Shown: piece after piece, positions 1 to 40,079 of the stretch
Layout of the letters: each line of letters begins with the position of its first letter
How positions within the stretch are numbered: position 1 is the stretch's first letter
NCBI GenBank assembly: GCA_945875545.1
Contig: CAMCKZ010000022.1
Coordinates: 1-40,079 of the forward strand
From: Polyangium aurulentum
GTDB taxonomy: Bacteria; Myxococcota_A; Polyangia; Polyangiales; Polyangiaceae
DNA length: 40,079 nucleotides
Direction: 5' to 3'
Made by a program: the position numbers and the translations under genes
The notes under the pieces: model-generated
The model's database searches: none
What the model saw: the letters and a program-made list of their open reading frames with translations, nothing else
What the model was told of the DNA's origin: nothing

Positions 1-477
1 GCGCGCGAGGGCCGTCGGCAGCAGGCTTAACAGCGCCAGAAACAGGGCCTCATTCTGAGCTGTGGCACCAATGACGTTGAGCCACGGGTGCCAGGCCACG
101 AGGGTGCCCGCGAGGCACGGAACCCAGGGAATTTCCAGCCCATCGGACGCCCGCGTGCCGCCATGATCGCGCGCCAACCGCACCTGAAAAGCGACGGCCA
201 CCGCGGCCACCGCGCTGCCGATGGCGTTGGCAAAACGGACCGTATCCATCGTGCCGCCAAGGCGCACAGCGAGGGCCGACAGCCAATGAAAAAGGGGCAA
301 CCAGACCCAGTGAACCTGCGGATTCCACGGCTCGAGAATCACGCGGCGCGCAATCACGTGGTGCGCGTAGGCATCGGATTCCGTATCGGGCCCCGCAAAC
401 ACGAGCAGCAACCGCGCGGCCATCGCGACGGACACGATCGCGCCGAGGGCAAACCACCACGCGCGATCGCGAAACAT
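1..477 (-). CDS. Membrane glycosyltransferase, GT39/PMT-like (partial, N-terminal 159 residues)
   Basis: The frame is open from an ATG at 477 to the left edge, so only the N-terminus is present. It begins with a membrane segment (residues about 6-27, FALGAIVSVAMAARLLLVFA). A periplasmic-loop motif DTESDAYAHHVIARR follows, then WNPQVHWVWLPLFHWLSALAVRLGG and further hydrophobic segments. An acidic residue in the first outer loop followed by a P-x-W-P-L-x-H-W-like stretch is typical of GT39/PMT_2 and ArnT-like transferases, which move a sugar from a polyprenyl-phosphate carrier to a protein or lipid outside the membrane. Acceptor and donor cannot be told from this fragment. The gene is divergent from prfA across 147 bp. 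The family call is fairly safe; specificity is unknown. Confidence 0.7.
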   Translation of the reverse strand, partial: MFRDRAWWFALGAIVSVAMAARLLLVFAGPDTESDAYAHHVIARRVILEPWNPQVHWVWLPLFHWLSALAVRLGGTMDTVRFANAIGSAVAAVAVAFQVRLARDHGGTRASDGLEIPWVPCLAGTLVAWHPWLNVIGATAQNEALFLALLSLLPTALAR

Positions 478-624
478 GGGAAGGGGCCTCGCTGACACCG
501 CTGGCGCATCACCACAAAGTGGGCATCAAGGCAATCATCGCATGCCCGGCGAAACGCGGTGGAAAAGCGTCTTCGTCCGCCGCGCCCGTTGTGACCGCGT
601 TGGGTCGCTGCTAGCGCGGCCCCA

Positions 625-1734
625 ATGATTCCCGTCGACAAGCTCGACAGCCTCGCGCGCCGATTTCGCGAGCTTGACGACCTGCTGTGTGTTCCCGAGA
701 TACTTGCAGACCACACCAAACTTCAGAGGCTTTCGAAGGAGCGCTCCGATCTTCATCCGGTCATTGAAGCCTTCGAGCGGTGGCGAGCGATTGGCGCTCA
801 ACTCCACGAAGCCGAGGCGATGCTCGCCGATGCTGACATGCGCGAACTCGCCGAAGTCGAGATCTCCGAGCTCAAACCGGAGAGGGAAAGACTCGAGGGC
901 GCGATTCAGTTGCAGCTCTTGCCGCAAGATCCGAACGACGCGAAAAATACGATTCTCGAGGTTCGAAGCGGCGAGGGCGGCGAAGAAGCGGCCCTTTTTG
1001 CAGCAGACATATTTCGTATGTATGTCAAGTATGCAGAAACAAGGCGATGGACTGTTGAGGTATTGTCGATGAGCGAGGCGGCGGCCGGCGGCTACAAAGA
1101 GTGCATTGCCCTCGTCACCGGCGCGAACGTTTACAGTCACCTTCGCTACGAGGGCGGCGTGCACCGCGTGCAGCGCGTTCCTTCCACCGAAACGCAGGGC
1201 CGCATTCACACGTCTACGGCGACCGTGGCGATTTTGCCCGAGGCCGAAGAGGTCGATGTGCACCTCGACGACAAAGACCTCGACATCAGCATTGCAGCGA
1301 GCGGCGGCCCCGGCGGGCAAGGCGTGAACACGACCAACAGCGCGGTGCAGATCATTCACCGTCCATCGGGTCTCTTGGTGAAGTGCCAAGACGAGCGTTC
1401 GCAGCTAAAAAACAAGGCGAAAGCCCTCAAAGTACTGCGCAGTCGACTCCTCGATCTTGAGCGCGCCAAGCAAGATTCCGCGGTGTCGGCGGAGCGCAAA
1501 AGCATGGTCTCGACGGGCGAACGCAGTCAAAAAATTCGCACGTACAACTACCCGCAAAATCGGGTCACGGACCACCGCATCAAGCTCACCATCAACAAAC
1601 TTGATCGCGTGATCGAGGGCGACCTGGAAGAAATTATTTCCGCGCTTCGCTCCTTCCGCCAGGCGGAACTTCTGGCGGCAGCGGGTCTCGGAACCGCGCC
1701 AGGGCAGGGCGGCGGCTCCGGTGACGACGACTGA
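625..1734 (+). CDS. prfA: Peptide chain release factor 1
   Basis: Release factor 1 recognises UAA and UAG in the ribosomal A site and triggers hydrolysis of peptidyl-tRNA in the cytoplasm. The 369-residue length fits the family. The codon-recognition tripeptide is P186-S187-T188 (in RVPSTETQGRIHTS), the RF1-type PxT rather than the SPF of RF2. The catalytic GGQ is at 230-232 in SGGPGGQGVNTTNSAVQ; Gly follows the Gln where many RF1 proteins have His. The N-terminus (MIPVDKLDSLARRFRELDDL) aligns with the usual RF1 start, supporting the ATG at 625, although no clear Shine-Dalgarno is visible. The C-terminus ends in a Gly-rich, Asp-rich tail. The methyltransferase gene prmC, often next to prfA, is not here. 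The stop lies 15 bp from the convergent HIT gene. Confidence 0.97.
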   Translation: MIPVDKLDSLARRFRELDDLLCVPEILADHTKLQRLSKERSDLHPVIEAFERWRAIGAQLHEAEAMLADADMRELAEVEISELKPERERLEGAIQLQLLPQDPNDAKNTILEVRSGEGGEEAALFAADIFRMYVKYAETRRWTVEVLSMSEAAAGGYKECIALVTGANVYSHLRYEGGVHRVQRVPSTETQGRIHTSTATVAILPEAEEVDVHLDDKDLDISIAASGGPGGQGVNTTNSAVQIIHRPSGLLVKCQDERSQLKNKAKALKVLRSRLLDLERAKQDSAVSAERKSMVSTGERSQKIRTYNYPQNRVTDHRIKLTINKLDRVIEGDLEEIISALRSFRQAELLAAAGLGTAPGQGGGSGDDD

Positions 1735-1749
1735 ATACGCTGGCTTTCG

Positions 1750-2094
1750 TCAGCCCGGAGGCCACGCGAGACTCCGCCCCGCAAGCACGTGTACGTGGAG
1801 GTGAAAGACCGTCTGACCGGCCTCTTCACCGTTGTTAACGACGAGTCTGTAGCCGCCCGCCGCGAGGCCTAGAGAGCGTGCCACGTCGCGGGCGCCGATC
1901 ATCACCTGCCCGAGCAGTTCGCCGTCGGTGTCTTCGGCTTCGCGCACCGCGGCGACGTGGCGCTTGGGAACGACGAGCACGTGCGTAGGGGCCACCGGGC
2001 GCACGTCACGAAAGGCCAGCACGTCGGCTGTCTCGTGAACGATTTCGGCGGGAATTTCGCGGCGCACAATGCGGCAGAAAAGGCAGCTGTTCAT
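1750..2094 (-). CDS. HIT family (HinT-like) nucleotide-binding protein
   Basis: A 114-residue histidine-triad protein; the family hydrolyses nucleoside phosphoramidates and related AMP-lysine or adenylate conjugates. The triad is H98-L-H100-V-H102 in VFHLHVHVLAGR, nearly identical to HinT. N-terminal C4 and C7 (SCLFCRIV) form half of the zinc site seen in many bacterial HIT proteins, and VPKRHV and NNGEEAGQ match conserved strands. I placed the start at 2094 because MNSCLFCRI is the canonical N-terminus; a longer in-frame extension exists but lies inside the upstream gene. Its ATG overlaps the stop of that gene by 4 bases (ATGA), so translation is probably coupled. The substrate in this organism is unknown. 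Confidence 0.93.
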   Translation of the reverse strand: MNSCLFCRIVRREIPAEIVHETADVLAFRDVRPVAPTHVLVVPKRHVAAVREAEDTDGELLGQVMIGARDVARSLGLAAGGYRLVVNNGEEAGQTVFHLHVHVLAGRSLAWPPG

Positions 2095-2504
2095 GGCCTT
2101 AAGATAGAGGAAACGGCGGATCCCCGCAGCGCTTCTTCGAGCAGCCCCGCGGCACTTTCGGGAATCGCCGCCCACAGGAGCTTGTGCCCTTCGCCGCGGA
2201 ATCCCCCGCGCTCCAACAGATACCTGCAGACTGCACCATCGAGTTCATCGCCGAGGAGCGTCCACGAAGACCGCGGCGAGTGCCGCGACACGACGAGCTG
2301 AAGGCACTTATCGGACACTGTCGCTGTGGCCTCGTCGGCATCGATCGCGGCGACAAGAAATGCCCGAACGCGCCGAGCCCGCATGCGAGCCCGCTTGCCT
2401 GCCGCGCCCTCGTAAAGTTCCGGATGGCGATTGCGCGAGGCAAAACCTGGAACCAAAGCCAACGCCACGAAGAGGCCTGCTTCGTGAACCTCGCGTGCGT
2501 GCAT
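2091..2504 (-). CDS. Unknown 137-residue protein, coupled to the HIT gene
   Basis: I do not recognise this protein. It is 137 residues, Arg/Ala-rich, with a basic stretch near residues 33-48 (GAAGKRARMRARRVRAF) and a more acidic C-terminal half. There is no signal peptide beyond a short hydrophobic run (LFVALALVPG) and no clear metal or nucleotide motif. Its reality rests on three points. A GAGG Shine-Dalgarno (complement of 2509-2512) sits a few bases before the ATG. The stop overlaps the HIT start as ATGA. A plausible AT-rich promoter patch lies just upstream. It probably forms a two-gene operon with the HIT protein. Confidence 0.6.
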   Translation of the reverse strand: MHAREVHEAGLFVALALVPGFASRNRHPELYEGAAGKRARMRARRVRAFLVAAIDADEATATVSDKCLQLVVSRHSPRSSWTLLGDELDGAVCRYLLERGGFRGEGHKLLWAAIPESAAGLLEEALRGSAVSSILRP

Positions 2505-2573
2505 GGAGCCTCAACCTAGTGCAAAAAAGGGCCCGCAACCCAAAGGCGATGCGGTCTCGTGTGTCGATGGGCG

Positions 2574-2602
2574 ATTATCGAAAATGAATAGTAAAAACAG
2601 TG
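2574..2602 (-). promoter_or_regulatory. Candidate promoter for the unknown/HIT operon
   Basis: On the minus strand a near-consensus -10 box GATAAT (2579 to 2574) lies in an AT-rich patch that stands out in this GC-rich sequence. Seventeen bases upstream is a poor -35 (CACTGT, 2602 to 2597). It would start transcripts about 60 bases before the ATG at 2504. Only the -10 is convincing. Confidence 0.3.
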
Positions 2603-2637
2603 AGATGGCGCATGCCGCGTCTCGCGATTGATGGCTT

Positions 2638-3732
2638 TTAGTCGTCGTCGAAATGCGGAAGCGACGGGCGACTTTCATCGCGTTGCGAGCGCGCAAGAAA
2701 CAGCGAGAGGGCCTCGGCGGTGGCCTCAACGAGCGGCACAAGGGCGGGGTAATCCATGCGCGTGGGGCCGATGACTCCGATGGTTCCTGCGGGGTGTTGC
2801 GGGTCTCCGTAGGTGGCGCTCACGAGGGCCATCTGACCTCCGGCAATGGCCCCGGCCTCGCTGCCGACAACGACGCGCACACCGGAACCCGCGGTAACGG
2901 GATTGAGCAACATGGCGATTTGTTCGGTTTCGCCGAGGGCCGCCACGACTTCTTTGAGACCTTTTGCCCCTGAAAATTCGGGCATTTGAAAGAGTTTGGC
3001 CTGCCCCGCCATCACCACTTCGTTCTCGGCGGGTTCGTCTTCGCCGAGGGCGGCGCTTCCGAGTTCGTGCACCAGCAGGCGAAACGGATCGCCCCTCACG
3101 GCCTCACTCGTTCTGCGCCGCGCAAATAGCTCGCGCAGCTCGCGCAAGGTGCGACCCTCAATGATGTCGTCAAGGAAAGCTTGTACTTTACACATGTCGT
3201 TTTCCGAGATGCCGCTTCGTTGAATGAATCGGTTGTGCACCGTGCCATTCGACATGATGACGACGGCCAGAAGTTCGCTTGGGGCCGTGCGAAGAAAACG
3301 CACGGTGCGCACGGTCAAGGCTTGGGGCCTCGGTGCCACGGCTACTGCCACGGTGCCCGCCATTTCACTGAGAAAAATCACGGTTTCGCGCGCGCCAAGG
3401 GCACCCAAACCGGAGGCCGAAACCTGCGCCTGAATTCGCGCGCGGTCGACGTCGGTGATGCTGCGCACCGTCATGAGCGCATCGATGAAAAGCCGAAATG
3501 CGCGGTCGGTGGGAATGCGGCCGGCGCTCGTGTGCGGTTGCACGAGGTACCCTTGCTCCTCGAGGTCTGCGAGAACATTTCGGATGCTCGCGGGCGACAA
3601 ACCGATGGCGGGTTTTTTTGAGAGCGTGCGTGAACCGACGGGCTCGCCGGAGCTCACGTACTCGAGCACCACGTGGTAAAGAATTTCGCGCGCGCGAGAA
3701 GCAAGCTCAGGGTGCGACGGCGGAAAATTCAT
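2638..3732 (-). CDS. hrcA: Heat-inducible transcription repressor HrcA
   Basis: HrcA represses class I heat-shock operons (groESL, dnaK) by binding CIRCE operators and is kept active by GroEL. The 364-residue protein starts with the typical winged-helix block: REILYHVVLEYVSSGEPVGS, then SPASIRNVLADLEEQGYL and HTSAGRIPTDRAFRLFIDAL (about residues 15-90). The C-terminal part carries the family ends GGxxMALVSATYG-like and GTIGVIGPTRMDYPALVPLV, then an acidic tail ending DDD. It stands alone here: no grpE, dnaK or dnaJ is adjacent. I found no CIRCE inverted repeat (TTAGCACTC-N9-GAGTGCTAA) in the 91 bp between it and the divergent lipoprotein gene, so there is no visible autoregulation by CIRCE. 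Confidence 0.96.
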   Translation of the reverse strand: MNFPPSHPELASRAREILYHVVLEYVSSGEPVGSRTLSKKPAIGLSPASIRNVLADLEEQGYLVQPHTSAGRIPTDRAFRLFIDALMTVRSITDVDRARIQAQVSASGLGALGARETVIFLSEMAGTVAVAVAPRPQALTVRTVRFLRTAPSELLAVVIMSNGTVHNRFIQRSGISENDMCKVQAFLDDIIEGRTLRELRELFARRRTSEAVRGDPFRLLVHELGSAALGEDEPAENEVVMAGQAKLFQMPEFSGAKGLKEVVAALGETEQIAMLLNPVTAGSGVRVVVGSEAGAIAGGQMALVSATYGDPQHPAGTIGVIGPTRMDYPALVPLVEATAEALSLFLARSQRDESRPSLPHFDDD

Positions 3733-3823
3733 ACGACCATCACGATACTAGCGTGCTTTTCGTGCCGCGCGAGGGTCTTGCCCGAGGGGTTTATTCGCGG
3801 CTCGTTTGCCCCATTTTTTCACG

Positions 3824-4639
3824 ATGGGTACGCTCCAAACCGTGAAGTTACTTTCGCTCGCCGGGCACCAAGGAAGCCTTCGATGTGCCGTGGCTGCCCT
3901 TCTTTTGTCGGCCTGTGTTCACCGGCCCAAGCCGCCCGAGCATGCGCCCGCCGCCACGGCCACGGCGCCCGTGCATAGCCCGTCGCGCGGCAACGGACAG
4001 CAGGCCCAGGTCTTCACCGCAGGAAGTGAAAACCCTGCAAAAATGCTTATAGAACTCGATGAGGCGGCGTGCCGCAGGCTGCTTGAACGCGTGCCCCTCG
4101 AAGTGCGCACCTCGGGTGCCACGCGCGGCGTCCGCGATCCGTATCGGCTTCAGGGGTCCGTGGAGGGGATCGGATTTCGTCCAAGTTGGTCGACAAAGCG
4201 CTCCGACCCCTCGATGGAAGTCGTGGACTGCCGCTTGCTTCTCGCCTTCGCGGACGCCGCGCCGATCTTTTTGCGGCACGGGGTACATGGTCTCGTCTAT
4301 TTGTCGGCTTACCGGCCCCCGAGCGGGGAATTGCAGGCGTCGCTTCGCAAATCGCGGCATGGGGCCGGAATGGCTCTCGACGTCGGCATGCTCGAACGGC
4401 TCGACGGAAGCGTTTGGAGAGTGGCCAGAGATTTTCCCAAAGCGATGGGGCGTCCACCGTGCGAATCGCGCGAGTCTGATCCCGCGGCGGGCAGCCCGGA
4501 AGACCTTCGCGCCCTCGTCTGCGACCTCGCGATTTCCGGTCTATTCAGCGTTGTCTTGACACCCAACTACAACCAAGATCATCACGACCACGTGCACGTC
4601 GAACTGAACGCGCGAATGCCAACCGTCTACCTCCGATGA
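3824..4639 (+). CDS. Extensin-like C-terminal domain lipoprotein (LAS metallopeptidase fold)
   Basis: A predicted lipoprotein of 271 residues: a basic/hydrophobic leader ends in lipobox LLLSAC with Cys31, followed by a Pro/Ala-rich linker. The C-terminal domain has the zinc-site pattern of the extensin-like/LAS family: H179-x2-G-x-A-x-D186 in SRHGAGMALDVG, then H256-V-H258 in DHHDHVHVEL preceded by VLTPNYNQ. LAS enzymes such as VanX, VanY and MepA cleave peptide bonds in peptidoglycan, so a cell-wall role is likely; the bond cut is not known. I prefer the ATG at 3824 to an upstream in-frame TTG at 3806 because it gives a normal-length lipoprotein signal. The gene is followed closely by the Skp-like gene, suggesting a shared envelope operon. 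Confidence 0.82.
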   Translation: MGTLQTVKLLSLAGHQGSLRCAVAALLLSACVHRPKPPEHAPAATATAPVHSPSRGNGQQAQVFTAGSENPAKMLIELDEAACRRLLERVPLEVRTSGATRGVRDPYRLQGSVEGIGFRPSWSTKRSDPSMEVVDCRLLLAFADAAPIFLRHGVHGLVYLSAYRPPSGELQASLRKSRHGAGMALDVGMLERLDGSVWRVARDFPKAMGRPPCESRESDPAAGSPEDLRALVCDLAISGLFSVVLTPNYNQDHHDHVHVELNARMPTVYLR

Positions 4640-4673
4640 AAGGCTCCGATGAAAGGCTCCGATGAAAGTATCC
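4635..4673. repeat. Three-copy 13-bp tandem repeat at a gene junction
   Basis: The unit GATGAAAGGCTCC occurs twice perfectly (4635-4647, 4648-4660) and once with two changes (GATGAAAGTATCC, 4661-4673). The first copy contains the stop of the upstream lipoprotein gene. Each copy contains an ATG, and because 13 is not a multiple of 3 each ATG lies in a different frame. Confidence 0.9.
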
Positions 4674-4708
4674 TTCCCGTCGCGCGGCCCTTCGGGTATC
4701 CGGTGGCC

Positions 4709-5230
4709 ATGCTCAAGGCCCCTTCCTTTGCATTCCCGGTATTTCTCCTGACCGCTCTTGCCGGCGGTAGCGCTTTTGCGGAACAGCGTGTGGCGGTTGT
4801 CGATCGGCAACGCGCGCTGGCGCAAACCGAAGACGGGCTCCGAGCGCAGGCCACGCTGAAGAAAATTTTTGATGCGAAGCAGCAAGAACTCAATCGGCGC
4901 CAAACCGAACTCGGCAGGCAGCAAGAAGAGTTCGAAAAGCAGGTAAAAACCATGCCGCCGGAGCAGCTCCGCAAGAAGGCGGAAGACCTGCAAAAGCAGG
5001 GCATGGAGCTCCAACAGACGTTCGTGGCTTACAATGGCGAGCTCGACAAAAAGCGAAAAGAAATGACCGATCCGCTGCTCGACAAGCTGGATGCGGTCAT
5101 CAAGCGCATGGCCCAAGCTGAGGGCTTTGATGTCGTGATCGACAGGCAGGCTGCTGCCTACGTCAAACCCGAATTCGATCTGACCGACCGGGCCATCAAG
5201 GCTTACAACGACGGCGGCCCGAAAAAGTGA
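4709..5230 (+). CDS. OmpH/Skp family periplasmic chaperone
   Basis: Skp-type chaperones hold unfolded outer-membrane proteins in the periplasm as trimers with coiled-coil tentacles. This protein is 173 residues from the ATG at 4709. A signal peptide (MLKAPSFAFPVFLLTALAGG) is followed by a likely cleavage after AFA. The characteristic first strand is QRVAVVDRQRAL (family: ai.vvDvqkal). A long Gln/Glu/Lys-rich helix follows (about residues 45-120, QQELNRRQTELGRQQEEFEK), then the closing core AEGFDVVIDRQAAAYVKPEFDLTDRAIKAYN. An upstream in-frame ATG at 4649 lies inside the 13-bp repeat and would put 20 residues before the signal peptide, so I reject it. No bamA or lpx genes are adjacent, unlike in many proteobacteria. 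Confidence 0.88.
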   Translation: MLKAPSFAFPVFLLTALAGGSAFAEQRVAVVDRQRALAQTEDGLRAQATLKKIFDAKQQELNRRQTELGRQQEEFEKQVKTMPPEQLRKKAEDLQKQGMELQQTFVAYNGELDKKRKEMTDPLLDKLDAVIKRMAQAEGFDVVIDRQAAAYVKPEFDLTDRAIKAYNDGGPKK

Positions 5231-5265
5231 TCGCGGGTCGACCCGTGGCGGGGTAGGCTTTCCCC

Positions 5266-5661
5266 ATGGGGGCGGGAACGGCGAATTCTTTACGCGTGCG
5301 CGTCGGCGCGCTTGTTCGCGCGCGGCGTGTGGAATTGGGGCTGTCGCAGGGCGAAGTTATTGCGCGGCTCGGTTACAAAAGCCGAAATTCCGTGAGCAAT
5401 GTGGAGCTCGGAATCGAGGGCTTGCCTTCCCGCCGGGCCCACGATTGGGCCGACCTTTTGAACCTCGATCGCGACGCCTTTTACCGCGTTGTCACCGGCC
5501 TCGACGCCGTGCCATCGGTGCCCGCTGACCTTTTTCGCCACGACGATCTCGGCGAGTTGGTGGCTATTTTTCGTACGCTTGGCCCAGGAGCTCGCCGCCG
5601 CCTCCTCGACAAGGCGCGCAAGTATGTCGAGCGATCGACGGAGAAGAAAGTCAATGGCTGA
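5266..5661 (+). CDS. XRE-family helix-turn-helix regulator
   Basis: A 131-residue cytoplasmic protein with an N-terminal XRE/Cro-type helix-turn-helix (about residues 9-70): VGALVRARRVELGLSQGEVIARLGYKS then SVSNVELGIEGLPSRRAHDWADLLNLD. The second half (RHDDLGELVAIFRTLGPGARRRLLDKARKYVER) is an amphipathic helical region of unknown role, perhaps for dimerisation. The target is unknown. Its stop overlaps the start of the next gene, a receiver protein, by 8 bases (ATGGCTGA), so the two are probably translated together and may act in one regulatory unit. Confidence 0.85.
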   Translation: MGAGTANSLRVRVGALVRARRVELGLSQGEVIARLGYKSRNSVSNVELGIEGLPSRRAHDWADLLNLDRDAFYRVVTGLDAVPSVPADLFRHDDLGELVAIFRTLGPGARRRLLDKARKYVERSTEKKVNG

Positions 5662-6193
5662 TTTCCCACGCCGGCCAAGTGCTCCGCCCCCTCCGCGGTC
5701 ATCGCTTCTCCCGCCGGGGCCTGGCGGTCGGCCCTCCCTCGCGCCGCCCGGCCGCCCGTCCATGGCGCCGGGCCCCGGTCGCCCATCGCTGGCACCCCCC
5801 GCCATGCGCCTCACGGGAACGGTGCTCATCATCGACGACAGCTTCACACTCCTCAAGCGCGCCCAAGAGCGGCTTCAATCCGATGGCCTCACGGTGCGCA
5901 CGTTGATGACGTCGGACGTTTCGCGCGAAGACATGGAGGGCGTTGACGTCGTGCTGATCGATTTCCACATGCCCGGCCGCACGGGCAAAGAGGTCTTGGC
6001 CCGGCTGCGTCCCCTCGCCAAAGAGTGGGGTTTTTCCCCGCTGTTTTTGCTCCACTCGACCGACGACGCGATGGCGGCTCAATCGAAAGAAATGGGCTTC
6101 GATGGCGCCATCGCACAAAAGGGCAACTTCGACATGCTTTCGAAGCAGATCTCCGGGGCCATTCGCTTGAAGAGACTTAGCGCCAAGGTTTGA
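5654..6193 (+). CDS. Stand-alone receiver (REC) protein with Pro-rich N-terminal repeats
   Basis: A 179-residue single-domain response regulator. Residues 1-50 are a low-complexity linker with three copies of G-R-P-S-(L/M)-A-P. The receiver follows from residue 55: acidic pair D61-D62 (VLIIDDS), phospho-acceptor D103 (VVLIDFHMPGRTG), the switch Ser/Thr in FLLHSTDD and the conserved Lys in IAQKGNF. No output domain is present, so it should work through protein contacts or phosphate relay. I chose the ATG at 5654 because the upstream in-frame extension lies in the XRE gene and is not protein-like. It overlaps the XRE stop and is followed 64 bp later by the NtrC-type regulator. No kinase is in the window. 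Confidence 0.88.
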   Translation: MADFPRRPSAPPPPRSSLLPPGPGGRPSLAPPGRPSMAPGPGRPSLAPPAMRLTGTVLIIDDSFTLLKRAQERLQSDGLTVRTLMTSDVSREDMEGVDVVLIDFHMPGRTGKEVLARLRPLAKEWGFSPLFLLHSTDDAMAAQSKEMGFDGAIAQKGNFDMLSKQISGAIRLKRLSAKV

Positions 6194-6257
6194 CAGTTTG
6201 CAGGCGCGCGGGCGAACGTAGGCGATTGCCCGAAAAACGGCTAGGTTCGCGCATCCC

Positions 6258-7691
6258 ATGGCAGCAGAACGGCCGCAAATCCTCATCGCCGACGACGAGT
6301 CCAACCTTCGCAAAGTCCTTGCGGCGCAGCTCGGGCGTGACGGCTGCGACGTGCTCCAGGCCGAAGATGGGGCGGCTGCTCTCGTCCTCTTGCGCGAGCA
6401 TCACGTTGATCTGCTGATCACCGATTTACGCATGCCCAAAATGGACGGCATGACGCTCTTGCGCGCAGCCCTCGCGGAAGATTCCGGGCTTCCCGTGGTG
6501 GTGCTCACGGCGCACGGCACCGTCGATACGGCGGTCGAAGCCCTGAAGCTCGGCGCTTTCGATTTTCTCACGAAGCCTTACGACAAAGATGCGGTGCGAT
6601 CGATCGTTCAAAAGGCCCTGAAAACGCGGTTTTTGGCAGGCCACGATGCGTCGAAACAAGAGGGCCCCAAGTCACGCTTTGGCATCATTGGCGTGTCGCA
6701 ACAGATGCTGGACCTCTACGCCATTCTCGAGCGCGTCGCCGACAGTCCGGCCACCGTTTTTGTCACCGGCGAGAGCGGCACGGGGAAAGAATTGGTGGCC
6801 CGCGCGCTGCACGAAACAAGCTCGCGCCGCGACAAGCCCTTCATCAAAGTGAACTGCGCGGCCATCCCGCGAGACCTCATCGAGGCCGAGCTTTTCGGCC
6901 ACGAACGCGGGGCCTTCACGGGCGCGATTGCGAGCAAGCCGGGGCGCTTCGAACTCGCAAATGGGGGCACGCTCTTTCTCGACGAGATCGGAGAAGTACC
7001 TGTCGATATGCAGGTAAAACTGCTGCGCGCCCTGCAAGAAAGCGAGTTCGAGCGGGTCGGCGGTATCAAGACCATTCGCGTCGATGTGCGCCTCGTCGCC
7101 GCCACCAATCGCGATGTTCGAAAGCTCGTGGCCCAGGGTGGTTTTCGCGAAGACCTTTACTACCGCCTTGCGGTGGTGAACCTGCGCATGCCCCCGCTCC
7201 GCGAGCGCCGTGCCGATATTCCGCTTCTCGTCGAACACTTTGTGCACCGCTCGAACGAACGACTCGGGCGCAAAGTGGTGGGCCCCGATGCGGACGCCCT
7301 CGATACGTTGGCGCGCCACGCGTGGCCGGGAAACATTCGAGAACTCGAAAATGTGATCGAACGGGCAGTACTCTTTTGCGACGGTGATCGCATCGGCCTC
7401 GCGGAGCTTCCGCCTGAACTTTTGCAGGCAACCAGCGAAGCCGACAGTGAGGCTGGCGTCGGGGTAGACGCGGCGGGCCTCGGCATCGCGATGGGCGGCG
7501 AGGGCGGGCTAAAGGAGCACGTGCGAACCGCCGTGAGTCGTCTCGAGCGCGACATTGTGCGTCGAGCCCTCGACCACACGGGCGGGAATGTCACGCATAC
7601 GGCACGCCTCCTCAAGATATCCCGCAAGGGACTCCAGCTCAAAATGAAGGAACTCGGGCTGCGCGATCCAAACGAAAAAGGCGACGCGTGA
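6258..7691 (+). CDS. NtrC-family sigma54-dependent response regulator
   Basis: A 477-residue three-domain activator that, when phosphorylated, remodels sigma54-RNA polymerase with ATP. The receiver occupies about residues 6-120 (ADD, phospho-site D56 in LLITDLRMP, LTAHG, TKPYD). The AAA+ domain follows: Walker A G171ESGTGKE with K177, the sigma54-contact loop GAFTGA at 218-223, Walker B GGTLFLDEIGE, and the arginine-finger region HAWPGNIRELENV. A Fis-type helix-turn-helix closes the protein (about 430-470, TGGNVTHTARLLKISRKGLQLKMKELGL). All catalytic motifs are intact. Its stop (TGA) overlaps the GTG of the downstream lipoprotein gene by 3 bases, so that gene is probably in the same operon. 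The partner kinase and target promoters are not in the window. Confidence 0.96.
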   Translation: MAAERPQILIADDESNLRKVLAAQLGRDGCDVLQAEDGAAALVLLREHHVDLLITDLRMPKMDGMTLLRAALAEDSGLPVVVLTAHGTVDTAVEALKLGAFDFLTKPYDKDAVRSIVQKALKTRFLAGHDASKQEGPKSRFGIIGVSQQMLDLYAILERVADSPATVFVTGESGTGKELVARALHETSSRRDKPFIKVNCAAIPRDLIEAELFGHERGAFTGAIASKPGRFELANGGTLFLDEIGEVPVDMQVKLLRALQESEFERVGGIKTIRVDVRLVAATNRDVRKLVAQGGFREDLYYRLAVVNLRMPPLRERRADIPLLVEHFVHRSNERLGRKVVGPDADALDTLARHAWPGNIRELENVIERAVLFCDGDRIGLAELPPELLQATSEADSEAGVGVDAAGLGIAMGGEGGLKEHVRTAVSRLERDIVRRALDHTGGNVTHTARLLKISRKGLQLKMKELGLRDPNEKGDA

Positions 7692-8839
7692 TCGTGCCCC
7701 GGGCCGCCACGAAAAAGGTGTATTCTGCACCGATATGGCCGGCTCTTTTTTTCTTGGCGTGCGGTGCTCTTGCGGGTTGCCGAGGCAAAGGGTCGCCGGG
7801 CGAACGAGACTCCAGCGCCGTTCTCCCGGTGCAAGCGGTGGCGCCCGTTGTGACCACGCTGCAACCTTCTCGGCGCGGAATGAGCTGGATTCCGCCTGGT
7901 ATTCTCACCATGGGCACCCCGCCCGATAGCCCGCCTCGGCTTGCGGACGATGAGCTTCCGGGGGTCGAGGTTCCGATGACGGGCTTCTACGTCGACAAGC
8001 TTCCGTACCCGAACGAGGTCGGTGCCATTGCCACCACGAACGTGTCGCGCGATGAAGCGGAACGCTTGTGCGGCAAACTGGAAAAACGTTTGTGCACCGA
8101 GGCTGAATGGGAGCGCGCGTGCAAGGGCCCGGCGCAAGATGCTTACGTGGGCGGCGCGTTTGCGGCTGCGGCTTGTGGTCCGGGTCTTCCCGTGGAACGC
8201 GCGGCGCTCGGTCCGCGCGGGGAGCTCGCAACCTGCGTGTCGGGTTTCGGAGTCGCCGATATGCATGGCGGTGCCGCCGAGTGGACGTCGTCGTTGTGGC
8301 GGCGAAGTGGAGCGGGGGAACAGGGAGTGGTCCGCGGCGGAAGTGCAGGTAATTCACAGGCAGAAATCGTTTTTCGTTGTGCCAACGGATCCCCACGGCC
8401 CGCCGCGAGCAAGCTGCCGACCGTCGGGTTTCGCTGTTGCGCCGGTGAGCGAAACGAGGTGCCGGTGGTTCTAAAACCACCGCGCGTGATCGTTCTCGAG
8501 CGCGTGGTGACGCGCGACGGAATGCCCGTGAGCCTTCGCGGGCTTGCCAAAGATCAAGTGGGGTTTCACGCGTGGCGGTGGCGGCCTTCGTTGAACGACG
8601 AACTCCTCGTGCACGCGGGGTGCACCACCGCGAAGGGGCCATGCGAACTCGTCGTTTCCCGCGAGGCGGGAGGCCTCGAACGTGTCGCGGTGCGTGCGGA
8701 GGTAGGGCGCAGCGCTGCGGAAGTTCAGCTTTTCGACGGCCCAAAGTCGCTACGTGCAACCTACATGGATATGCAGGGCCGCGCGCGCATCGTGCGCTAC
8801 GACGCGGGGCGAATTGTCATCCACGAGCCGGCCCGTTAG
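7688..8839 (+). CDS. SUMF1/FGE-like domain lipoprotein
   Basis: A 383-residue predicted lipoprotein: a hydrophobic leader with lipobox LAGC (Cys31 from the GTG at 7688), then a sulfatase-modifying-factor-like domain. Family signatures visible are MSWIPPGILTMGTPPDSPP, RLCTEAEWERACKG, FGVADMHGGAAEW, VVRGGSAGN and TVGFRCCAGE. The domain ends near residue 258, leaving about 125 residues of unassigned beta-rich sequence. Formylglycine-generating enzymes oxidise a sulfatase Cys, but most bacterial lipoproteins with this fold are not enzymes and are used for ligand or protein binding; no sulfatase is nearby. The GTG start overlaps the stop of the NtrC-type gene; a GTG at 7694 in the same frame is equally possible. 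Function is unknown. Confidence 0.78.
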   Translation: MIVPRAATKKVYSAPIWPALFFLACGALAGCRGKGSPGERDSSAVLPVQAVAPVVTTLQPSRRGMSWIPPGILTMGTPPDSPPRLADDELPGVEVPMTGFYVDKLPYPNEVGAIATTNVSRDEAERLCGKLEKRLCTEAEWERACKGPAQDAYVGGAFAAAACGPGLPVERAALGPRGELATCVSGFGVADMHGGAAEWTSSLWRRSGAGEQGVVRGGSAGNSQAEIVFRCANGSPRPAASKLPTVGFRCCAGERNEVPVVLKPPRVIVLERVVTRDGMPVSLRGLAKDQVGFHAWRWRPSLNDELLVHAGCTTAKGPCELVVSREAGGLERVAVRAEVGRSAAEVQLFDGPKSLRATYMDMQGRARIVRYDAGRIVIHEPAR

Positions 8840-8916
8840 CGCGCTTTCCGGCTCACTTTTAGGGCGCGCCAAGGCCCTTTCCTTCGCGGGGAAAAGCGTT
8901 GTAGGAAGAGGCCTCG

Positions 8917-8998
8917 GCACGGATGGCGAAATTGGCAGACGCAGCGGATTTAGGTTCCGCCGCCGAAAGGCGTATGGGTTCGACTCCCTTTCCGTGCA
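8917..8998 (+). tRNA. tRNA-Leu (anticodon UAG)
   Basis: A full cloverleaf folds: acceptor GCACGGA pairs with TCCGTGC (8991-8997) plus discriminator A. The anticodon stem is GCGGA/TCCGC with loop TTTAGGT, anticodon TAG at 8951-8953. There is a long class II variable arm (CGCCGAAAGGCG) and a T-arm GGGTTCGACTCCC. No CCA is encoded. It reads CUA and, with wobble, other CUN codons. Confidence 0.96.
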
Positions 8999-9109
8999 CT
9001 CTACATCATCTGTTTTGCCGGTCGGTGTTTCCGGTCTCCGGGCCTCCACCGCTTCACGAACGTGACGCGGCACGGCATTTCTGATAGCCGAGGCCGCCGA
9101 GGCAACAGC

Positions 9110-10984
9110 ATGGCCAGGTTCATCGACGAGCTTAAGCGAACCCACGACAACAACGCGCTCCGGGTCGAGCACGTGGAGCAAGAAGTTGTGCTCTTTGGCT
9201 GGGTTTCCAGTTACCGCGACCACGGCGGGTGCGTCTTCATCGATCTGCGCGATCGCGAGGGCATTACCCAATTGGTTTTCGATCCCGATTTGGCCGGTCA
9301 CGGCACGGCCCCGAGGGTCGCCTACGAACGCGCGCAGGCGCTGCGCAGCGAGTGGGTGATTGGCATTCGCGGAAACGTCAAGAGTCGCGGCGGTAACGCG
9401 AATCCGAAGCTCGCCACCGGTGCCGTAGAGGTTCACGTGGTGGAAATCGGCATCTTCAACAAGAGCGACACACCGCCCTTCGAGATCGTCGACAAGCTCG
9501 ATACGGGCGAGGAAAAGCGCCTTCAATACCGTTACCTCGATCTGCGTCGCCGGCCCTTGCAGCACGCCATGCGCGCGCGGCACCGGCTGCTTCAAGAGAC
9601 TCGCCACTATTTCGACGACAAGGGCTTTCTCGAAATCGAGACGCCAACACTTGTAAAATACACGCCAGGCGGGGCGCGCAATTTCCTGGTTCCGAGCCGC
9701 ATGCACGCGGGGAAATTTTATGCGCTCGCCGAGAGCCCGCAGCTCTTTAAGCAGCTTTTCATGGTGGCGGGTTTCGAGCGTTATTTTCAGATTGCCCGAT
9801 GCTGGCGCGACGAAGACCTGCGCTTGGATCGCCAGCCCGAGTTCACGCAGATCGACGTGGAGATGTCGTTTGTCAACCAAGACGACATTTTCGAGACCAT
9901 CGAGGGCTTGGTCTTCCGTCTCTGGAAAGCCGTTCTGGGCGTCGATTTGCTCGAAAAATACCCTTCGGGCAGTTTTCCGCGCATGAACTTCGGTGAGTCG
10001 ATGGGGCTTTACGGCAACGACAAACCCGACGTCCGCTTCGAGCTTCCGCACGTAGACATCACCGGTCTCGTCGTTGATCACGCAGGTGGCGGCGTGTCTT
10101 TTTGGGCCGAGCTTGCGGCGGCTTTCGCGAGCGGTCGTTACCGCCGCGACCTGCCCACCGAGATCGTCAAAGCCCTGCGTATTCCCGCAGAAAAGGCGTC
10201 GTCGTTGTCGCGTGCCGAGCTCGACAAACTTGAAGAATATGTGAAGGGTATGGGCTCCAAGGGTCTTGCGCGCGCGAAAATAGGAGGGTCCGGCGAGTGG
10301 CTTCAGTCGCCTCTCGCGAAGATGATTTCGACGGAACTTCGCGTGGCCATCAACGAAGCGGCCGGTGCTCAAGAAGGCGACTTGCTCTTCTTCCAGTTCG
10401 GCAAAGAGGCCGTGGTCCATACGGTCATGGCGAACCTCCGCGTGCATCTCGCGAAGAAGTTTGGCTTCATTCCCGAGTCGGGTCATGGCGGGCGTTTCGA
10501 GTTCTTGTGGGTCGTGAACCCGCCGCTGTTCGAGTACGATGACGAGACAAAAACCTGGGCTGCGGCCCATCACGCATTCACCCGTCCCCACGACGACTGC
10601 GTGGAACTTCTCGAAACAGATCCGGGTAAAGTTCTTTGCTGGCGCTACGACTTGGTCCTGAACGGCTTCGAGATTGGCGGAGGTTCCATACGCCTCCACG
10701 ACCCCGAGGTGCAGACGCGCGTCTTTCGTGCCCTTGGCATCGACGACGACGACGCCAAGACGAAATTCGGGTTCCTCCTCGAGGCGCTACGCTACGGCGC
10801 ACCACCCCACGGAGGCATCGCCATCGGCCTCGACCGCCTCGCGATGTTGCTTTCCGGCGCGGATAGCCTGCGCGATGTCATCGCGTATCCGAAGACGCAG
10901 AAGGGGATTTGCCTCATGACCGAAGCCCCGAACGCGGTCTCGCCAAAGCAGCTTCAAGAGCTCCACGTTCGCACCGTCGACTGA
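9110..10984 (+). CDS. aspS: Aspartyl-tRNA synthetase (bacterial type, probably non-discriminating)
   Basis: A class II synthetase that attaches Asp to tRNA-Asp. It is 624 residues from the ATG at 9110 (MARFIDELKRTH); an earlier in-frame ATG at 9062 adds 16 atypical residues. Order: N-terminal OB anticodon-binding domain (GWVSSYRDHGGCVFIDLRDR), motif 2 region FQIARCWRDEDLRLDRQPEFTQIDVEMSF, the bacterial GAD insertion (including ELPHVDITGL and KGLARAKI), and motif 3 HGGIAIGLDRLAMLL. His38 in RDHGG is the residue associated with non-discriminating AspRS enzymes such as that of Pseudomonas aeruginosa, which also charge tRNA-Asn for GatCAB transamidation; discriminating E. coli AspRS has Leu there. 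That inference needs a check for asnS and gatCAB. It lies between tRNA-Leu and tRNA-Ala. Confidence 0.96.
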   Translation: MARFIDELKRTHDNNALRVEHVEQEVVLFGWVSSYRDHGGCVFIDLRDREGITQLVFDPDLAGHGTAPRVAYERAQALRSEWVIGIRGNVKSRGGNANPKLATGAVEVHVVEIGIFNKSDTPPFEIVDKLDTGEEKRLQYRYLDLRRRPLQHAMRARHRLLQETRHYFDDKGFLEIETPTLVKYTPGGARNFLVPSRMHAGKFYALAESPQLFKQLFMVAGFERYFQIARCWRDEDLRLDRQPEFTQIDVEMSFVNQDDIFETIEGLVFRLWKAVLGVDLLEKYPSGSFPRMNFGESMGLYGNDKPDVRFELPHVDITGLVVDHAGGGVSFWAELAAAFASGRYRRDLPTEIVKALRIPAEKASSLSRAELDKLEEYVKGMGSKGLARAKIGGSGEWLQSPLAKMISTELRVAINEAAGAQEGDLLFFQFGKEAVVHTVMANLRVHLAKKFGFIPESGHGGRFEFLWVVNPPLFEYDDETKTWAAAHHAFTRPHDDCVELLETDPGKVLCWRYDLVLNGFEIGGGSIRLHDPEVQTRVFRALGIDDDDAKTKFGFLLEALRYGAPPHGGIAIGLDRLAMLLSGADSLRDVIAYPKTQKGICLMTEAPNAVSPKQLQELHVRTVD

Positions 10985-11101
10985 CCCGCGAGGCTCGCGG
11001 CGAATGCGTTGATTCCCCGTTGGTCGATGCATTTGCCGCGCCGAAGTTGTCTTTTTGTGAAGACATCGCGAGCCACCCGCGATAGAGAGCCGCACTTAGC
11101 C

Positions 11102-11174
11102 GGGGCTGTAGCTCAGTTGGTAGAGCGCATGCATGGCATGCATGAGGTCAGGGGTTCGATCCCCCTCAGCTCCA
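11102..11174 (+). tRNA. tRNA-Ala (anticodon GGC)
   Basis: A 73-base cloverleaf: acceptor GGGGCTG pairs with CAGCTCC (11167-11173), including the G3-U70 wobble pair that defines alanine identity. Anticodon stem CATGC/GCATG, loop ATGGCAT, anticodon GGC. T-arm AGGGG/CCCCT, discriminator A at 11174. CCA is not encoded. An intrinsic terminator follows within 20 bases. Confidence 0.97.
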
Positions 11175-11189
11175 CGGTACATTCAGGGC

Positions 11190-11217
11190 GGTTGCGTGCA
11201 GAGCGCAACCGTTTTTT
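11190..11217 (+). terminator. Intrinsic terminator after tRNA-Ala
   Basis: A perfect 7-bp stem, GGTTGCG (11190-11196) with CGCAACC (11204-11210), a 7-base loop, then G and six T (11212-11217). This is the clearest rho-independent terminator in the window and ends the tRNA-Ala transcript. Confidence 0.9.
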
Positions 11218-11331
11218 CTGTGAAAACGCCGGTGCTGTGTGGGCGCGCGGGCCAAAAATTCTTGAGCTTTGGGCCGGTTGGATGCTCGCCGCTTTTGCCT
11301 AGGCGGGCACTTCTGTGCGATTGTCTCACCC

Positions 11332-12714
11332 ATGGAGGCGATGATCGTCGACAATCCGTTTAGCGGGGCTGTGGTGTGCGAGGTTACCTTCGCGCCTTGG
11401 GCTGACGTCACGCTTCTTTTGGATCAAGCAAAAACGGCCGCAAAGGCGTTTCAGTTCATCGATCTCGACACCCGTATCGCCATCTGCGAACGGGCGATGA
11501 ACGCGCTCGAGGCACGGCAAGAGGCGATGGCCGTCGACATCACGCGCCTCATGGGAAAGCCCATCACCCAGTCGCGTGCGGAGGCCAAGAAGGCGATCTC
11601 CCGCGGGCGTGTGCTCATCACCCTCGCGAAGAAGGCCCTCGCGGAAGAAGATCGCCCCGGCGACGGCATTTCGCGGAAAATTATTCGCGAGCCTCACGGC
11701 GTTGTTCTCGTCACGCCATCCTGGAATTCTCCTGTTCTCACGCTGATCGGGCCCGTGCTGACCGCGGTGCTCGCGGGCAACGCCGTCGTCATCAAGCACG
11801 CCACGCGCACGAGCCTCGTGACGAAGTATTTCGTCAATGCTTTCGACGACGGCGACGCTCCTTGGTACCTCGTGCAACGCCTCGATTGCGACTACGCGAC
11901 CCTTGAGCGCGTGATGGCCGACCCGCGCATCGACCACATCGTTTACGCGGGTTCCCACACGGGTGCCATGCGCGTAAAGGCCGCGATCGCCGGGCGCTTC
12001 GTGGGCTACGACTTGTTTCTTGGGGGCAACGATGCGGCCTACGTGGCCCACGACTGCGACTTCGATCGCACGGTCGAAGAGGTCGTGCGTGGGGCCTTGG
12101 GCAACGCGGGCCAAGACTGCGCCGCCGTCGAGCGCGTGTACGTGCACCGTGTGCTCTTCGACCGGTTCATTGAGGCGGCCGAGAGCCGCATGCACGAATA
12201 CGTCTTGGGAGATCCGGCGGCACCGGGCACGCGCATGGGGCCCCTGGCAAAATCCACGCAAATCACCGAACTCGAAAAACTGATGTTCGATGCCGCCAAT
12301 CGCGGCGGATGCATCGTTCTCGGAGGCAAGCGCCGCAACGTAGATGGCTACGGTCGGTTTTTTGAGCCCACACTCATCACCGACGTGCGGCACGACATGC
12401 AAGTGATTCAGCGCGAGACGCTCGGCCCCGTGATGCCCGTCGTCGTCGTCGATTCAGACGAACAAGCTATCCTGCGTATGAACGACGTAAGCCTTGGTCT
12501 TACCGCAAGCCTGTGGACAAAAGACGCGACCCACGCCGAGCGAATTGCCAGGCAACTTGAGGTCGGTACCGTGTACCTCAATCGGTGCAGCCAGATCGAT
12601 CCCGTCCTTCCGTGGTCGGGCCGCAAGGGCTCAGGAAACGGCGTGGCTTACGGCTACGACGGCTTTTACCGACTCACGCGGCCCAAGAGTTTGCTTTTTC
12701 AGCGCGTCATTTGA
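11332..12714 (+). CDS. Aldehyde dehydrogenase superfamily protein lacking the general-base Glu
   Basis: A 460-residue ALDH-fold protein that would oxidise an aldehyde with NAD(P). Conserved features: TPSWNSPVL with the oxyanion Asn, VIKHATR with the cofactor-binding Lys, catalytic Cys263 in GNAGQDCAAVERVYV, and RETLGPVMPV (the EIFGPV position). The motif LELGG, whose Glu activates water for thioester hydrolysis, reads LFLGGNDAAYV: Phe229 replaces the Glu. The 34-residue spacing to Cys263 matches the standard Glu268-Cys302 spacing, so the alignment is safe. CoA-acylating ALDHs also lack this Glu, so the product here may not be a free acid; loss of dehydrogenase activity is also possible. The start at 11332 (MEAMIVDNP) is the first plausible ATG. 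The substrate is unknown. Confidence 0.9.
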   Translation: MEAMIVDNPFSGAVVCEVTFAPWADVTLLLDQAKTAAKAFQFIDLDTRIAICERAMNALEARQEAMAVDITRLMGKPITQSRAEAKKAISRGRVLITLAKKALAEEDRPGDGISRKIIREPHGVVLVTPSWNSPVLTLIGPVLTAVLAGNAVVIKHATRTSLVTKYFVNAFDDGDAPWYLVQRLDCDYATLERVMADPRIDHIVYAGSHTGAMRVKAAIAGRFVGYDLFLGGNDAAYVAHDCDFDRTVEEVVRGALGNAGQDCAAVERVYVHRVLFDRFIEAAESRMHEYVLGDPAAPGTRMGPLAKSTQITELEKLMFDAANRGGCIVLGGKRRNVDGYGRFFEPTLITDVRHDMQVIQRETLGPVMPVVVVDSDEQAILRMNDVSLGLTASLWTKDATHAERIARQLEVGTVYLNRCSQIDPVLPWSGRKGSGNGVAYGYDGFYRLTRPKSLLFQRVI

Positions 12715-12753
12715 GCGGTCACGGCGCGGCTTGGTGCATGCAGAATGCACGCA

Positions 12754-14832
12754 TTACGGGCTGCCGTCGAGAACCGCAAAAATGCGCACCGTTCGAGGCG
12801 GAAGCCCGAGCATGTGCCGACCATTGTGCGAGGCAATCGTTTCGCCGGTGAGAATGTCGCGCAGAGAATGCGTGAAACCCAGCGTGGCCTCCGCGGTTAG
12901 AACGGCGCGATTTGGATTCATGAGGAATACAACTTTCGGAGCGCCGGCAGCGTTCGTGTGCACCGTGACGTGGCAATCGCCGTCCGCGTCGAGGCCGTAG
13001 CTCGGGAGCGACAGACGGCGCACCATTTCGTTGACGAGGGCGTCTGCCCGGCCTGGCGTCGCGAGGGTTTCGAGCTCGATGGACCCGAGGGGCGGAGCGG
13101 ACTTGAGCGGCCGAAATCGTCCGTCGCGAAGCGGGGCATGCGGCCCCAATGTGACGGCCACGCCGTCGGTTCCGAGGTCGCGAAGCGTGGAGAGAAAGTC
13201 AGGCTTCAGACCGCCGCCGCACGAGCAAATGCTCCACGCGGAATCGGCGCAAGCCTCGCGTGCCACCTCGCCGCTCACATAGGCAAAGGGAACACCGCGA
13301 CGCAGGAGGGCTCTCTCAAAACGCCGCAAAAATGCTTCTGCTTCGAGGGGGGGAGAAAACCCGAGGCCGAGCTCGTCTTCAAAACAGCTCTCGCGGTAAC
13401 CCCCGCCAAGGACGTGAATCATCGCGGGCGTGGCGGACCCAAAGGCGTGCATCACGCGACCAAGGCGACGCAAGACGCGGGGCACCACCAGTCGCACGGG
13501 AACGGCCCTTGTGAGGCCGCGCAAGCCCACCGCCTCTATCGCCCCCACCAACTGCGTGAGGCGCGCGGCAAAGGGCCGTGGGCGGCCGTGGGGACCGATT
13601 GGGGCACCCACCCAGCGATCGCGTTCGACCGCCATGTAAAGATTGAAGCCGCGAAGGCCGTACGCAAGCGCGGTCGAGAGAACGTAGAGAGAATCGTCTT
13701 CGTCGATGGGCGAAAAAAACGGTGGGTACCCGACGCCGACCTCGGCACCAAAAGCGGGCTGCGCGAGGGCGTTGCAACGGTTGGACAACTCGCTCGTGCG
13801 CCGTGCCATGACCGCGTGTTCCGACGGCGAAGCGCGGTGATAATAATCGAGGGCGAGGAGATCGACCGTGGACCCGACGCGCTCAGAATTCAGAGCTGTG
13901 ACGGTCTCGCCAACAGGAAAGTTATGCGTCGTCGGCACATGCTCAAACCCGACCCGCGCGAGCAGGCGCGCCATGCGATCGAAAGCCGTTGCGAGGAGGT
14001 GTTCGTGAAACTCCATCCAGTCGAGATGGGGCGCGAGTTCACCTGCGTTCGTGGCGGTTAGGGCCCGGGGCGGATCGACCCCGTCGAAGGTCAAGGTGTC
14101 ATCTTGCCAGGCAGAACGCAGCGCTTTCACCGTGCGGTAGCTGGTTCGTAGCATGTGACGAAATAGCCCAATAGCATCTGGATGATAGTCTTGGTCATAC
14201 GGGCCATCGCGAAAATAGAGCGCGCCCTCGTTGTCGACCTGCAGAAGAACAATGGGCCCCTCCGGGTAGACCTTCCGCGAGAGCTCGTCACCGACGGCTG
14301 CAAACCAGGTCTCGACCTCCGCAAGAAAATCTTCGCTTGCGTAGCTGGGCACGGGAAATGAGACCGGCAAGATCGGCAACAAGACCGGCGTGCCGCGGGC
14401 ACTTCGGGCCTGCATGTTTTCGTTCCAAAGCACGCGCTCCGGAACGCCAAAGTGCGTGAGCTCTGCATTGATATGCGGACCCGGGCGAAGAATGACGAGA
14501 AGGTCTTCTTCTTGGGCGATCGCCAGAAACTGGCTCACATTGAGGCGTGGATCCGTGGCACCGAAATCGAACGAGCCGGGCCCCGTTTCGTGAACACCCC
14601 AGGGCACGTAAACGTCGACCAAATGAAGCCCCATGGCGCGAATCGCTCGAAGTCCTGCGCGCCAGTCGGTGGGCGCGTGCCGCCAATAATGCATCGCGCC
14701 CGCGTAAAGCGGAACGTCGCGTTTACCGCCAGGCCCGGTGAGTTCCAAGCCCGCGGGAACGAGGCGCACGCAAGCGGATGCCGCGTAGGGCGGACGGGCA
14801 GAGACGCGGCGCGGTGATCGATTTACGGTCAA
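12754..14832 (-). CDS. GH35-like beta-galactosidase family glycoside hydrolase
   Basis: A 692-residue clan GH-A (TIM-barrel) glycosidase, likely cutting terminal beta-galactose or a similar sugar. The GH35 N-terminal pattern is clear: YAGAMHYWR, MGLHLVDVYVPWGVHETGPG, then DLLVILRPGPHINAEL and a tryptophan-containing VLWNENMQ. The proton donor is E202 in LLQVDNEGALYF; the best nucleophile candidate is E364 in AFGAEVGVGYPPF. Their 162-residue separation is wider than in standard GH35 and nearer GH42, so subfamily is uncertain. There is no signal peptide, suggesting a cytoplasmic enzyme. The start is TTG at 14832 (no in-frame ATG follows the upstream stop); GTG at 14769 is an alternative. It lies 42 bp after the DUF3857 pair, same strand. 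Confidence 0.83.
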   Translation of the reverse strand: MTVNRSPRRVSARPPYAASACVRLVPAGLELTGPGGKRDVPLYAGAMHYWRHAPTDWRAGLRAIRAMGLHLVDVYVPWGVHETGPGSFDFGATDPRLNVSQFLAIAQEEDLLVILRPGPHINAELTHFGVPERVLWNENMQARSARGTPVLLPILPVSFPVPSYASEDFLAEVETWFAAVGDELSRKVYPEGPIVLLQVDNEGALYFRDGPYDQDYHPDAIGLFRHMLRTSYRTVKALRSAWQDDTLTFDGVDPPRALTATNAGELAPHLDWMEFHEHLLATAFDRMARLLARVGFEHVPTTHNFPVGETVTALNSERVGSTVDLLALDYYHRASPSEHAVMARRTSELSNRCNALAQPAFGAEVGVGYPPFFSPIDEDDSLYVLSTALAYGLRGFNLYMAVERDRWVGAPIGPHGRPRPFAARLTQLVGAIEAVGLRGLTRAVPVRLVVPRVLRRLGRVMHAFGSATPAMIHVLGGGYRESCFEDELGLGFSPPLEAEAFLRRFERALLRRGVPFAYVSGEVAREACADSAWSICSCGGGLKPDFLSTLRDLGTDGVAVTLGPHAPLRDGRFRPLKSAPPLGSIELETLATPGRADALVNEMVRRLSLPSYGLDADGDCHVTVHTNAAGAPKVVFLMNPNRAVLTAEATLGFTHSLRDILTGETIASHNGRHMLGLPPRTVRIFAVLDGSP

Positions 14833-14874
14833 GAATGCAGCACTTAACGCAGGAACGAGAGACTTGCAGGCGTT

Positions 14875-17800
14875 TCAATGACGGGGCGGCAGCGCCATTC
14901 CAAACTCGCGCTCCACGAGGGAGAGGCCCTCGCGAAGGGTGGACGCCCACGCGGGGTAGTCTTCCGCGGAGACGCGTTGGGCGGCAAAAGATGTGGTGCG
15001 ATCGACGACGAGCACGTCGCCATCCACGCGGTCGGAAACGCGGAACGTCCCCGATTGCGTTTCGATGGAACGGGGCGCGAGAGGCGGCCGCGGCTTGGCT
15101 CCGTTCGCGCCACGCAAGCGCAAGGTCACCCGGGCACCCGTGGGCGTTTCCACGACGAGAGGCGTTTGCCGCGACTCAAGGGCCACGTAAGGACGCAGGT
15201 TGATCGTAAAGGGCGCGCGGCGACTCCCGCGGCCGTCAAGCCAAAACGGAGCCGACCCTCGCACGCGCACGACAAGTTCGCGCGAACGGTCGCTGGCACC
15301 TTCGGTTTCGAGCGATTCGGTGTGCCAACTCGGGAAGCTCGAGACGAAGAGACCCTGCTCCAAGAAACGGCGCCACTCGGTGTCGTCCATCCGCGCGCGA
15401 ACCTCGCGAAAGGCCATCGCGGGTCGGTCGAGAAAGCGTAGCTCAAGGCTGGCCCTCGCCGTTCCGTCGTCGTCGATGTCGACATTGCCGTCGACAAAAA
15501 ATGCGTCGCGCAAGGGAAATTCCGGGATTTTCTCGCGCGGAAGATCCTTGACGAGGCGCACCGATTCTTGGCCGCGCAAGACCTCGGGCACCCAGTCGAA
15601 GTTAGCGAAACGCTCTGACAGCGTGAACCACCGAAGGCCACTTTCGGTCTCGGCCCGGAGCATCGCGCCGCCCCAAGCCTCAAGGTGCCCGCCTTCGCTT
15701 GGCCACGCGGCACCGGTTTTCGTTCGCGTCAAAACGGTCTCGACGGGCAACTCGAGAATGCGTGCAAGATGCATGAATGCGGCCGCGCGCTGGCCGGTCC
15801 CACTCGTGAGCACCCGAGGCCCGTAGCTCTCGGGTCCGTCGAGCACGTGCTCAACGCAATACGCATGCAATCGCCGAAGTCGCTCCGTAACCTCGGCGGC
15901 AGAAACGCCGACCACGATCGAATTCGCGAGGGCCCGCATGCGCGGATCGATGGCGTCGCGGGAGGACATGCGCTCCACCGTTCGTCCGAGTTCTTCTTGC
16001 TCGTGAAGGCCGTAGGTCACTTGCACGCTCGGAAGCCAATCGCTTCGCGGGGCCGCTGCGGGCTCATCGCGCACCGCGGGAGCGCCGTCCACGCGCCATC
16101 GGGTGGCGATGCGGCCGTGGGGAAGAACCTCGGTTTTTCGCTCGGGAACGTCTCCCCGCTCGTCGACGGACAGGGCGCGATTTGCCTCGGTGATGACCAC
16201 GAATTCGCTGCGCCAATAGCTCTTGTCGGGTTCGCGAAAGAACCATCGAGGGCTTTGAAACACGGTGCCATCGGGCCGGGCGGCGCTGAGTTCTTGCACG
16301 TGTTCTGTCTCGACGATGTCGCCGATCGCGAGGTCCGGCATGGTCAGGGTTGTCTTGCCTTGAACGACGTCCGGCTCAATGATTCGCCCATCGGCTTTTC
16401 GCACCGCTACCCGAAGAATTCTCCCCGGTGGAAAGGGCTGTTCGGCCTCTTGTTGAATGGCCTCGCGCGACTGAATTCGCACCATTTCGTGCTCAAGCAT
16501 TTGCGCGACGCCGCGGCCGTTGACCCACAGAACCGCGTAATCAAGAATGCGAGAGGCGGGGCCCGTGGTGTCAAAATTTGCCTTACTTGCGCGTTCAAAA
16601 TCAGCGACGACTTGACTGCCGTCGATGCGGTACGCGGCAATCGGGCCGAGCCCCTCCAAGGCCGTCACCGTGGCACCGAGGGCGTCAGCCTCCTCACCCT
16701 TCTTCGCCGCTGCGTCGAGGGCCACGGAGGCCGCGCGGGGTTCGCCTCGGGCCACTTTTTCGTGAGCGAGCGTCAAGCGTAGAAGTGGGTGCGGCTCCTT
16801 TTCGATGAGCGTTTGAGCGTCGATCGTAAAGCGCGGGGCGAGTCCCGCCATGCGAAGAGCTTCGAGTTCCTCGAATGTTTTGGCGGGCCCCGTAGGAAGG
16901 AGCGTTTGCCAGTCGCGGGCCCGCGAGGATCGCTCGCGCGCGAGCCTGGGTGCGGTGCCCGAGGCCACGAGCGCCGACGCGATCCCGGGCGCCTCCCCAG
17001 CCGAGCCCACTGCTTCGCTGATTTGAAGCCGCGCACGAAGGGCCGCCGGGCTCGACGCGAACCGATCGCGAAGCTTCATGCCGATCCGCACGCGCTCTCC
17101 GTCCCACGCGAGATGTTCGGCGAGCTCCGCCAACTCCAAAAGAATATCGAGACGCTCCGGTGCCTCGTCGCTCATTTCACCAAGACTTTTCCAGGCTTCC
17201 ACGACTTGGCCTGCCTCGCGCTGGGTACGCGCTCGTGCCATGCGCGGGTCCAAACACGTGGGGCAGGTCTTCGTGAGGCGCGCAAAAAACTCGAGGGCAC
17301 GGCGGCCGCGATCTTCGTCCGTGTAGATCGGATCGCCCGCGGCTGCACGCCCCTGAGCGCGCAGCCAGGCAGCCCCATTTCCGTTCGCGGGTGAGGTGCC
17401 ATCGAGCCAAAAAGCGGCGAGGTTTGGCAGCCCGTCGGCCCGCGCCATTTCGGCGGCGACGAAGCGTAGAAGAAAACTTTCAGGCAGGCGCGGAGCGGCG
17501 CCCACGAGTTTTTCAATGGGGTTTGGATCGGGCAAACGCAAGGGTTTCGACAGGGCGGGGGTCTCGCTCGGGCCTGCGTCCGCGTAGGGCGCCGGCTGGC
17601 CATCTTCGTCGAGAACGAAGACCGCGGCGGGACTCCCGACGACTTCCGCCGAGATGCGATGAACGCCGGGCCCGAGGTGAACGCGCGCGCCGAAGCGATT
17701 CCATGAACCCCAAATGGAGGGTGAGCGGTCGAGAACGAGCAGGTCGTCGACGAGAAGTTTCGTCGCCCGAGACACGGCAATGATGAGCGTGCGCTCTGCA

Positions 17801-18519
17801 CCTATTCGCACGGCCCTTCTCAGAAAGCTCGGCGCGGAATCACTGGCATTTCCCACGGAAATCTCACAGCCGTCGCTCTCCACGACGCGGCTTTCGGCCG
17901 CAGCACGGGTCGCCGATCGGAGCAGGTGAGGGAGTGGACCCAGCGCCAAAGCATGGACATCGACGGCCGGGGATCGGGGCGCGGGGCCCAGAACTTGGGC
18001 GTCTGAGAGGCAGCCCACGGCGGCGCGCGCGGCGGGGCCCGTGAGCTTCAGAATATCGCGACGAATGATTCGCAACTCCAAGGCCGCACGCCACCCCATG
18101 GTGCCCGGCTGGAGGGCGAGACTCTCAATGGTCTGGGCCTCGCTCGGCGAAAAAGTGGCACCGAGATGGACGCTTTCTGCCAAGCGATGGGAGGCAAACC
18201 ACGCGTAGAGCTCGCTCGATTCATCGTGCACCGAGCGCACAAGGGACAGCACCTGAAGCCAGCCTGCACGCTCTTCGCCGACACGCCCATCGAGGTTCGC
18301 AGACTCGGCACACAACAGCGCATCGGTCGGTGAAGAAAAGGATGCACAATGCACGCTTGAAGAACGAAACGTCGCCATCGCTTCCTGGGACGCCACCCCG
18401 GACTCAAAGAAGGTCTCCGCGTTCACCGTTGCCCGCGCGGAGTGTGGCGTATGCGAACGGGTGCACGAAGCAGCCGCGAGGGCGCTCAGAAAAAAGATGC
18501 AAAGTGCAGGTTGTTTCAT
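14875..18519 (-). CDS. DUF3857/transglutaminase-like lipoprotein, catalytic Cys missing
   Basis: A 1214-residue predicted lipoprotein (lipobox AAASC, Cys19) and paralogue of the adjacent upstream gene. The first half is helical and repeat-like (TPR-type, Ala/Glu/Arg-rich), followed by a DUF3857 domain (about residues 660-840) and a transglutaminase-core region (about 870-970). Aligned with its neighbour over 28 residues ending in RT, the active-site block GDCKDKA is replaced by GTGQRAA, with Thr908 where the neighbour has Cys916. The His/Asp region is also altered (HLEAWGGAML, WFTLSERFANFDW). It therefore cannot act as a thiol transglutaminase or peptidase. Its ATG at 18519 overlaps the upstream stop (ATGA), so the two are coupled. 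A long in-frame extension upstream lies inside that gene and is rejected. Confidence 0.82.
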   Translation of the reverse strand: MKQPALCIFFLSALAAASCTRSHTPHSARATVNAETFFESGVASQEAMATFRSSSVHCASFSSPTDALLCAESANLDGRVGEERAGWLQVLSLVRSVHDESSELYAWFASHRLAESVHLGATFSPSEAQTIESLALQPGTMGWRAALELRIIRRDILKLTGPAARAAVGCLSDAQVLGPAPRSPAVDVHALALGPLPHLLRSATRAAAESRVVESDGCEISVGNASDSAPSFLRRAVRIGAERTLIIAVSRATKLLVDDLLVLDRSPSIWGSWNRFGARVHLGPGVHRISAEVVGSPAAVFVLDEDGQPAPYADAGPSETPALSKPLRLPDPNPIEKLVGAAPRLPESFLLRFVAAEMARADGLPNLAAFWLDGTSPANGNGAAWLRAQGRAAAGDPIYTDEDRGRRALEFFARLTKTCPTCLDPRMARARTQREAGQVVEAWKSLGEMSDEAPERLDILLELAELAEHLAWDGERVRIGMKLRDRFASSPAALRARLQISEAVGSAGEAPGIASALVASGTAPRLARERSSRARDWQTLLPTGPAKTFEELEALRMAGLAPRFTIDAQTLIEKEPHPLLRLTLAHEKVARGEPRAASVALDAAAKKGEEADALGATVTALEGLGPIAAYRIDGSQVVADFERASKANFDTTGPASRILDYAVLWVNGRGVAQMLEHEMVRIQSREAIQQEAEQPFPPGRILRVAVRKADGRIIEPDVVQGKTTLTMPDLAIGDIVETEHVQELSAARPDGTVFQSPRWFFREPDKSYWRSEFVVITEANRALSVDERGDVPERKTEVLPHGRIATRWRVDGAPAVRDEPAAAPRSDWLPSVQVTYGLHEQEELGRTVERMSSRDAIDPRMRALANSIVVGVSAAEVTERLRRLHAYCVEHVLDGPESYGPRVLTSGTGQRAAAFMHLARILELPVETVLTRTKTGAAWPSEGGHLEAWGGAMLRAETESGLRWFTLSERFANFDWVPEVLRGQESVRLVKDLPREKIPEFPLRDAFFVDGNVDIDDDGTARASLELRFLDRPAMAFREVRARMDDTEWRRFLEQGLFVSSFPSWHTESLETEGASDRSRELVVRVRGSAPFWLDGRGSRRAPFTINLRPYVALESRQTPLVVETPTGARVTLRLRGANGAKPRPPLAPRSIETQSGTFRVSDRVDGDVLVVDRTTSFAAQRVSAEDYPAWASTLREGLSLVEREFGMALPPRH

Positions 18520-21500
18520 GGGCTCACCATCCATCGGAGACGTTCGGCGGAGGCGCGATCCACACGGCGGCAGAACTCGCGAAAAGCAGCGTATTCGCTG
18601 GGTTCTATGTGGCTTGCGGTGAAGGCCAAATACGTCGAGACCGTCACGTTTGAACCCGTGCGTACGAGCGTGCGGTCGAACTGGGCGAAGGCCGTTTTGA
18701 GGTGCACGTCGCCGGGCACTTCGTCGGTGACGGCACCGGCGGGGAGTTCGATCTGCCAACGGTTATGGTGGGCGACCGGGCGAGAAAACCAAAGGGTGCT
18801 CGTGCGGGTTTCAGGTGCTGCGAAACTGGCTTCCAAGAAGGGACTGGGCGCCACCGGCACCGCGAAGCTCTTGTCGGTTCGTCCAACGAAACGGCCGCTG
18901 ACGCCGTGAAATTCCAGGGCCGGCCCGCGCGTGCGGTCGTCGAGGCCTCCGCCCGTTACGGTGTCGATGCGGAGCCCCGTGAACGTTGCGGCAAGCTCGT
19001 CTTCGAGGCGCCCCTTGCGGGTTCCCTCGGCACCGAAGCGCACGCGCCAATCGTGGGCGCGGGCACCCTCCACGCGGCCACTCCAGTGCAGATCGAGACT
19101 GCCCTGGGCGTTGATCACGAGCTTGGCCTGGGACGTTTCAAAAGTTTCGTCGGGCGAGGTTTCAGGCAACGTGACGAGGCGGCCTCCGTCCGGCGTGATG
19201 CGCAGGCCCGTGGCCCCTCGGTCCATCCACGGAAGTTCGCGCATGCCAGTATTTTCAGCCGTTCCATCGAGAAAGAGATCCATCGCGGGCACGTACGCAA
19301 TCGCGTGATCGAAGATGGCGTGGGTCGGAATGCCCTCGTAACGGCGACCGTGGGTCGTGGTGCGAAGGAGCACAAGCTCCGCGTCGACGCCGAGCTCCCG
19401 AAGCAGCACGACGATGAGCGATGCCTTGTCTTTGCAGTCGCCCCAGCCCCGCTGGGCAACCTCCCACGTCGGGTAGGGCTCGTACCCGTGAACGCCAAAC
19501 TCGAGGGCGACGTAACGTGTATTCTGCACGACCCAGTCGTAGACGGCGCGCACCTTGTCGACGACATCGCGGGCGCCGGTGCCCAAGGTCTTCGCCCGTC
19601 GACGAAGCGCGTCGTCGGCCACCAGATCGTGGGCCACGAACCGCCGGTACCAGGTGCCAATGCTCTGCCAAGTAGGAAAACCACTGGCAATCACGCGAGG
19701 AATGAGTTCGTCGGCGGGCGGCCCGTTTTGCTCGAACGTGATGGGCGGGAGGTCGTCGCCGTGAATGCGCACCTCGTGGCGATCGCCCGTCGTCGATTCG
19801 GTTCGCGTGAGGGCGACGGGGCCGCCGGTCGTCACGTTGATGGCCCGCGACACAGGCCGGCGTAGAATCCAGTCGACGGAGAGCGTGGCGTCGCTGCCCT
19901 GCATCGCGAACACCTCGCCAAAGGCTTCACGCAGCCCTTCATCGCCGCCGAGGGAGTCGGTGCGCCACACCGTCTCGATGATGTCGCCTGCCTTTATCCG
20001 CGGAAAGTGCACGAGAACCACGCGCTGACTGCTGTACATCGCGACCGAGGGATCATCCGTATTCGCTTGAGAGATGTCGCTCGCGTCGTCGGTCGATCCA
20101 TCGGCATGAATCACGCGGGCGCGGCGCACTTGCACCACCTGGCGAGCGCTATCGTAGGCAAACGAATATTGTCGCGACTCAATGGCCGCATCATCGGTGA
20201 GCGGTTGCAGCGCGATTTGGTCAAAGCTGGCGGTAAGGCCGGTGGGGTAAAGCGTGGTGACGTGAACGCGGGCAAGGGTGCGGCGTGTTCCGACCGGCGG
20301 CTTCGCACTAAGGGAACGAAGCTCAGCGTCTGACTTGGCGAACGACTCATCGTCGTGGGCTTTGTCCGGCGTGAGCGCCTCCAGATGACGACGCAAGTTG
20401 CTGTCTTCCGGGGCGAGGTCCGAGGCGCGACGAAGGGCTGCGACGGCCTCCTCCGGGTGGCCCGCGCCAACCTCAAGGGCGCTAATAGCAGACCAAATGG
20501 TCGCATCATTCACACGCCGCTCGGCCCCCGCCACGAGGCGGTTTCGAGCGCGCTCCACGGCCCCGAGCCGCAACTCGGCGCGGGCTATTTCGATGGCCAT
20601 CGTGCTCGAGTGGCCCGTCAGCGCATCCAGATGACGGATGATGGCCCGCGCCACGGTGGTCTGTTCGGCTGCGAGGGCCCACGCGAGACGCTCCCGATGC
20701 CACGCGAGACGATCGCTTGCGCGCGCGAGGCCGAGGAGCACCATGCGGGCCGACTCTTCGCGGCGACCCGCGTTGCCAAGGTGAGTGGCGGCGGCTTCCA
20801 CGAGAATAGGAATGGGTCCGAGGCGTTGAACGGCCAGCGCCAACCGCTCGGCTGCGACCGCAAGCAAGCCCATTTGCGCCTCGACGTCGGCGGCGGCGAC
20901 GATGGCGCGCGCGTCGTCGGGGTAGAGCGCGAGGAGAGCTGTCGCGAGGGGCATCGCGTCGGCGCCCGCGAGTCCGAAGCGTTGCAAATCGATGCGCGCC
21001 AGGTCGACCTCGTAGGCCTCGGCCGCGTTCGTTACCAGCGATTCTGCACGCGTCACAAGCGCCTGCCGTTCCGCGCGGGTGGCTCCGAGGTTCAAGCGAA
21101 GCAGGGCATCAGCCGTTGTAGCGGGGCCTTTCAAAAGGCTGTCGAGGAGGTCGCGCAAGTAGAGACCGCGGGCATCGTCGCCGCCCGAGTGCGCGAGGTA
21201 GCGCCCGAACATCCGTGCATCATGCACGGAGCTGTGTTCGCGGTTTTGAAAGCGAAGAACGAGCCCCGTGTCTCCCGGCGGAACGTGCTTTCGCTTTAGC
21301 GGTGCCCCCGCGGCTCCGACCTCCGGTGAGGCTTCGAGTCGCGCGCCCGTGGTGCGTTCGCCGTTCGCATCGGCAACGCGAAGCATCAGTGCGGGAGCGT
21401 GGGCCCGGTGGCATGTCTTGACGACGAGGCGGCTCCCGGCCTTATCGACTTGAAACGGAAATGCGTGCCGCTCGGCGTCGAGGCCGCGCTCCACGGAATC

Positions 21501-22181
21501 GGAGCCGATGAGTGCGCCGTCGAGAAATACTTTCACCGCGCCGGCGGTGCCCAAACTGACGCGCCCATGAAATGCGGCGTCGCCCGTGCTCGCCATGCGC
21601 GCGACGGCGTACCAACACGCGCCTCCCTCCGATGCGTCGAGTTCGGTGTAGTCGAGGGTGCCAAAAGCGGTGGCACGGGCCACGTGGCGAAACGAGATCA
21701 TGCGCCCCTTGCTCGTCCACGTTCGGCCGAGAGCGATCGGGCGACCGTCTTCGAGTTCGGGCACCAGGGCCGTATCAAACCCTGTATTTTCCCTGTTTTC
21801 AAACGGGCCGAGCACCATCCAGTCGTCGGCGTAGCCGAGGGCTTTCACCGCTCGGCTTGCGCCCCCCGGGTCTCCGAGGCGGCGGCGCGCAAGGACGTTG
21901 AGCCACGAAAAATATGCCCGCGCATAGGCGTCGTGGGACGGATCGGTGGATGCATAATGCAAGCTTCGTTCGACCGCGTCTTTGGCGTCGAGGTTCCACG
22001 TTCCCCAGAGTTCCTGCGCGGCCACGATGGAGGCGTCTCCCCGCGAGGCATCAAAGGCCCTCAGCGCGGCGCGGAGCGCGTCGGGCTCGACACTGTTGGC
22101 GTGGGTGGCGTGGGCGCGCTCGGCGGAGGCGGCGACCGTGAGGGCAAGAACAAAAGCTGAAACGGGACGAAGGGCATTCAT
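18516..22181 (-). CDS. DUF3857 and transglutaminase-core protein, active triad intact
   Basis: A 1221-residue exported protein. It has a signal peptide (MNALRPVSAFVLALTVAASA), a beta-rich region with LGPFENRENTGFD (about 120-280), a long helical TPR-like part (about 340-620), a DUF3857 domain (about 650-840), a transglutaminase core and a C-terminal beta domain. The papain-like triad is complete: Cys916 in GWGDCKDKASL, His959 in IFDHAIAYV and Asp972 in LFLDGTAE. Such proteins act in the periplasm as cysteine peptidases or cross-linkers; the substrate is unknown. It starts the minus-strand run: it overlaps the Cys-less paralogue by 4 bases, and the GH35-like gene follows. The pair may function as an active/inactive couple (inference). 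It is divergent from the UbiA-like gene across 110 bp. Confidence 0.85.
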   Translation of the reverse strand: MNALRPVSAFVLALTVAASAERAHATHANSVEPDALRAALRAFDASRGDASIVAAQELWGTWNLDAKDAVERSLHYASTDPSHDAYARAYFSWLNVLARRRLGDPGGASRAVKALGYADDWMVLGPFENRENTGFDTALVPELEDGRPIALGRTWTSKGRMISFRHVARATAFGTLDYTELDASEGGACWYAVARMASTGDAAFHGRVSLGTAGAVKVFLDGALIGSDSVERGLDAERHAFPFQVDKAGSRLVVKTCHRAHAPALMLRVADANGERTTGARLEASPEVGAAGAPLKRKHVPPGDTGLVLRFQNREHSSVHDARMFGRYLAHSGGDDARGLYLRDLLDSLLKGPATTADALLRLNLGATRAERQALVTRAESLVTNAAEAYEVDLARIDLQRFGLAGADAMPLATALLALYPDDARAIVAAADVEAQMGLLAVAAERLALAVQRLGPIPILVEAAATHLGNAGRREESARMVLLGLARASDRLAWHRERLAWALAAEQTTVARAIIRHLDALTGHSSTMAIEIARAELRLGAVERARNRLVAGAERRVNDATIWSAISALEVGAGHPEEAVAALRRASDLAPEDSNLRRHLEALTPDKAHDDESFAKSDAELRSLSAKPPVGTRRTLARVHVTTLYPTGLTASFDQIALQPLTDDAAIESRQYSFAYDSARQVVQVRRARVIHADGSTDDASDISQANTDDPSVAMYSSQRVVLVHFPRIKAGDIIETVWRTDSLGGDEGLREAFGEVFAMQGSDATLSVDWILRRPVSRAINVTTGGPVALTRTESTTGDRHEVRIHGDDLPPITFEQNGPPADELIPRVIASGFPTWQSIGTWYRRFVAHDLVADDALRRRAKTLGTGARDVVDKVRAVYDWVVQNTRYVALEFGVHGYEPYPTWEVAQRGWGDCKDKASLIVVLLRELGVDAELVLLRTTTHGRRYEGIPTHAIFDHAIAYVPAMDLFLDGTAENTGMRELPWMDRGATGLRITPDGGRLVTLPETSPDETFETSQAKLVINAQGSLDLHWSGRVEGARAHDWRVRFGAEGTRKGRLEDELAATFTGLRIDTVTGGGLDDRTRGPALEFHGVSGRFVGRTDKSFAVPVAPSPFLEASFAAPETRTSTLWFSRPVAHHNRWQIELPAGAVTDEVPGDVHLKTAFAQFDRTLVRTGSNVTVSTYLAFTASHIEPSEYAAFREFCRRVDRASAERLRWMVSP

Positions 22182-22246
22182 GGGTGAGCGGAGCGGAGGC
22201 TACCCTGAATCGCTTTGGAAAAGCTCCCTGTGCGAGGTGCGATTTG

Positions 22247-22266
22247 AGCTGCAAAGCAGCTTTTTT
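22247..22266 (+). terminator. Leader hairpin with U-tract upstream of the UbiA-like gene
   Basis: AGCTGC (22247-22252), loop AAA, GCAGCT (22256-22261), running into six T (22261-22266): a short intrinsic-terminator shape on the plus strand. It lies in a divergent intergenic region 25 bases before the UbiA-like start, with no plus-strand gene upstream to terminate. It could be a leader attenuator or a block to antisense transcription. Confidence 0.5.
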
Positions 22267-22291
22267 GCCCGGGCCCTGATAGGGGCGAAGC

Positions 22292-23299
22292 ATGGACGAA
22301 GCGCTGGTCACGTCGAACACGCAAGATGCTCCCGTGGCCGAGGGCGCCCGGGCCGCCCGGGGAAAAGACCTCTTGCGCATGCTTCGTCCGCATCAATGGG
22401 TGAAGAATCTTTTCGTCCTCGCGCCCATGTTTTTTCATCGCGATGTGGTCCTCGCCACCTCCGCCGGCCCCGCTCTGAACCTCGCGGTGAGTGGCCGGGC
22501 TCTTGGGGCGACCGCCGTCTTTTGCCTCTTGGCGGGCGCGGTTTACACGGTCAACGATCTCGTCGATGTCAGTGCCGATCGGGCCCATCCCGTGAAGCGG
22601 CATCGGCCCATTGCTTCCGGTGTCGTGCCCGAGGGTTTGGCGCGCACGATGGCAGCGATCTTGGTCGCGGCGGCATTGGCCGGTGCCGCTAGTTTATCGA
22701 CGGGTGTGCTGCTCGCGGCGGTCGTGTATTTTGCACAGAACCTTGCGTACTCGTTCAAGTTGAAGCACGTGCCATTTGTCGACGTGTCGCTCATTTCTCT
22801 TGGTTTTGTGCTGCGCGTTCTTGCTGGGGGCTGGGCGACCGGCGTGCACGTGAGCTCGTACATGGTGGCGTGCACGGGACTCCTCGCGCTGTTTCTTGGC
22901 TTCGGAAAAAGGCGCCACGAGATCAGCACGGCCAATGCGGTGAAGCAGCGCGCGGCATTGGAGCGCTACTCACCCCGCGCCCTTGATGCGGCGTTGGCCG
23001 TCACCGGCACCGCAACGGCCGTGTGTTACGTCGCCTATACGCTGGATGCAGGCACGCGCGCCTTCTTTCAATCGGACGCCTTGTGGCTCACGGCGCCCTT
23101 CGTCATTTTCGGCATTGTCCGTTTCTTGGGGTTGCTCGGGACGGGCACCGAAAACGGAGCGGCGGGCGATCCGATCGATGCGAGAGGCGCCGAGTCACCC
23201 ACCGAGGCGATGCTTCGCGACGTGCCTTTCGTCTTGAATTTGTTCCTGTGGGTCGCCGCCGTCGTGGCGATTGTCTACCGTCTTCGTCCGTCGGTGTAG
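22292..23299 (+). CDS. UbiA-family prenyltransferase, decaprenyl-phosphate phosphoribosyltransferase-like
   Basis: A 335-residue polytopic membrane enzyme. It has RPHQWVKNLFVLAPMFF near the N-terminus, and the Asp-rich Mg-diphosphate motif YTVNDLVDVSADRAHPVKRHRPIASG, both typical of the DPPR-synthase branch of UbiA rather than ubiquinone or heme-O enzymes. That branch transfers phosphoribose from PRPP to polyprenyl phosphate, the first step towards polyprenyl-phospho-arabinose in actinobacteria. A second motif region (DVSLISLGFVLRVLAGG) and about eight hydrophobic segments fit the fold. The start is the ATG at 22292 with AGGGGCG just before it. The CPBP protease gene follows after a short gap, probably co-transcribed. 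The later pathway genes (DprE1/DprE2-like) are not in the window. Confidence 0.85.
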   Translation: MDEALVTSNTQDAPVAEGARAARGKDLLRMLRPHQWVKNLFVLAPMFFHRDVVLATSAGPALNLAVSGRALGATAVFCLLAGAVYTVNDLVDVSADRAHPVKRHRPIASGVVPEGLARTMAAILVAAALAGAASLSTGVLLAAVVYFAQNLAYSFKLKHVPFVDVSLISLGFVLRVLAGGWATGVHVSSYMVACTGLLALFLGFGKRRHEISTANAVKQRAALERYSPRALDAALAVTGTATAVCYVAYTLDAGTRAFFQSDALWLTAPFVIFGIVRFLGLLGTGTENGAAGDPIDARGAESPTEAMLRDVPFVLNLFLWVAAVVAIVYRLRPSV

Positions 23300-23328
23300 C
23301 TGCCTGAGTGGCAGCGAATCGAACCGCC

Positions 23329-24084
23329 ATGGCATCTGCGAAGACCACTTCCGCCGCGAGTCTCTTGTCCAAGCCCGGCGCGCTCGTGGACTTGGGCCTC
23401 ACGCTTCCGGTCTTTCTTCTGTACCACGCCGGCGTGGTATTTTTGGGTGTCCGAAACGGATCCGATATTCTTACTGAGGCTATGCTTCGTATTGCCGACG
23501 GTGATACGCGAACATACCTTGGGCTTACCGCGGCCATTGGCGTCATTTTCGTTGGGGTCTACGCCACAGTGGGGCGCGGCGAGGTGTTTGCGCCGAGGAA
23601 ATTTGTGGCGATACTCGTTGAGTCCAGCGTGTACGCCGCGGCCATGAAGTTCGCCGTGACCGCGGCGGTCGGCGCGCTTTTCGCGGGCAAAATTGCGGGT
23701 GGTCGCGAGGCACTCGTGGGAACAGTGATGTCGCTCGGCGCGGGTTTTTACGAAGAGCTGGCGTACCGCGTGCTGCTCTTCGGCTTCGGCGCGAAGGCCC
23801 TGGTGCTCGCATTCACGCCGGACCGGCTCACGCTCGTGGCGAACAACGACGGCCTTCACTGGCGCGGCGCGCTCGTTGCGGGCTTGTGGGCGCTGGTGGC
23901 GTCGTGCGCCTTCAGCGGCGCCCATTACGTTGGGCCACTCGCGGATGTTTTTCGCCCCGACACCTTCGTCTTTCGCGCGCTGCTGGGCCTCGCGCTTACG
24001 CTGGTATTCGTTACGCGAGGCTTCGCGGCCGCTGTGTGGACCCATCTCGTTTACGATATTTGGGTTCTGGTCTTGGCGCGGTGA
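23329..24084 (+). CDS. CPBP family intramembrane metalloprotease (Abi/Rce1-like)
   Basis: A 251-residue membrane protein with the three CPBP motifs: EExxxR (YEELAYRVLLFG), FxxxH (FSGAHYVG) and HxxxD (HLVYDI), which supply the Glu and His metal ligands inside the membrane. Relatives process prenylated CAAX proteins (Rce1), confer self-immunity to bacteriocins, or cleave anti-sigma factors; the target here is unknown. I prefer the ATG at 23329 (MASAKTTS); an in-frame GTG at 23308 would add seven residues and sits 8 bp after the UbiA-like stop. The short spacing suggests an operon, raising the possibility that its substrate or function concerns polyprenyl lipids (inference only). Confidence 0.87.
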   Translation: MASAKTTSAASLLSKPGALVDLGLTLPVFLLYHAGVVFLGVRNGSDILTEAMLRIADGDTRTYLGLTAAIGVIFVGVYATVGRGEVFAPRKFVAILVESSVYAAAMKFAVTAAVGALFAGKIAGGREALVGTVMSLGAGFYEELAYRVLLFGFGAKALVLAFTPDRLTLVANNDGLHWRGALVAGLWALVASCAFSGAHYVGPLADVFRPDTFVFRALLGLALTLVFVTRGFAAAVWTHLVYDIWVLVLAR

Positions 24085-24184
24085 GTTCGCCGTGACCTAG
24101 CCGTAACCTAGCCGATGCGCGTACGTTGGCTGCATCTGCGCCATCCCATGCGCATACGAAGCCTCACCGGCGGCCGTGCTCCGA

Positions 24185-24817
24185 CTATGTGTTCTCCATC
24201 GACACAATCGCCATGGGCAAAAAACAGCTTCGGCATCGGGGTTCGTATTCAGAAAACCCGCCGACGAACAGCTGCCCTTCGCGTGCGACGAGGCGTTGAG
24301 ACCGCGTCGCGGGAGCGCCGCATTGGCTGCAAACTGCCTGCAGTTTCGTGACCTGCTCCGCCACCGCCAAGAGGCCCGGCATCTGCCCAAACGGAAGGCC
24401 TTGGTAGTCCAAATCGAGCCCCGCGCAGATGACGCGAATGCCCCGATCGGCCATGGCGTCCACGGCGGCCACGATTCCGTCGTCGAAAAATTGGACTTCA
24501 TCGATTCCCACGACGCGCGTGGTTTCGGAGACCTGGGCCTCAAGTTCCGCAGCGCTCGCCACGGGAAAAGCCTCGGCTTGCGCGCCGCCGTGGGAGACAA
24601 CCTTCACGGCGTCGTAGCGCGCGTCGAGTTTGGGCTTGAAGAGTTGAAGCGGAACGCGGGCCAGGTGCACGCGCTTGATGCGCCGAAGGAGCTCTTCGGT
24701 TTTTCCGCTGAACATCGAGCCGCAAATGACCTCGACACAGCCACGAGGACCCGGGGCGTCAAAAGGTCCGCGAATTTCTCCCCACAAAGCTCCAACCATT
24801 GCCCATCGCCGGTACAA
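24185..24817 (-). CDS. tdk: Thymidine kinase (type II)
   Basis: Phosphorylates thymidine with ATP in pyrimidine salvage in the cytoplasm. The 210-residue protein shows the type II layout: P-loop GSMFSGKTEELLRR, Walker B-like VVGIDEVQFFDDG with the catalytic Glu region, lasso/zinc domain with CSQCG and CRSCF, and the substrate-loop segment ATRSQRL ahead of FVGGFSEYEPRC. The start could be the ATG at 24817 or the in-frame ATG at 24799; family members usually have about 10-20 residues before ICGSMFSGK, so both are acceptable. The gene is convergent with the CPBP gene (100-bp gap) and divergent from the 86-residue protein. Confidence 0.96.
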   Translation of the reverse strand: MYRRWAMVGALWGEIRGPFDAPGPRGCVEVICGSMFSGKTEELLRRIKRVHLARVPLQLFKPKLDARYDAVKVVSHGGAQAEAFPVASAAELEAQVSETTRVVGIDEVQFFDDGIVAAVDAMADRGIRVICAGLDLDYQGLPFGQMPGLLAVAEQVTKLQAVCSQCGAPATRSQRLVAREGQLFVGGFSEYEPRCRSCFLPMAIVSMENT

Positions 24818-24882
24818 GAAATCGAGCGGATACGCAACGAGGCCGTTGTAGACGGCAAGTCCTTGGGTGCTACGCTAATCGT

Positions 24883-25143
24883 GTGAACGTCGTACTCTAC
24901 AAACTCGGATCCAGCGCCCGCGCGGTCGTTGGCCGATTGGTGCGGGCGCCGCGCAAGGGCTCCGTCGTCGTGATCGAGTTCCCCGATGGCCTTCACGAAT
25001 TTGTAACCACGCCCGTGCGCCGCGTTCTTCGCATGGCCGGCAGCGACGTCTTCTATTTGGAGACCACCAACAGCCGTTACCGCCTCGAAATTCAGGGGCG
25101 CACGTCGCTGAACGCCGAGTCAAAACCGAACGTTCGTCCGTAA
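24883..25143 (+). CDS. Small unknown 86-residue protein
   Basis: I do not recognise this protein. From a GTG at 24883 it reads as a compact, probably beta-rich domain: NVVLYKLGSSARAVVGRLV, RKGSVVVIEFPDGLHEFVTT, RRVLRMAGSDVFYLETTNSR and YRLEIQGRTS. It has no signal peptide or membrane segment and is moderately basic. The GTG was preferred because the frame upstream (back to 24799) overlaps the tdk start region and looks random. Divergence from tdk and the regular strand-turn-strand pattern favour a real gene. A small nucleic-acid- or protein-binding role is possible but unsupported. Confidence 0.6.
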   Translation: MNVVLYKLGSSARAVVGRLVRAPRKGSVVVIEFPDGLHEFVTTPVRRVLRMAGSDVFYLETTNSRYRLEIQGRTSLNAESKPNVRP

Positions 25144-25228
25144 AAGCGCGCATTCTGCGGAACGACTGTCGCCTTTCCTTGACATGCACAGCGGCGCGTG
25201 GTCTTGCTCCGCGCCCTCTGAGGTCACT

Positions 25229-25402
25229 ATGGGTTATCTGGATCGTCGTAATTCGCTGAAGATGAGGCGCCGCAAGGCCCAAGCCAAGAAGAAGGCTCGC
25301 GTTGCCCGCCAAGCAGCGGCTCCGAAAGTTGCAGTTCCTGGCACCGCCGCTCCGGTCGTCGAGAAGAAGGCCACCAAGAAAGCGGCACCGAAGGCCACCT
25401 GA
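25229..25402 (+). CDS. Small Lys/Ala-rich basic protein (57 residues)
   Basis: From the ATG at 25229, preceded by a GAGG Shine-Dalgarno about 8 bases upstream, the protein is GYLDRRNSLKMRRRKAQAKK at the N-terminus followed by an Ala/Pro/Lys tail with two KKAxxK runs (EKKATKKAAPKAT). The predicted charge is strongly positive. The tail resembles the histone H1-like Ala/Lys/Pro tails of some bacterial nucleoid proteins, so nucleic-acid binding is a reasonable guess but no domain is recognised. It follows the 86-residue gene by 85 bp on the same strand. Confidence 0.6.
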   Translation: MGYLDRRNSLKMRRRKAQAKKKARVARQAAAPKVAVPGTAAPVVEKKATKKAAPKAT

Positions 25403-25455
25403 GGCTTTGGGTACCGTTGTGCGTTGCGACACCATGCGCGAAACGCCACAAGTCT

Positions 25456-25491
25456 CACAGGCTCCACAGGCTCCACAGGCCGCACAGGCCC
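25456..25491. repeat. Four-copy 9-bp tandem repeat
   Basis: CACAGGCTC occurs twice, followed by CACAGGCCG and CACAGGCCC. The period is a multiple of 3, so any reading frame is kept; in the frame of the downstream lipoprotein it gives Q-A-P/Q-A-A units. It lies upstream of the start I prefer for that gene. Confidence 0.85.
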
Positions 25492-25538
25492 CAGAAGCCA
25501 TTGGCTCTCGTGGTCCGCATACGCTGTGTGTGGTGCGT

Positions 25539-26084
25539 ATGATTGCCGATGAGGCGTCGTCATGGTTGCGCCGTGGGCGTGGGGCTTTCGGGCTTCGCGC
25601 CTTTGTGTTTTGTGCAGTGACGACGACCGCAGCCTGCATGCCGAGCGCTGCCGCCCGCCTCGGCGAGACGGCGAACGATTACCTCATTCACTTGAGGTTT
25701 GGTCGCGTCGGGCTGCTCCAAGGTTTCGAAAATCCCGAGTCGCGGGCCAAGCTCGGTGAGCTTCATCGCCCGCTCGGGCGTGAACGCCAAGTAACAGACG
25801 TCGACATCTTGGCCGTTCAGGCCAAAGACGACGCGGGCGTCGTGGCGGCGCAAGTGAGCTGGTACGCGCCCGGCGAACAGCTCCTGCGCATCTCCACGAT
25901 CGAACAGCGGTGGGTGAAGGGTGGCAGCGGCACGTGGGTGCTCGACGACGAATCTTTGAGCGGCGGTGACCCCGGTTTTTTTGTCGTCACCCCGCGAGGC
26001 GAGCTCGCGCCGGGCGAAAGGCCTGCCCCCAGCAAAGAACTGGGAAAAGGCGCGCATTTTCCTACGGTGCGCCTCGGCTATTGA
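25539..26084 (+). CDS. Hypothetical lipoprotein
   Basis: A 181-residue predicted lipoprotein: MIADEASSWLRRGRGAFGLR leader, hydrophobic AFVFCAVTTTAAC with Cys33 as lipobox, then a soluble domain starting GETANDYLIHLRFGRVG. The mature part looks like an alpha/beta domain of the SnoaL or NTF2 type (ETANDYLIHLRFG, ELHRPLGRERQVTDVDILAV, WYAPGEQLLRISTIEQRWVK, GTWVLDDESL), but that is only an impression from spacing. The start is uncertain: ATG at 25434 in the same frame would add 35 residues that include the 9-bp repeat region, and would place the signal peptide internally, so I prefer 25539. Function is unknown. Confidence 0.62.
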   Translation: MIADEASSWLRRGRGAFGLRAFVFCAVTTTAACMPSAAARLGETANDYLIHLRFGRVGLLQGFENPESRAKLGELHRPLGRERQVTDVDILAVQAKDDAGVVAAQVSWYAPGEQLLRISTIEQRWVKGGSGTWVLDDESLSGGDPGFFVVTPRGELAPGERPAPSKELGKGAHFPTVRLGY

Positions 26085-26197
26085 GGGCGCGTCGGGGCGA
26101 TGACTCCGGGTTCGAAGAGCAAGCGCCCACAAGCTTGGTGCGGGCTGTTCTACGTATGTTCCACATGCTTGCATGAGGTGTGCGAGGAAATACGTGA

Positions 26198-29100
26198 CTA
26201 ATATACGGTACTTGCTACGGCATACGCGTGCCACGCTCCGCCTTCGTTCCATCCGCGGGCAACTCCCAGGCGAAAAAGCAGATCGATGAAGTAGCCGCCG
26301 GTCGTATCGGCCCAGAGCTCGGCGCCGGAGCCCGAACGGAGTGACGCCGACGAAAATGCTGAAAAAGCGCTGCCCGTATCGTTGAAAATAGCTCCGGTCA
26401 GGCGCCGAATAAAGATCGGGTACGCGCCAATTCCGCGATCGATGTTCACGATCGGAAATCGGTATTCGGCGTTCAGCAGCGCGAAGTGACGACCGGAAAC
26501 CGCGAAGGGGTCATAGCCCCGGAGCGCCACGCCGCCCTGCACGATGAGGTTTTGCAGCGTCGTGACGAGGGGCGTCGCCGTGAAGCCGCCGAGGCTGTAC
26601 GCGCCGGGGCCCGGGTACGCTCCGTCGCTCGTGCCGGCCCCAAGGTGGAGGGCAAGGGTGTGGTGGCGCAAGGGTGCCGCGAGGTCGCCGAAGGGCACGT
26701 ACGCGGCGGCCTGGCCGCTCAGCGAGGCTCCCATGACGCTGGACCCCACCACGTCACTCGCGAGGCTTCCATTGAGCGCCATCGACGTGCCGCGCTCGGC
26801 CCCGATGGAGTGCAAAAAGTGCTGCGTCCGGTCGTACGCCCACGACGCGCGAAGTGTGGCCAATTGCCCGCGAAATGGAGTCAAGGGCCGGTTAAAGGGA
26901 TCGAACGACGTGCCGCGCGCGGCCTCTCCGGCCACGCGCACAAACCCCGCCGCGAGGCGAAACGAATGGGACGAAAATGTGCTGGGCAAAGCGAGGCCCG
27001 CGCTGGTCTCGAGGCCCACGGATTCCTGAACCCACGGGAGCACATACAGGGCGCGATTTGCCCCGCCGCCGCGGGCGGTCAACGAACGGTAAGCGCGGAG
27101 GCTTAGGTCCGCGCGCAACCGACCATAGCTGTAGACTGCATCAAATTGAGGTTCGGGTCGCTCGGTCTCAAAGCGCGCAGACAGGGTGAAACTGTGATTG
27201 CTTGAAGCGTCCGAACCCGTGGTGCTCCCGACGATGGCCGTGCCGAACATTCCGGTCCCGTATTGAAGGGCATAGGACCGTGGGCGCAACGAGGACACCG
27301 GAACATAGTCACTGTATGTTGTTTGTACTTCCGGCGGCTCGGCGTGAGTTGCATCGCGTACGCGGCCGATATCCGTGCCGACGGGCTCAAAATTCTTGGG
27401 GTCGATGGGCATGACGCGGAGATCCCATCCGTTCGCGCCATACGACGAAAATGCCAGAAAATCTCCTCGCGGAGAGATTGCGGGCTGCACCGCCGCGAAC
27501 GCCGTTCGGGTGACGCGAAAGCGCCGCCGGGTCGCGAGTTCGATGGCGTGAATCTCGAACCGGCCGTCGAGAAGATCGCTGTGAAAGTAGAGCCAGTCGC
27601 TTTGCGGCGAGAAGCACACGCCGCCGTCGAGGGCCGTGTCGTGGGTCACAAGTTCGCTCGTGCCCCGAACGCGATCGTAGAGAACGAGGTCGCGCGCCGC
27701 CGCTCCCCGAGCCTCGCCGAGAGCCTCGCGCGAAGGCGTGCTGAGCCAAGCGCCGTAGGCAATGAATCGCCCGTCGCCAGAGAAACGCGGACCATAAAAT
27801 TGGTCGAAATGTTCTCCGCCCACAAGGATGCGCGGGTCCTCCAAAGCGTCGCGTCCGAGCCCGGCTTCGACGAGCGCCGACTGCCCACGATGGCGCGTGA
27901 CGTACACAATGCGCGAGCCGTCGGGACTGACGTCGAGGCCATCGGAACGGGCGCCCGTCGTGAGGCGCGTTTGGGCCTCGGTGTCGCCCCATAGGTCGCG
28001 TGTGTGTGACGAAATACGCGAAATATCACCGAACAAATAGAGCTGGTTGCTCACCTGCGGCGCATCGAAAAATAGGTCACCCCCGGGCGACATGGCGGCG
28101 TGGGAGTCGCCGGCCGTGCGCATGATTAGGCTGGAATTTCCCACGGATTGGCCGTTTGCCATCGGAAGCCCGACGAGGCCCGGCGTGCTGTGACCGTCGG
28201 AGCGAAAGTAGACAATGCGCTCGGGCTCGTTGCCGACCGATGGAAACCATCTCGGGTGGGTCGCAACAAATCCGTGCGACGTGAGCGCCTGCCCATCGCG
28301 CGGACCTGCGGCCTCGTGCGCGGCTTGGAGCGCCCGAACGCGCGCGTCTTCCTCGTCGAGAAAGTGGTGCCACAGTTCCGAAAGCGGAAGCCCCGTGGCG
28401 CGGCGGAACGAGCGCTCGAGGCCATAGGGAATGGGCTCACTGCCGTGGCTCGCGAGCAGCGTCATGATGGCCTGCTGCCCGAACGAGCGGTGCAGCCACT
28501 GGTAGAAAAAGGAGCCGTAAAGGTACCAAAGTGTTCCCTGGGGCCACACGCGCGGGGTGCCGCTCACGCGATCCAAGGTGGCGGGGGTTTCGCTCAGACG
28601 ATCGGCGCGAAAATAGGCGTCCCAGAGGCTCGATCGCAAACGCCCGCGCGAGGTGTGCTGGGTCTCTTCGAGAACGGCGAGACCCTCCAGCGTCCACCTC
28701 GGTGCCCACTGATTTGGAACGAGGGTGCGGCCCACCACGCGATTCCAAAGCGCGGGAAAACCCTCGATGCGCGTCATGTGGAGGATGTGCGTGTACTCGT
28801 GGGTAAAGAGCGCGCGGTACCAATCATCGACGTCGCCGAGGGGCGAGAGTTCGTCGGGTGCGACGGCGTTGAGGCGAATCAGATCGTAGGGGAAGGCTGT
28901 CGCCGAACCATTCGCGGAGTCGGTGCCATCGGTGATGACGACGTCGGTTTGGTGCGGCGGCGGGCCGGCAAAAGCGGGCACGAGTTCGCCGTGAATCTGC
29001 TCCGCGAGGCGCACGATGCGCTCGGCGAGAGCCTCCTCGCCCGAGTAATAATGCACGCGAAAGTGAAGGCTCTCAAGGGTTCGCCACTCAAGACGAGGGT

Positions 29101-29227
29101 CGCCCGAGGCCGACGCACGCGTCACACCGAGCGCGAGAGCGAACGGCAGCAGGAAAAAAATACGTGTGCAAAATACACGAAGTCCGCGAAAGACGAAGGC
29201 ACTTTCGCGGACCTTTGGTGGCGTCAC
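26198..29227 (-). CDS. Fusion: gluzincin peptidase, TolB-like propeller and outer-membrane beta-barrel
   Basis: A 1009-residue exported protein with a signal peptide (FFLLPFALALGVTRASA). Residues about 45-330 form a zinc-peptidase domain: H143-E144-Y-T-H147 (LFTHEYTHILHM) with third ligand E181 in RWTLEGLAVLEE, the gluzincin layout of the peptidase-MA family. Residues about 330-640 contain WD40/PD40 propeller blades (DVSPDGSRIVYVTRH, RFSGDGRFIAYGAW, AISPRGDFLAFSSYG). The last 350 residues look like a BamA/Omp85-type barrel: alternating aromatic strands, VALRGYDPFAVSGRHFALLNAEYRFPI, GAIFNDTGSAF and a C-terminal aromatic residue. All parts appear intact. It follows the PilZ gene by 6 bp, probably one operon. 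The barrel should anchor the peptidase at the outer membrane; substrate unknown. Confidence 0.85.
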   Translation of the reverse strand: MTPPKVRESAFVFRGLRVFCTRIFFLLPFALALGVTRASASGDPRLEWRTLESLHFRVHYYSGEEALAERIVRLAEQIHGELVPAFAGPPPHQTDVVITDGTDSANGSATAFPYDLIRLNAVAPDELSPLGDVDDWYRALFTHEYTHILHMTRIEGFPALWNRVVGRTLVPNQWAPRWTLEGLAVLEETQHTSRGRLRSSLWDAYFRADRLSETPATLDRVSGTPRVWPQGTLWYLYGSFFYQWLHRSFGQQAIMTLLASHGSEPIPYGLERSFRRATGLPLSELWHHFLDEEDARVRALQAAHEAAGPRDGQALTSHGFVATHPRWFPSVGNEPERIVYFRSDGHSTPGLVGLPMANGQSVGNSSLIMRTAGDSHAAMSPGGDLFFDAPQVSNQLYLFGDISRISSHTRDLWGDTEAQTRLTTGARSDGLDVSPDGSRIVYVTRHRGQSALVEAGLGRDALEDPRILVGGEHFDQFYGPRFSGDGRFIAYGAWLSTPSREALGEARGAAARDLVLYDRVRGTSELVTHDTALDGGVCFSPQSDWLYFHSDLLDGRFEIHAIELATRRRFRVTRTAFAAVQPAISPRGDFLAFSSYGANGWDLRVMPIDPKNFEPVGTDIGRVRDATHAEPPEVQTTYSDYVPVSSLRPRSYALQYGTGMFGTAIVGSTTGSDASSNHSFTLSARFETERPEPQFDAVYSYGRLRADLSLRAYRSLTARGGGANRALYVLPWVQESVGLETSAGLALPSTFSSHSFRLAAGFVRVAGEAARGTSFDPFNRPLTPFRGQLATLRASWAYDRTQHFLHSIGAERGTSMALNGSLASDVVGSSVMGASLSGQAAAYVPFGDLAAPLRHHTLALHLGAGTSDGAYPGPGAYSLGGFTATPLVTTLQNLIVQGGVALRGYDPFAVSGRHFALLNAEYRFPIVNIDRGIGAYPIFIRRLTGAIFNDTGSAFSAFSSASLRSGSGAELWADTTGGYFIDLLFRLGVARGWNEGGAWHAYAVASTVY

Positions 29228-29233
29228 GGGGGA

Positions 29234-30157
29234 CTAAAAATCGTCGTGAAAAAGGGGCTCACGATTTTTCACGTAGCGGCGAATGAGGTCGCGGCCTTCG
29301 ATGTTCGCGTGGGTGATTCGCGCACCGAAACCGGGGTGTGCATCAGGGTTTCCAGCGACCGGGTCGCGCATCCACGTCACGATGCCGCCGAGCACAAACT
29401 CGTACCCCCCAGGCATGGCGACCTTGAGGCGAACCGCCGCGCCGGACTTTGGAATCTTGTAAGTCGCGACGAAAAGGCCACCGTGCTGGATGATGTCGTT
29501 TCCCGCGAGACCCTTGTAAAAGTTCGACGCCGATTGGGTGCCGAGCGCAACTTCGACCACCGGTGCATCGGCGGGAATGGCCTCGGGCCCGGGGATGCCA
29601 AGACCGGCTGGAGCGGGCGCAGGCGCGGGCGCAGGCGCGGGCGCAGGCGCAGCAGGGGCCACCGGCGCGGGAGCTGCCGCGCGGGCGGGAACGGGCGGTA
29701 CCGGGGCAGGCGCAGGCGGGGGAGCAGGAGCAGGCGCGCGCACCGCAACAACCGGCGGCGGGGCAGGAGCGGGCAATGGTGCGACGAAGCCGTCCGACGC
29801 CATAACCGTGGCATCAAGGGCGCCGGCGAAGCCCGTTTGAATGGCCCGTTGCGCTTGCACCAAGGGCCCTAGACCGCCCGCGACGGCCTCGATGGCGGGC
29901 AGCAATGCCGGGTACGTGCCGACGGCCGCCTGGAGCGCGCCGAGGGCGCTGCGGACCGACCCAAGGGTCTCGTCGAGTTGGGCAAGGGCCGGCGTGCCCC
30001 CAGCCTTTTCCATCTGGTGGCAGGCGCTCATCGCTTTCGCTACAATTCCAGCAATATCAAGGATTTGCTGGGGCAGCGATGCATTCGATTGAATGGCCCC
30101 GAGGGCTCGGGCGAGGGATTCGCGGGCTTGGCGAACAAGGGCGAGGGAATCAGACAC
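29234..30157 (-). CDS. PilZ-like domain protein with helical N-terminus and Ala/Pro linker
   Basis: A 307-residue protein in three parts: a helical Ala/Gln-rich N-terminus (about 1-120), a low-complexity Ala/Pro linker (about 125-190), and a C-terminal PilZ-like domain (about 195-300). The last shows GGLFVATYKIPKSGAAVRLK, PGGYEFVLGGIVTWMRD and HPGFGARITHANIEGRDLI, resembling the TIGR02266-type PilZ domains common in myxobacteria. The RxxxR motif needed for cyclic-di-GMP binding is absent, so nucleotide binding is doubtful and a protein-binding role is possible. It sits 6 bp upstream of the metallopeptidase/barrel gene, suggesting a shared role in surface or envelope function. Confidence 0.75.
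   Translation of the reverse strand: MSDSLALVRQARESLARALGAIQSNASLPQQILDIAGIVAKAMSACHQMEKAGGTPALAQLDETLGSVRSALGALQAAVGTYPALLPAIEAVAGGLGPLVQAQRAIQTGFAGALDATVMASDGFVAPLPAPAPPPVVAVRAPAPAPPPAPAPVPPVPARAAAPAPVAPAAPAPAPAPAPAPAPAGLGIPGPEAIPADAPVVEVALGTQSASNFYKGLAGNDIIQHGGLFVATYKIPKSGAAVRLKVAMPGGYEFVLGGIVTWMRDPVAGNPDAHPGFGARITHANIEGRDLIRRYVKNREPLFHDDF
29613..29648. repeat. Three perfect 12-bp copies coding the Ala/Pro linker
   Basis: The unit GCGGGCGCAGGC occurs three times head to tail, then decays. On the minus strand it encodes alternating Ala and Pro in the PilZ-like protein's linker. The period keeps frame, so copy number could vary the linker length without breaking the gene. Confidence 0.9.
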
Positions 30158-30244
30158 AGGAGACTCCGTGGGGAAAAAAAGTCGACCTCACTATACACGC
30201 TTCCGGGCGACGGAGAGCAAGGACCGCTCAAAATGAAATTGGCG

Positions 30245-30919
30245 TCAGCGAACCCCGCGTATGGCAGCGAGCTTGTCAAGAAGTGCAGGCGTGAGGTCCG
30301 CGAGGGAGTCGAGGGTTGCGTCCGCCAAGACGTACTCGGGCGAGCCCTTCTGATGCGCGTCGGGGACGGCAATGCAACGCATGCGAGCGGCCTTCGCGGC
30401 GATGACTCCGAACATCGAATCTTCGAAGACGACGCAGTCCGTGGGCGCAACCCCGAGGGTCGTGGCCGCACGCAAGAAAACCTCCGGGTGCGGCTTTCCG
30501 AAGGCAAGGCCGTGGGCCGAAATGCAAGCGTCGAACTCCTTCAAAAGGCCGAGTTTTCCCAGGGCTGCATCGATGATTGTTGGGGCCGACGACGACGCCA
30601 CAGCCACGCGCAAACCCCGCGACCGAACAAGTTTTAGCGCCGCATCAACCCCGGGCTTGGCCGTTGCTTTTTGGCGAAGCAACGCGGTCACGCTCTCGAC
30701 GATGTTCTGCACCACGACGGCGTCCGCGATCGCGTGAAACCCAAAGTGGGCCTTCCAATGCGTCACCACTTCATCGAGGCGGAGGCCCGAAGTGGCGGCG
30801 CAATCGCTCTCCCGGAGCGCCAATCCATAAGAGGAAAAAACCTGCACTTCAGCCTCTCGCCAGAGGGGCTCGGAATCGACGAGAAGGCCGTCCATGTCGA
30901 AGAGCGCGGCTGCAAACAT
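30245..30919 (-). CDS. HAD-family sugar phosphatase (HxpB/YniC-like)
   Basis: A 224-residue cytoplasmic HAD hydrolase, subfamily IA with an alpha-helical cap. Motif I FDMDGLLVDSEP gives the nucleophile Asp10 and acid/base Asp; motif II is VASSS; motif III is GKPHPEVFLRAA with the Lys; motif IV is VVFEDSMFGV. The order EPLWREAE, then SGLRLDEVV in the cap, and VPDAHQKGSPEYVLADATLDSL at the end closely matches E. coli HxpB (hexitol phosphatase, formerly YniC), so dephosphorylation of hexitol or 2-deoxyglucose phosphate is likely. It follows 87 bp after the end of PilZ upstream on the same strand and is divergent from tRNA-Ser. Substrate assignment is inferred from similarity. Confidence 0.88.
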   Translation of the reverse strand: MFAAALFDMDGLLVDSEPLWREAEVQVFSSYGLALRESDCAATSGLRLDEVVTHWKAHFGFHAIADAVVVQNIVESVTALLRQKATAKPGVDAALKLVRSRGLRVAVASSSAPTIIDAALGKLGLLKEFDACISAHGLAFGKPHPEVFLRAATTLGVAPTDCVVFEDSMFGVIAAKAARMRCIAVPDAHQKGSPEYVLADATLDSLADLTPALLDKLAAIRGVR

Positions 30920-31013
30920 GCCTCCATGTTCTACAAGATTTCAACCCCGGGCGCGCTACTTCCCCGCGGCGCGTCTTTTGTGCTACGTGCGCTTTCGCCG
31001 TTGATGCGGCGTT

Positions 31014-31100
31014 GGAGACGTGACCGAGTGGTCGAAGGTGCATGATTGGAAATCATGTGTACCGGCAACGGTACCGAGGGTTCGAATCCCTCCGTCTCCG
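31014..31100 (+). tRNA. tRNA-Ser (anticodon GGA)
   Basis: An 87-base class II tRNA: acceptor GGAGACG pairs with CGTCTCC (31093-31099), discriminator G. Anticodon stem CATGA/TCATG with loop TTGGAAA, anticodon GGA at 31048-31050 (reads UCC/UCU). The long variable arm is TGTACCGGCAACGGTACC and the T-arm AGGGTTCGAATCCCT. CCA is not encoded. Confidence 0.96.
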
Positions 31101-31114
31101 CGAAGAGCCCTGCC

Positions 31115-32335
31115 GTGAGCGGCCTGCGGGCCCTGGCGCGTTTCGGGCCTCCCGCCGGGGCAATTCTTGCGGCCACTTTCGTGGGAATTCTCTGCGGAGC
31201 GATGTCCGCGGCGTTTCTTTGGCTCCTCGACGGCGCCACGCACTTTCGCGGCACCCATGACCTCGTGGTCTACGCATTGCCCCTCGCGGGGTTTGCGATC
31301 GGGCTTCTCTACAGCCGATTCGGAACCGGCATTCAGGGCGGAACCCGTCTCGTCATTCAAGCGGTTCACGACCCCGACATCGCTGTCCCCTTGCGCATCG
31401 CGCCCATGGTGTTGCTTGGCACGGTCGTCACTCATCTTTTCGGCGGAAGCGCGGGTCGCGAAGGCACCGCGGTTCAAATGGGAGCCGGTGCCGCGGAGGC
31501 CGTAGCGCGTGCGCTGGGCGTGACGGGTGCCCGTCGCCAACACCTTCTTCTCGCTGGAATTGCGGGGGGATTCGGCTCCGTTTTTGGAACGCCCGTCGCC
31601 GGCGCGGCGTTCGCTCTTGAGGTCGCGGGCCTCCGGCGCATGCACTTCGCATCGACGCTGCCAGCGCTCGCAGCGTCGTTCGCGGGAGACCTGACGACCC
31701 GCGCGTTGGGCCTTCGGCACACGGCGTACGCCGAGGTCCTTGCGCACCCACTGACACCAATTGTTGCGACTAAATGGTTGCTATTTTCGTGCGCGGTGGC
31801 CCTGGTGGGCGCGGGTTTTATAGCCCTCGTGAAGGGCCTGAAGACGCGCGCGGAACGGGCCCTGCCCCATCTGCCGACCCGCATGTTCGTTGGCGGTGCC
31901 GTGCTCGTCATCGCGTGGAAAATCGTTGGAACAAGCGACTACCTGGGCCTCGGTATTCCGCTGATCGCGCGCGCTTTCACAGACCCGCATACGCCGATGG
32001 ACGCCTTCGCGATGAAGGCCATTTTTACGGCCATCACGCTCGGCGCCGGCTTCATTGGAGGCGAAGTTACGCCCCTGTTTGTCGCCGGAGCGCTTCTCGG
32101 AAATACTCTCGCGCGCCTTCTTGGAATTCCTCTCGAGCTCGCCGCCGCCGTGGGACTCGCCTCACTTTTTGCGGCCGCATCCCACACGCCCCTCGCCCTC
32201 TCCCTCATGGCCGCGGAGCTCTTCGGTATCGGCGTGCTGCCGCACGTTGCCTTGGTCACCGTGGTGGCCTCGGCGTTGATGGGGAGTCGAAGCATTTATG
32301 CCCCCACCGAGCGGGGCGGCGGCGAGGAACCTTAG
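31115..32335 (+). CDS. CLC-type anion channel/antiporter, fluoride-exporter (CLC-F) branch
   Basis: A 406-residue polytopic membrane protein. It has FGGSAGREGTAVQMG with gating Glu116, and GAGFIGGEVTPLFVAGALLGN, both typical of the CLC-F branch, whose studied members export fluoride by F-/H+ exchange. It lacks the GSGIP motif of chloride CLCs. CLC-F proteins usually carry an Asn-Asn pair (GGNNL) 38-39 residues before the gating Glu; here that site reads GGT77R78LVIQ. Selectivity may therefore differ. I chose the GTG at 31115 because the open frame extends back into tRNA-Ser, which cannot be coding; AAGAG precedes it. Only 14 bases separate tRNA and start, so there is no room for a fluoride riboswitch and it may be read through from the tRNA promoter. 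Its stop overlaps that of gluQ (convergent). Confidence 0.82.
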   Translation: MSGLRALARFGPPAGAILAATFVGILCGAMSAAFLWLLDGATHFRGTHDLVVYALPLAGFAIGLLYSRFGTGIQGGTRLVIQAVHDPDIAVPLRIAPMVLLGTVVTHLFGGSAGREGTAVQMGAGAAEAVARALGVTGARRQHLLLAGIAGGFGSVFGTPVAGAAFALEVAGLRRMHFASTLPALAASFAGDLTTRALGLRHTAYAEVLAHPLTPIVATKWLLFSCAVALVGAGFIALVKGLKTRAERALPHLPTRMFVGGAVLVIAWKIVGTSDYLGLGIPLIARAFTDPHTPMDAFAMKAIFTAITLGAGFIGGEVTPLFVAGALLGNTLARLLGIPLELAAAVGLASLFAAASHTPLALSLMAAELFGIGVLPHVALVTVVASALMGSRSIYAPTERGGGEEP

Positions 32336-33306
32336 CGCTTGGCACCGAGCGAGTAAGGCTTCGCGGGTGGCACCCAGCGCATGCGCCTAAGGCGCTGAAC
32401 GAGGTCGTCGAGGCTCACGGCCGCCGGTGACTCGGTGAGTTTCAACGCGAAGGCCACGAGCGACACAACCTCGCGCGGCGCCACGCCAAGACCGCGAAAG
32501 TGGCGCACCGTCAGGGTGTCGCCGTTGCGTTTGGCAAGGCGCTGCCCATTGGCGCCGAGCGCCAGGGGCAGGTGCAAATACCTGGGCGTGGGCAGGCCAA
32601 GGAGGCGCTGCACGTGAACTTGGCGCGGGGTTGACGCCAGCAAGTCGTCGCCGCGCACCACCAAGTTGATGTTCATCGTGGCGTCGTCGATGGCGGTGGC
32701 AAATTGGTACGAATAAACGCCGTCGGCGCGGCGCAGAACGAAGTCGCCGAACTGCTTGACGATGTCTTGGGTGACCCCGCCGCGAAGCACATCACGCACC
32801 TCCACGGGCGCGACCCCCGTGAGATCGAGGCGCAACGACGACAGGCGCTTGGCGTCGCGGATCTCGTGGCGACGCCTGCAAGTACCTGGGTAGACCGTCT
32901 CTTCGCCCGGGTGCGGGGCCACGGCGGCGCGGGCGATTTCGGCGCGCGAACAATCGCACGGATAGATGCGACCAACTCGTCGCAATTCGTCGAGGCAGCG
33001 GGCGTAAAGCTCCGCGCGCTTGCTCTGAAAGGGCGAACCGAGCTCCACGGATTCCACCGGCCCGGGGCCCTCTTCCCAATCGAGACCGAGCCACCGAAGG
33101 TCTTCGAGGATGCGATCGACGCAGCCGGGCACCGCGCGGGTCACGTCCAAGTCGTCGATCCGGACGACGAACTTTCCGCCGGTCATGCGGGCAAAAAGCC
33201 ACGATATGAGCGCGACGCTCACGCCGCCCAGGTGCAAGTCACCGGAAGGCGTGGGTGCGAAACGTGTTCGCAACGGTTGCTCAAAGAGCTCGACGGGAAG
33301 CGACAT
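32332..33306 (-). CDS. gluQ: Glutamyl-Q tRNA(Asp) synthetase
   Basis: A truncated paralogue of GluRS lacking the anticodon domain; it attaches Glu to the queuosine base of tRNA-Asp. The 324-residue length fits GluQRS (about 290-320), not GluRS (about 480). Motifs: HIGH-type RFAPTPSGDLHLGG, zinc-binding YPCDCSRAEI with a later YPGTCRR (CxC...Y...C), IDDLDVTR, and KMSKS-equivalent RLAKRNGD. It is the last gene of the arginine operon; its ATG shares one base with the argF stop (TAATG), so translation is likely coupled. No functional link to arginine synthesis is obvious. The stop overlaps the convergent CLC gene by 4 bases. Confidence 0.94.
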   Translation of the reverse strand: MSLPVELFEQPLRTRFAPTPSGDLHLGGVSVALISWLFARMTGGKFVVRIDDLDVTRAVPGCVDRILEDLRWLGLDWEEGPGPVESVELGSPFQSKRAELYARCLDELRRVGRIYPCDCSRAEIARAAVAPHPGEETVYPGTCRRRHEIRDAKRLSSLRLDLTGVAPVEVRDVLRGGVTQDIVKQFGDFVLRRADGVYSYQFATAIDDATMNINLVVRGDDLLASTPRQVHVQRLLGLPTPRYLHLPLALGANGQRLAKRNGDTLTVRHFRGLGVAPREVVSLVAFALKLTESPAAVSLDDLVQRLRRMRWVPPAKPYSLGAKR

Positions 33307-34223
33307 TAGGCCAGGAGGAAAGTGAGGAGCGCCTTCTGGCTGTGCAGGCGATTTTCAGCCTGGTCGAAGATACGCGACTTCGGCCCTTCCATGACCGCAC
33401 TCTCTATCTCTTCGCCTCGATGGGCCGGCAAACAATGCAGCACGACCGCGTCGCTTTCGGCGTGTTCCAGCAGCTCTCCCGTGACGGTGTAGCCTGCAAA
33501 CGCCTGGAGCCGCCGCGCTGTCTCGTCTTCTTGACCCATGCTCGTCCACACGTCGGTGTTCACAATGCGCGAGCCCGTCATGGCCTCCCGCGGATTGCGT
33601 GTAAGCTGCACGTGGTTCCCGGCTTCAATCACTTCATGGGCCGGGGGATCGAAGCCCTCGGGTGTGGCCAGCGCCAGCGTAAAACCAAGGATTCGTGCCG
33701 CCTCGATCCACGAGCGGGCCATGTTGCTGGAGCCGTCGCCGATGAACGCGCATCGAAGCTTGCTCCAGTCCAAGAGCTCGCCGCGGGCCCGAAACACCTC
33801 TTCGACGGTCATCAGATCCGCGAGCAGTTGCACCGGATGCGCGTCGTCGGTGAGGGCATTGATGACGGGCACCTTCGCGATGCACATCTCCTCGAAACGC
33901 GCGGTCGTGGTGGTGCGAAAAACGATGGCCTGGCAGTAACCCGCCAAGACCCGCGCCGTGTCGCGCACGGGCTCGCCGCGCCCCATCTGGGAGCCCTGGG
34001 TGGTGACCACGACGGGAATGCCTCCCAGCTCCGCGACGCCAACCTCGAAACTAATGCGCGTCCGAGTGGACGCTTTTTCCATCACGATCGCGACGGCCTT
34101 GCCGTGAAGCGCCGCTCGGCCTCGGGCGCGGTCGGCCTTGAGGGCGTGAGCCTCGGCCAAAATGCTTTTGAGTTCGTCGACGGTCAGGCTCGAAAGCCTC
34201 GCAAAATCGCGCTTCGCAGTCAT
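33306..34223 (-). CDS. argF: Ornithine carbamoyltransferase
   Basis: Makes citrulline from ornithine and carbamoyl phosphate in the cytoplasm. The 305-residue length is typical. Carbamoyl-phosphate site S52-T53-R54-T55-R56 (EKASTRTRISFE), H129-P130-V-Q132 (DDAHPVQLLADL), and the ornithine-side H263-C264-L265-P266 (VLHCLPAHRGEEI) are all present, as is the DGxxNMARSW segment. Its ATG overlaps the argH stop as ATGA and its stop overlaps the gluQ start, placing it in the minus-strand arg operon. I found no AT-rich ARG box near it, but the operon promoter is further upstream. Confidence 0.97.
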   Translation of the reverse strand: MTAKRDFARLSSLTVDELKSILAEAHALKADRARGRAALHGKAVAIVMEKASTRTRISFEVGVAELGGIPVVVTTQGSQMGRGEPVRDTARVLAGYCQAIVFRTTTTARFEEMCIAKVPVINALTDDAHPVQLLADLMTVEEVFRARGELLDWSKLRCAFIGDGSSNMARSWIEAARILGFTLALATPEGFDPPAHEVIEAGNHVQLTRNPREAMTGSRIVNTDVWTSMGQEDETARRLQAFAGYTVTGELLEHAESDAVVLHCLPAHRGEEIESAVMEGPKSRIFDQAENRLHSQKALLTFLLA

Positions 34224-35680
34224 CGCATCTCCAGGGGAACGTGGGCCAAATGAGCAAGTAGGGCATCGAGGCGAGGAACCAGCTGCGCCCGATCGTGAAG
34301 CCTTCCGGCGAGGAGTTGAAGCTCGTCGAGAGACCGGAGCACCGCCTTCGGCCCCGTGCCGCCGTAACTCTCCTTTGCCAAAATAGCCCGGCGAGGGTCA
34401 AGAACGTTCATGCAGTCTGCATCAAGTTCCGGGTGCACGTCGCGAACGTCGTCGAGGCTGAGGGCCGACAGGTGCACGCCTTGAGATGTGGCGCGGCGCA
34501 CAAGTTCGCCGGAGGCTTTGTAAGCTTCGCGAAAGGGCACTCCCTTGCGCACGAGAGCCTCGGCCAAGTCCGTCGATTGGGTGAATCCGTCGGCCAGCGC
34601 GGCCTCTCCGCGGTCCCCGCGGAAGTGCACATGATCGAGGCACAGATCGACCGCCCGCATGCACGCGGCAAGGGTGGGCCCCGTGGAAAGCACCGGCACG
34701 CGGTCCTCCTGTTGGTCGCGGTTGTAGCCCGAGGGCAAGCCCTTCACGAGCGTCAACAGGTGCACGACATTCGCAATTCCCGTCGCGGTCTTGCCGCGAA
34801 GCAGTTCGAAAATATCGGGATTCTTTTTTTGAGGCATCATCGACGACCCGGTGGATACCGCCGGATCAAGGGTCACGAGGGCGTATTCTGCCGAGGCGTA
34901 ATCCACGAGATCCGACGAGAGCTTGCCGAGCGCGAGAAGAACGCGTGCCCCGGCCCACGCCCAGTCCAACGCGAAATCGCGGTCGCCCGTCGTGTCGAGG
35001 GCGTTGCGCGTGGGGCCGTCAAACGCGAGGATCGACGCCACCAAGTGGCGGTCTGTGGGCAACGACGTGCCGCTGCACGCGCCACTTCCGAGGGGGCAAA
35101 GGCGCGTGCGATCCAGCACGAACGCGAGGGTCTCGCCGGCGCGAAGGAGTGCGCTTGCCCAGCTCGCCACCAGGAATGCCGCACTGATGGGCTGCGCCCG
35201 TTGCCGATGGGTGAAGGCAGGAATCGGGAGGGCCACGAGGGGCCGCGCCATGGCGATCAAACGCCGAGCCAAGTCCGCCAGTTCTTCGAGCCGCCGCGCC
35301 GCCTGATCACGCACGTGAAGCGTCAGATCGAGCGCGACTTGGTCGTTGCGACTGCGTGCAGTATGCAAGCGACCCGCGACGGCCCCGAGCCGCCGCCCGA
35401 GTTCCGCCTCGACGGCCATGTGGATGTCCTCTTCGCCCACCGGAAGCGCCAAACGAGACGCCTCCGCATCGTGAAATAGTGCGACCAACTGGTCGCGAAG
35501 TTCTTGCGCATCGGCCACGGGGATGAGACCGGTACGCGCAAGCATGGTCACGTGGGCGGCGCTTCCGAGCAGATCTTCGCGCGCGAAGGAGAGATCGTGG
35601 CCGTACGAGGACGACCACTGAACGAGTTCCGGGAGCATGCCGTCGAGGCCCGTGGCACCGGTTCTTGCGATGGTAGACAT
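34220..35680 (-). CDS. argH: Argininosuccinate lyase
   Basis: Cleaves argininosuccinate to arginine and fumarate, the last biosynthetic step. The 486-residue protein has the fumarase-superfamily signature with catalytic Ser279/Ser280 (TGSSMMPQKKNPD), plus TARSRNDQVALDL, HRQRAQPISAAF and GDRDFALDWAWAGA. The N-terminus (MSTIARTGATGLDGMLPELV) is shorter than usual lyases that begin with W-GGRF, but the core is complete. argG is not in the window. It is preceded by a 119-bp gap holding a GC-rich hairpin, and its stop overlaps argF by 4 bases. Confidence 0.96.
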   Translation of the reverse strand: MSTIARTGATGLDGMLPELVQWSSSYGHDLSFAREDLLGSAAHVTMLARTGLIPVADAQELRDQLVALFHDAEASRLALPVGEEDIHMAVEAELGRRLGAVAGRLHTARSRNDQVALDLTLHVRDQAARRLEELADLARRLIAMARPLVALPIPAFTHRQRAQPISAAFLVASWASALLRAGETLAFVLDRTRLCPLGSGACSGTSLPTDRHLVASILAFDGPTRNALDTTGDRDFALDWAWAGARVLLALGKLSSDLVDYASAEYALVTLDPAVSTGSSMMPQKKNPDIFELLRGKTATGIANVVHLLTLVKGLPSGYNRDQQEDRVPVLSTGPTLAACMRAVDLCLDHVHFRGDRGEAALADGFTQSTDLAEALVRKGVPFREAYKASGELVRRATSQGVHLSALSLDDVRDVHPELDADCMNVLDPRRAILAKESYGGTGPKAVLRSLDELQLLAGRLHDRAQLVPRLDALLAHLAHVPLEMR

Positions 35681-35790
35681 GGTTCGGTTCTAGAGCGGTT
35701 TTCGTCCGGATGGAGAGCATCGGGACATTCGAGCGACGAAATCAGCTCTCGAAAATCGGCGGGAGCCGCCTCGGAGGAGCTGGGGAGCCG

Positions 35791-35810
35791 CGGCGGCGTC
35801 TATGCCGCCG
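35791..35810 (-). promoter_or_regulatory. GC-rich 7-bp hairpin at the argJ-fusion stop
   Basis: CGGCGGC (35791-35797) pairs with GCCGCCG (35804-35810) around a 6-base loop that overlaps the stop codon of the ArgJ fusion. There is no T-run, so it is not an intrinsic terminator. It could stabilise the 3' end of the upstream message or tune argH expression. Confidence 0.4.
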
Positions 35811-37920
35811 AAAAGGGCGGTAATGTTGGGAAACCGCGAGGCTGAATGAGGGTACCCACGCCGCGATCCGTGAAGAGTTCGGCGATGAGCGTGTGGGGCA
35901 GGCGGCCGTCGATGATGTGCACCGCATGCACGCCGTGGCGAAGAGCGGCGAGGGCTGCGTGGACCACCCGCAAGAGCGCGGGGTGGATGCCTCCGGAGCG
36001 GAGGCGATCGGCCAGGGTGTCGTCGTGCAACGAAACGATGAGCTCGCCGTCGAAGGTAAGGCCCGGCGCGTCGACGAGGATGATGAGCTTGTCGGCGCGA
36101 ACGGCGGCGGCCACATGGGCCCCGAGCTCCGCGGGGTCGACAAGATGTTGCGACCCGTCGTCTGCAACACCGACGGGCGATACGACGGGCACGTAGCCCT
36201 TGCCGAGAAGCACCTCCAGCGCGCCTGCGCGAACCGCGTGAACCGTGTTCCCATCGGCACGCTCTTCGGCCGTGACGAAAGCGCGCACCACGCCGCCCTC
36301 CCGCCCGCAGATACCGATGGCGTGTGCGTGGTGCTGATTGAGTGCGGCGACAAACGCTGGGCCCGTTTGCGCCTCAAGAAGCGTGTCCACGGCATCGCGC
36401 GGACCGCCTGCGGCCTGTTCCCCGTGGGCATCCTGGGCGTCCAACGCGCGCTCTGCGCCCGGACTCTCAAAAATCGCATGCACAGCCGGGGGATAGCCGT
36501 GAACCACGAGAGGCAATACGCCTGCACTCTGCAGCAAACTGACATCGCTTGCGAGGGTGGCCGCCAGGGCAGGGCGGGAGAGCGCGGAGCCTACCCAGGC
36601 AATCACGACGCGGCGATTGGCGAACTTCGCAATGTAGGAAAGGGCCTCCACGAGAATCGCGCGCTTCAGCGCCGGGCTGTAATTGCCGATGCGGTCGTCG
36701 CGGGTGATGGTGCCGTCGCTCGAAGCCTGCGTGAAAGAGGCGTAGTCCCCGTTGATCTTCACGTAGTCGTAACTGAGGTCGCAGCCCCACGCGCGGCCCG
36801 AGCCGGCGTCGCCGCCGAGCGCGATTTCAACGAGCACCAGAGGGTCGCGCATGCGCTTGCGCAGACTCGGCGAATCGAAGGCCACGGCGACCCCGTACGC
36901 AAACACCTGAATGCCTGCAATCTGCACGCAAATGGCCTGAAGCTCGACGGGGAGATTGTCGCGACCAATGCGCGCGCCGAGGGCGGCGACGACGCGCCCC
37001 CAGTTTGGGTCCGAGCCAAATAGCGCGGCTTTTACCAGGTTGTCGCCTGCCACAGCCCGCGCGAGATTTCGTGCGATGTCGTCGCTGGCAGCCCCGCGCA
37101 CGGTGACGTCGAGGCGCCGCGTGGCACCCTCTCCGTCTTCGGCGAGCTCGCCGCAAAGCTCTTGGGCCATGCCCTCAAGGATCGACTCCAACTGAAGTTC
37201 TTCGGGGCTCCCGCTGGCGATGGCGGCGTGCCCAGCGAGCCCACTGGCGAGAAGAAGTATCGCGTCGTTGGTGCTTTGAGAGCCGTCGAGATCGAGCTGC
37301 TCGAAGGTTCTTGCGCACACGCGCCCGAGGACCGCATCGAGCACAGCGGGGGGGACGTGCGCGTCGGTCGTGAAGACGACCAAGACGGTGGCCAAAGATG
37401 GTGCGACCATTCCGCTACCTTTTGCGATAGCTGCAAACTGCACGGATCGCCCGCCGATGGTTGCCTCGCGCAGGGCGAGCTTTACCCGCGTGTCGGTGGT
37501 CAGAATGGCCTCCGCGGCCGCTGCGAGATGGGGGCTCCGTGATTCGACCAATTCGCGCGATGCGGCGAGCAATTTATCGACGGGCCAACGCACCCCGATG
37601 ACGCCCGTCGCGGCACAAACGACGGCCTCGTGAGGCACGCGAAGCTCGTCGGCCACGCGTGCGCACACGGCGCGGCAGTCTTCAATGCCCTCGGCCCCGG
37701 TCAACGCGTTTGCGTTCCCGCTCGTGATCACCAAGGCGCGAAAGGCCGACGATGGAAACCGCGCGCGCGCATCGAGCACAGGGGCGGCGGCAGCGGCGTT
37801 TCGTGTAAATCGCGCGGCAGCCGAGCAGGGCACTTCTGCCGCGATGAGGGCGAAGTCTTTCCGTGACGCCTTGATGCCCGCGTGAATGCCCGAGAAGAGG
37901 AAGCCCCGGGGCGCCTTCAT
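35800..37920 (-). CDS. argJ: ArgJ fused to a degenerate ArgB (acetylglutamate kinase-like) domain
   Basis: A 706-residue fusion. Residues 1-415 are ArgJ (ornithine/glutamate acetyltransferase): KGSGMVAPSLAT with self-cleavage and catalytic Thr178 (Ala-Thr bond), FEQLDLDGSQSTNDA, GSDPNWGRV, and the C-terminal SYDYVKINGDYAS. Residues about 425-706 are an amino-acid-kinase domain that looks like ArgB but lacks its catalytic residues: VVIKxGG is VVIAWVGS (Ala441), HGGG is HGYP (474-477), NxNAD is LVDPA (593-597), and the GGMxxK lysine is missing (GGIHPALLR). It keeps the N-terminal helix (ALKRAILVEALSYIAKF) and VHIIDGRLPHTLIAELFTDR followed by GVGTLI. I infer an inactive, possibly arginine-sensing domain. 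Start ATG 37920 overlaps the argC stop. The ArgJ call is firm. Confidence 0.92.
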   Translation of the reverse strand: MKAPRGFLFSGIHAGIKASRKDFALIAAEVPCSAAARFTRNAAAAAPVLDARARFPSSAFRALVITSGNANALTGAEGIEDCRAVCARVADELRVPHEAVVCAATGVIGVRWPVDKLLAASRELVESRSPHLAAAAEAILTTDTRVKLALREATIGGRSVQFAAIAKGSGMVAPSLATVLVVFTTDAHVPPAVLDAVLGRVCARTFEQLDLDGSQSTNDAILLLASGLAGHAAIASGSPEELQLESILEGMAQELCGELAEDGEGATRRLDVTVRGAASDDIARNLARAVAGDNLVKAALFGSDPNWGRVVAALGARIGRDNLPVELQAICVQIAGIQVFAYGVAVAFDSPSLRKRMRDPLVLVEIALGGDAGSGRAWGCDLSYDYVKINGDYASFTQASSDGTITRDDRIGNYSPALKRAILVEALSYIAKFANRRVVIAWVGSALSRPALAATLASDVSLLQSAGVLPLVVHGYPPAVHAIFESPGAERALDAQDAHGEQAAGGPRDAVDTLLEAQTGPAFVAALNQHHAHAIGICGREGGVVRAFVTAEERADGNTVHAVRAGALEVLLGKGYVPVVSPVGVADDGSQHLVDPAELGAHVAAAVRADKLIILVDAPGLTFDGELIVSLHDDTLADRLRSGGIHPALLRVVHAALAALRHGVHAVHIIDGRLPHTLIAELFTDRGVGTLIQPRGFPTLPPFSAA

Positions 37921-38969
37921 GGGGCAAAGCGCATCAGTGTATCGAGACCCGCAGTCTCAGCAAATCCGCAGGCAAGGTTCATGTTTTGCACGGCTTGGCC
38001 CGCGGCACCTTTGACGAGGTTGTCGATGGCACCGATCGTGACGACTGCCTCGGCATTCGCCTCGACGCCCACGTAGGCAAGATTGGTGCCCGCGACGGCC
38101 TTGATCGTGACGTGAGCCGCGTCGACGACGCGCACGAAGGGCTTGTTCTTGTACGCCTCGCGAAGAACAGCGACCAGTTCGTCGCGTTTTACGCCGGCCT
38201 TGGGACGCAAGTAGGACGTCGTCAACAGGCCGCGCCGCAACGGCAAAAGGTGAGGCACGAAGGTGACCGCCGAGCGCCCCGCGTGGCGCGCGAGGCCGAG
38301 GGCAATCTCGGGGCTGTGTTGGTGCGTGAGGACCTTGTACGCGCGCAAATCGCCCGCCACCTCACAGAAGGCGAAGTCGTCTTTGGCCTGGCGGCCCGCA
38401 CCACTTGTGCCGCTCTTGGCATCAACGATCACGTGACCCGGCTCCACGAGCCCCGAAGCGAGCAGGGGCGCTGTGCTCAAGAGTGCCGCGGTGGCGTAGC
38501 ACCCGGGATTTGCGATGATGCGGGAGCTCGGAGGTGGCGCGCCAAACAGCTCCGGCAGACCGTAGTGCGCGGCCGTGAGAAGGTCTGGGCGCGGGTGATG
38601 GAAACCGTAATACGCGACGTAGTCGTCTTGTGTTTCAAGACGAAACGCGCCGGAGAGATCCACGATGCGGGCCGTCGATGACTGCAAAATGCGCGGCGCA
38701 AGATCCACGGACACGGCGGCGCTTGTGGCGAGGAACACCAGGTCAACGTCTGCGCTGCGCGCAAGGGCGGCGGCGTTTTCGATGAAGGTGAGACCCAAAA
38801 GGCCCCGCGCGAGGGGCTGGAGGGCGTCTGCCACCGCTTCGCCTCGACGCTTATCGGAGGTGCAGAAAGCCACGTCAACGCCGGGATGCGAGGCAAGAAC
38901 CGCCGTCAGGACGCTCCCCGAATACCCGGACGCGCCGACCACACCCACGCGAAGTTTGGGAGAAGCCAC
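37917..38969 (-). CDS. argC: N-acetyl-gamma-glutamyl-phosphate reductase
   Basis: Reduces N-acetylglutamyl phosphate to the semialdehyde with NADPH. The 350-residue protein has the Rossmann start VGVVGASGYSGSVL, active-site Cys157 in ANPGCYATAAL, KSGTSGAGRQAK and the C-terminal GAIDNLVKGAAGQAVQNMN. The start is a GTG at 38969. It overlaps the ArgJ fusion by 4 bases (ATGA) and follows the small membrane ORF by 12 bp. Its substrate is made by acetylglutamate kinase; since the fused kinase-like domain looks inactive, a functional argB should exist elsewhere in the genome. Confidence 0.97.
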   Translation of the reverse strand: MASPKLRVGVVGASGYSGSVLTAVLASHPGVDVAFCTSDKRRGEAVADALQPLARGLLGLTFIENAAALARSADVDLVFLATSAAVSVDLAPRILQSSTARIVDLSGAFRLETQDDYVAYYGFHHPRPDLLTAAHYGLPELFGAPPPSSRIIANPGCYATAALLSTAPLLASGLVEPGHVIVDAKSGTSGAGRQAKDDFAFCEVAGDLRAYKVLTHQHSPEIALGLARHAGRSAVTFVPHLLPLRRGLLTTSYLRPKAGVKRDELVAVLREAYKNKPFVRVVDAAHVTIKAVAGTNLAYVGVEANAEAVVTIGAIDNLVKGAAGQAVQNMNLACGFAETAGLDTLMRFAP

Positions 38970-38981
38970 CGCGTCTCGGTC

Positions 38982-39149
38982 CTAATGGGCGGCGGCGTCT
39001 GCGGGCGCGGCGGTTGCCGGGCCTGGGGGGGCATCTGCGGGCGCCCGTGTGGCGAACCACGTGCCGACCGCCAGGAAAAGAAAGAGGCCGAGCGCGGGCA
39101 GCCATGCGGGGGACGAAGGTTCCGTCTGCGGGTCTGAATCGTGCGCCAT
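38982..39149 (-). CDS. 55-residue single-pass membrane protein leading the arg operon
   Basis: From an ATG at 39149 with AAGGG just upstream, the short frame runs to a TAG at 38982, ending 12 bp before argC. It has an acidic/polar N-terminus (MAHDSDPQTEPSSP), a hydrophobic segment (AWLPALGLFLFLAVGTWFA, about residues 15-33), and an Ala/Pro-rich tail ending DAAAH. This is the layout of a small single-span membrane protein. Too short for most gene callers, it is supported by its ribosome-binding site, hydrophobic segment and tight spacing to argC. Function is unknown; a role in arginine regulation is speculative. Confidence 0.6.
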   Translation of the reverse strand: MAHDSDPQTEPSSPAWLPALGLFLFLAVGTWFATRAPADAPPGPATAAPADAAAH

Positions 39150-39182
39150 AGGTAGCCCTTACGCTGGTCGCGGGTTCTTTTC

Positions 39183-39202
39183 ACGCAGCTTTTTTTTTGC
39201 GT
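39183..39202. other. Inverted repeat flanking a poly-T tract
   Basis: ACGCA (39183-39187) and TGCGT (39198-39202) flank a loop containing nine T (poly-A on the minus strand). It lies upstream of the arg operon and the divergent PP2C gene. An 8-bp palindrome ACACGTGT (39206-39213) is adjacent. Both are candidate regulatory sites, without a recognised regulator. Confidence 0.4.
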
Positions 39203-39229
39203 CCACACGTGTTTCGCGCGGCGAGTTGA

Positions 39230-39235
39230 TTGACA
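39230..39235 (+). promoter_or_regulatory. Consensus -35 box candidate upstream of the PP2C gene
   Basis: A perfect TTGACA at 39230-39235, 65 bases before the PP2C start. The hexamer 17 bases downstream (GAGGCT, 39253-39258) is a poor -10, so this is only half a promoter by sequence. Confidence 0.25.
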
Positions 39236-39299
39236 GCGACGGCAAGCTGGGTGAGGCTTTCCGCTCGGCACGGTCACGTGCCTCAAGCGAGGAACGCCT

Positions 39300-40073
39300 T
39301 TGGGACAGCTGCGTATTGAAGCCGTTGGTGAGACGAACGTCGGCATGAAGCGCGGCCACAACGAAGACAACTTTGGTCTCGCCGAGACCCAAGGGCTCTA
39401 CGTCGTGGCCGACGGCATGGGAGGGCACGCCTCGGGCGAGGTCGCGAGCAAGATGGCCGTCGATGTGATGGTCGATTTTTTTGAGGCAACAGAGGCCGAT
39501 CCTGAGCGCACGTGGCCCTTCAAAATGGACCGGTCCCGGGGCTACGAAGAGAACCGCCTCGTTACCGCCGTGAAGCTCGCGAACTTGCGAATTTTTGAGA
39601 GCGCCCAGCGCGATCCTCGCCAGCGGGGCATGGGCACCACGCTCGTTTCGATCTTCACGGTCGAAGACGGCGTGTATGTGGCCCACGTAGGCGATTCGCG
39701 CGTTTATCGCGTTCGCGAAGGGGTCCTCGAGATGCTCACCGAAGACCACTCGCTCCTCAACGACTACATCAAGATGAAAAAGTTGACGGAAGAGGAGATC
39801 GCGAATTTTCCTCACAAGAACGTCATCGTTCGGGCCCTCGGAATGAAAGATGCGGTCAAGGTCGACACGCGCTTCGAGGCGTCCCGGGTGGGCGATACCT
39901 ACCTGCTCTGCAGCGACGGCCTCTCGGGGCCCGTCACCGACGACCAAATTCTCGCCATCATGACGAGTGCGCCCGACCTGAAAACGGCCGCATCGAACCT
40001 CATCGCCGCGGCCAACGCCAATGGCGGCCCCGACAACGTCACCGTCGTGCTCGCCCGCTGGGTGGCCGCGTAA
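39300..40073 (+). CDS. PP2C-family Ser/Thr protein phosphatase
   Basis: A metal-dependent phosphatase that removes phosphate from Ser/Thr, countering eukaryotic-type kinases. All 257 residues form one PP2C domain: RGHNEDNFGL, VVADGMGGHASGEVAS (metal-binding Asp), MGTTLVSIF, VAHVGDSRVYRVREG, LLCSDGLSG and NGGPDNVTVVL. Catalytic Asp residues are all present. The start is TTG at 39300, supported by GAGGA six bases upstream (39289-39293) and by the family N-terminus MGQLRIEAVGETNVGMKRGHN. No kinase gene is nearby in the window. It is divergent from the arg operon; no operon partner is visible to the right edge. Confidence 0.95.
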   Translation: MGQLRIEAVGETNVGMKRGHNEDNFGLAETQGLYVVADGMGGHASGEVASKMAVDVMVDFFEATEADPERTWPFKMDRSRGYEENRLVTAVKLANLRIFESAQRDPRQRGMGTTLVSIFTVEDGVYVAHVGDSRVYRVREGVLEMLTEDHSLLNDYIKMKKLTEEEIANFPHKNVIVRALGMKDAVKVDTRFEASRVGDTYLLCSDGLSGPVTDDQILAIMTSAPDLKTAASNLIAAANANGGPDNVTVVLARWVAA

Positions 40074-40079
40074 GTCCCA

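Follow-up and report, generated by a model that had tools for sequence, protein, structure and literature searches.

The Omp85/TpsB superfamily is defined through a 'membrane-embedded barrel domain', and WD40-Omp85 is presented as one of its ten subfamilies with no function assigned, a BamA-BamB-like role being proposed for its proteins (Heinz and Lithgow 2014, PMC4104836). As described in that paper, these proteins have a TolB-like propeller N-terminal to an Omp85 barrel and no POTRA domain; the description covers the propeller only, and the word 'peptidase' occurs 0 times in the main text (PMC4104836). The 'Metallo' Omp85 subfamily of the same classification corresponds to PF00149 (PMC4104836), whose Pfam name is Metallophos. 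A 2024 paper still counts the metalloprotease, WD40-like and patatin-like subfamilies among the poorly characterised ones. Since 2014 the propeller-Omp85 subfamily has been on the list with no more than a guess at its role, in protein assembly. Our protein shows that a conserved zinc peptidase, probably active judging from the sequences, is part of at least some propeller-Omp85 proteins. The Metallophos domain, on which the published 'Metallo' class is based, is a phosphoesterase and not a peptidase, and the protein described here would be a real Omp85-linked metallopeptidase.

Two enzymes offer further comparisons. In PlpD the enzyme is a patatin lipase and a POTRA domain is present, while BepA belongs to another peptidase family, stands alone in the periplasm and has a TPR domain. 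The enzyme domain of PlpD is N-terminal to the Omp85 barrel, as in our protein, and it is reported to be periplasmic (PMC11116518). BepA (M48), a zinc peptidase that works on LptD at the BAM complex (PMC8423444), is similar in the proposed role, i.e. a zinc peptidase beside an Omp85 barrel and working on outer-membrane proteins. Our protein has a zinc peptidase where PlpD has a patatin, and a propeller but no POTRA, and it differs from the standalone BepA in having its own barrel. TolB, which is soluble and periplasmic and has an N-terminal domain of its own, shares the propeller fold. Each of the domains is known already, and so is the pairing of propeller and barrel, whereas a gluzincin in such an architecture appears to be undescribed; we found no published description of a gluzincin-propeller-Omp85 protein in the open-licence literature.

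The gene occupies 26198..29227 on the minus strand of the window, the 40,079-nucleotide stretch of Polyangium aurulentum DNA analysed here, and starts with GTG at 29227. It is one chain of 1009 residues, as the original prediction had it without giving the strand. From the N-terminus on, a signal peptide is followed by a gluzincin-type peptidase, then by a TolB-like propeller and last by a 16-strand Omp85-type barrel, an anatomy of which we are nearly certain. Residues 1-40 (29108..29227) are predicted to be a Sec signal peptide based on sequence and hydropathy, with a basic n-region, the hydrophobic stretch FFLLPFALALGV and ASA preceding residue 41, the cleavage site being placed by eye. Inspection of the signal peptide sequence revealed no lipoprotein box. 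We predicted the structure of the whole chain using AlphaFold2 with 19 aligned sequences (pLDDT 82.5, pTM 0.84). In the model, an alpha/beta-then-helical domain spans roughly residues 45-310 and is followed by a propeller (roughly 311-612); 16 long strands come last, in 648-1007. All three domains are confidently modelled, and their predicted relative arrangement is judged from the pTM. A beta-barrel in residues 650-1009 had been set beforehand as what whole-chain structure prediction should reveal if the self-anchored three-domain architecture was right; the barrel is there, the C-terminus is not soluble, and the architecture is well supported by the models and the structural matches.

The peptidase domain, residues 45-310 (28298..29095), has the sequence features and the fold of gluzincins. 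HEYTH at residues 143-147 (28787..28801) would supply two zinc-ligand histidines and the catalytic glutamate, and Glu181 (28685..28687) in the motif W..EG.A is predicted to be the third zinc ligand, both being where the original prediction had placed them. In the model these residues lie on two successive helices, 133-151 and 177-190. Tyr235 and Tyr237 of YLYG (28517..28525) are candidates for a catalytic tyrosine by likeness to the M1 and M30 enzymes. The domain modelled alone (pLDDT 89.4) resembles lugdulysin, a zinc metallopeptidase of family M30 (Z 16.6, 234 aligned, rmsd 6.1), IRAP of family M1 (Z 15.6, 231 aligned, rmsd 3.9) and E. coli PepN, also M1 (Z 15.1, 238 aligned, rmsd 4.0). The M30 and M1 matches overall have Z of 14-17 (14-16 for the M1 aminopeptidases), and the lugdulysin and PepN matches indicate the thermolysin- or M1-like catalytic fold. 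M1 enzymes were also matched by Foldseek, with a best E of 3.3e-6, and a profile search of the PDB gave a weak match to the aminopeptidase 3cia (E 0.0013). The shared features are the gluzincin fold and HExxH with a downstream Glu, but the identity is 8-15% over the listed matches and none of these enzymes has a barrel. M1 aminopeptidases have the exopeptidase motif GAMEN before HExxH, and their Glu follows 18 residues after it. We rejected membership of this family, as the sequence has no GAMEN and its longer spacer leaves 33 residues between His147 and Glu181 (Glu181 is residue 34 after His147).

The zinc-site residues are conserved in all relatives with this region that we compared. We collected 36 genes, i.e. 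the window's own and 35 others, one per genome, through whole-genome searches without motif seeding. H143, E144, H147 and E181 are invariant in 36/36, and both Tyr235 and Tyr237 are invariant too, while positions 145-146 vary (YT, FT, HT, YA, HA, YV, LV). Fixed ligands with free spacer residues are the pattern to be expected and support zinc catalysis. A chance occurrence of the zinc-site motif is ruled out by the invariance of the four catalytic-site residues in genes found in this way. The 19-row alignment A1 was discounted for the invariance of HEYTH, the scan seed peptides having included EYTHILHM. HExxH and the Glu are also kept in 19/19 distinct genes having the peptidase region from 10 further chosen genomes, diverged paralogues included, and no catalytically dead relative was found among them; these genes come from 21 rows, two pairs being one gene each, and the remaining 9 of the 30 rows, TolB-like or other proteins that lack the region, were not counted. 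The peptidase claim of the original prediction has thus gained ground, in that the invariant HExxH...E strongly implies zinc catalysis by this domain. The profile searches that it had suggested for each segment gave a divided outcome. PD40, for the predicted PD40-type blades, scores above the cut-off (28.0 vs 20.9 bits). The Omp85 model PF01103 is borderline, with 21.8 bits in hmmscan and 24.3 bits, above the cut-off of 24, in a six-frame search. No Pfam peptidase model matches the protein itself in hmmscan, and Peptidase_MA_2 matches 7 of the 19 A1 members (E up to 1), the best at 7.3e-5.

The TolB-like propeller covers residues 311-612 (27392..28297) and superposes on TolB with Z 26.5 over 242 aligned residues (rmsd 2.3). 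PD40 matches 15/19 A1 members at E up to 1, and TIGR02800 (TolB) matches 17/19; the protein is not a TolB equivalog, scoring 35.3 bits against the 343-bit cut-off of TIGR02800. A linker, residues 613-647 (27287..27391), is partly a low-confidence stretch in the model and leads to the barrel. No Pfam POTRA match was found up to E 10, and the propeller and the 35-residue linker fill the place of this domain. The propeller lies directly N-terminal of the Omp85 barrel with POTRA absent, which is the arrangement of WD40-Omp85 proteins, the nearest published kind, and since it lacks POTRA the protein is not filed as BamA or TamA. A search of a viral fold library was uninformative, the listed matches being mainly propeller or repeat proteins.

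The Omp85-type barrel covers residues 648-1009 (26201..27286), and its 16 strands in 648-1007 form the C-terminal barrel typical of the Omp85/TpsB superfamily. The Omp85/BamA-like identity claimed for it is secured by structure, through D. radiodurans BamA 8xnb (Z 23.9, 318 aligned, rmsd 4.0) and the top Foldseek match, P. aeruginosa TamA 8us2 (E 4.8e-10). PF01103 matches 5/19 A1 members at E up to 1, the best at 5.9e-7. LRGY at residues 902-905 (26513..26524) is located between strands 857-869 and 914-932, i.e. barrel strands 11 and 12, in the predicted L6, and is invariant in all 34 genes that reach this region, two of the 36 being partial and missing it. We take RG(F/Y) between these strands to be the Omp85 L6 motif. 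Several diverged paralogues keep HExxH and miss RGY in a rough alignment, which makes an active role of the barrel less likely in these copies, as far as their sequences tell. The window's genome also encodes a POTRA-bearing BamA (L065, with POTRA recognised by eye), beside what is presumably a gyrA-like frame, and a second long Omp85, L066, which is extended at its N-terminus.

The peptidase is the best conserved of the four segments among the 36 genes, with a mean pairwise identity of 52% and 27 of 266 columns invariant. The corresponding values are 44% and 9/302 for the propeller, 31% and 1/35 for the linker, and 38% and 25/362 for the barrel. The barrel is thus also constrained and probably more than an anchor, considering its 25 invariant columns and 38% identity. 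The survey of the architecture suggested with the original prediction gave single alignments over all domains in 50/59 near-relative genomes and in at least 69/187 genomes of the phylum. We ruled out a fusion or assembly artefact because such alignments recur in relatives. A soluble C-terminus or a misread frame is excluded by the structure model, by its match to BamA and by the relatives.

We propose, with middling confidence, that the protein is an outer-membrane-anchored periplasmic zinc peptidase, most likely cutting envelope or outer-membrane proteins. It would be exported by Sec and its signal peptide cleaved, after which the 16-strand barrel would insert in the outer membrane with the N-terminal side in the periplasm, like other Omp85 proteins. 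The TolB-like propeller would be directly beneath the barrel, at the usual place of POTRA, and may hold the gluzincin domain in the periplasm beside the barrel mouth. His143, His147 and Glu181 would bind zinc and Glu144 would be the general base. The propeller may present partners or substrates to the peptidase, whose function could be BepA-like with the barrel built in. That the propeller feeds or gates substrate, as the original prediction suggested, is conceivable. The peptidase activity, the periplasmic side and the substrate class are all inferred. The periplasmic side is suggested by the topology of Omp85 proteins and by what is reported for PlpD (PMC11116518), and the role on envelope proteins by analogy with BepA (PMC8423444). 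With the M1-type exopeptidase motif GAMEN absent from the sequence, the mode of cleavage may be exo- or another, and our search for a substrate clue found none. The signal peptide without a lipobox is among the evidence for this proposal. An Omp85 protein of an uncharacterised kind thereby becomes open to enzyme tests, with one catalytic residue defined for mutation.

Several other explanations share part of this evidence. We consider it doubtful that the protein is a single-chain Omp85 assembly or translocation machine, in which the barrel would insert or export clients, the propeller would give BamB- or TolB-like docking and the peptidase would trim or clear. The invariant LRGY of L6, the 25 invariant barrel columns, BamA and TamA as the closest barrel structures and the BamA-BamB-like role proposed for WD40-Omp85 (PMC4104836) all agree with such a machine, but the genome retains its POTRA-bearing BamA and the second long Omp85, there is no POTRA to take in clients, and those paralogues that lack RGY in the rough alignment while keeping HExxH suggest that the peptidase can be conserved without RGY. 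We also speculate, as an unlikely extension, about a phylum-wide single-chain machine with a POTRA-less Omp85 barrel of insertase type, a TolB/BamB-like docking propeller and a BepA-like zinc peptidase, which would handle and proteolyse clients at the gate, possibly controlled by the PilZ-like protein encoded next to it. The conservation of the peptidase above the other domains and the missing L6 motif of several paralogues could instead mean that the barrel is an anchor only and the peptidase a periplasmic enzyme of general scavenging or processing, unlinked to outer-membrane assembly. The 25 barrel columns invariant among the 36 genes, L6 among them, argue against this, and it is in our opinion improbable.

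It is quite unlikely that the barrel takes or threads the N-terminal domains to the cell exterior, making a surface or secreted peptidase, e.g. for predation or matrix processing. Threading to the surface or for export is said to have been proposed once for PlpD. A linked PilZ-like gene might point to a surface or biofilm setting, and Heinz and Lithgow raise such a possibility for Omp85-linked enzymes (PMC4104836), but the PlpD enzyme domain is reported to stay periplasmic (PMC11116518), the ~560 folded residues of propeller and peptidase would need passage through a 16-strand barrel, and occurrence in 141/187 genomes suits housekeeping better than a niche weapon. A non-proteolytic protein, whose HExxH...E domain would be a binding module with its activity lost, is very improbable, the zinc and catalytic residues being kept in 36/36 and 19/19 genes down to the ~130-bit paralogues.

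A PilZ-like gene of TIGR02266 type (29234..30157, minus strand, 307 aa) lies upstream of the peptidase gene, and the distance of 6 bp given in the original prediction agrees with its frame ending at 29234 and the next starting at 29227. Both of its profile scores are below the curated cut-offs, with 45.1 bits for TIGR02266 (cut-off 68.7) and 16.3 bits for PilZ (cut-off 22.5). A PilZ-like gene is on the same strand and upstream in 22/27 loci of family f1, a sample of one locus per genome and not a full one, in which one of the five misses has only 800 bp upstream. It is within about 100 bp in 19 of the 22, and the gap is 284-967 bp in the other three. The linkage was found in one of the two f8 loci, the other being without upstream sequence, and in 0/4 loci of f2, f3, f5 and f6, 0/3 of f23 and 0/10 other named loci, one of which has only 393 bp upstream. 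It is thus conserved in f1 and not general. The PilZ-like domain is much alike across members, with a C-terminal end like NREPLFHDDL. RxxxR is the c-di-GMP-binding motif of PilZ proteins, and as none was seen by eye before the GG motif, binding of c-di-GMP by this protein is doubtful. No export signal is visible by eye on its product, and that the clearest conserved partner is such a gene was counted against the periplasmic peptidase proposed above. No BAM, Lpt or other envelope-assembly genes were recognised among the recurrent neighbours annotated, which counts against that proposal too. A gene that we take to be thymidine-kinase-like follows in several genomes.

Relatives are found in 141 of the 187 genomes sampled from the phylum, i.e. 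about three quarters, with the window's genome counted. Among near relatives 56/59 genomes match. A profile of the peptidase matches 102/114 genomes at E <=1e-3 and 86/114 at about E 1e-60 or better, and the weaker matches beyond E ~1e-60 are probably other gluzincins. A plasmid search gave no match. The named relatives come from delta-proteobacterial, Myxococcota, gammaproteobacterial, Margulisbacteria and Bacillota MAGs, the Margulisbacteria and Bacillota assignments depending on MAG binning. The window's genome has 3.5 Mb in 188 contigs.

In some genomes of the phylum, a rough alignment shows relatives of the peptidase-barrel protein (L080, L082, L084, L087, L091 and L093) that keep the HExxH...E zinc site but in which RG is missing from the barrel's L6 motif (LRGY); these are diverged relatives or additional paralogues. 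The PilZ-like partner (29234-30157, minus strand) has a long Pro/Ala-rich linker of varying length and a conserved NREPLFHDDL-like C-terminal tail. The usual motif of PilZ is RxxxR, and none was seen by eye in this partner. We take the 574-aa open frame at 28148-29872 (plus strand), antisense to the peptidase-barrel gene and its PilZ-like neighbour, as a high-GC artefact.

Two large minus-strand frames overlap each other. The 1221-aa frame (18516-22181) has TPR-like, DUF3857, transglutaminase-core and DUF3858 matches, and the 1294-aa frame (14875-18759) has no Pfam match at E-values up to 0.001.

The arginine cluster holds argF (33306-34223), argH (34220-35680), a semialdehyde-dehydrogenase (argC-like) gene (37917-38969) and a 706-aa fusion encoded in a single frame (35800-37920, minus strand), in which ArgJ occupies residues 9-395 and an amino-acid-kinase domain, most similar to the acetylglutamate kinase ArgB, residues 437-671.

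Follow-up and report, generated by a model that had tools for sequence, protein, structure and literature searches.

In the cyclic pathway of arginine synthesis, feedback is usually described as acting by arginine on ArgB and by ornithine on ArgJ (PMC3827942). The arginine site, known from mutants and structures, is formed by aromatic residues of an N-terminal helix (N-helix), a lysine of the central beta-sheet, a glutamate and a loop of the pattern E-(L/I)-(F/M)-(T/S)-x-x-G-x-G-T (PMC2566978, PMC4490483; for the lysine, PMC4490483). In NAGS, arginine is bound by the AAK domain, the shape of the ring changes, and the linker passes this change to the acetyltransferase domain (PMC4490483). One example is ArgA (the classical, bacteria-like NAGS, with N. 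gonorrhoeae structures 2R8V and 3D2P), in which arginine binds to an ArgB-like domain that has no kinase function, and this domain controls the covalently attached enzyme of glutamate acetylation. Kinase residues were also lost in vertebrate-like NAGS/K proteins, later on and where a separate NAGK exists, and the Azospirillum NAGS has lost R66, N158 and K217 (PMC4490483). ArgJ (ornithine acetyltransferase; 1VZ6, 3IT4, 1VRA) normally stands alone, and our search of the open-access literature found no description of an ArgJ-ArgB fusion.

Such a fusion is encoded in the window analysed here (a stretch of 40,079 nucleotides from a 3.5 Mb draft genome, 97.5% complete), by an open reading frame of 706 codons on the minus strand (35800..37920), as are all features given below. 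The locus has the order argC-argJB-argH-argF, with argC (37917..38969; TIGR01850, 358 bits), the only one found in this genome, lying upstream and overlapping the fusion gene by four bases, followed after the fusion by argH (34220..35680; TIGR00838, 404 bits) and argF (33306..34223; TIGR00658, 314 bits). Elsewhere in the genome there are a second, stand-alone argJ (C30, L045) and an intact stand-alone argB (C81, L003; 257 bits), the latter with both the N-helix and the arginine motif, so that phosphorylation does not depend on the fused kinase; this excludes the fusion as the sole kinase of the genome. For argG, no match was found in this genome (TIGR00032, PF00764) or in G001 (PF00764), and a congeneric genome (G002) has one; the absence is probably a gap in the drafts.

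The first part of the protein (residues 1-395; 36736..37920) is predicted to be an ArgJ acetyltransferase domain with complete motifs, scoring above the curated cut-offs (PF01960, 400 bits over residues 9-395; NF003802, 406 bits) and matching the solved structures 1VZ6, 1VRA and 3IT4. Thr178 (37387..37389), the autocleavage nucleophile, aligns with the N-terminal residue of the beta chain in 1VRA, 3IT4 and 2VZK (chain B in each) and is invariant in 33 fusions, and the ArgB-like part would therefore ride on the beta chain after self-cleavage. The two parts are joined by a linker of 20 residues (396-415; 36676..36735), aligned in all fusions, which is of low confidence and the main uncertain stretch in the predicted model (built from the alignment of 33 fusions; mean pLDDT 83). 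A domain search found only PF01960 and PF00696 in the protein.

The second part (residues 416-697; 35830..36675) is, by profile and structure matches, an ArgB-like domain of the hexameric NAGK type, whose best solved relatives are the T. maritima NAGK with arginine (2BTY), the P. aeruginosa enzyme (2BUF) and a cyanobacterial NAGK. It scores 90-93 bits against TIGR00761 (curated cut-off 151), is collinear with 2BTY without rearrangement (E 6e-41), and in the model keeps an intact fold (Z 31.3 and rmsd 3.0 over 270 residues against 2BTY). The active site, in turn, is almost entirely gone: in the alignment, the catalytic lysine (E. coli K8) is replaced by A441 (36598..36600), HGGG by HGYP (H474-G475-Y476-P477; 36490..36501), NxNAD by LVDPA (593-597; 36130..36144) and GGMxxK, with E. 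coli K217, by PALLRV (647-652; 35965..35982), and the NAG-binding Arg66 (E. coli numbering) has been lost as well. Of the eight positions scored (K8, G11, G44, G45, R66, N158, D162 and K217 in E. coli numbering), seven are replaced. That the catalytic residues moved elsewhere in the domain is excluded by the collinear alignment with 2BTY and 2BUF, and a sequencing or assembly error by the in-frame decay seen in three congeneric genomes and in other lineages.

The putative arginine site, by comparison, is complete in this domain (Y429, F433, K611, E681, G687 and G689). The N-helix (residues 416-433, 36622..36675; modelled as helix over 416-431) keeps EALSYIAKF (425-433) with the invariant aromatics Y429 and F433. 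K611 (36088..36090), the counterpart of the central-sheet lysine of the arginine site (K196 in T. maritima, K201 in the N. gonorrhoeae NAGS), is retained in all decayed fusions, and the segment HIIDGRLPHTLIAELFTDRGVGT (668-690; 35851..35919), which includes E681, G687 and G689, carries the published motif (PMC4490483, PMC2566978). The preliminary description of this DNA, which had reported a full ArgJ domain with Thr178 intact, four replaced catalytic elements and a conserved N-helix and C-terminal segment, is thus borne out residue by residue, Arg66 being the one loss absent from its list, and the alignment to arginine-sensitive NAGK structures and the fold prediction that it had proposed returned a collinear domain (2BTY, 2BUF) with the NAGK fold.

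Searching relatives, together with a single scan across 84,980 species genomes that would miss fusions with unlike linkers, yielded 54 fused ArgB domains after deduplication, of which 53 were usable. The remaining one (L090) was left out of the count, as its ArgB part looks frameshifted, which would be an assembly error or a recent pseudogene. As far as names and kinship show, all 53 belong to Myxococcota, several to Polyangiaceae and a cultured Polyangium among them, and the gene usually sits in an argC-argJB(-argH-argF) cluster (argC precedes in most loci, argH-argF follow in many). The most shortened fusions, L091 and L092, lie outside the argC-argH-argF cluster, next to unrelated genes, for an L,D-transpeptidase, a zinc dehydrogenase and a CheA-like protein. 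All eight catalytic positions are kept in 34 of the 53 domains, including that of the cultured Polyangium fumosum DSM 14668, and no other argB was found in the Polyangium genome or in two genomes of good completeness (G015 and G032), all three with an intact fusion. Given these intact active sites and the missing second argB, the fusion almost certainly began as a bifunctional ArgJ-ArgB, which arose within Myxococcota. Two side observations concern other ArgB forms: the fusions L105-L107 have a different linker and an arginine in place of the arginine-site lysine, with the catalytic residues intact, and a second kind of stand-alone ArgB, without N-helix and arginine motif, occurs in many Polyangiales (L121-L131), where in several loci the frame upstream resembles the end of argC.

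From this starting point the active site has decayed to different degrees, with at least two catalytic residues lost in 18 of the 53 fusions and at least four in nine. On a tree of the ArgJ domain, the fewest changes are nine for the loss of at least two residues and four for the loss of at least three. The most decayed lineages (the window genus, L091/L092 and G043/L067) form one group on this tree with moderate support (90/69), so that the first loss may be common to them and the independent losses are fewer than the decayed sequences. The details of loss nevertheless differ among the three, the catalytic lysine having become alanine or cysteine, and in L091/L092, G043, L075 and L078 much of the segment corresponding to about T. 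maritima 66-106 (with the NAG-binding arginine and the substrate-binding hairpin) is deleted while the arginine site stays. A single-sequence AlphaFold model of the L091 pseudokinase was unusable (pLDDT 48). Another argB is present in the genome for 17 of the 18 fusions with at least two losses, against 17 of the other 35 (Fisher p 0.0008, uncorrected for kinship because phylogenetically independent pairs numbered only five and had no power). The exception is L066 (G064), which has lost R66 and N158 in a possibly incomplete assembly where no other argB was found. Ratios of dN/dS (Nei-Gojobori; rough values, as dS is high) are 0.06-0.10 in intact fusions; in the window genus they are 0.30, 0.20 and 0.13 for the ArgB part and 0.15, 0.11 and 0.13 for ArgJ, and in the kinase core they rise to 0.14-0.38 there and to 0.68 in G043/L067. 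All remain below 1, and independent assemblies have neither stop nor frameshift in the domain; judged by these ratios, the decayed ArgB domain is under purifying selection, relaxed in its core.

What the decay has spared is the arginine site. All 53 usable domains, decayed ones included, have the five arginine-site positions of the initial scoring, and in the nine most decayed domains the literature-defined positions (seven each) are kept in 63 of 63 cases, against 17 of 72 for the catalytic ones (eight each). Over five decayed groups, retention of conserved columns is 1.00 for the arginine site, N-helix and C-terminal segment (a set chosen after inspection), 0.65 for other conserved columns and 0.37 for catalytic ones; for the seven literature-defined columns alone, full retention has a chance of 0.002 among all conserved columns and of 0.011 among the non-catalytic ones. 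These columns are not demanded by fold or catalysis, as seen in the type-B ArgBs, whose aligned sequences have the catalytic residues and are without the N-helix and the loop; most have Ala, Gly or Ser at the position of K611, which is thus not kept for catalysis or fold either. We regard the retention of columns that type-B ArgBs lack as the strongest evidence that the decayed domains may still bind arginine.

Survival of the arginine site alongside decay of the active site, in several lineages, is the pattern expected of a sensor, and we consider it reasonably likely (a probability of about 0.6) that the ArgJ beta chain carries a dead hexameric-type kinase domain that still binds arginine. 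The ancestral ArgJ-ArgB would have catalysed two steps of the arginine pathway; several lineages would then have lost the kinase active site and kept the arginine site. With NAGS as the working model (arginine bound by the AAK domain, the ring reshaped, the linker relaying the change to the attached enzyme), the pseudokinase would bind arginine, form a hexamer and act on ArgJ, where binding, hexamer, coupling and sign are all predictions. Two genomes, G073 and G030, yielded no ArgJ besides the fusion, and their second argB is of type B (by sequence in G030, by score in G073), which leaves the fused domain with the only recognisable arginine site found among their ArgB and ArgJ proteins. Against a sensor speaks the second, stand-alone ArgJ of the window genome, since regulation confined to the fused copy would be leaky. 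On the points by which the preliminary description had proposed to judge its arginine-sensing pseudokinase, we found no relocated catalytic residues, another intact argB and, in the tabulation of fusions, the arginine site kept in all 53; on these grounds it is partly supported, and what it had missed is the bifunctional ancestry and the second ArgJ.

Part of the conservation could serve assembly, because in hexameric NAGK the N-helix and the last segment also make the contact between dimers, the inter-dimer junction (PMC3329491, PMC10464499). The dead domain might then be a scaffold that joins, through its N-helix, either the active stand-alone ArgB or itself, so that ArgJ is placed beside ArgB or arginine control is relayed to ArgB subunits in a mixed ring. 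A NAGS-NAGK metabolon is known in yeast (PMC3329491), and the genomes of the window genus, G043 and L075/L091/L092 have a stand-alone ArgB above the cut-off, of the N-helix type where read; a mixed ring is possible in the window genus, whose stand-alone ArgB is arginine-type. We nevertheless hold a scaffold to be rather unlikely. K611 belongs to the central sheet (PMC4490483) and lies outside the junction, and G030 (with G073, by score) has only a type-B argB and no N-helix partner that we could find, yet still keeps the site. Additionally, the segment deleted in L091, G043 and L078 overlaps what we take to be the kinase dimer helix, and its loss would weaken a standard ring.

The raised dN/dS of the kinase core and the concentration of catalytic losses where another argB exists would also suit a redundant kinase domain in decay, persisting by chance or as a C-terminal folding need of ArgJ. 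The absence of stops and frameshifts in independent assemblies, the ratios below 1 and the full arginine site of the most decayed domains make such a relic improbable, and a stand-alone ArgJ (L045) manages without any such domain. Still harder to sustain, and in our judgement very improbable, is an acetylglutamate kinase that works through other residues: the model shows a preserved fold, and activity can be presumed for most relatives whose residues are intact, but a collinear alignment has substitutions at seven of the eight catalytic positions, the score falls under the argB cut-off, an intact argB lies elsewhere in the genome, and in other relatives the substrate-binding segment is deleted.

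The arginine-sensing reading would, if true, add arginine control to ArgJ, a route for glutamate acetylation independent of ArgA. Whether myxobacteria several times made an arginine-gated ArgJ out of a bifunctional ArgJ-ArgB, independently of ArgA, is in our estimate an even bet. The conversion of an enzyme into a sensor is usually reconstructed from its end points, as for ArgA; here intact bifunctional, partly decayed and fully dead stages with the arginine site untouched coexist, some in cultured relatives, so that the order of steps, and whether regulation preceded or followed catalytic loss, are now directly testable.

Compared with the described systems, the fusion shares with arginine-sensitive hexameric NAGK (ArgB; 2BTY, 2BUF) the fold, the N-helix and the arginine-site residues, and differs from it in the absent catalytic residues and the attached ArgJ, itself the same complete domain as in stand-alone ArgJ, with the autocleavage threonine and motifs. 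Vertebrate-like NAGS and the bifunctional NAGS/K of Xanthomonas and Maricaulis resemble it in the bifunctional ancestor and the retained arginine site (PMC4490483), but they are tetrameric and their partner is a GNAT domain, not ArgJ. With ArgA it has in common the lysine, the glutamate and the E-(L/I)-(F/M)-(T/S)-x-x-G-x-G-T loop, known in the fusion from sequence. In ArgA, however, the partner is a GNAT acetyltransferase that follows the AAK domain, whereas no GNAT domain was found in the fusion, where the partner is the unrelated Ntn-type ArgJ, which precedes the kinase domain, and where the pseudokinase has an origin of its own, in an active ArgB that was already fused. The dead kinase is probably an arginine gauge for ArgJ, parallel to that of ArgA/NAGS: an arginine-sensing ArgB-like pseudokinase is already known, and what would be new is ArgJ as its partner.
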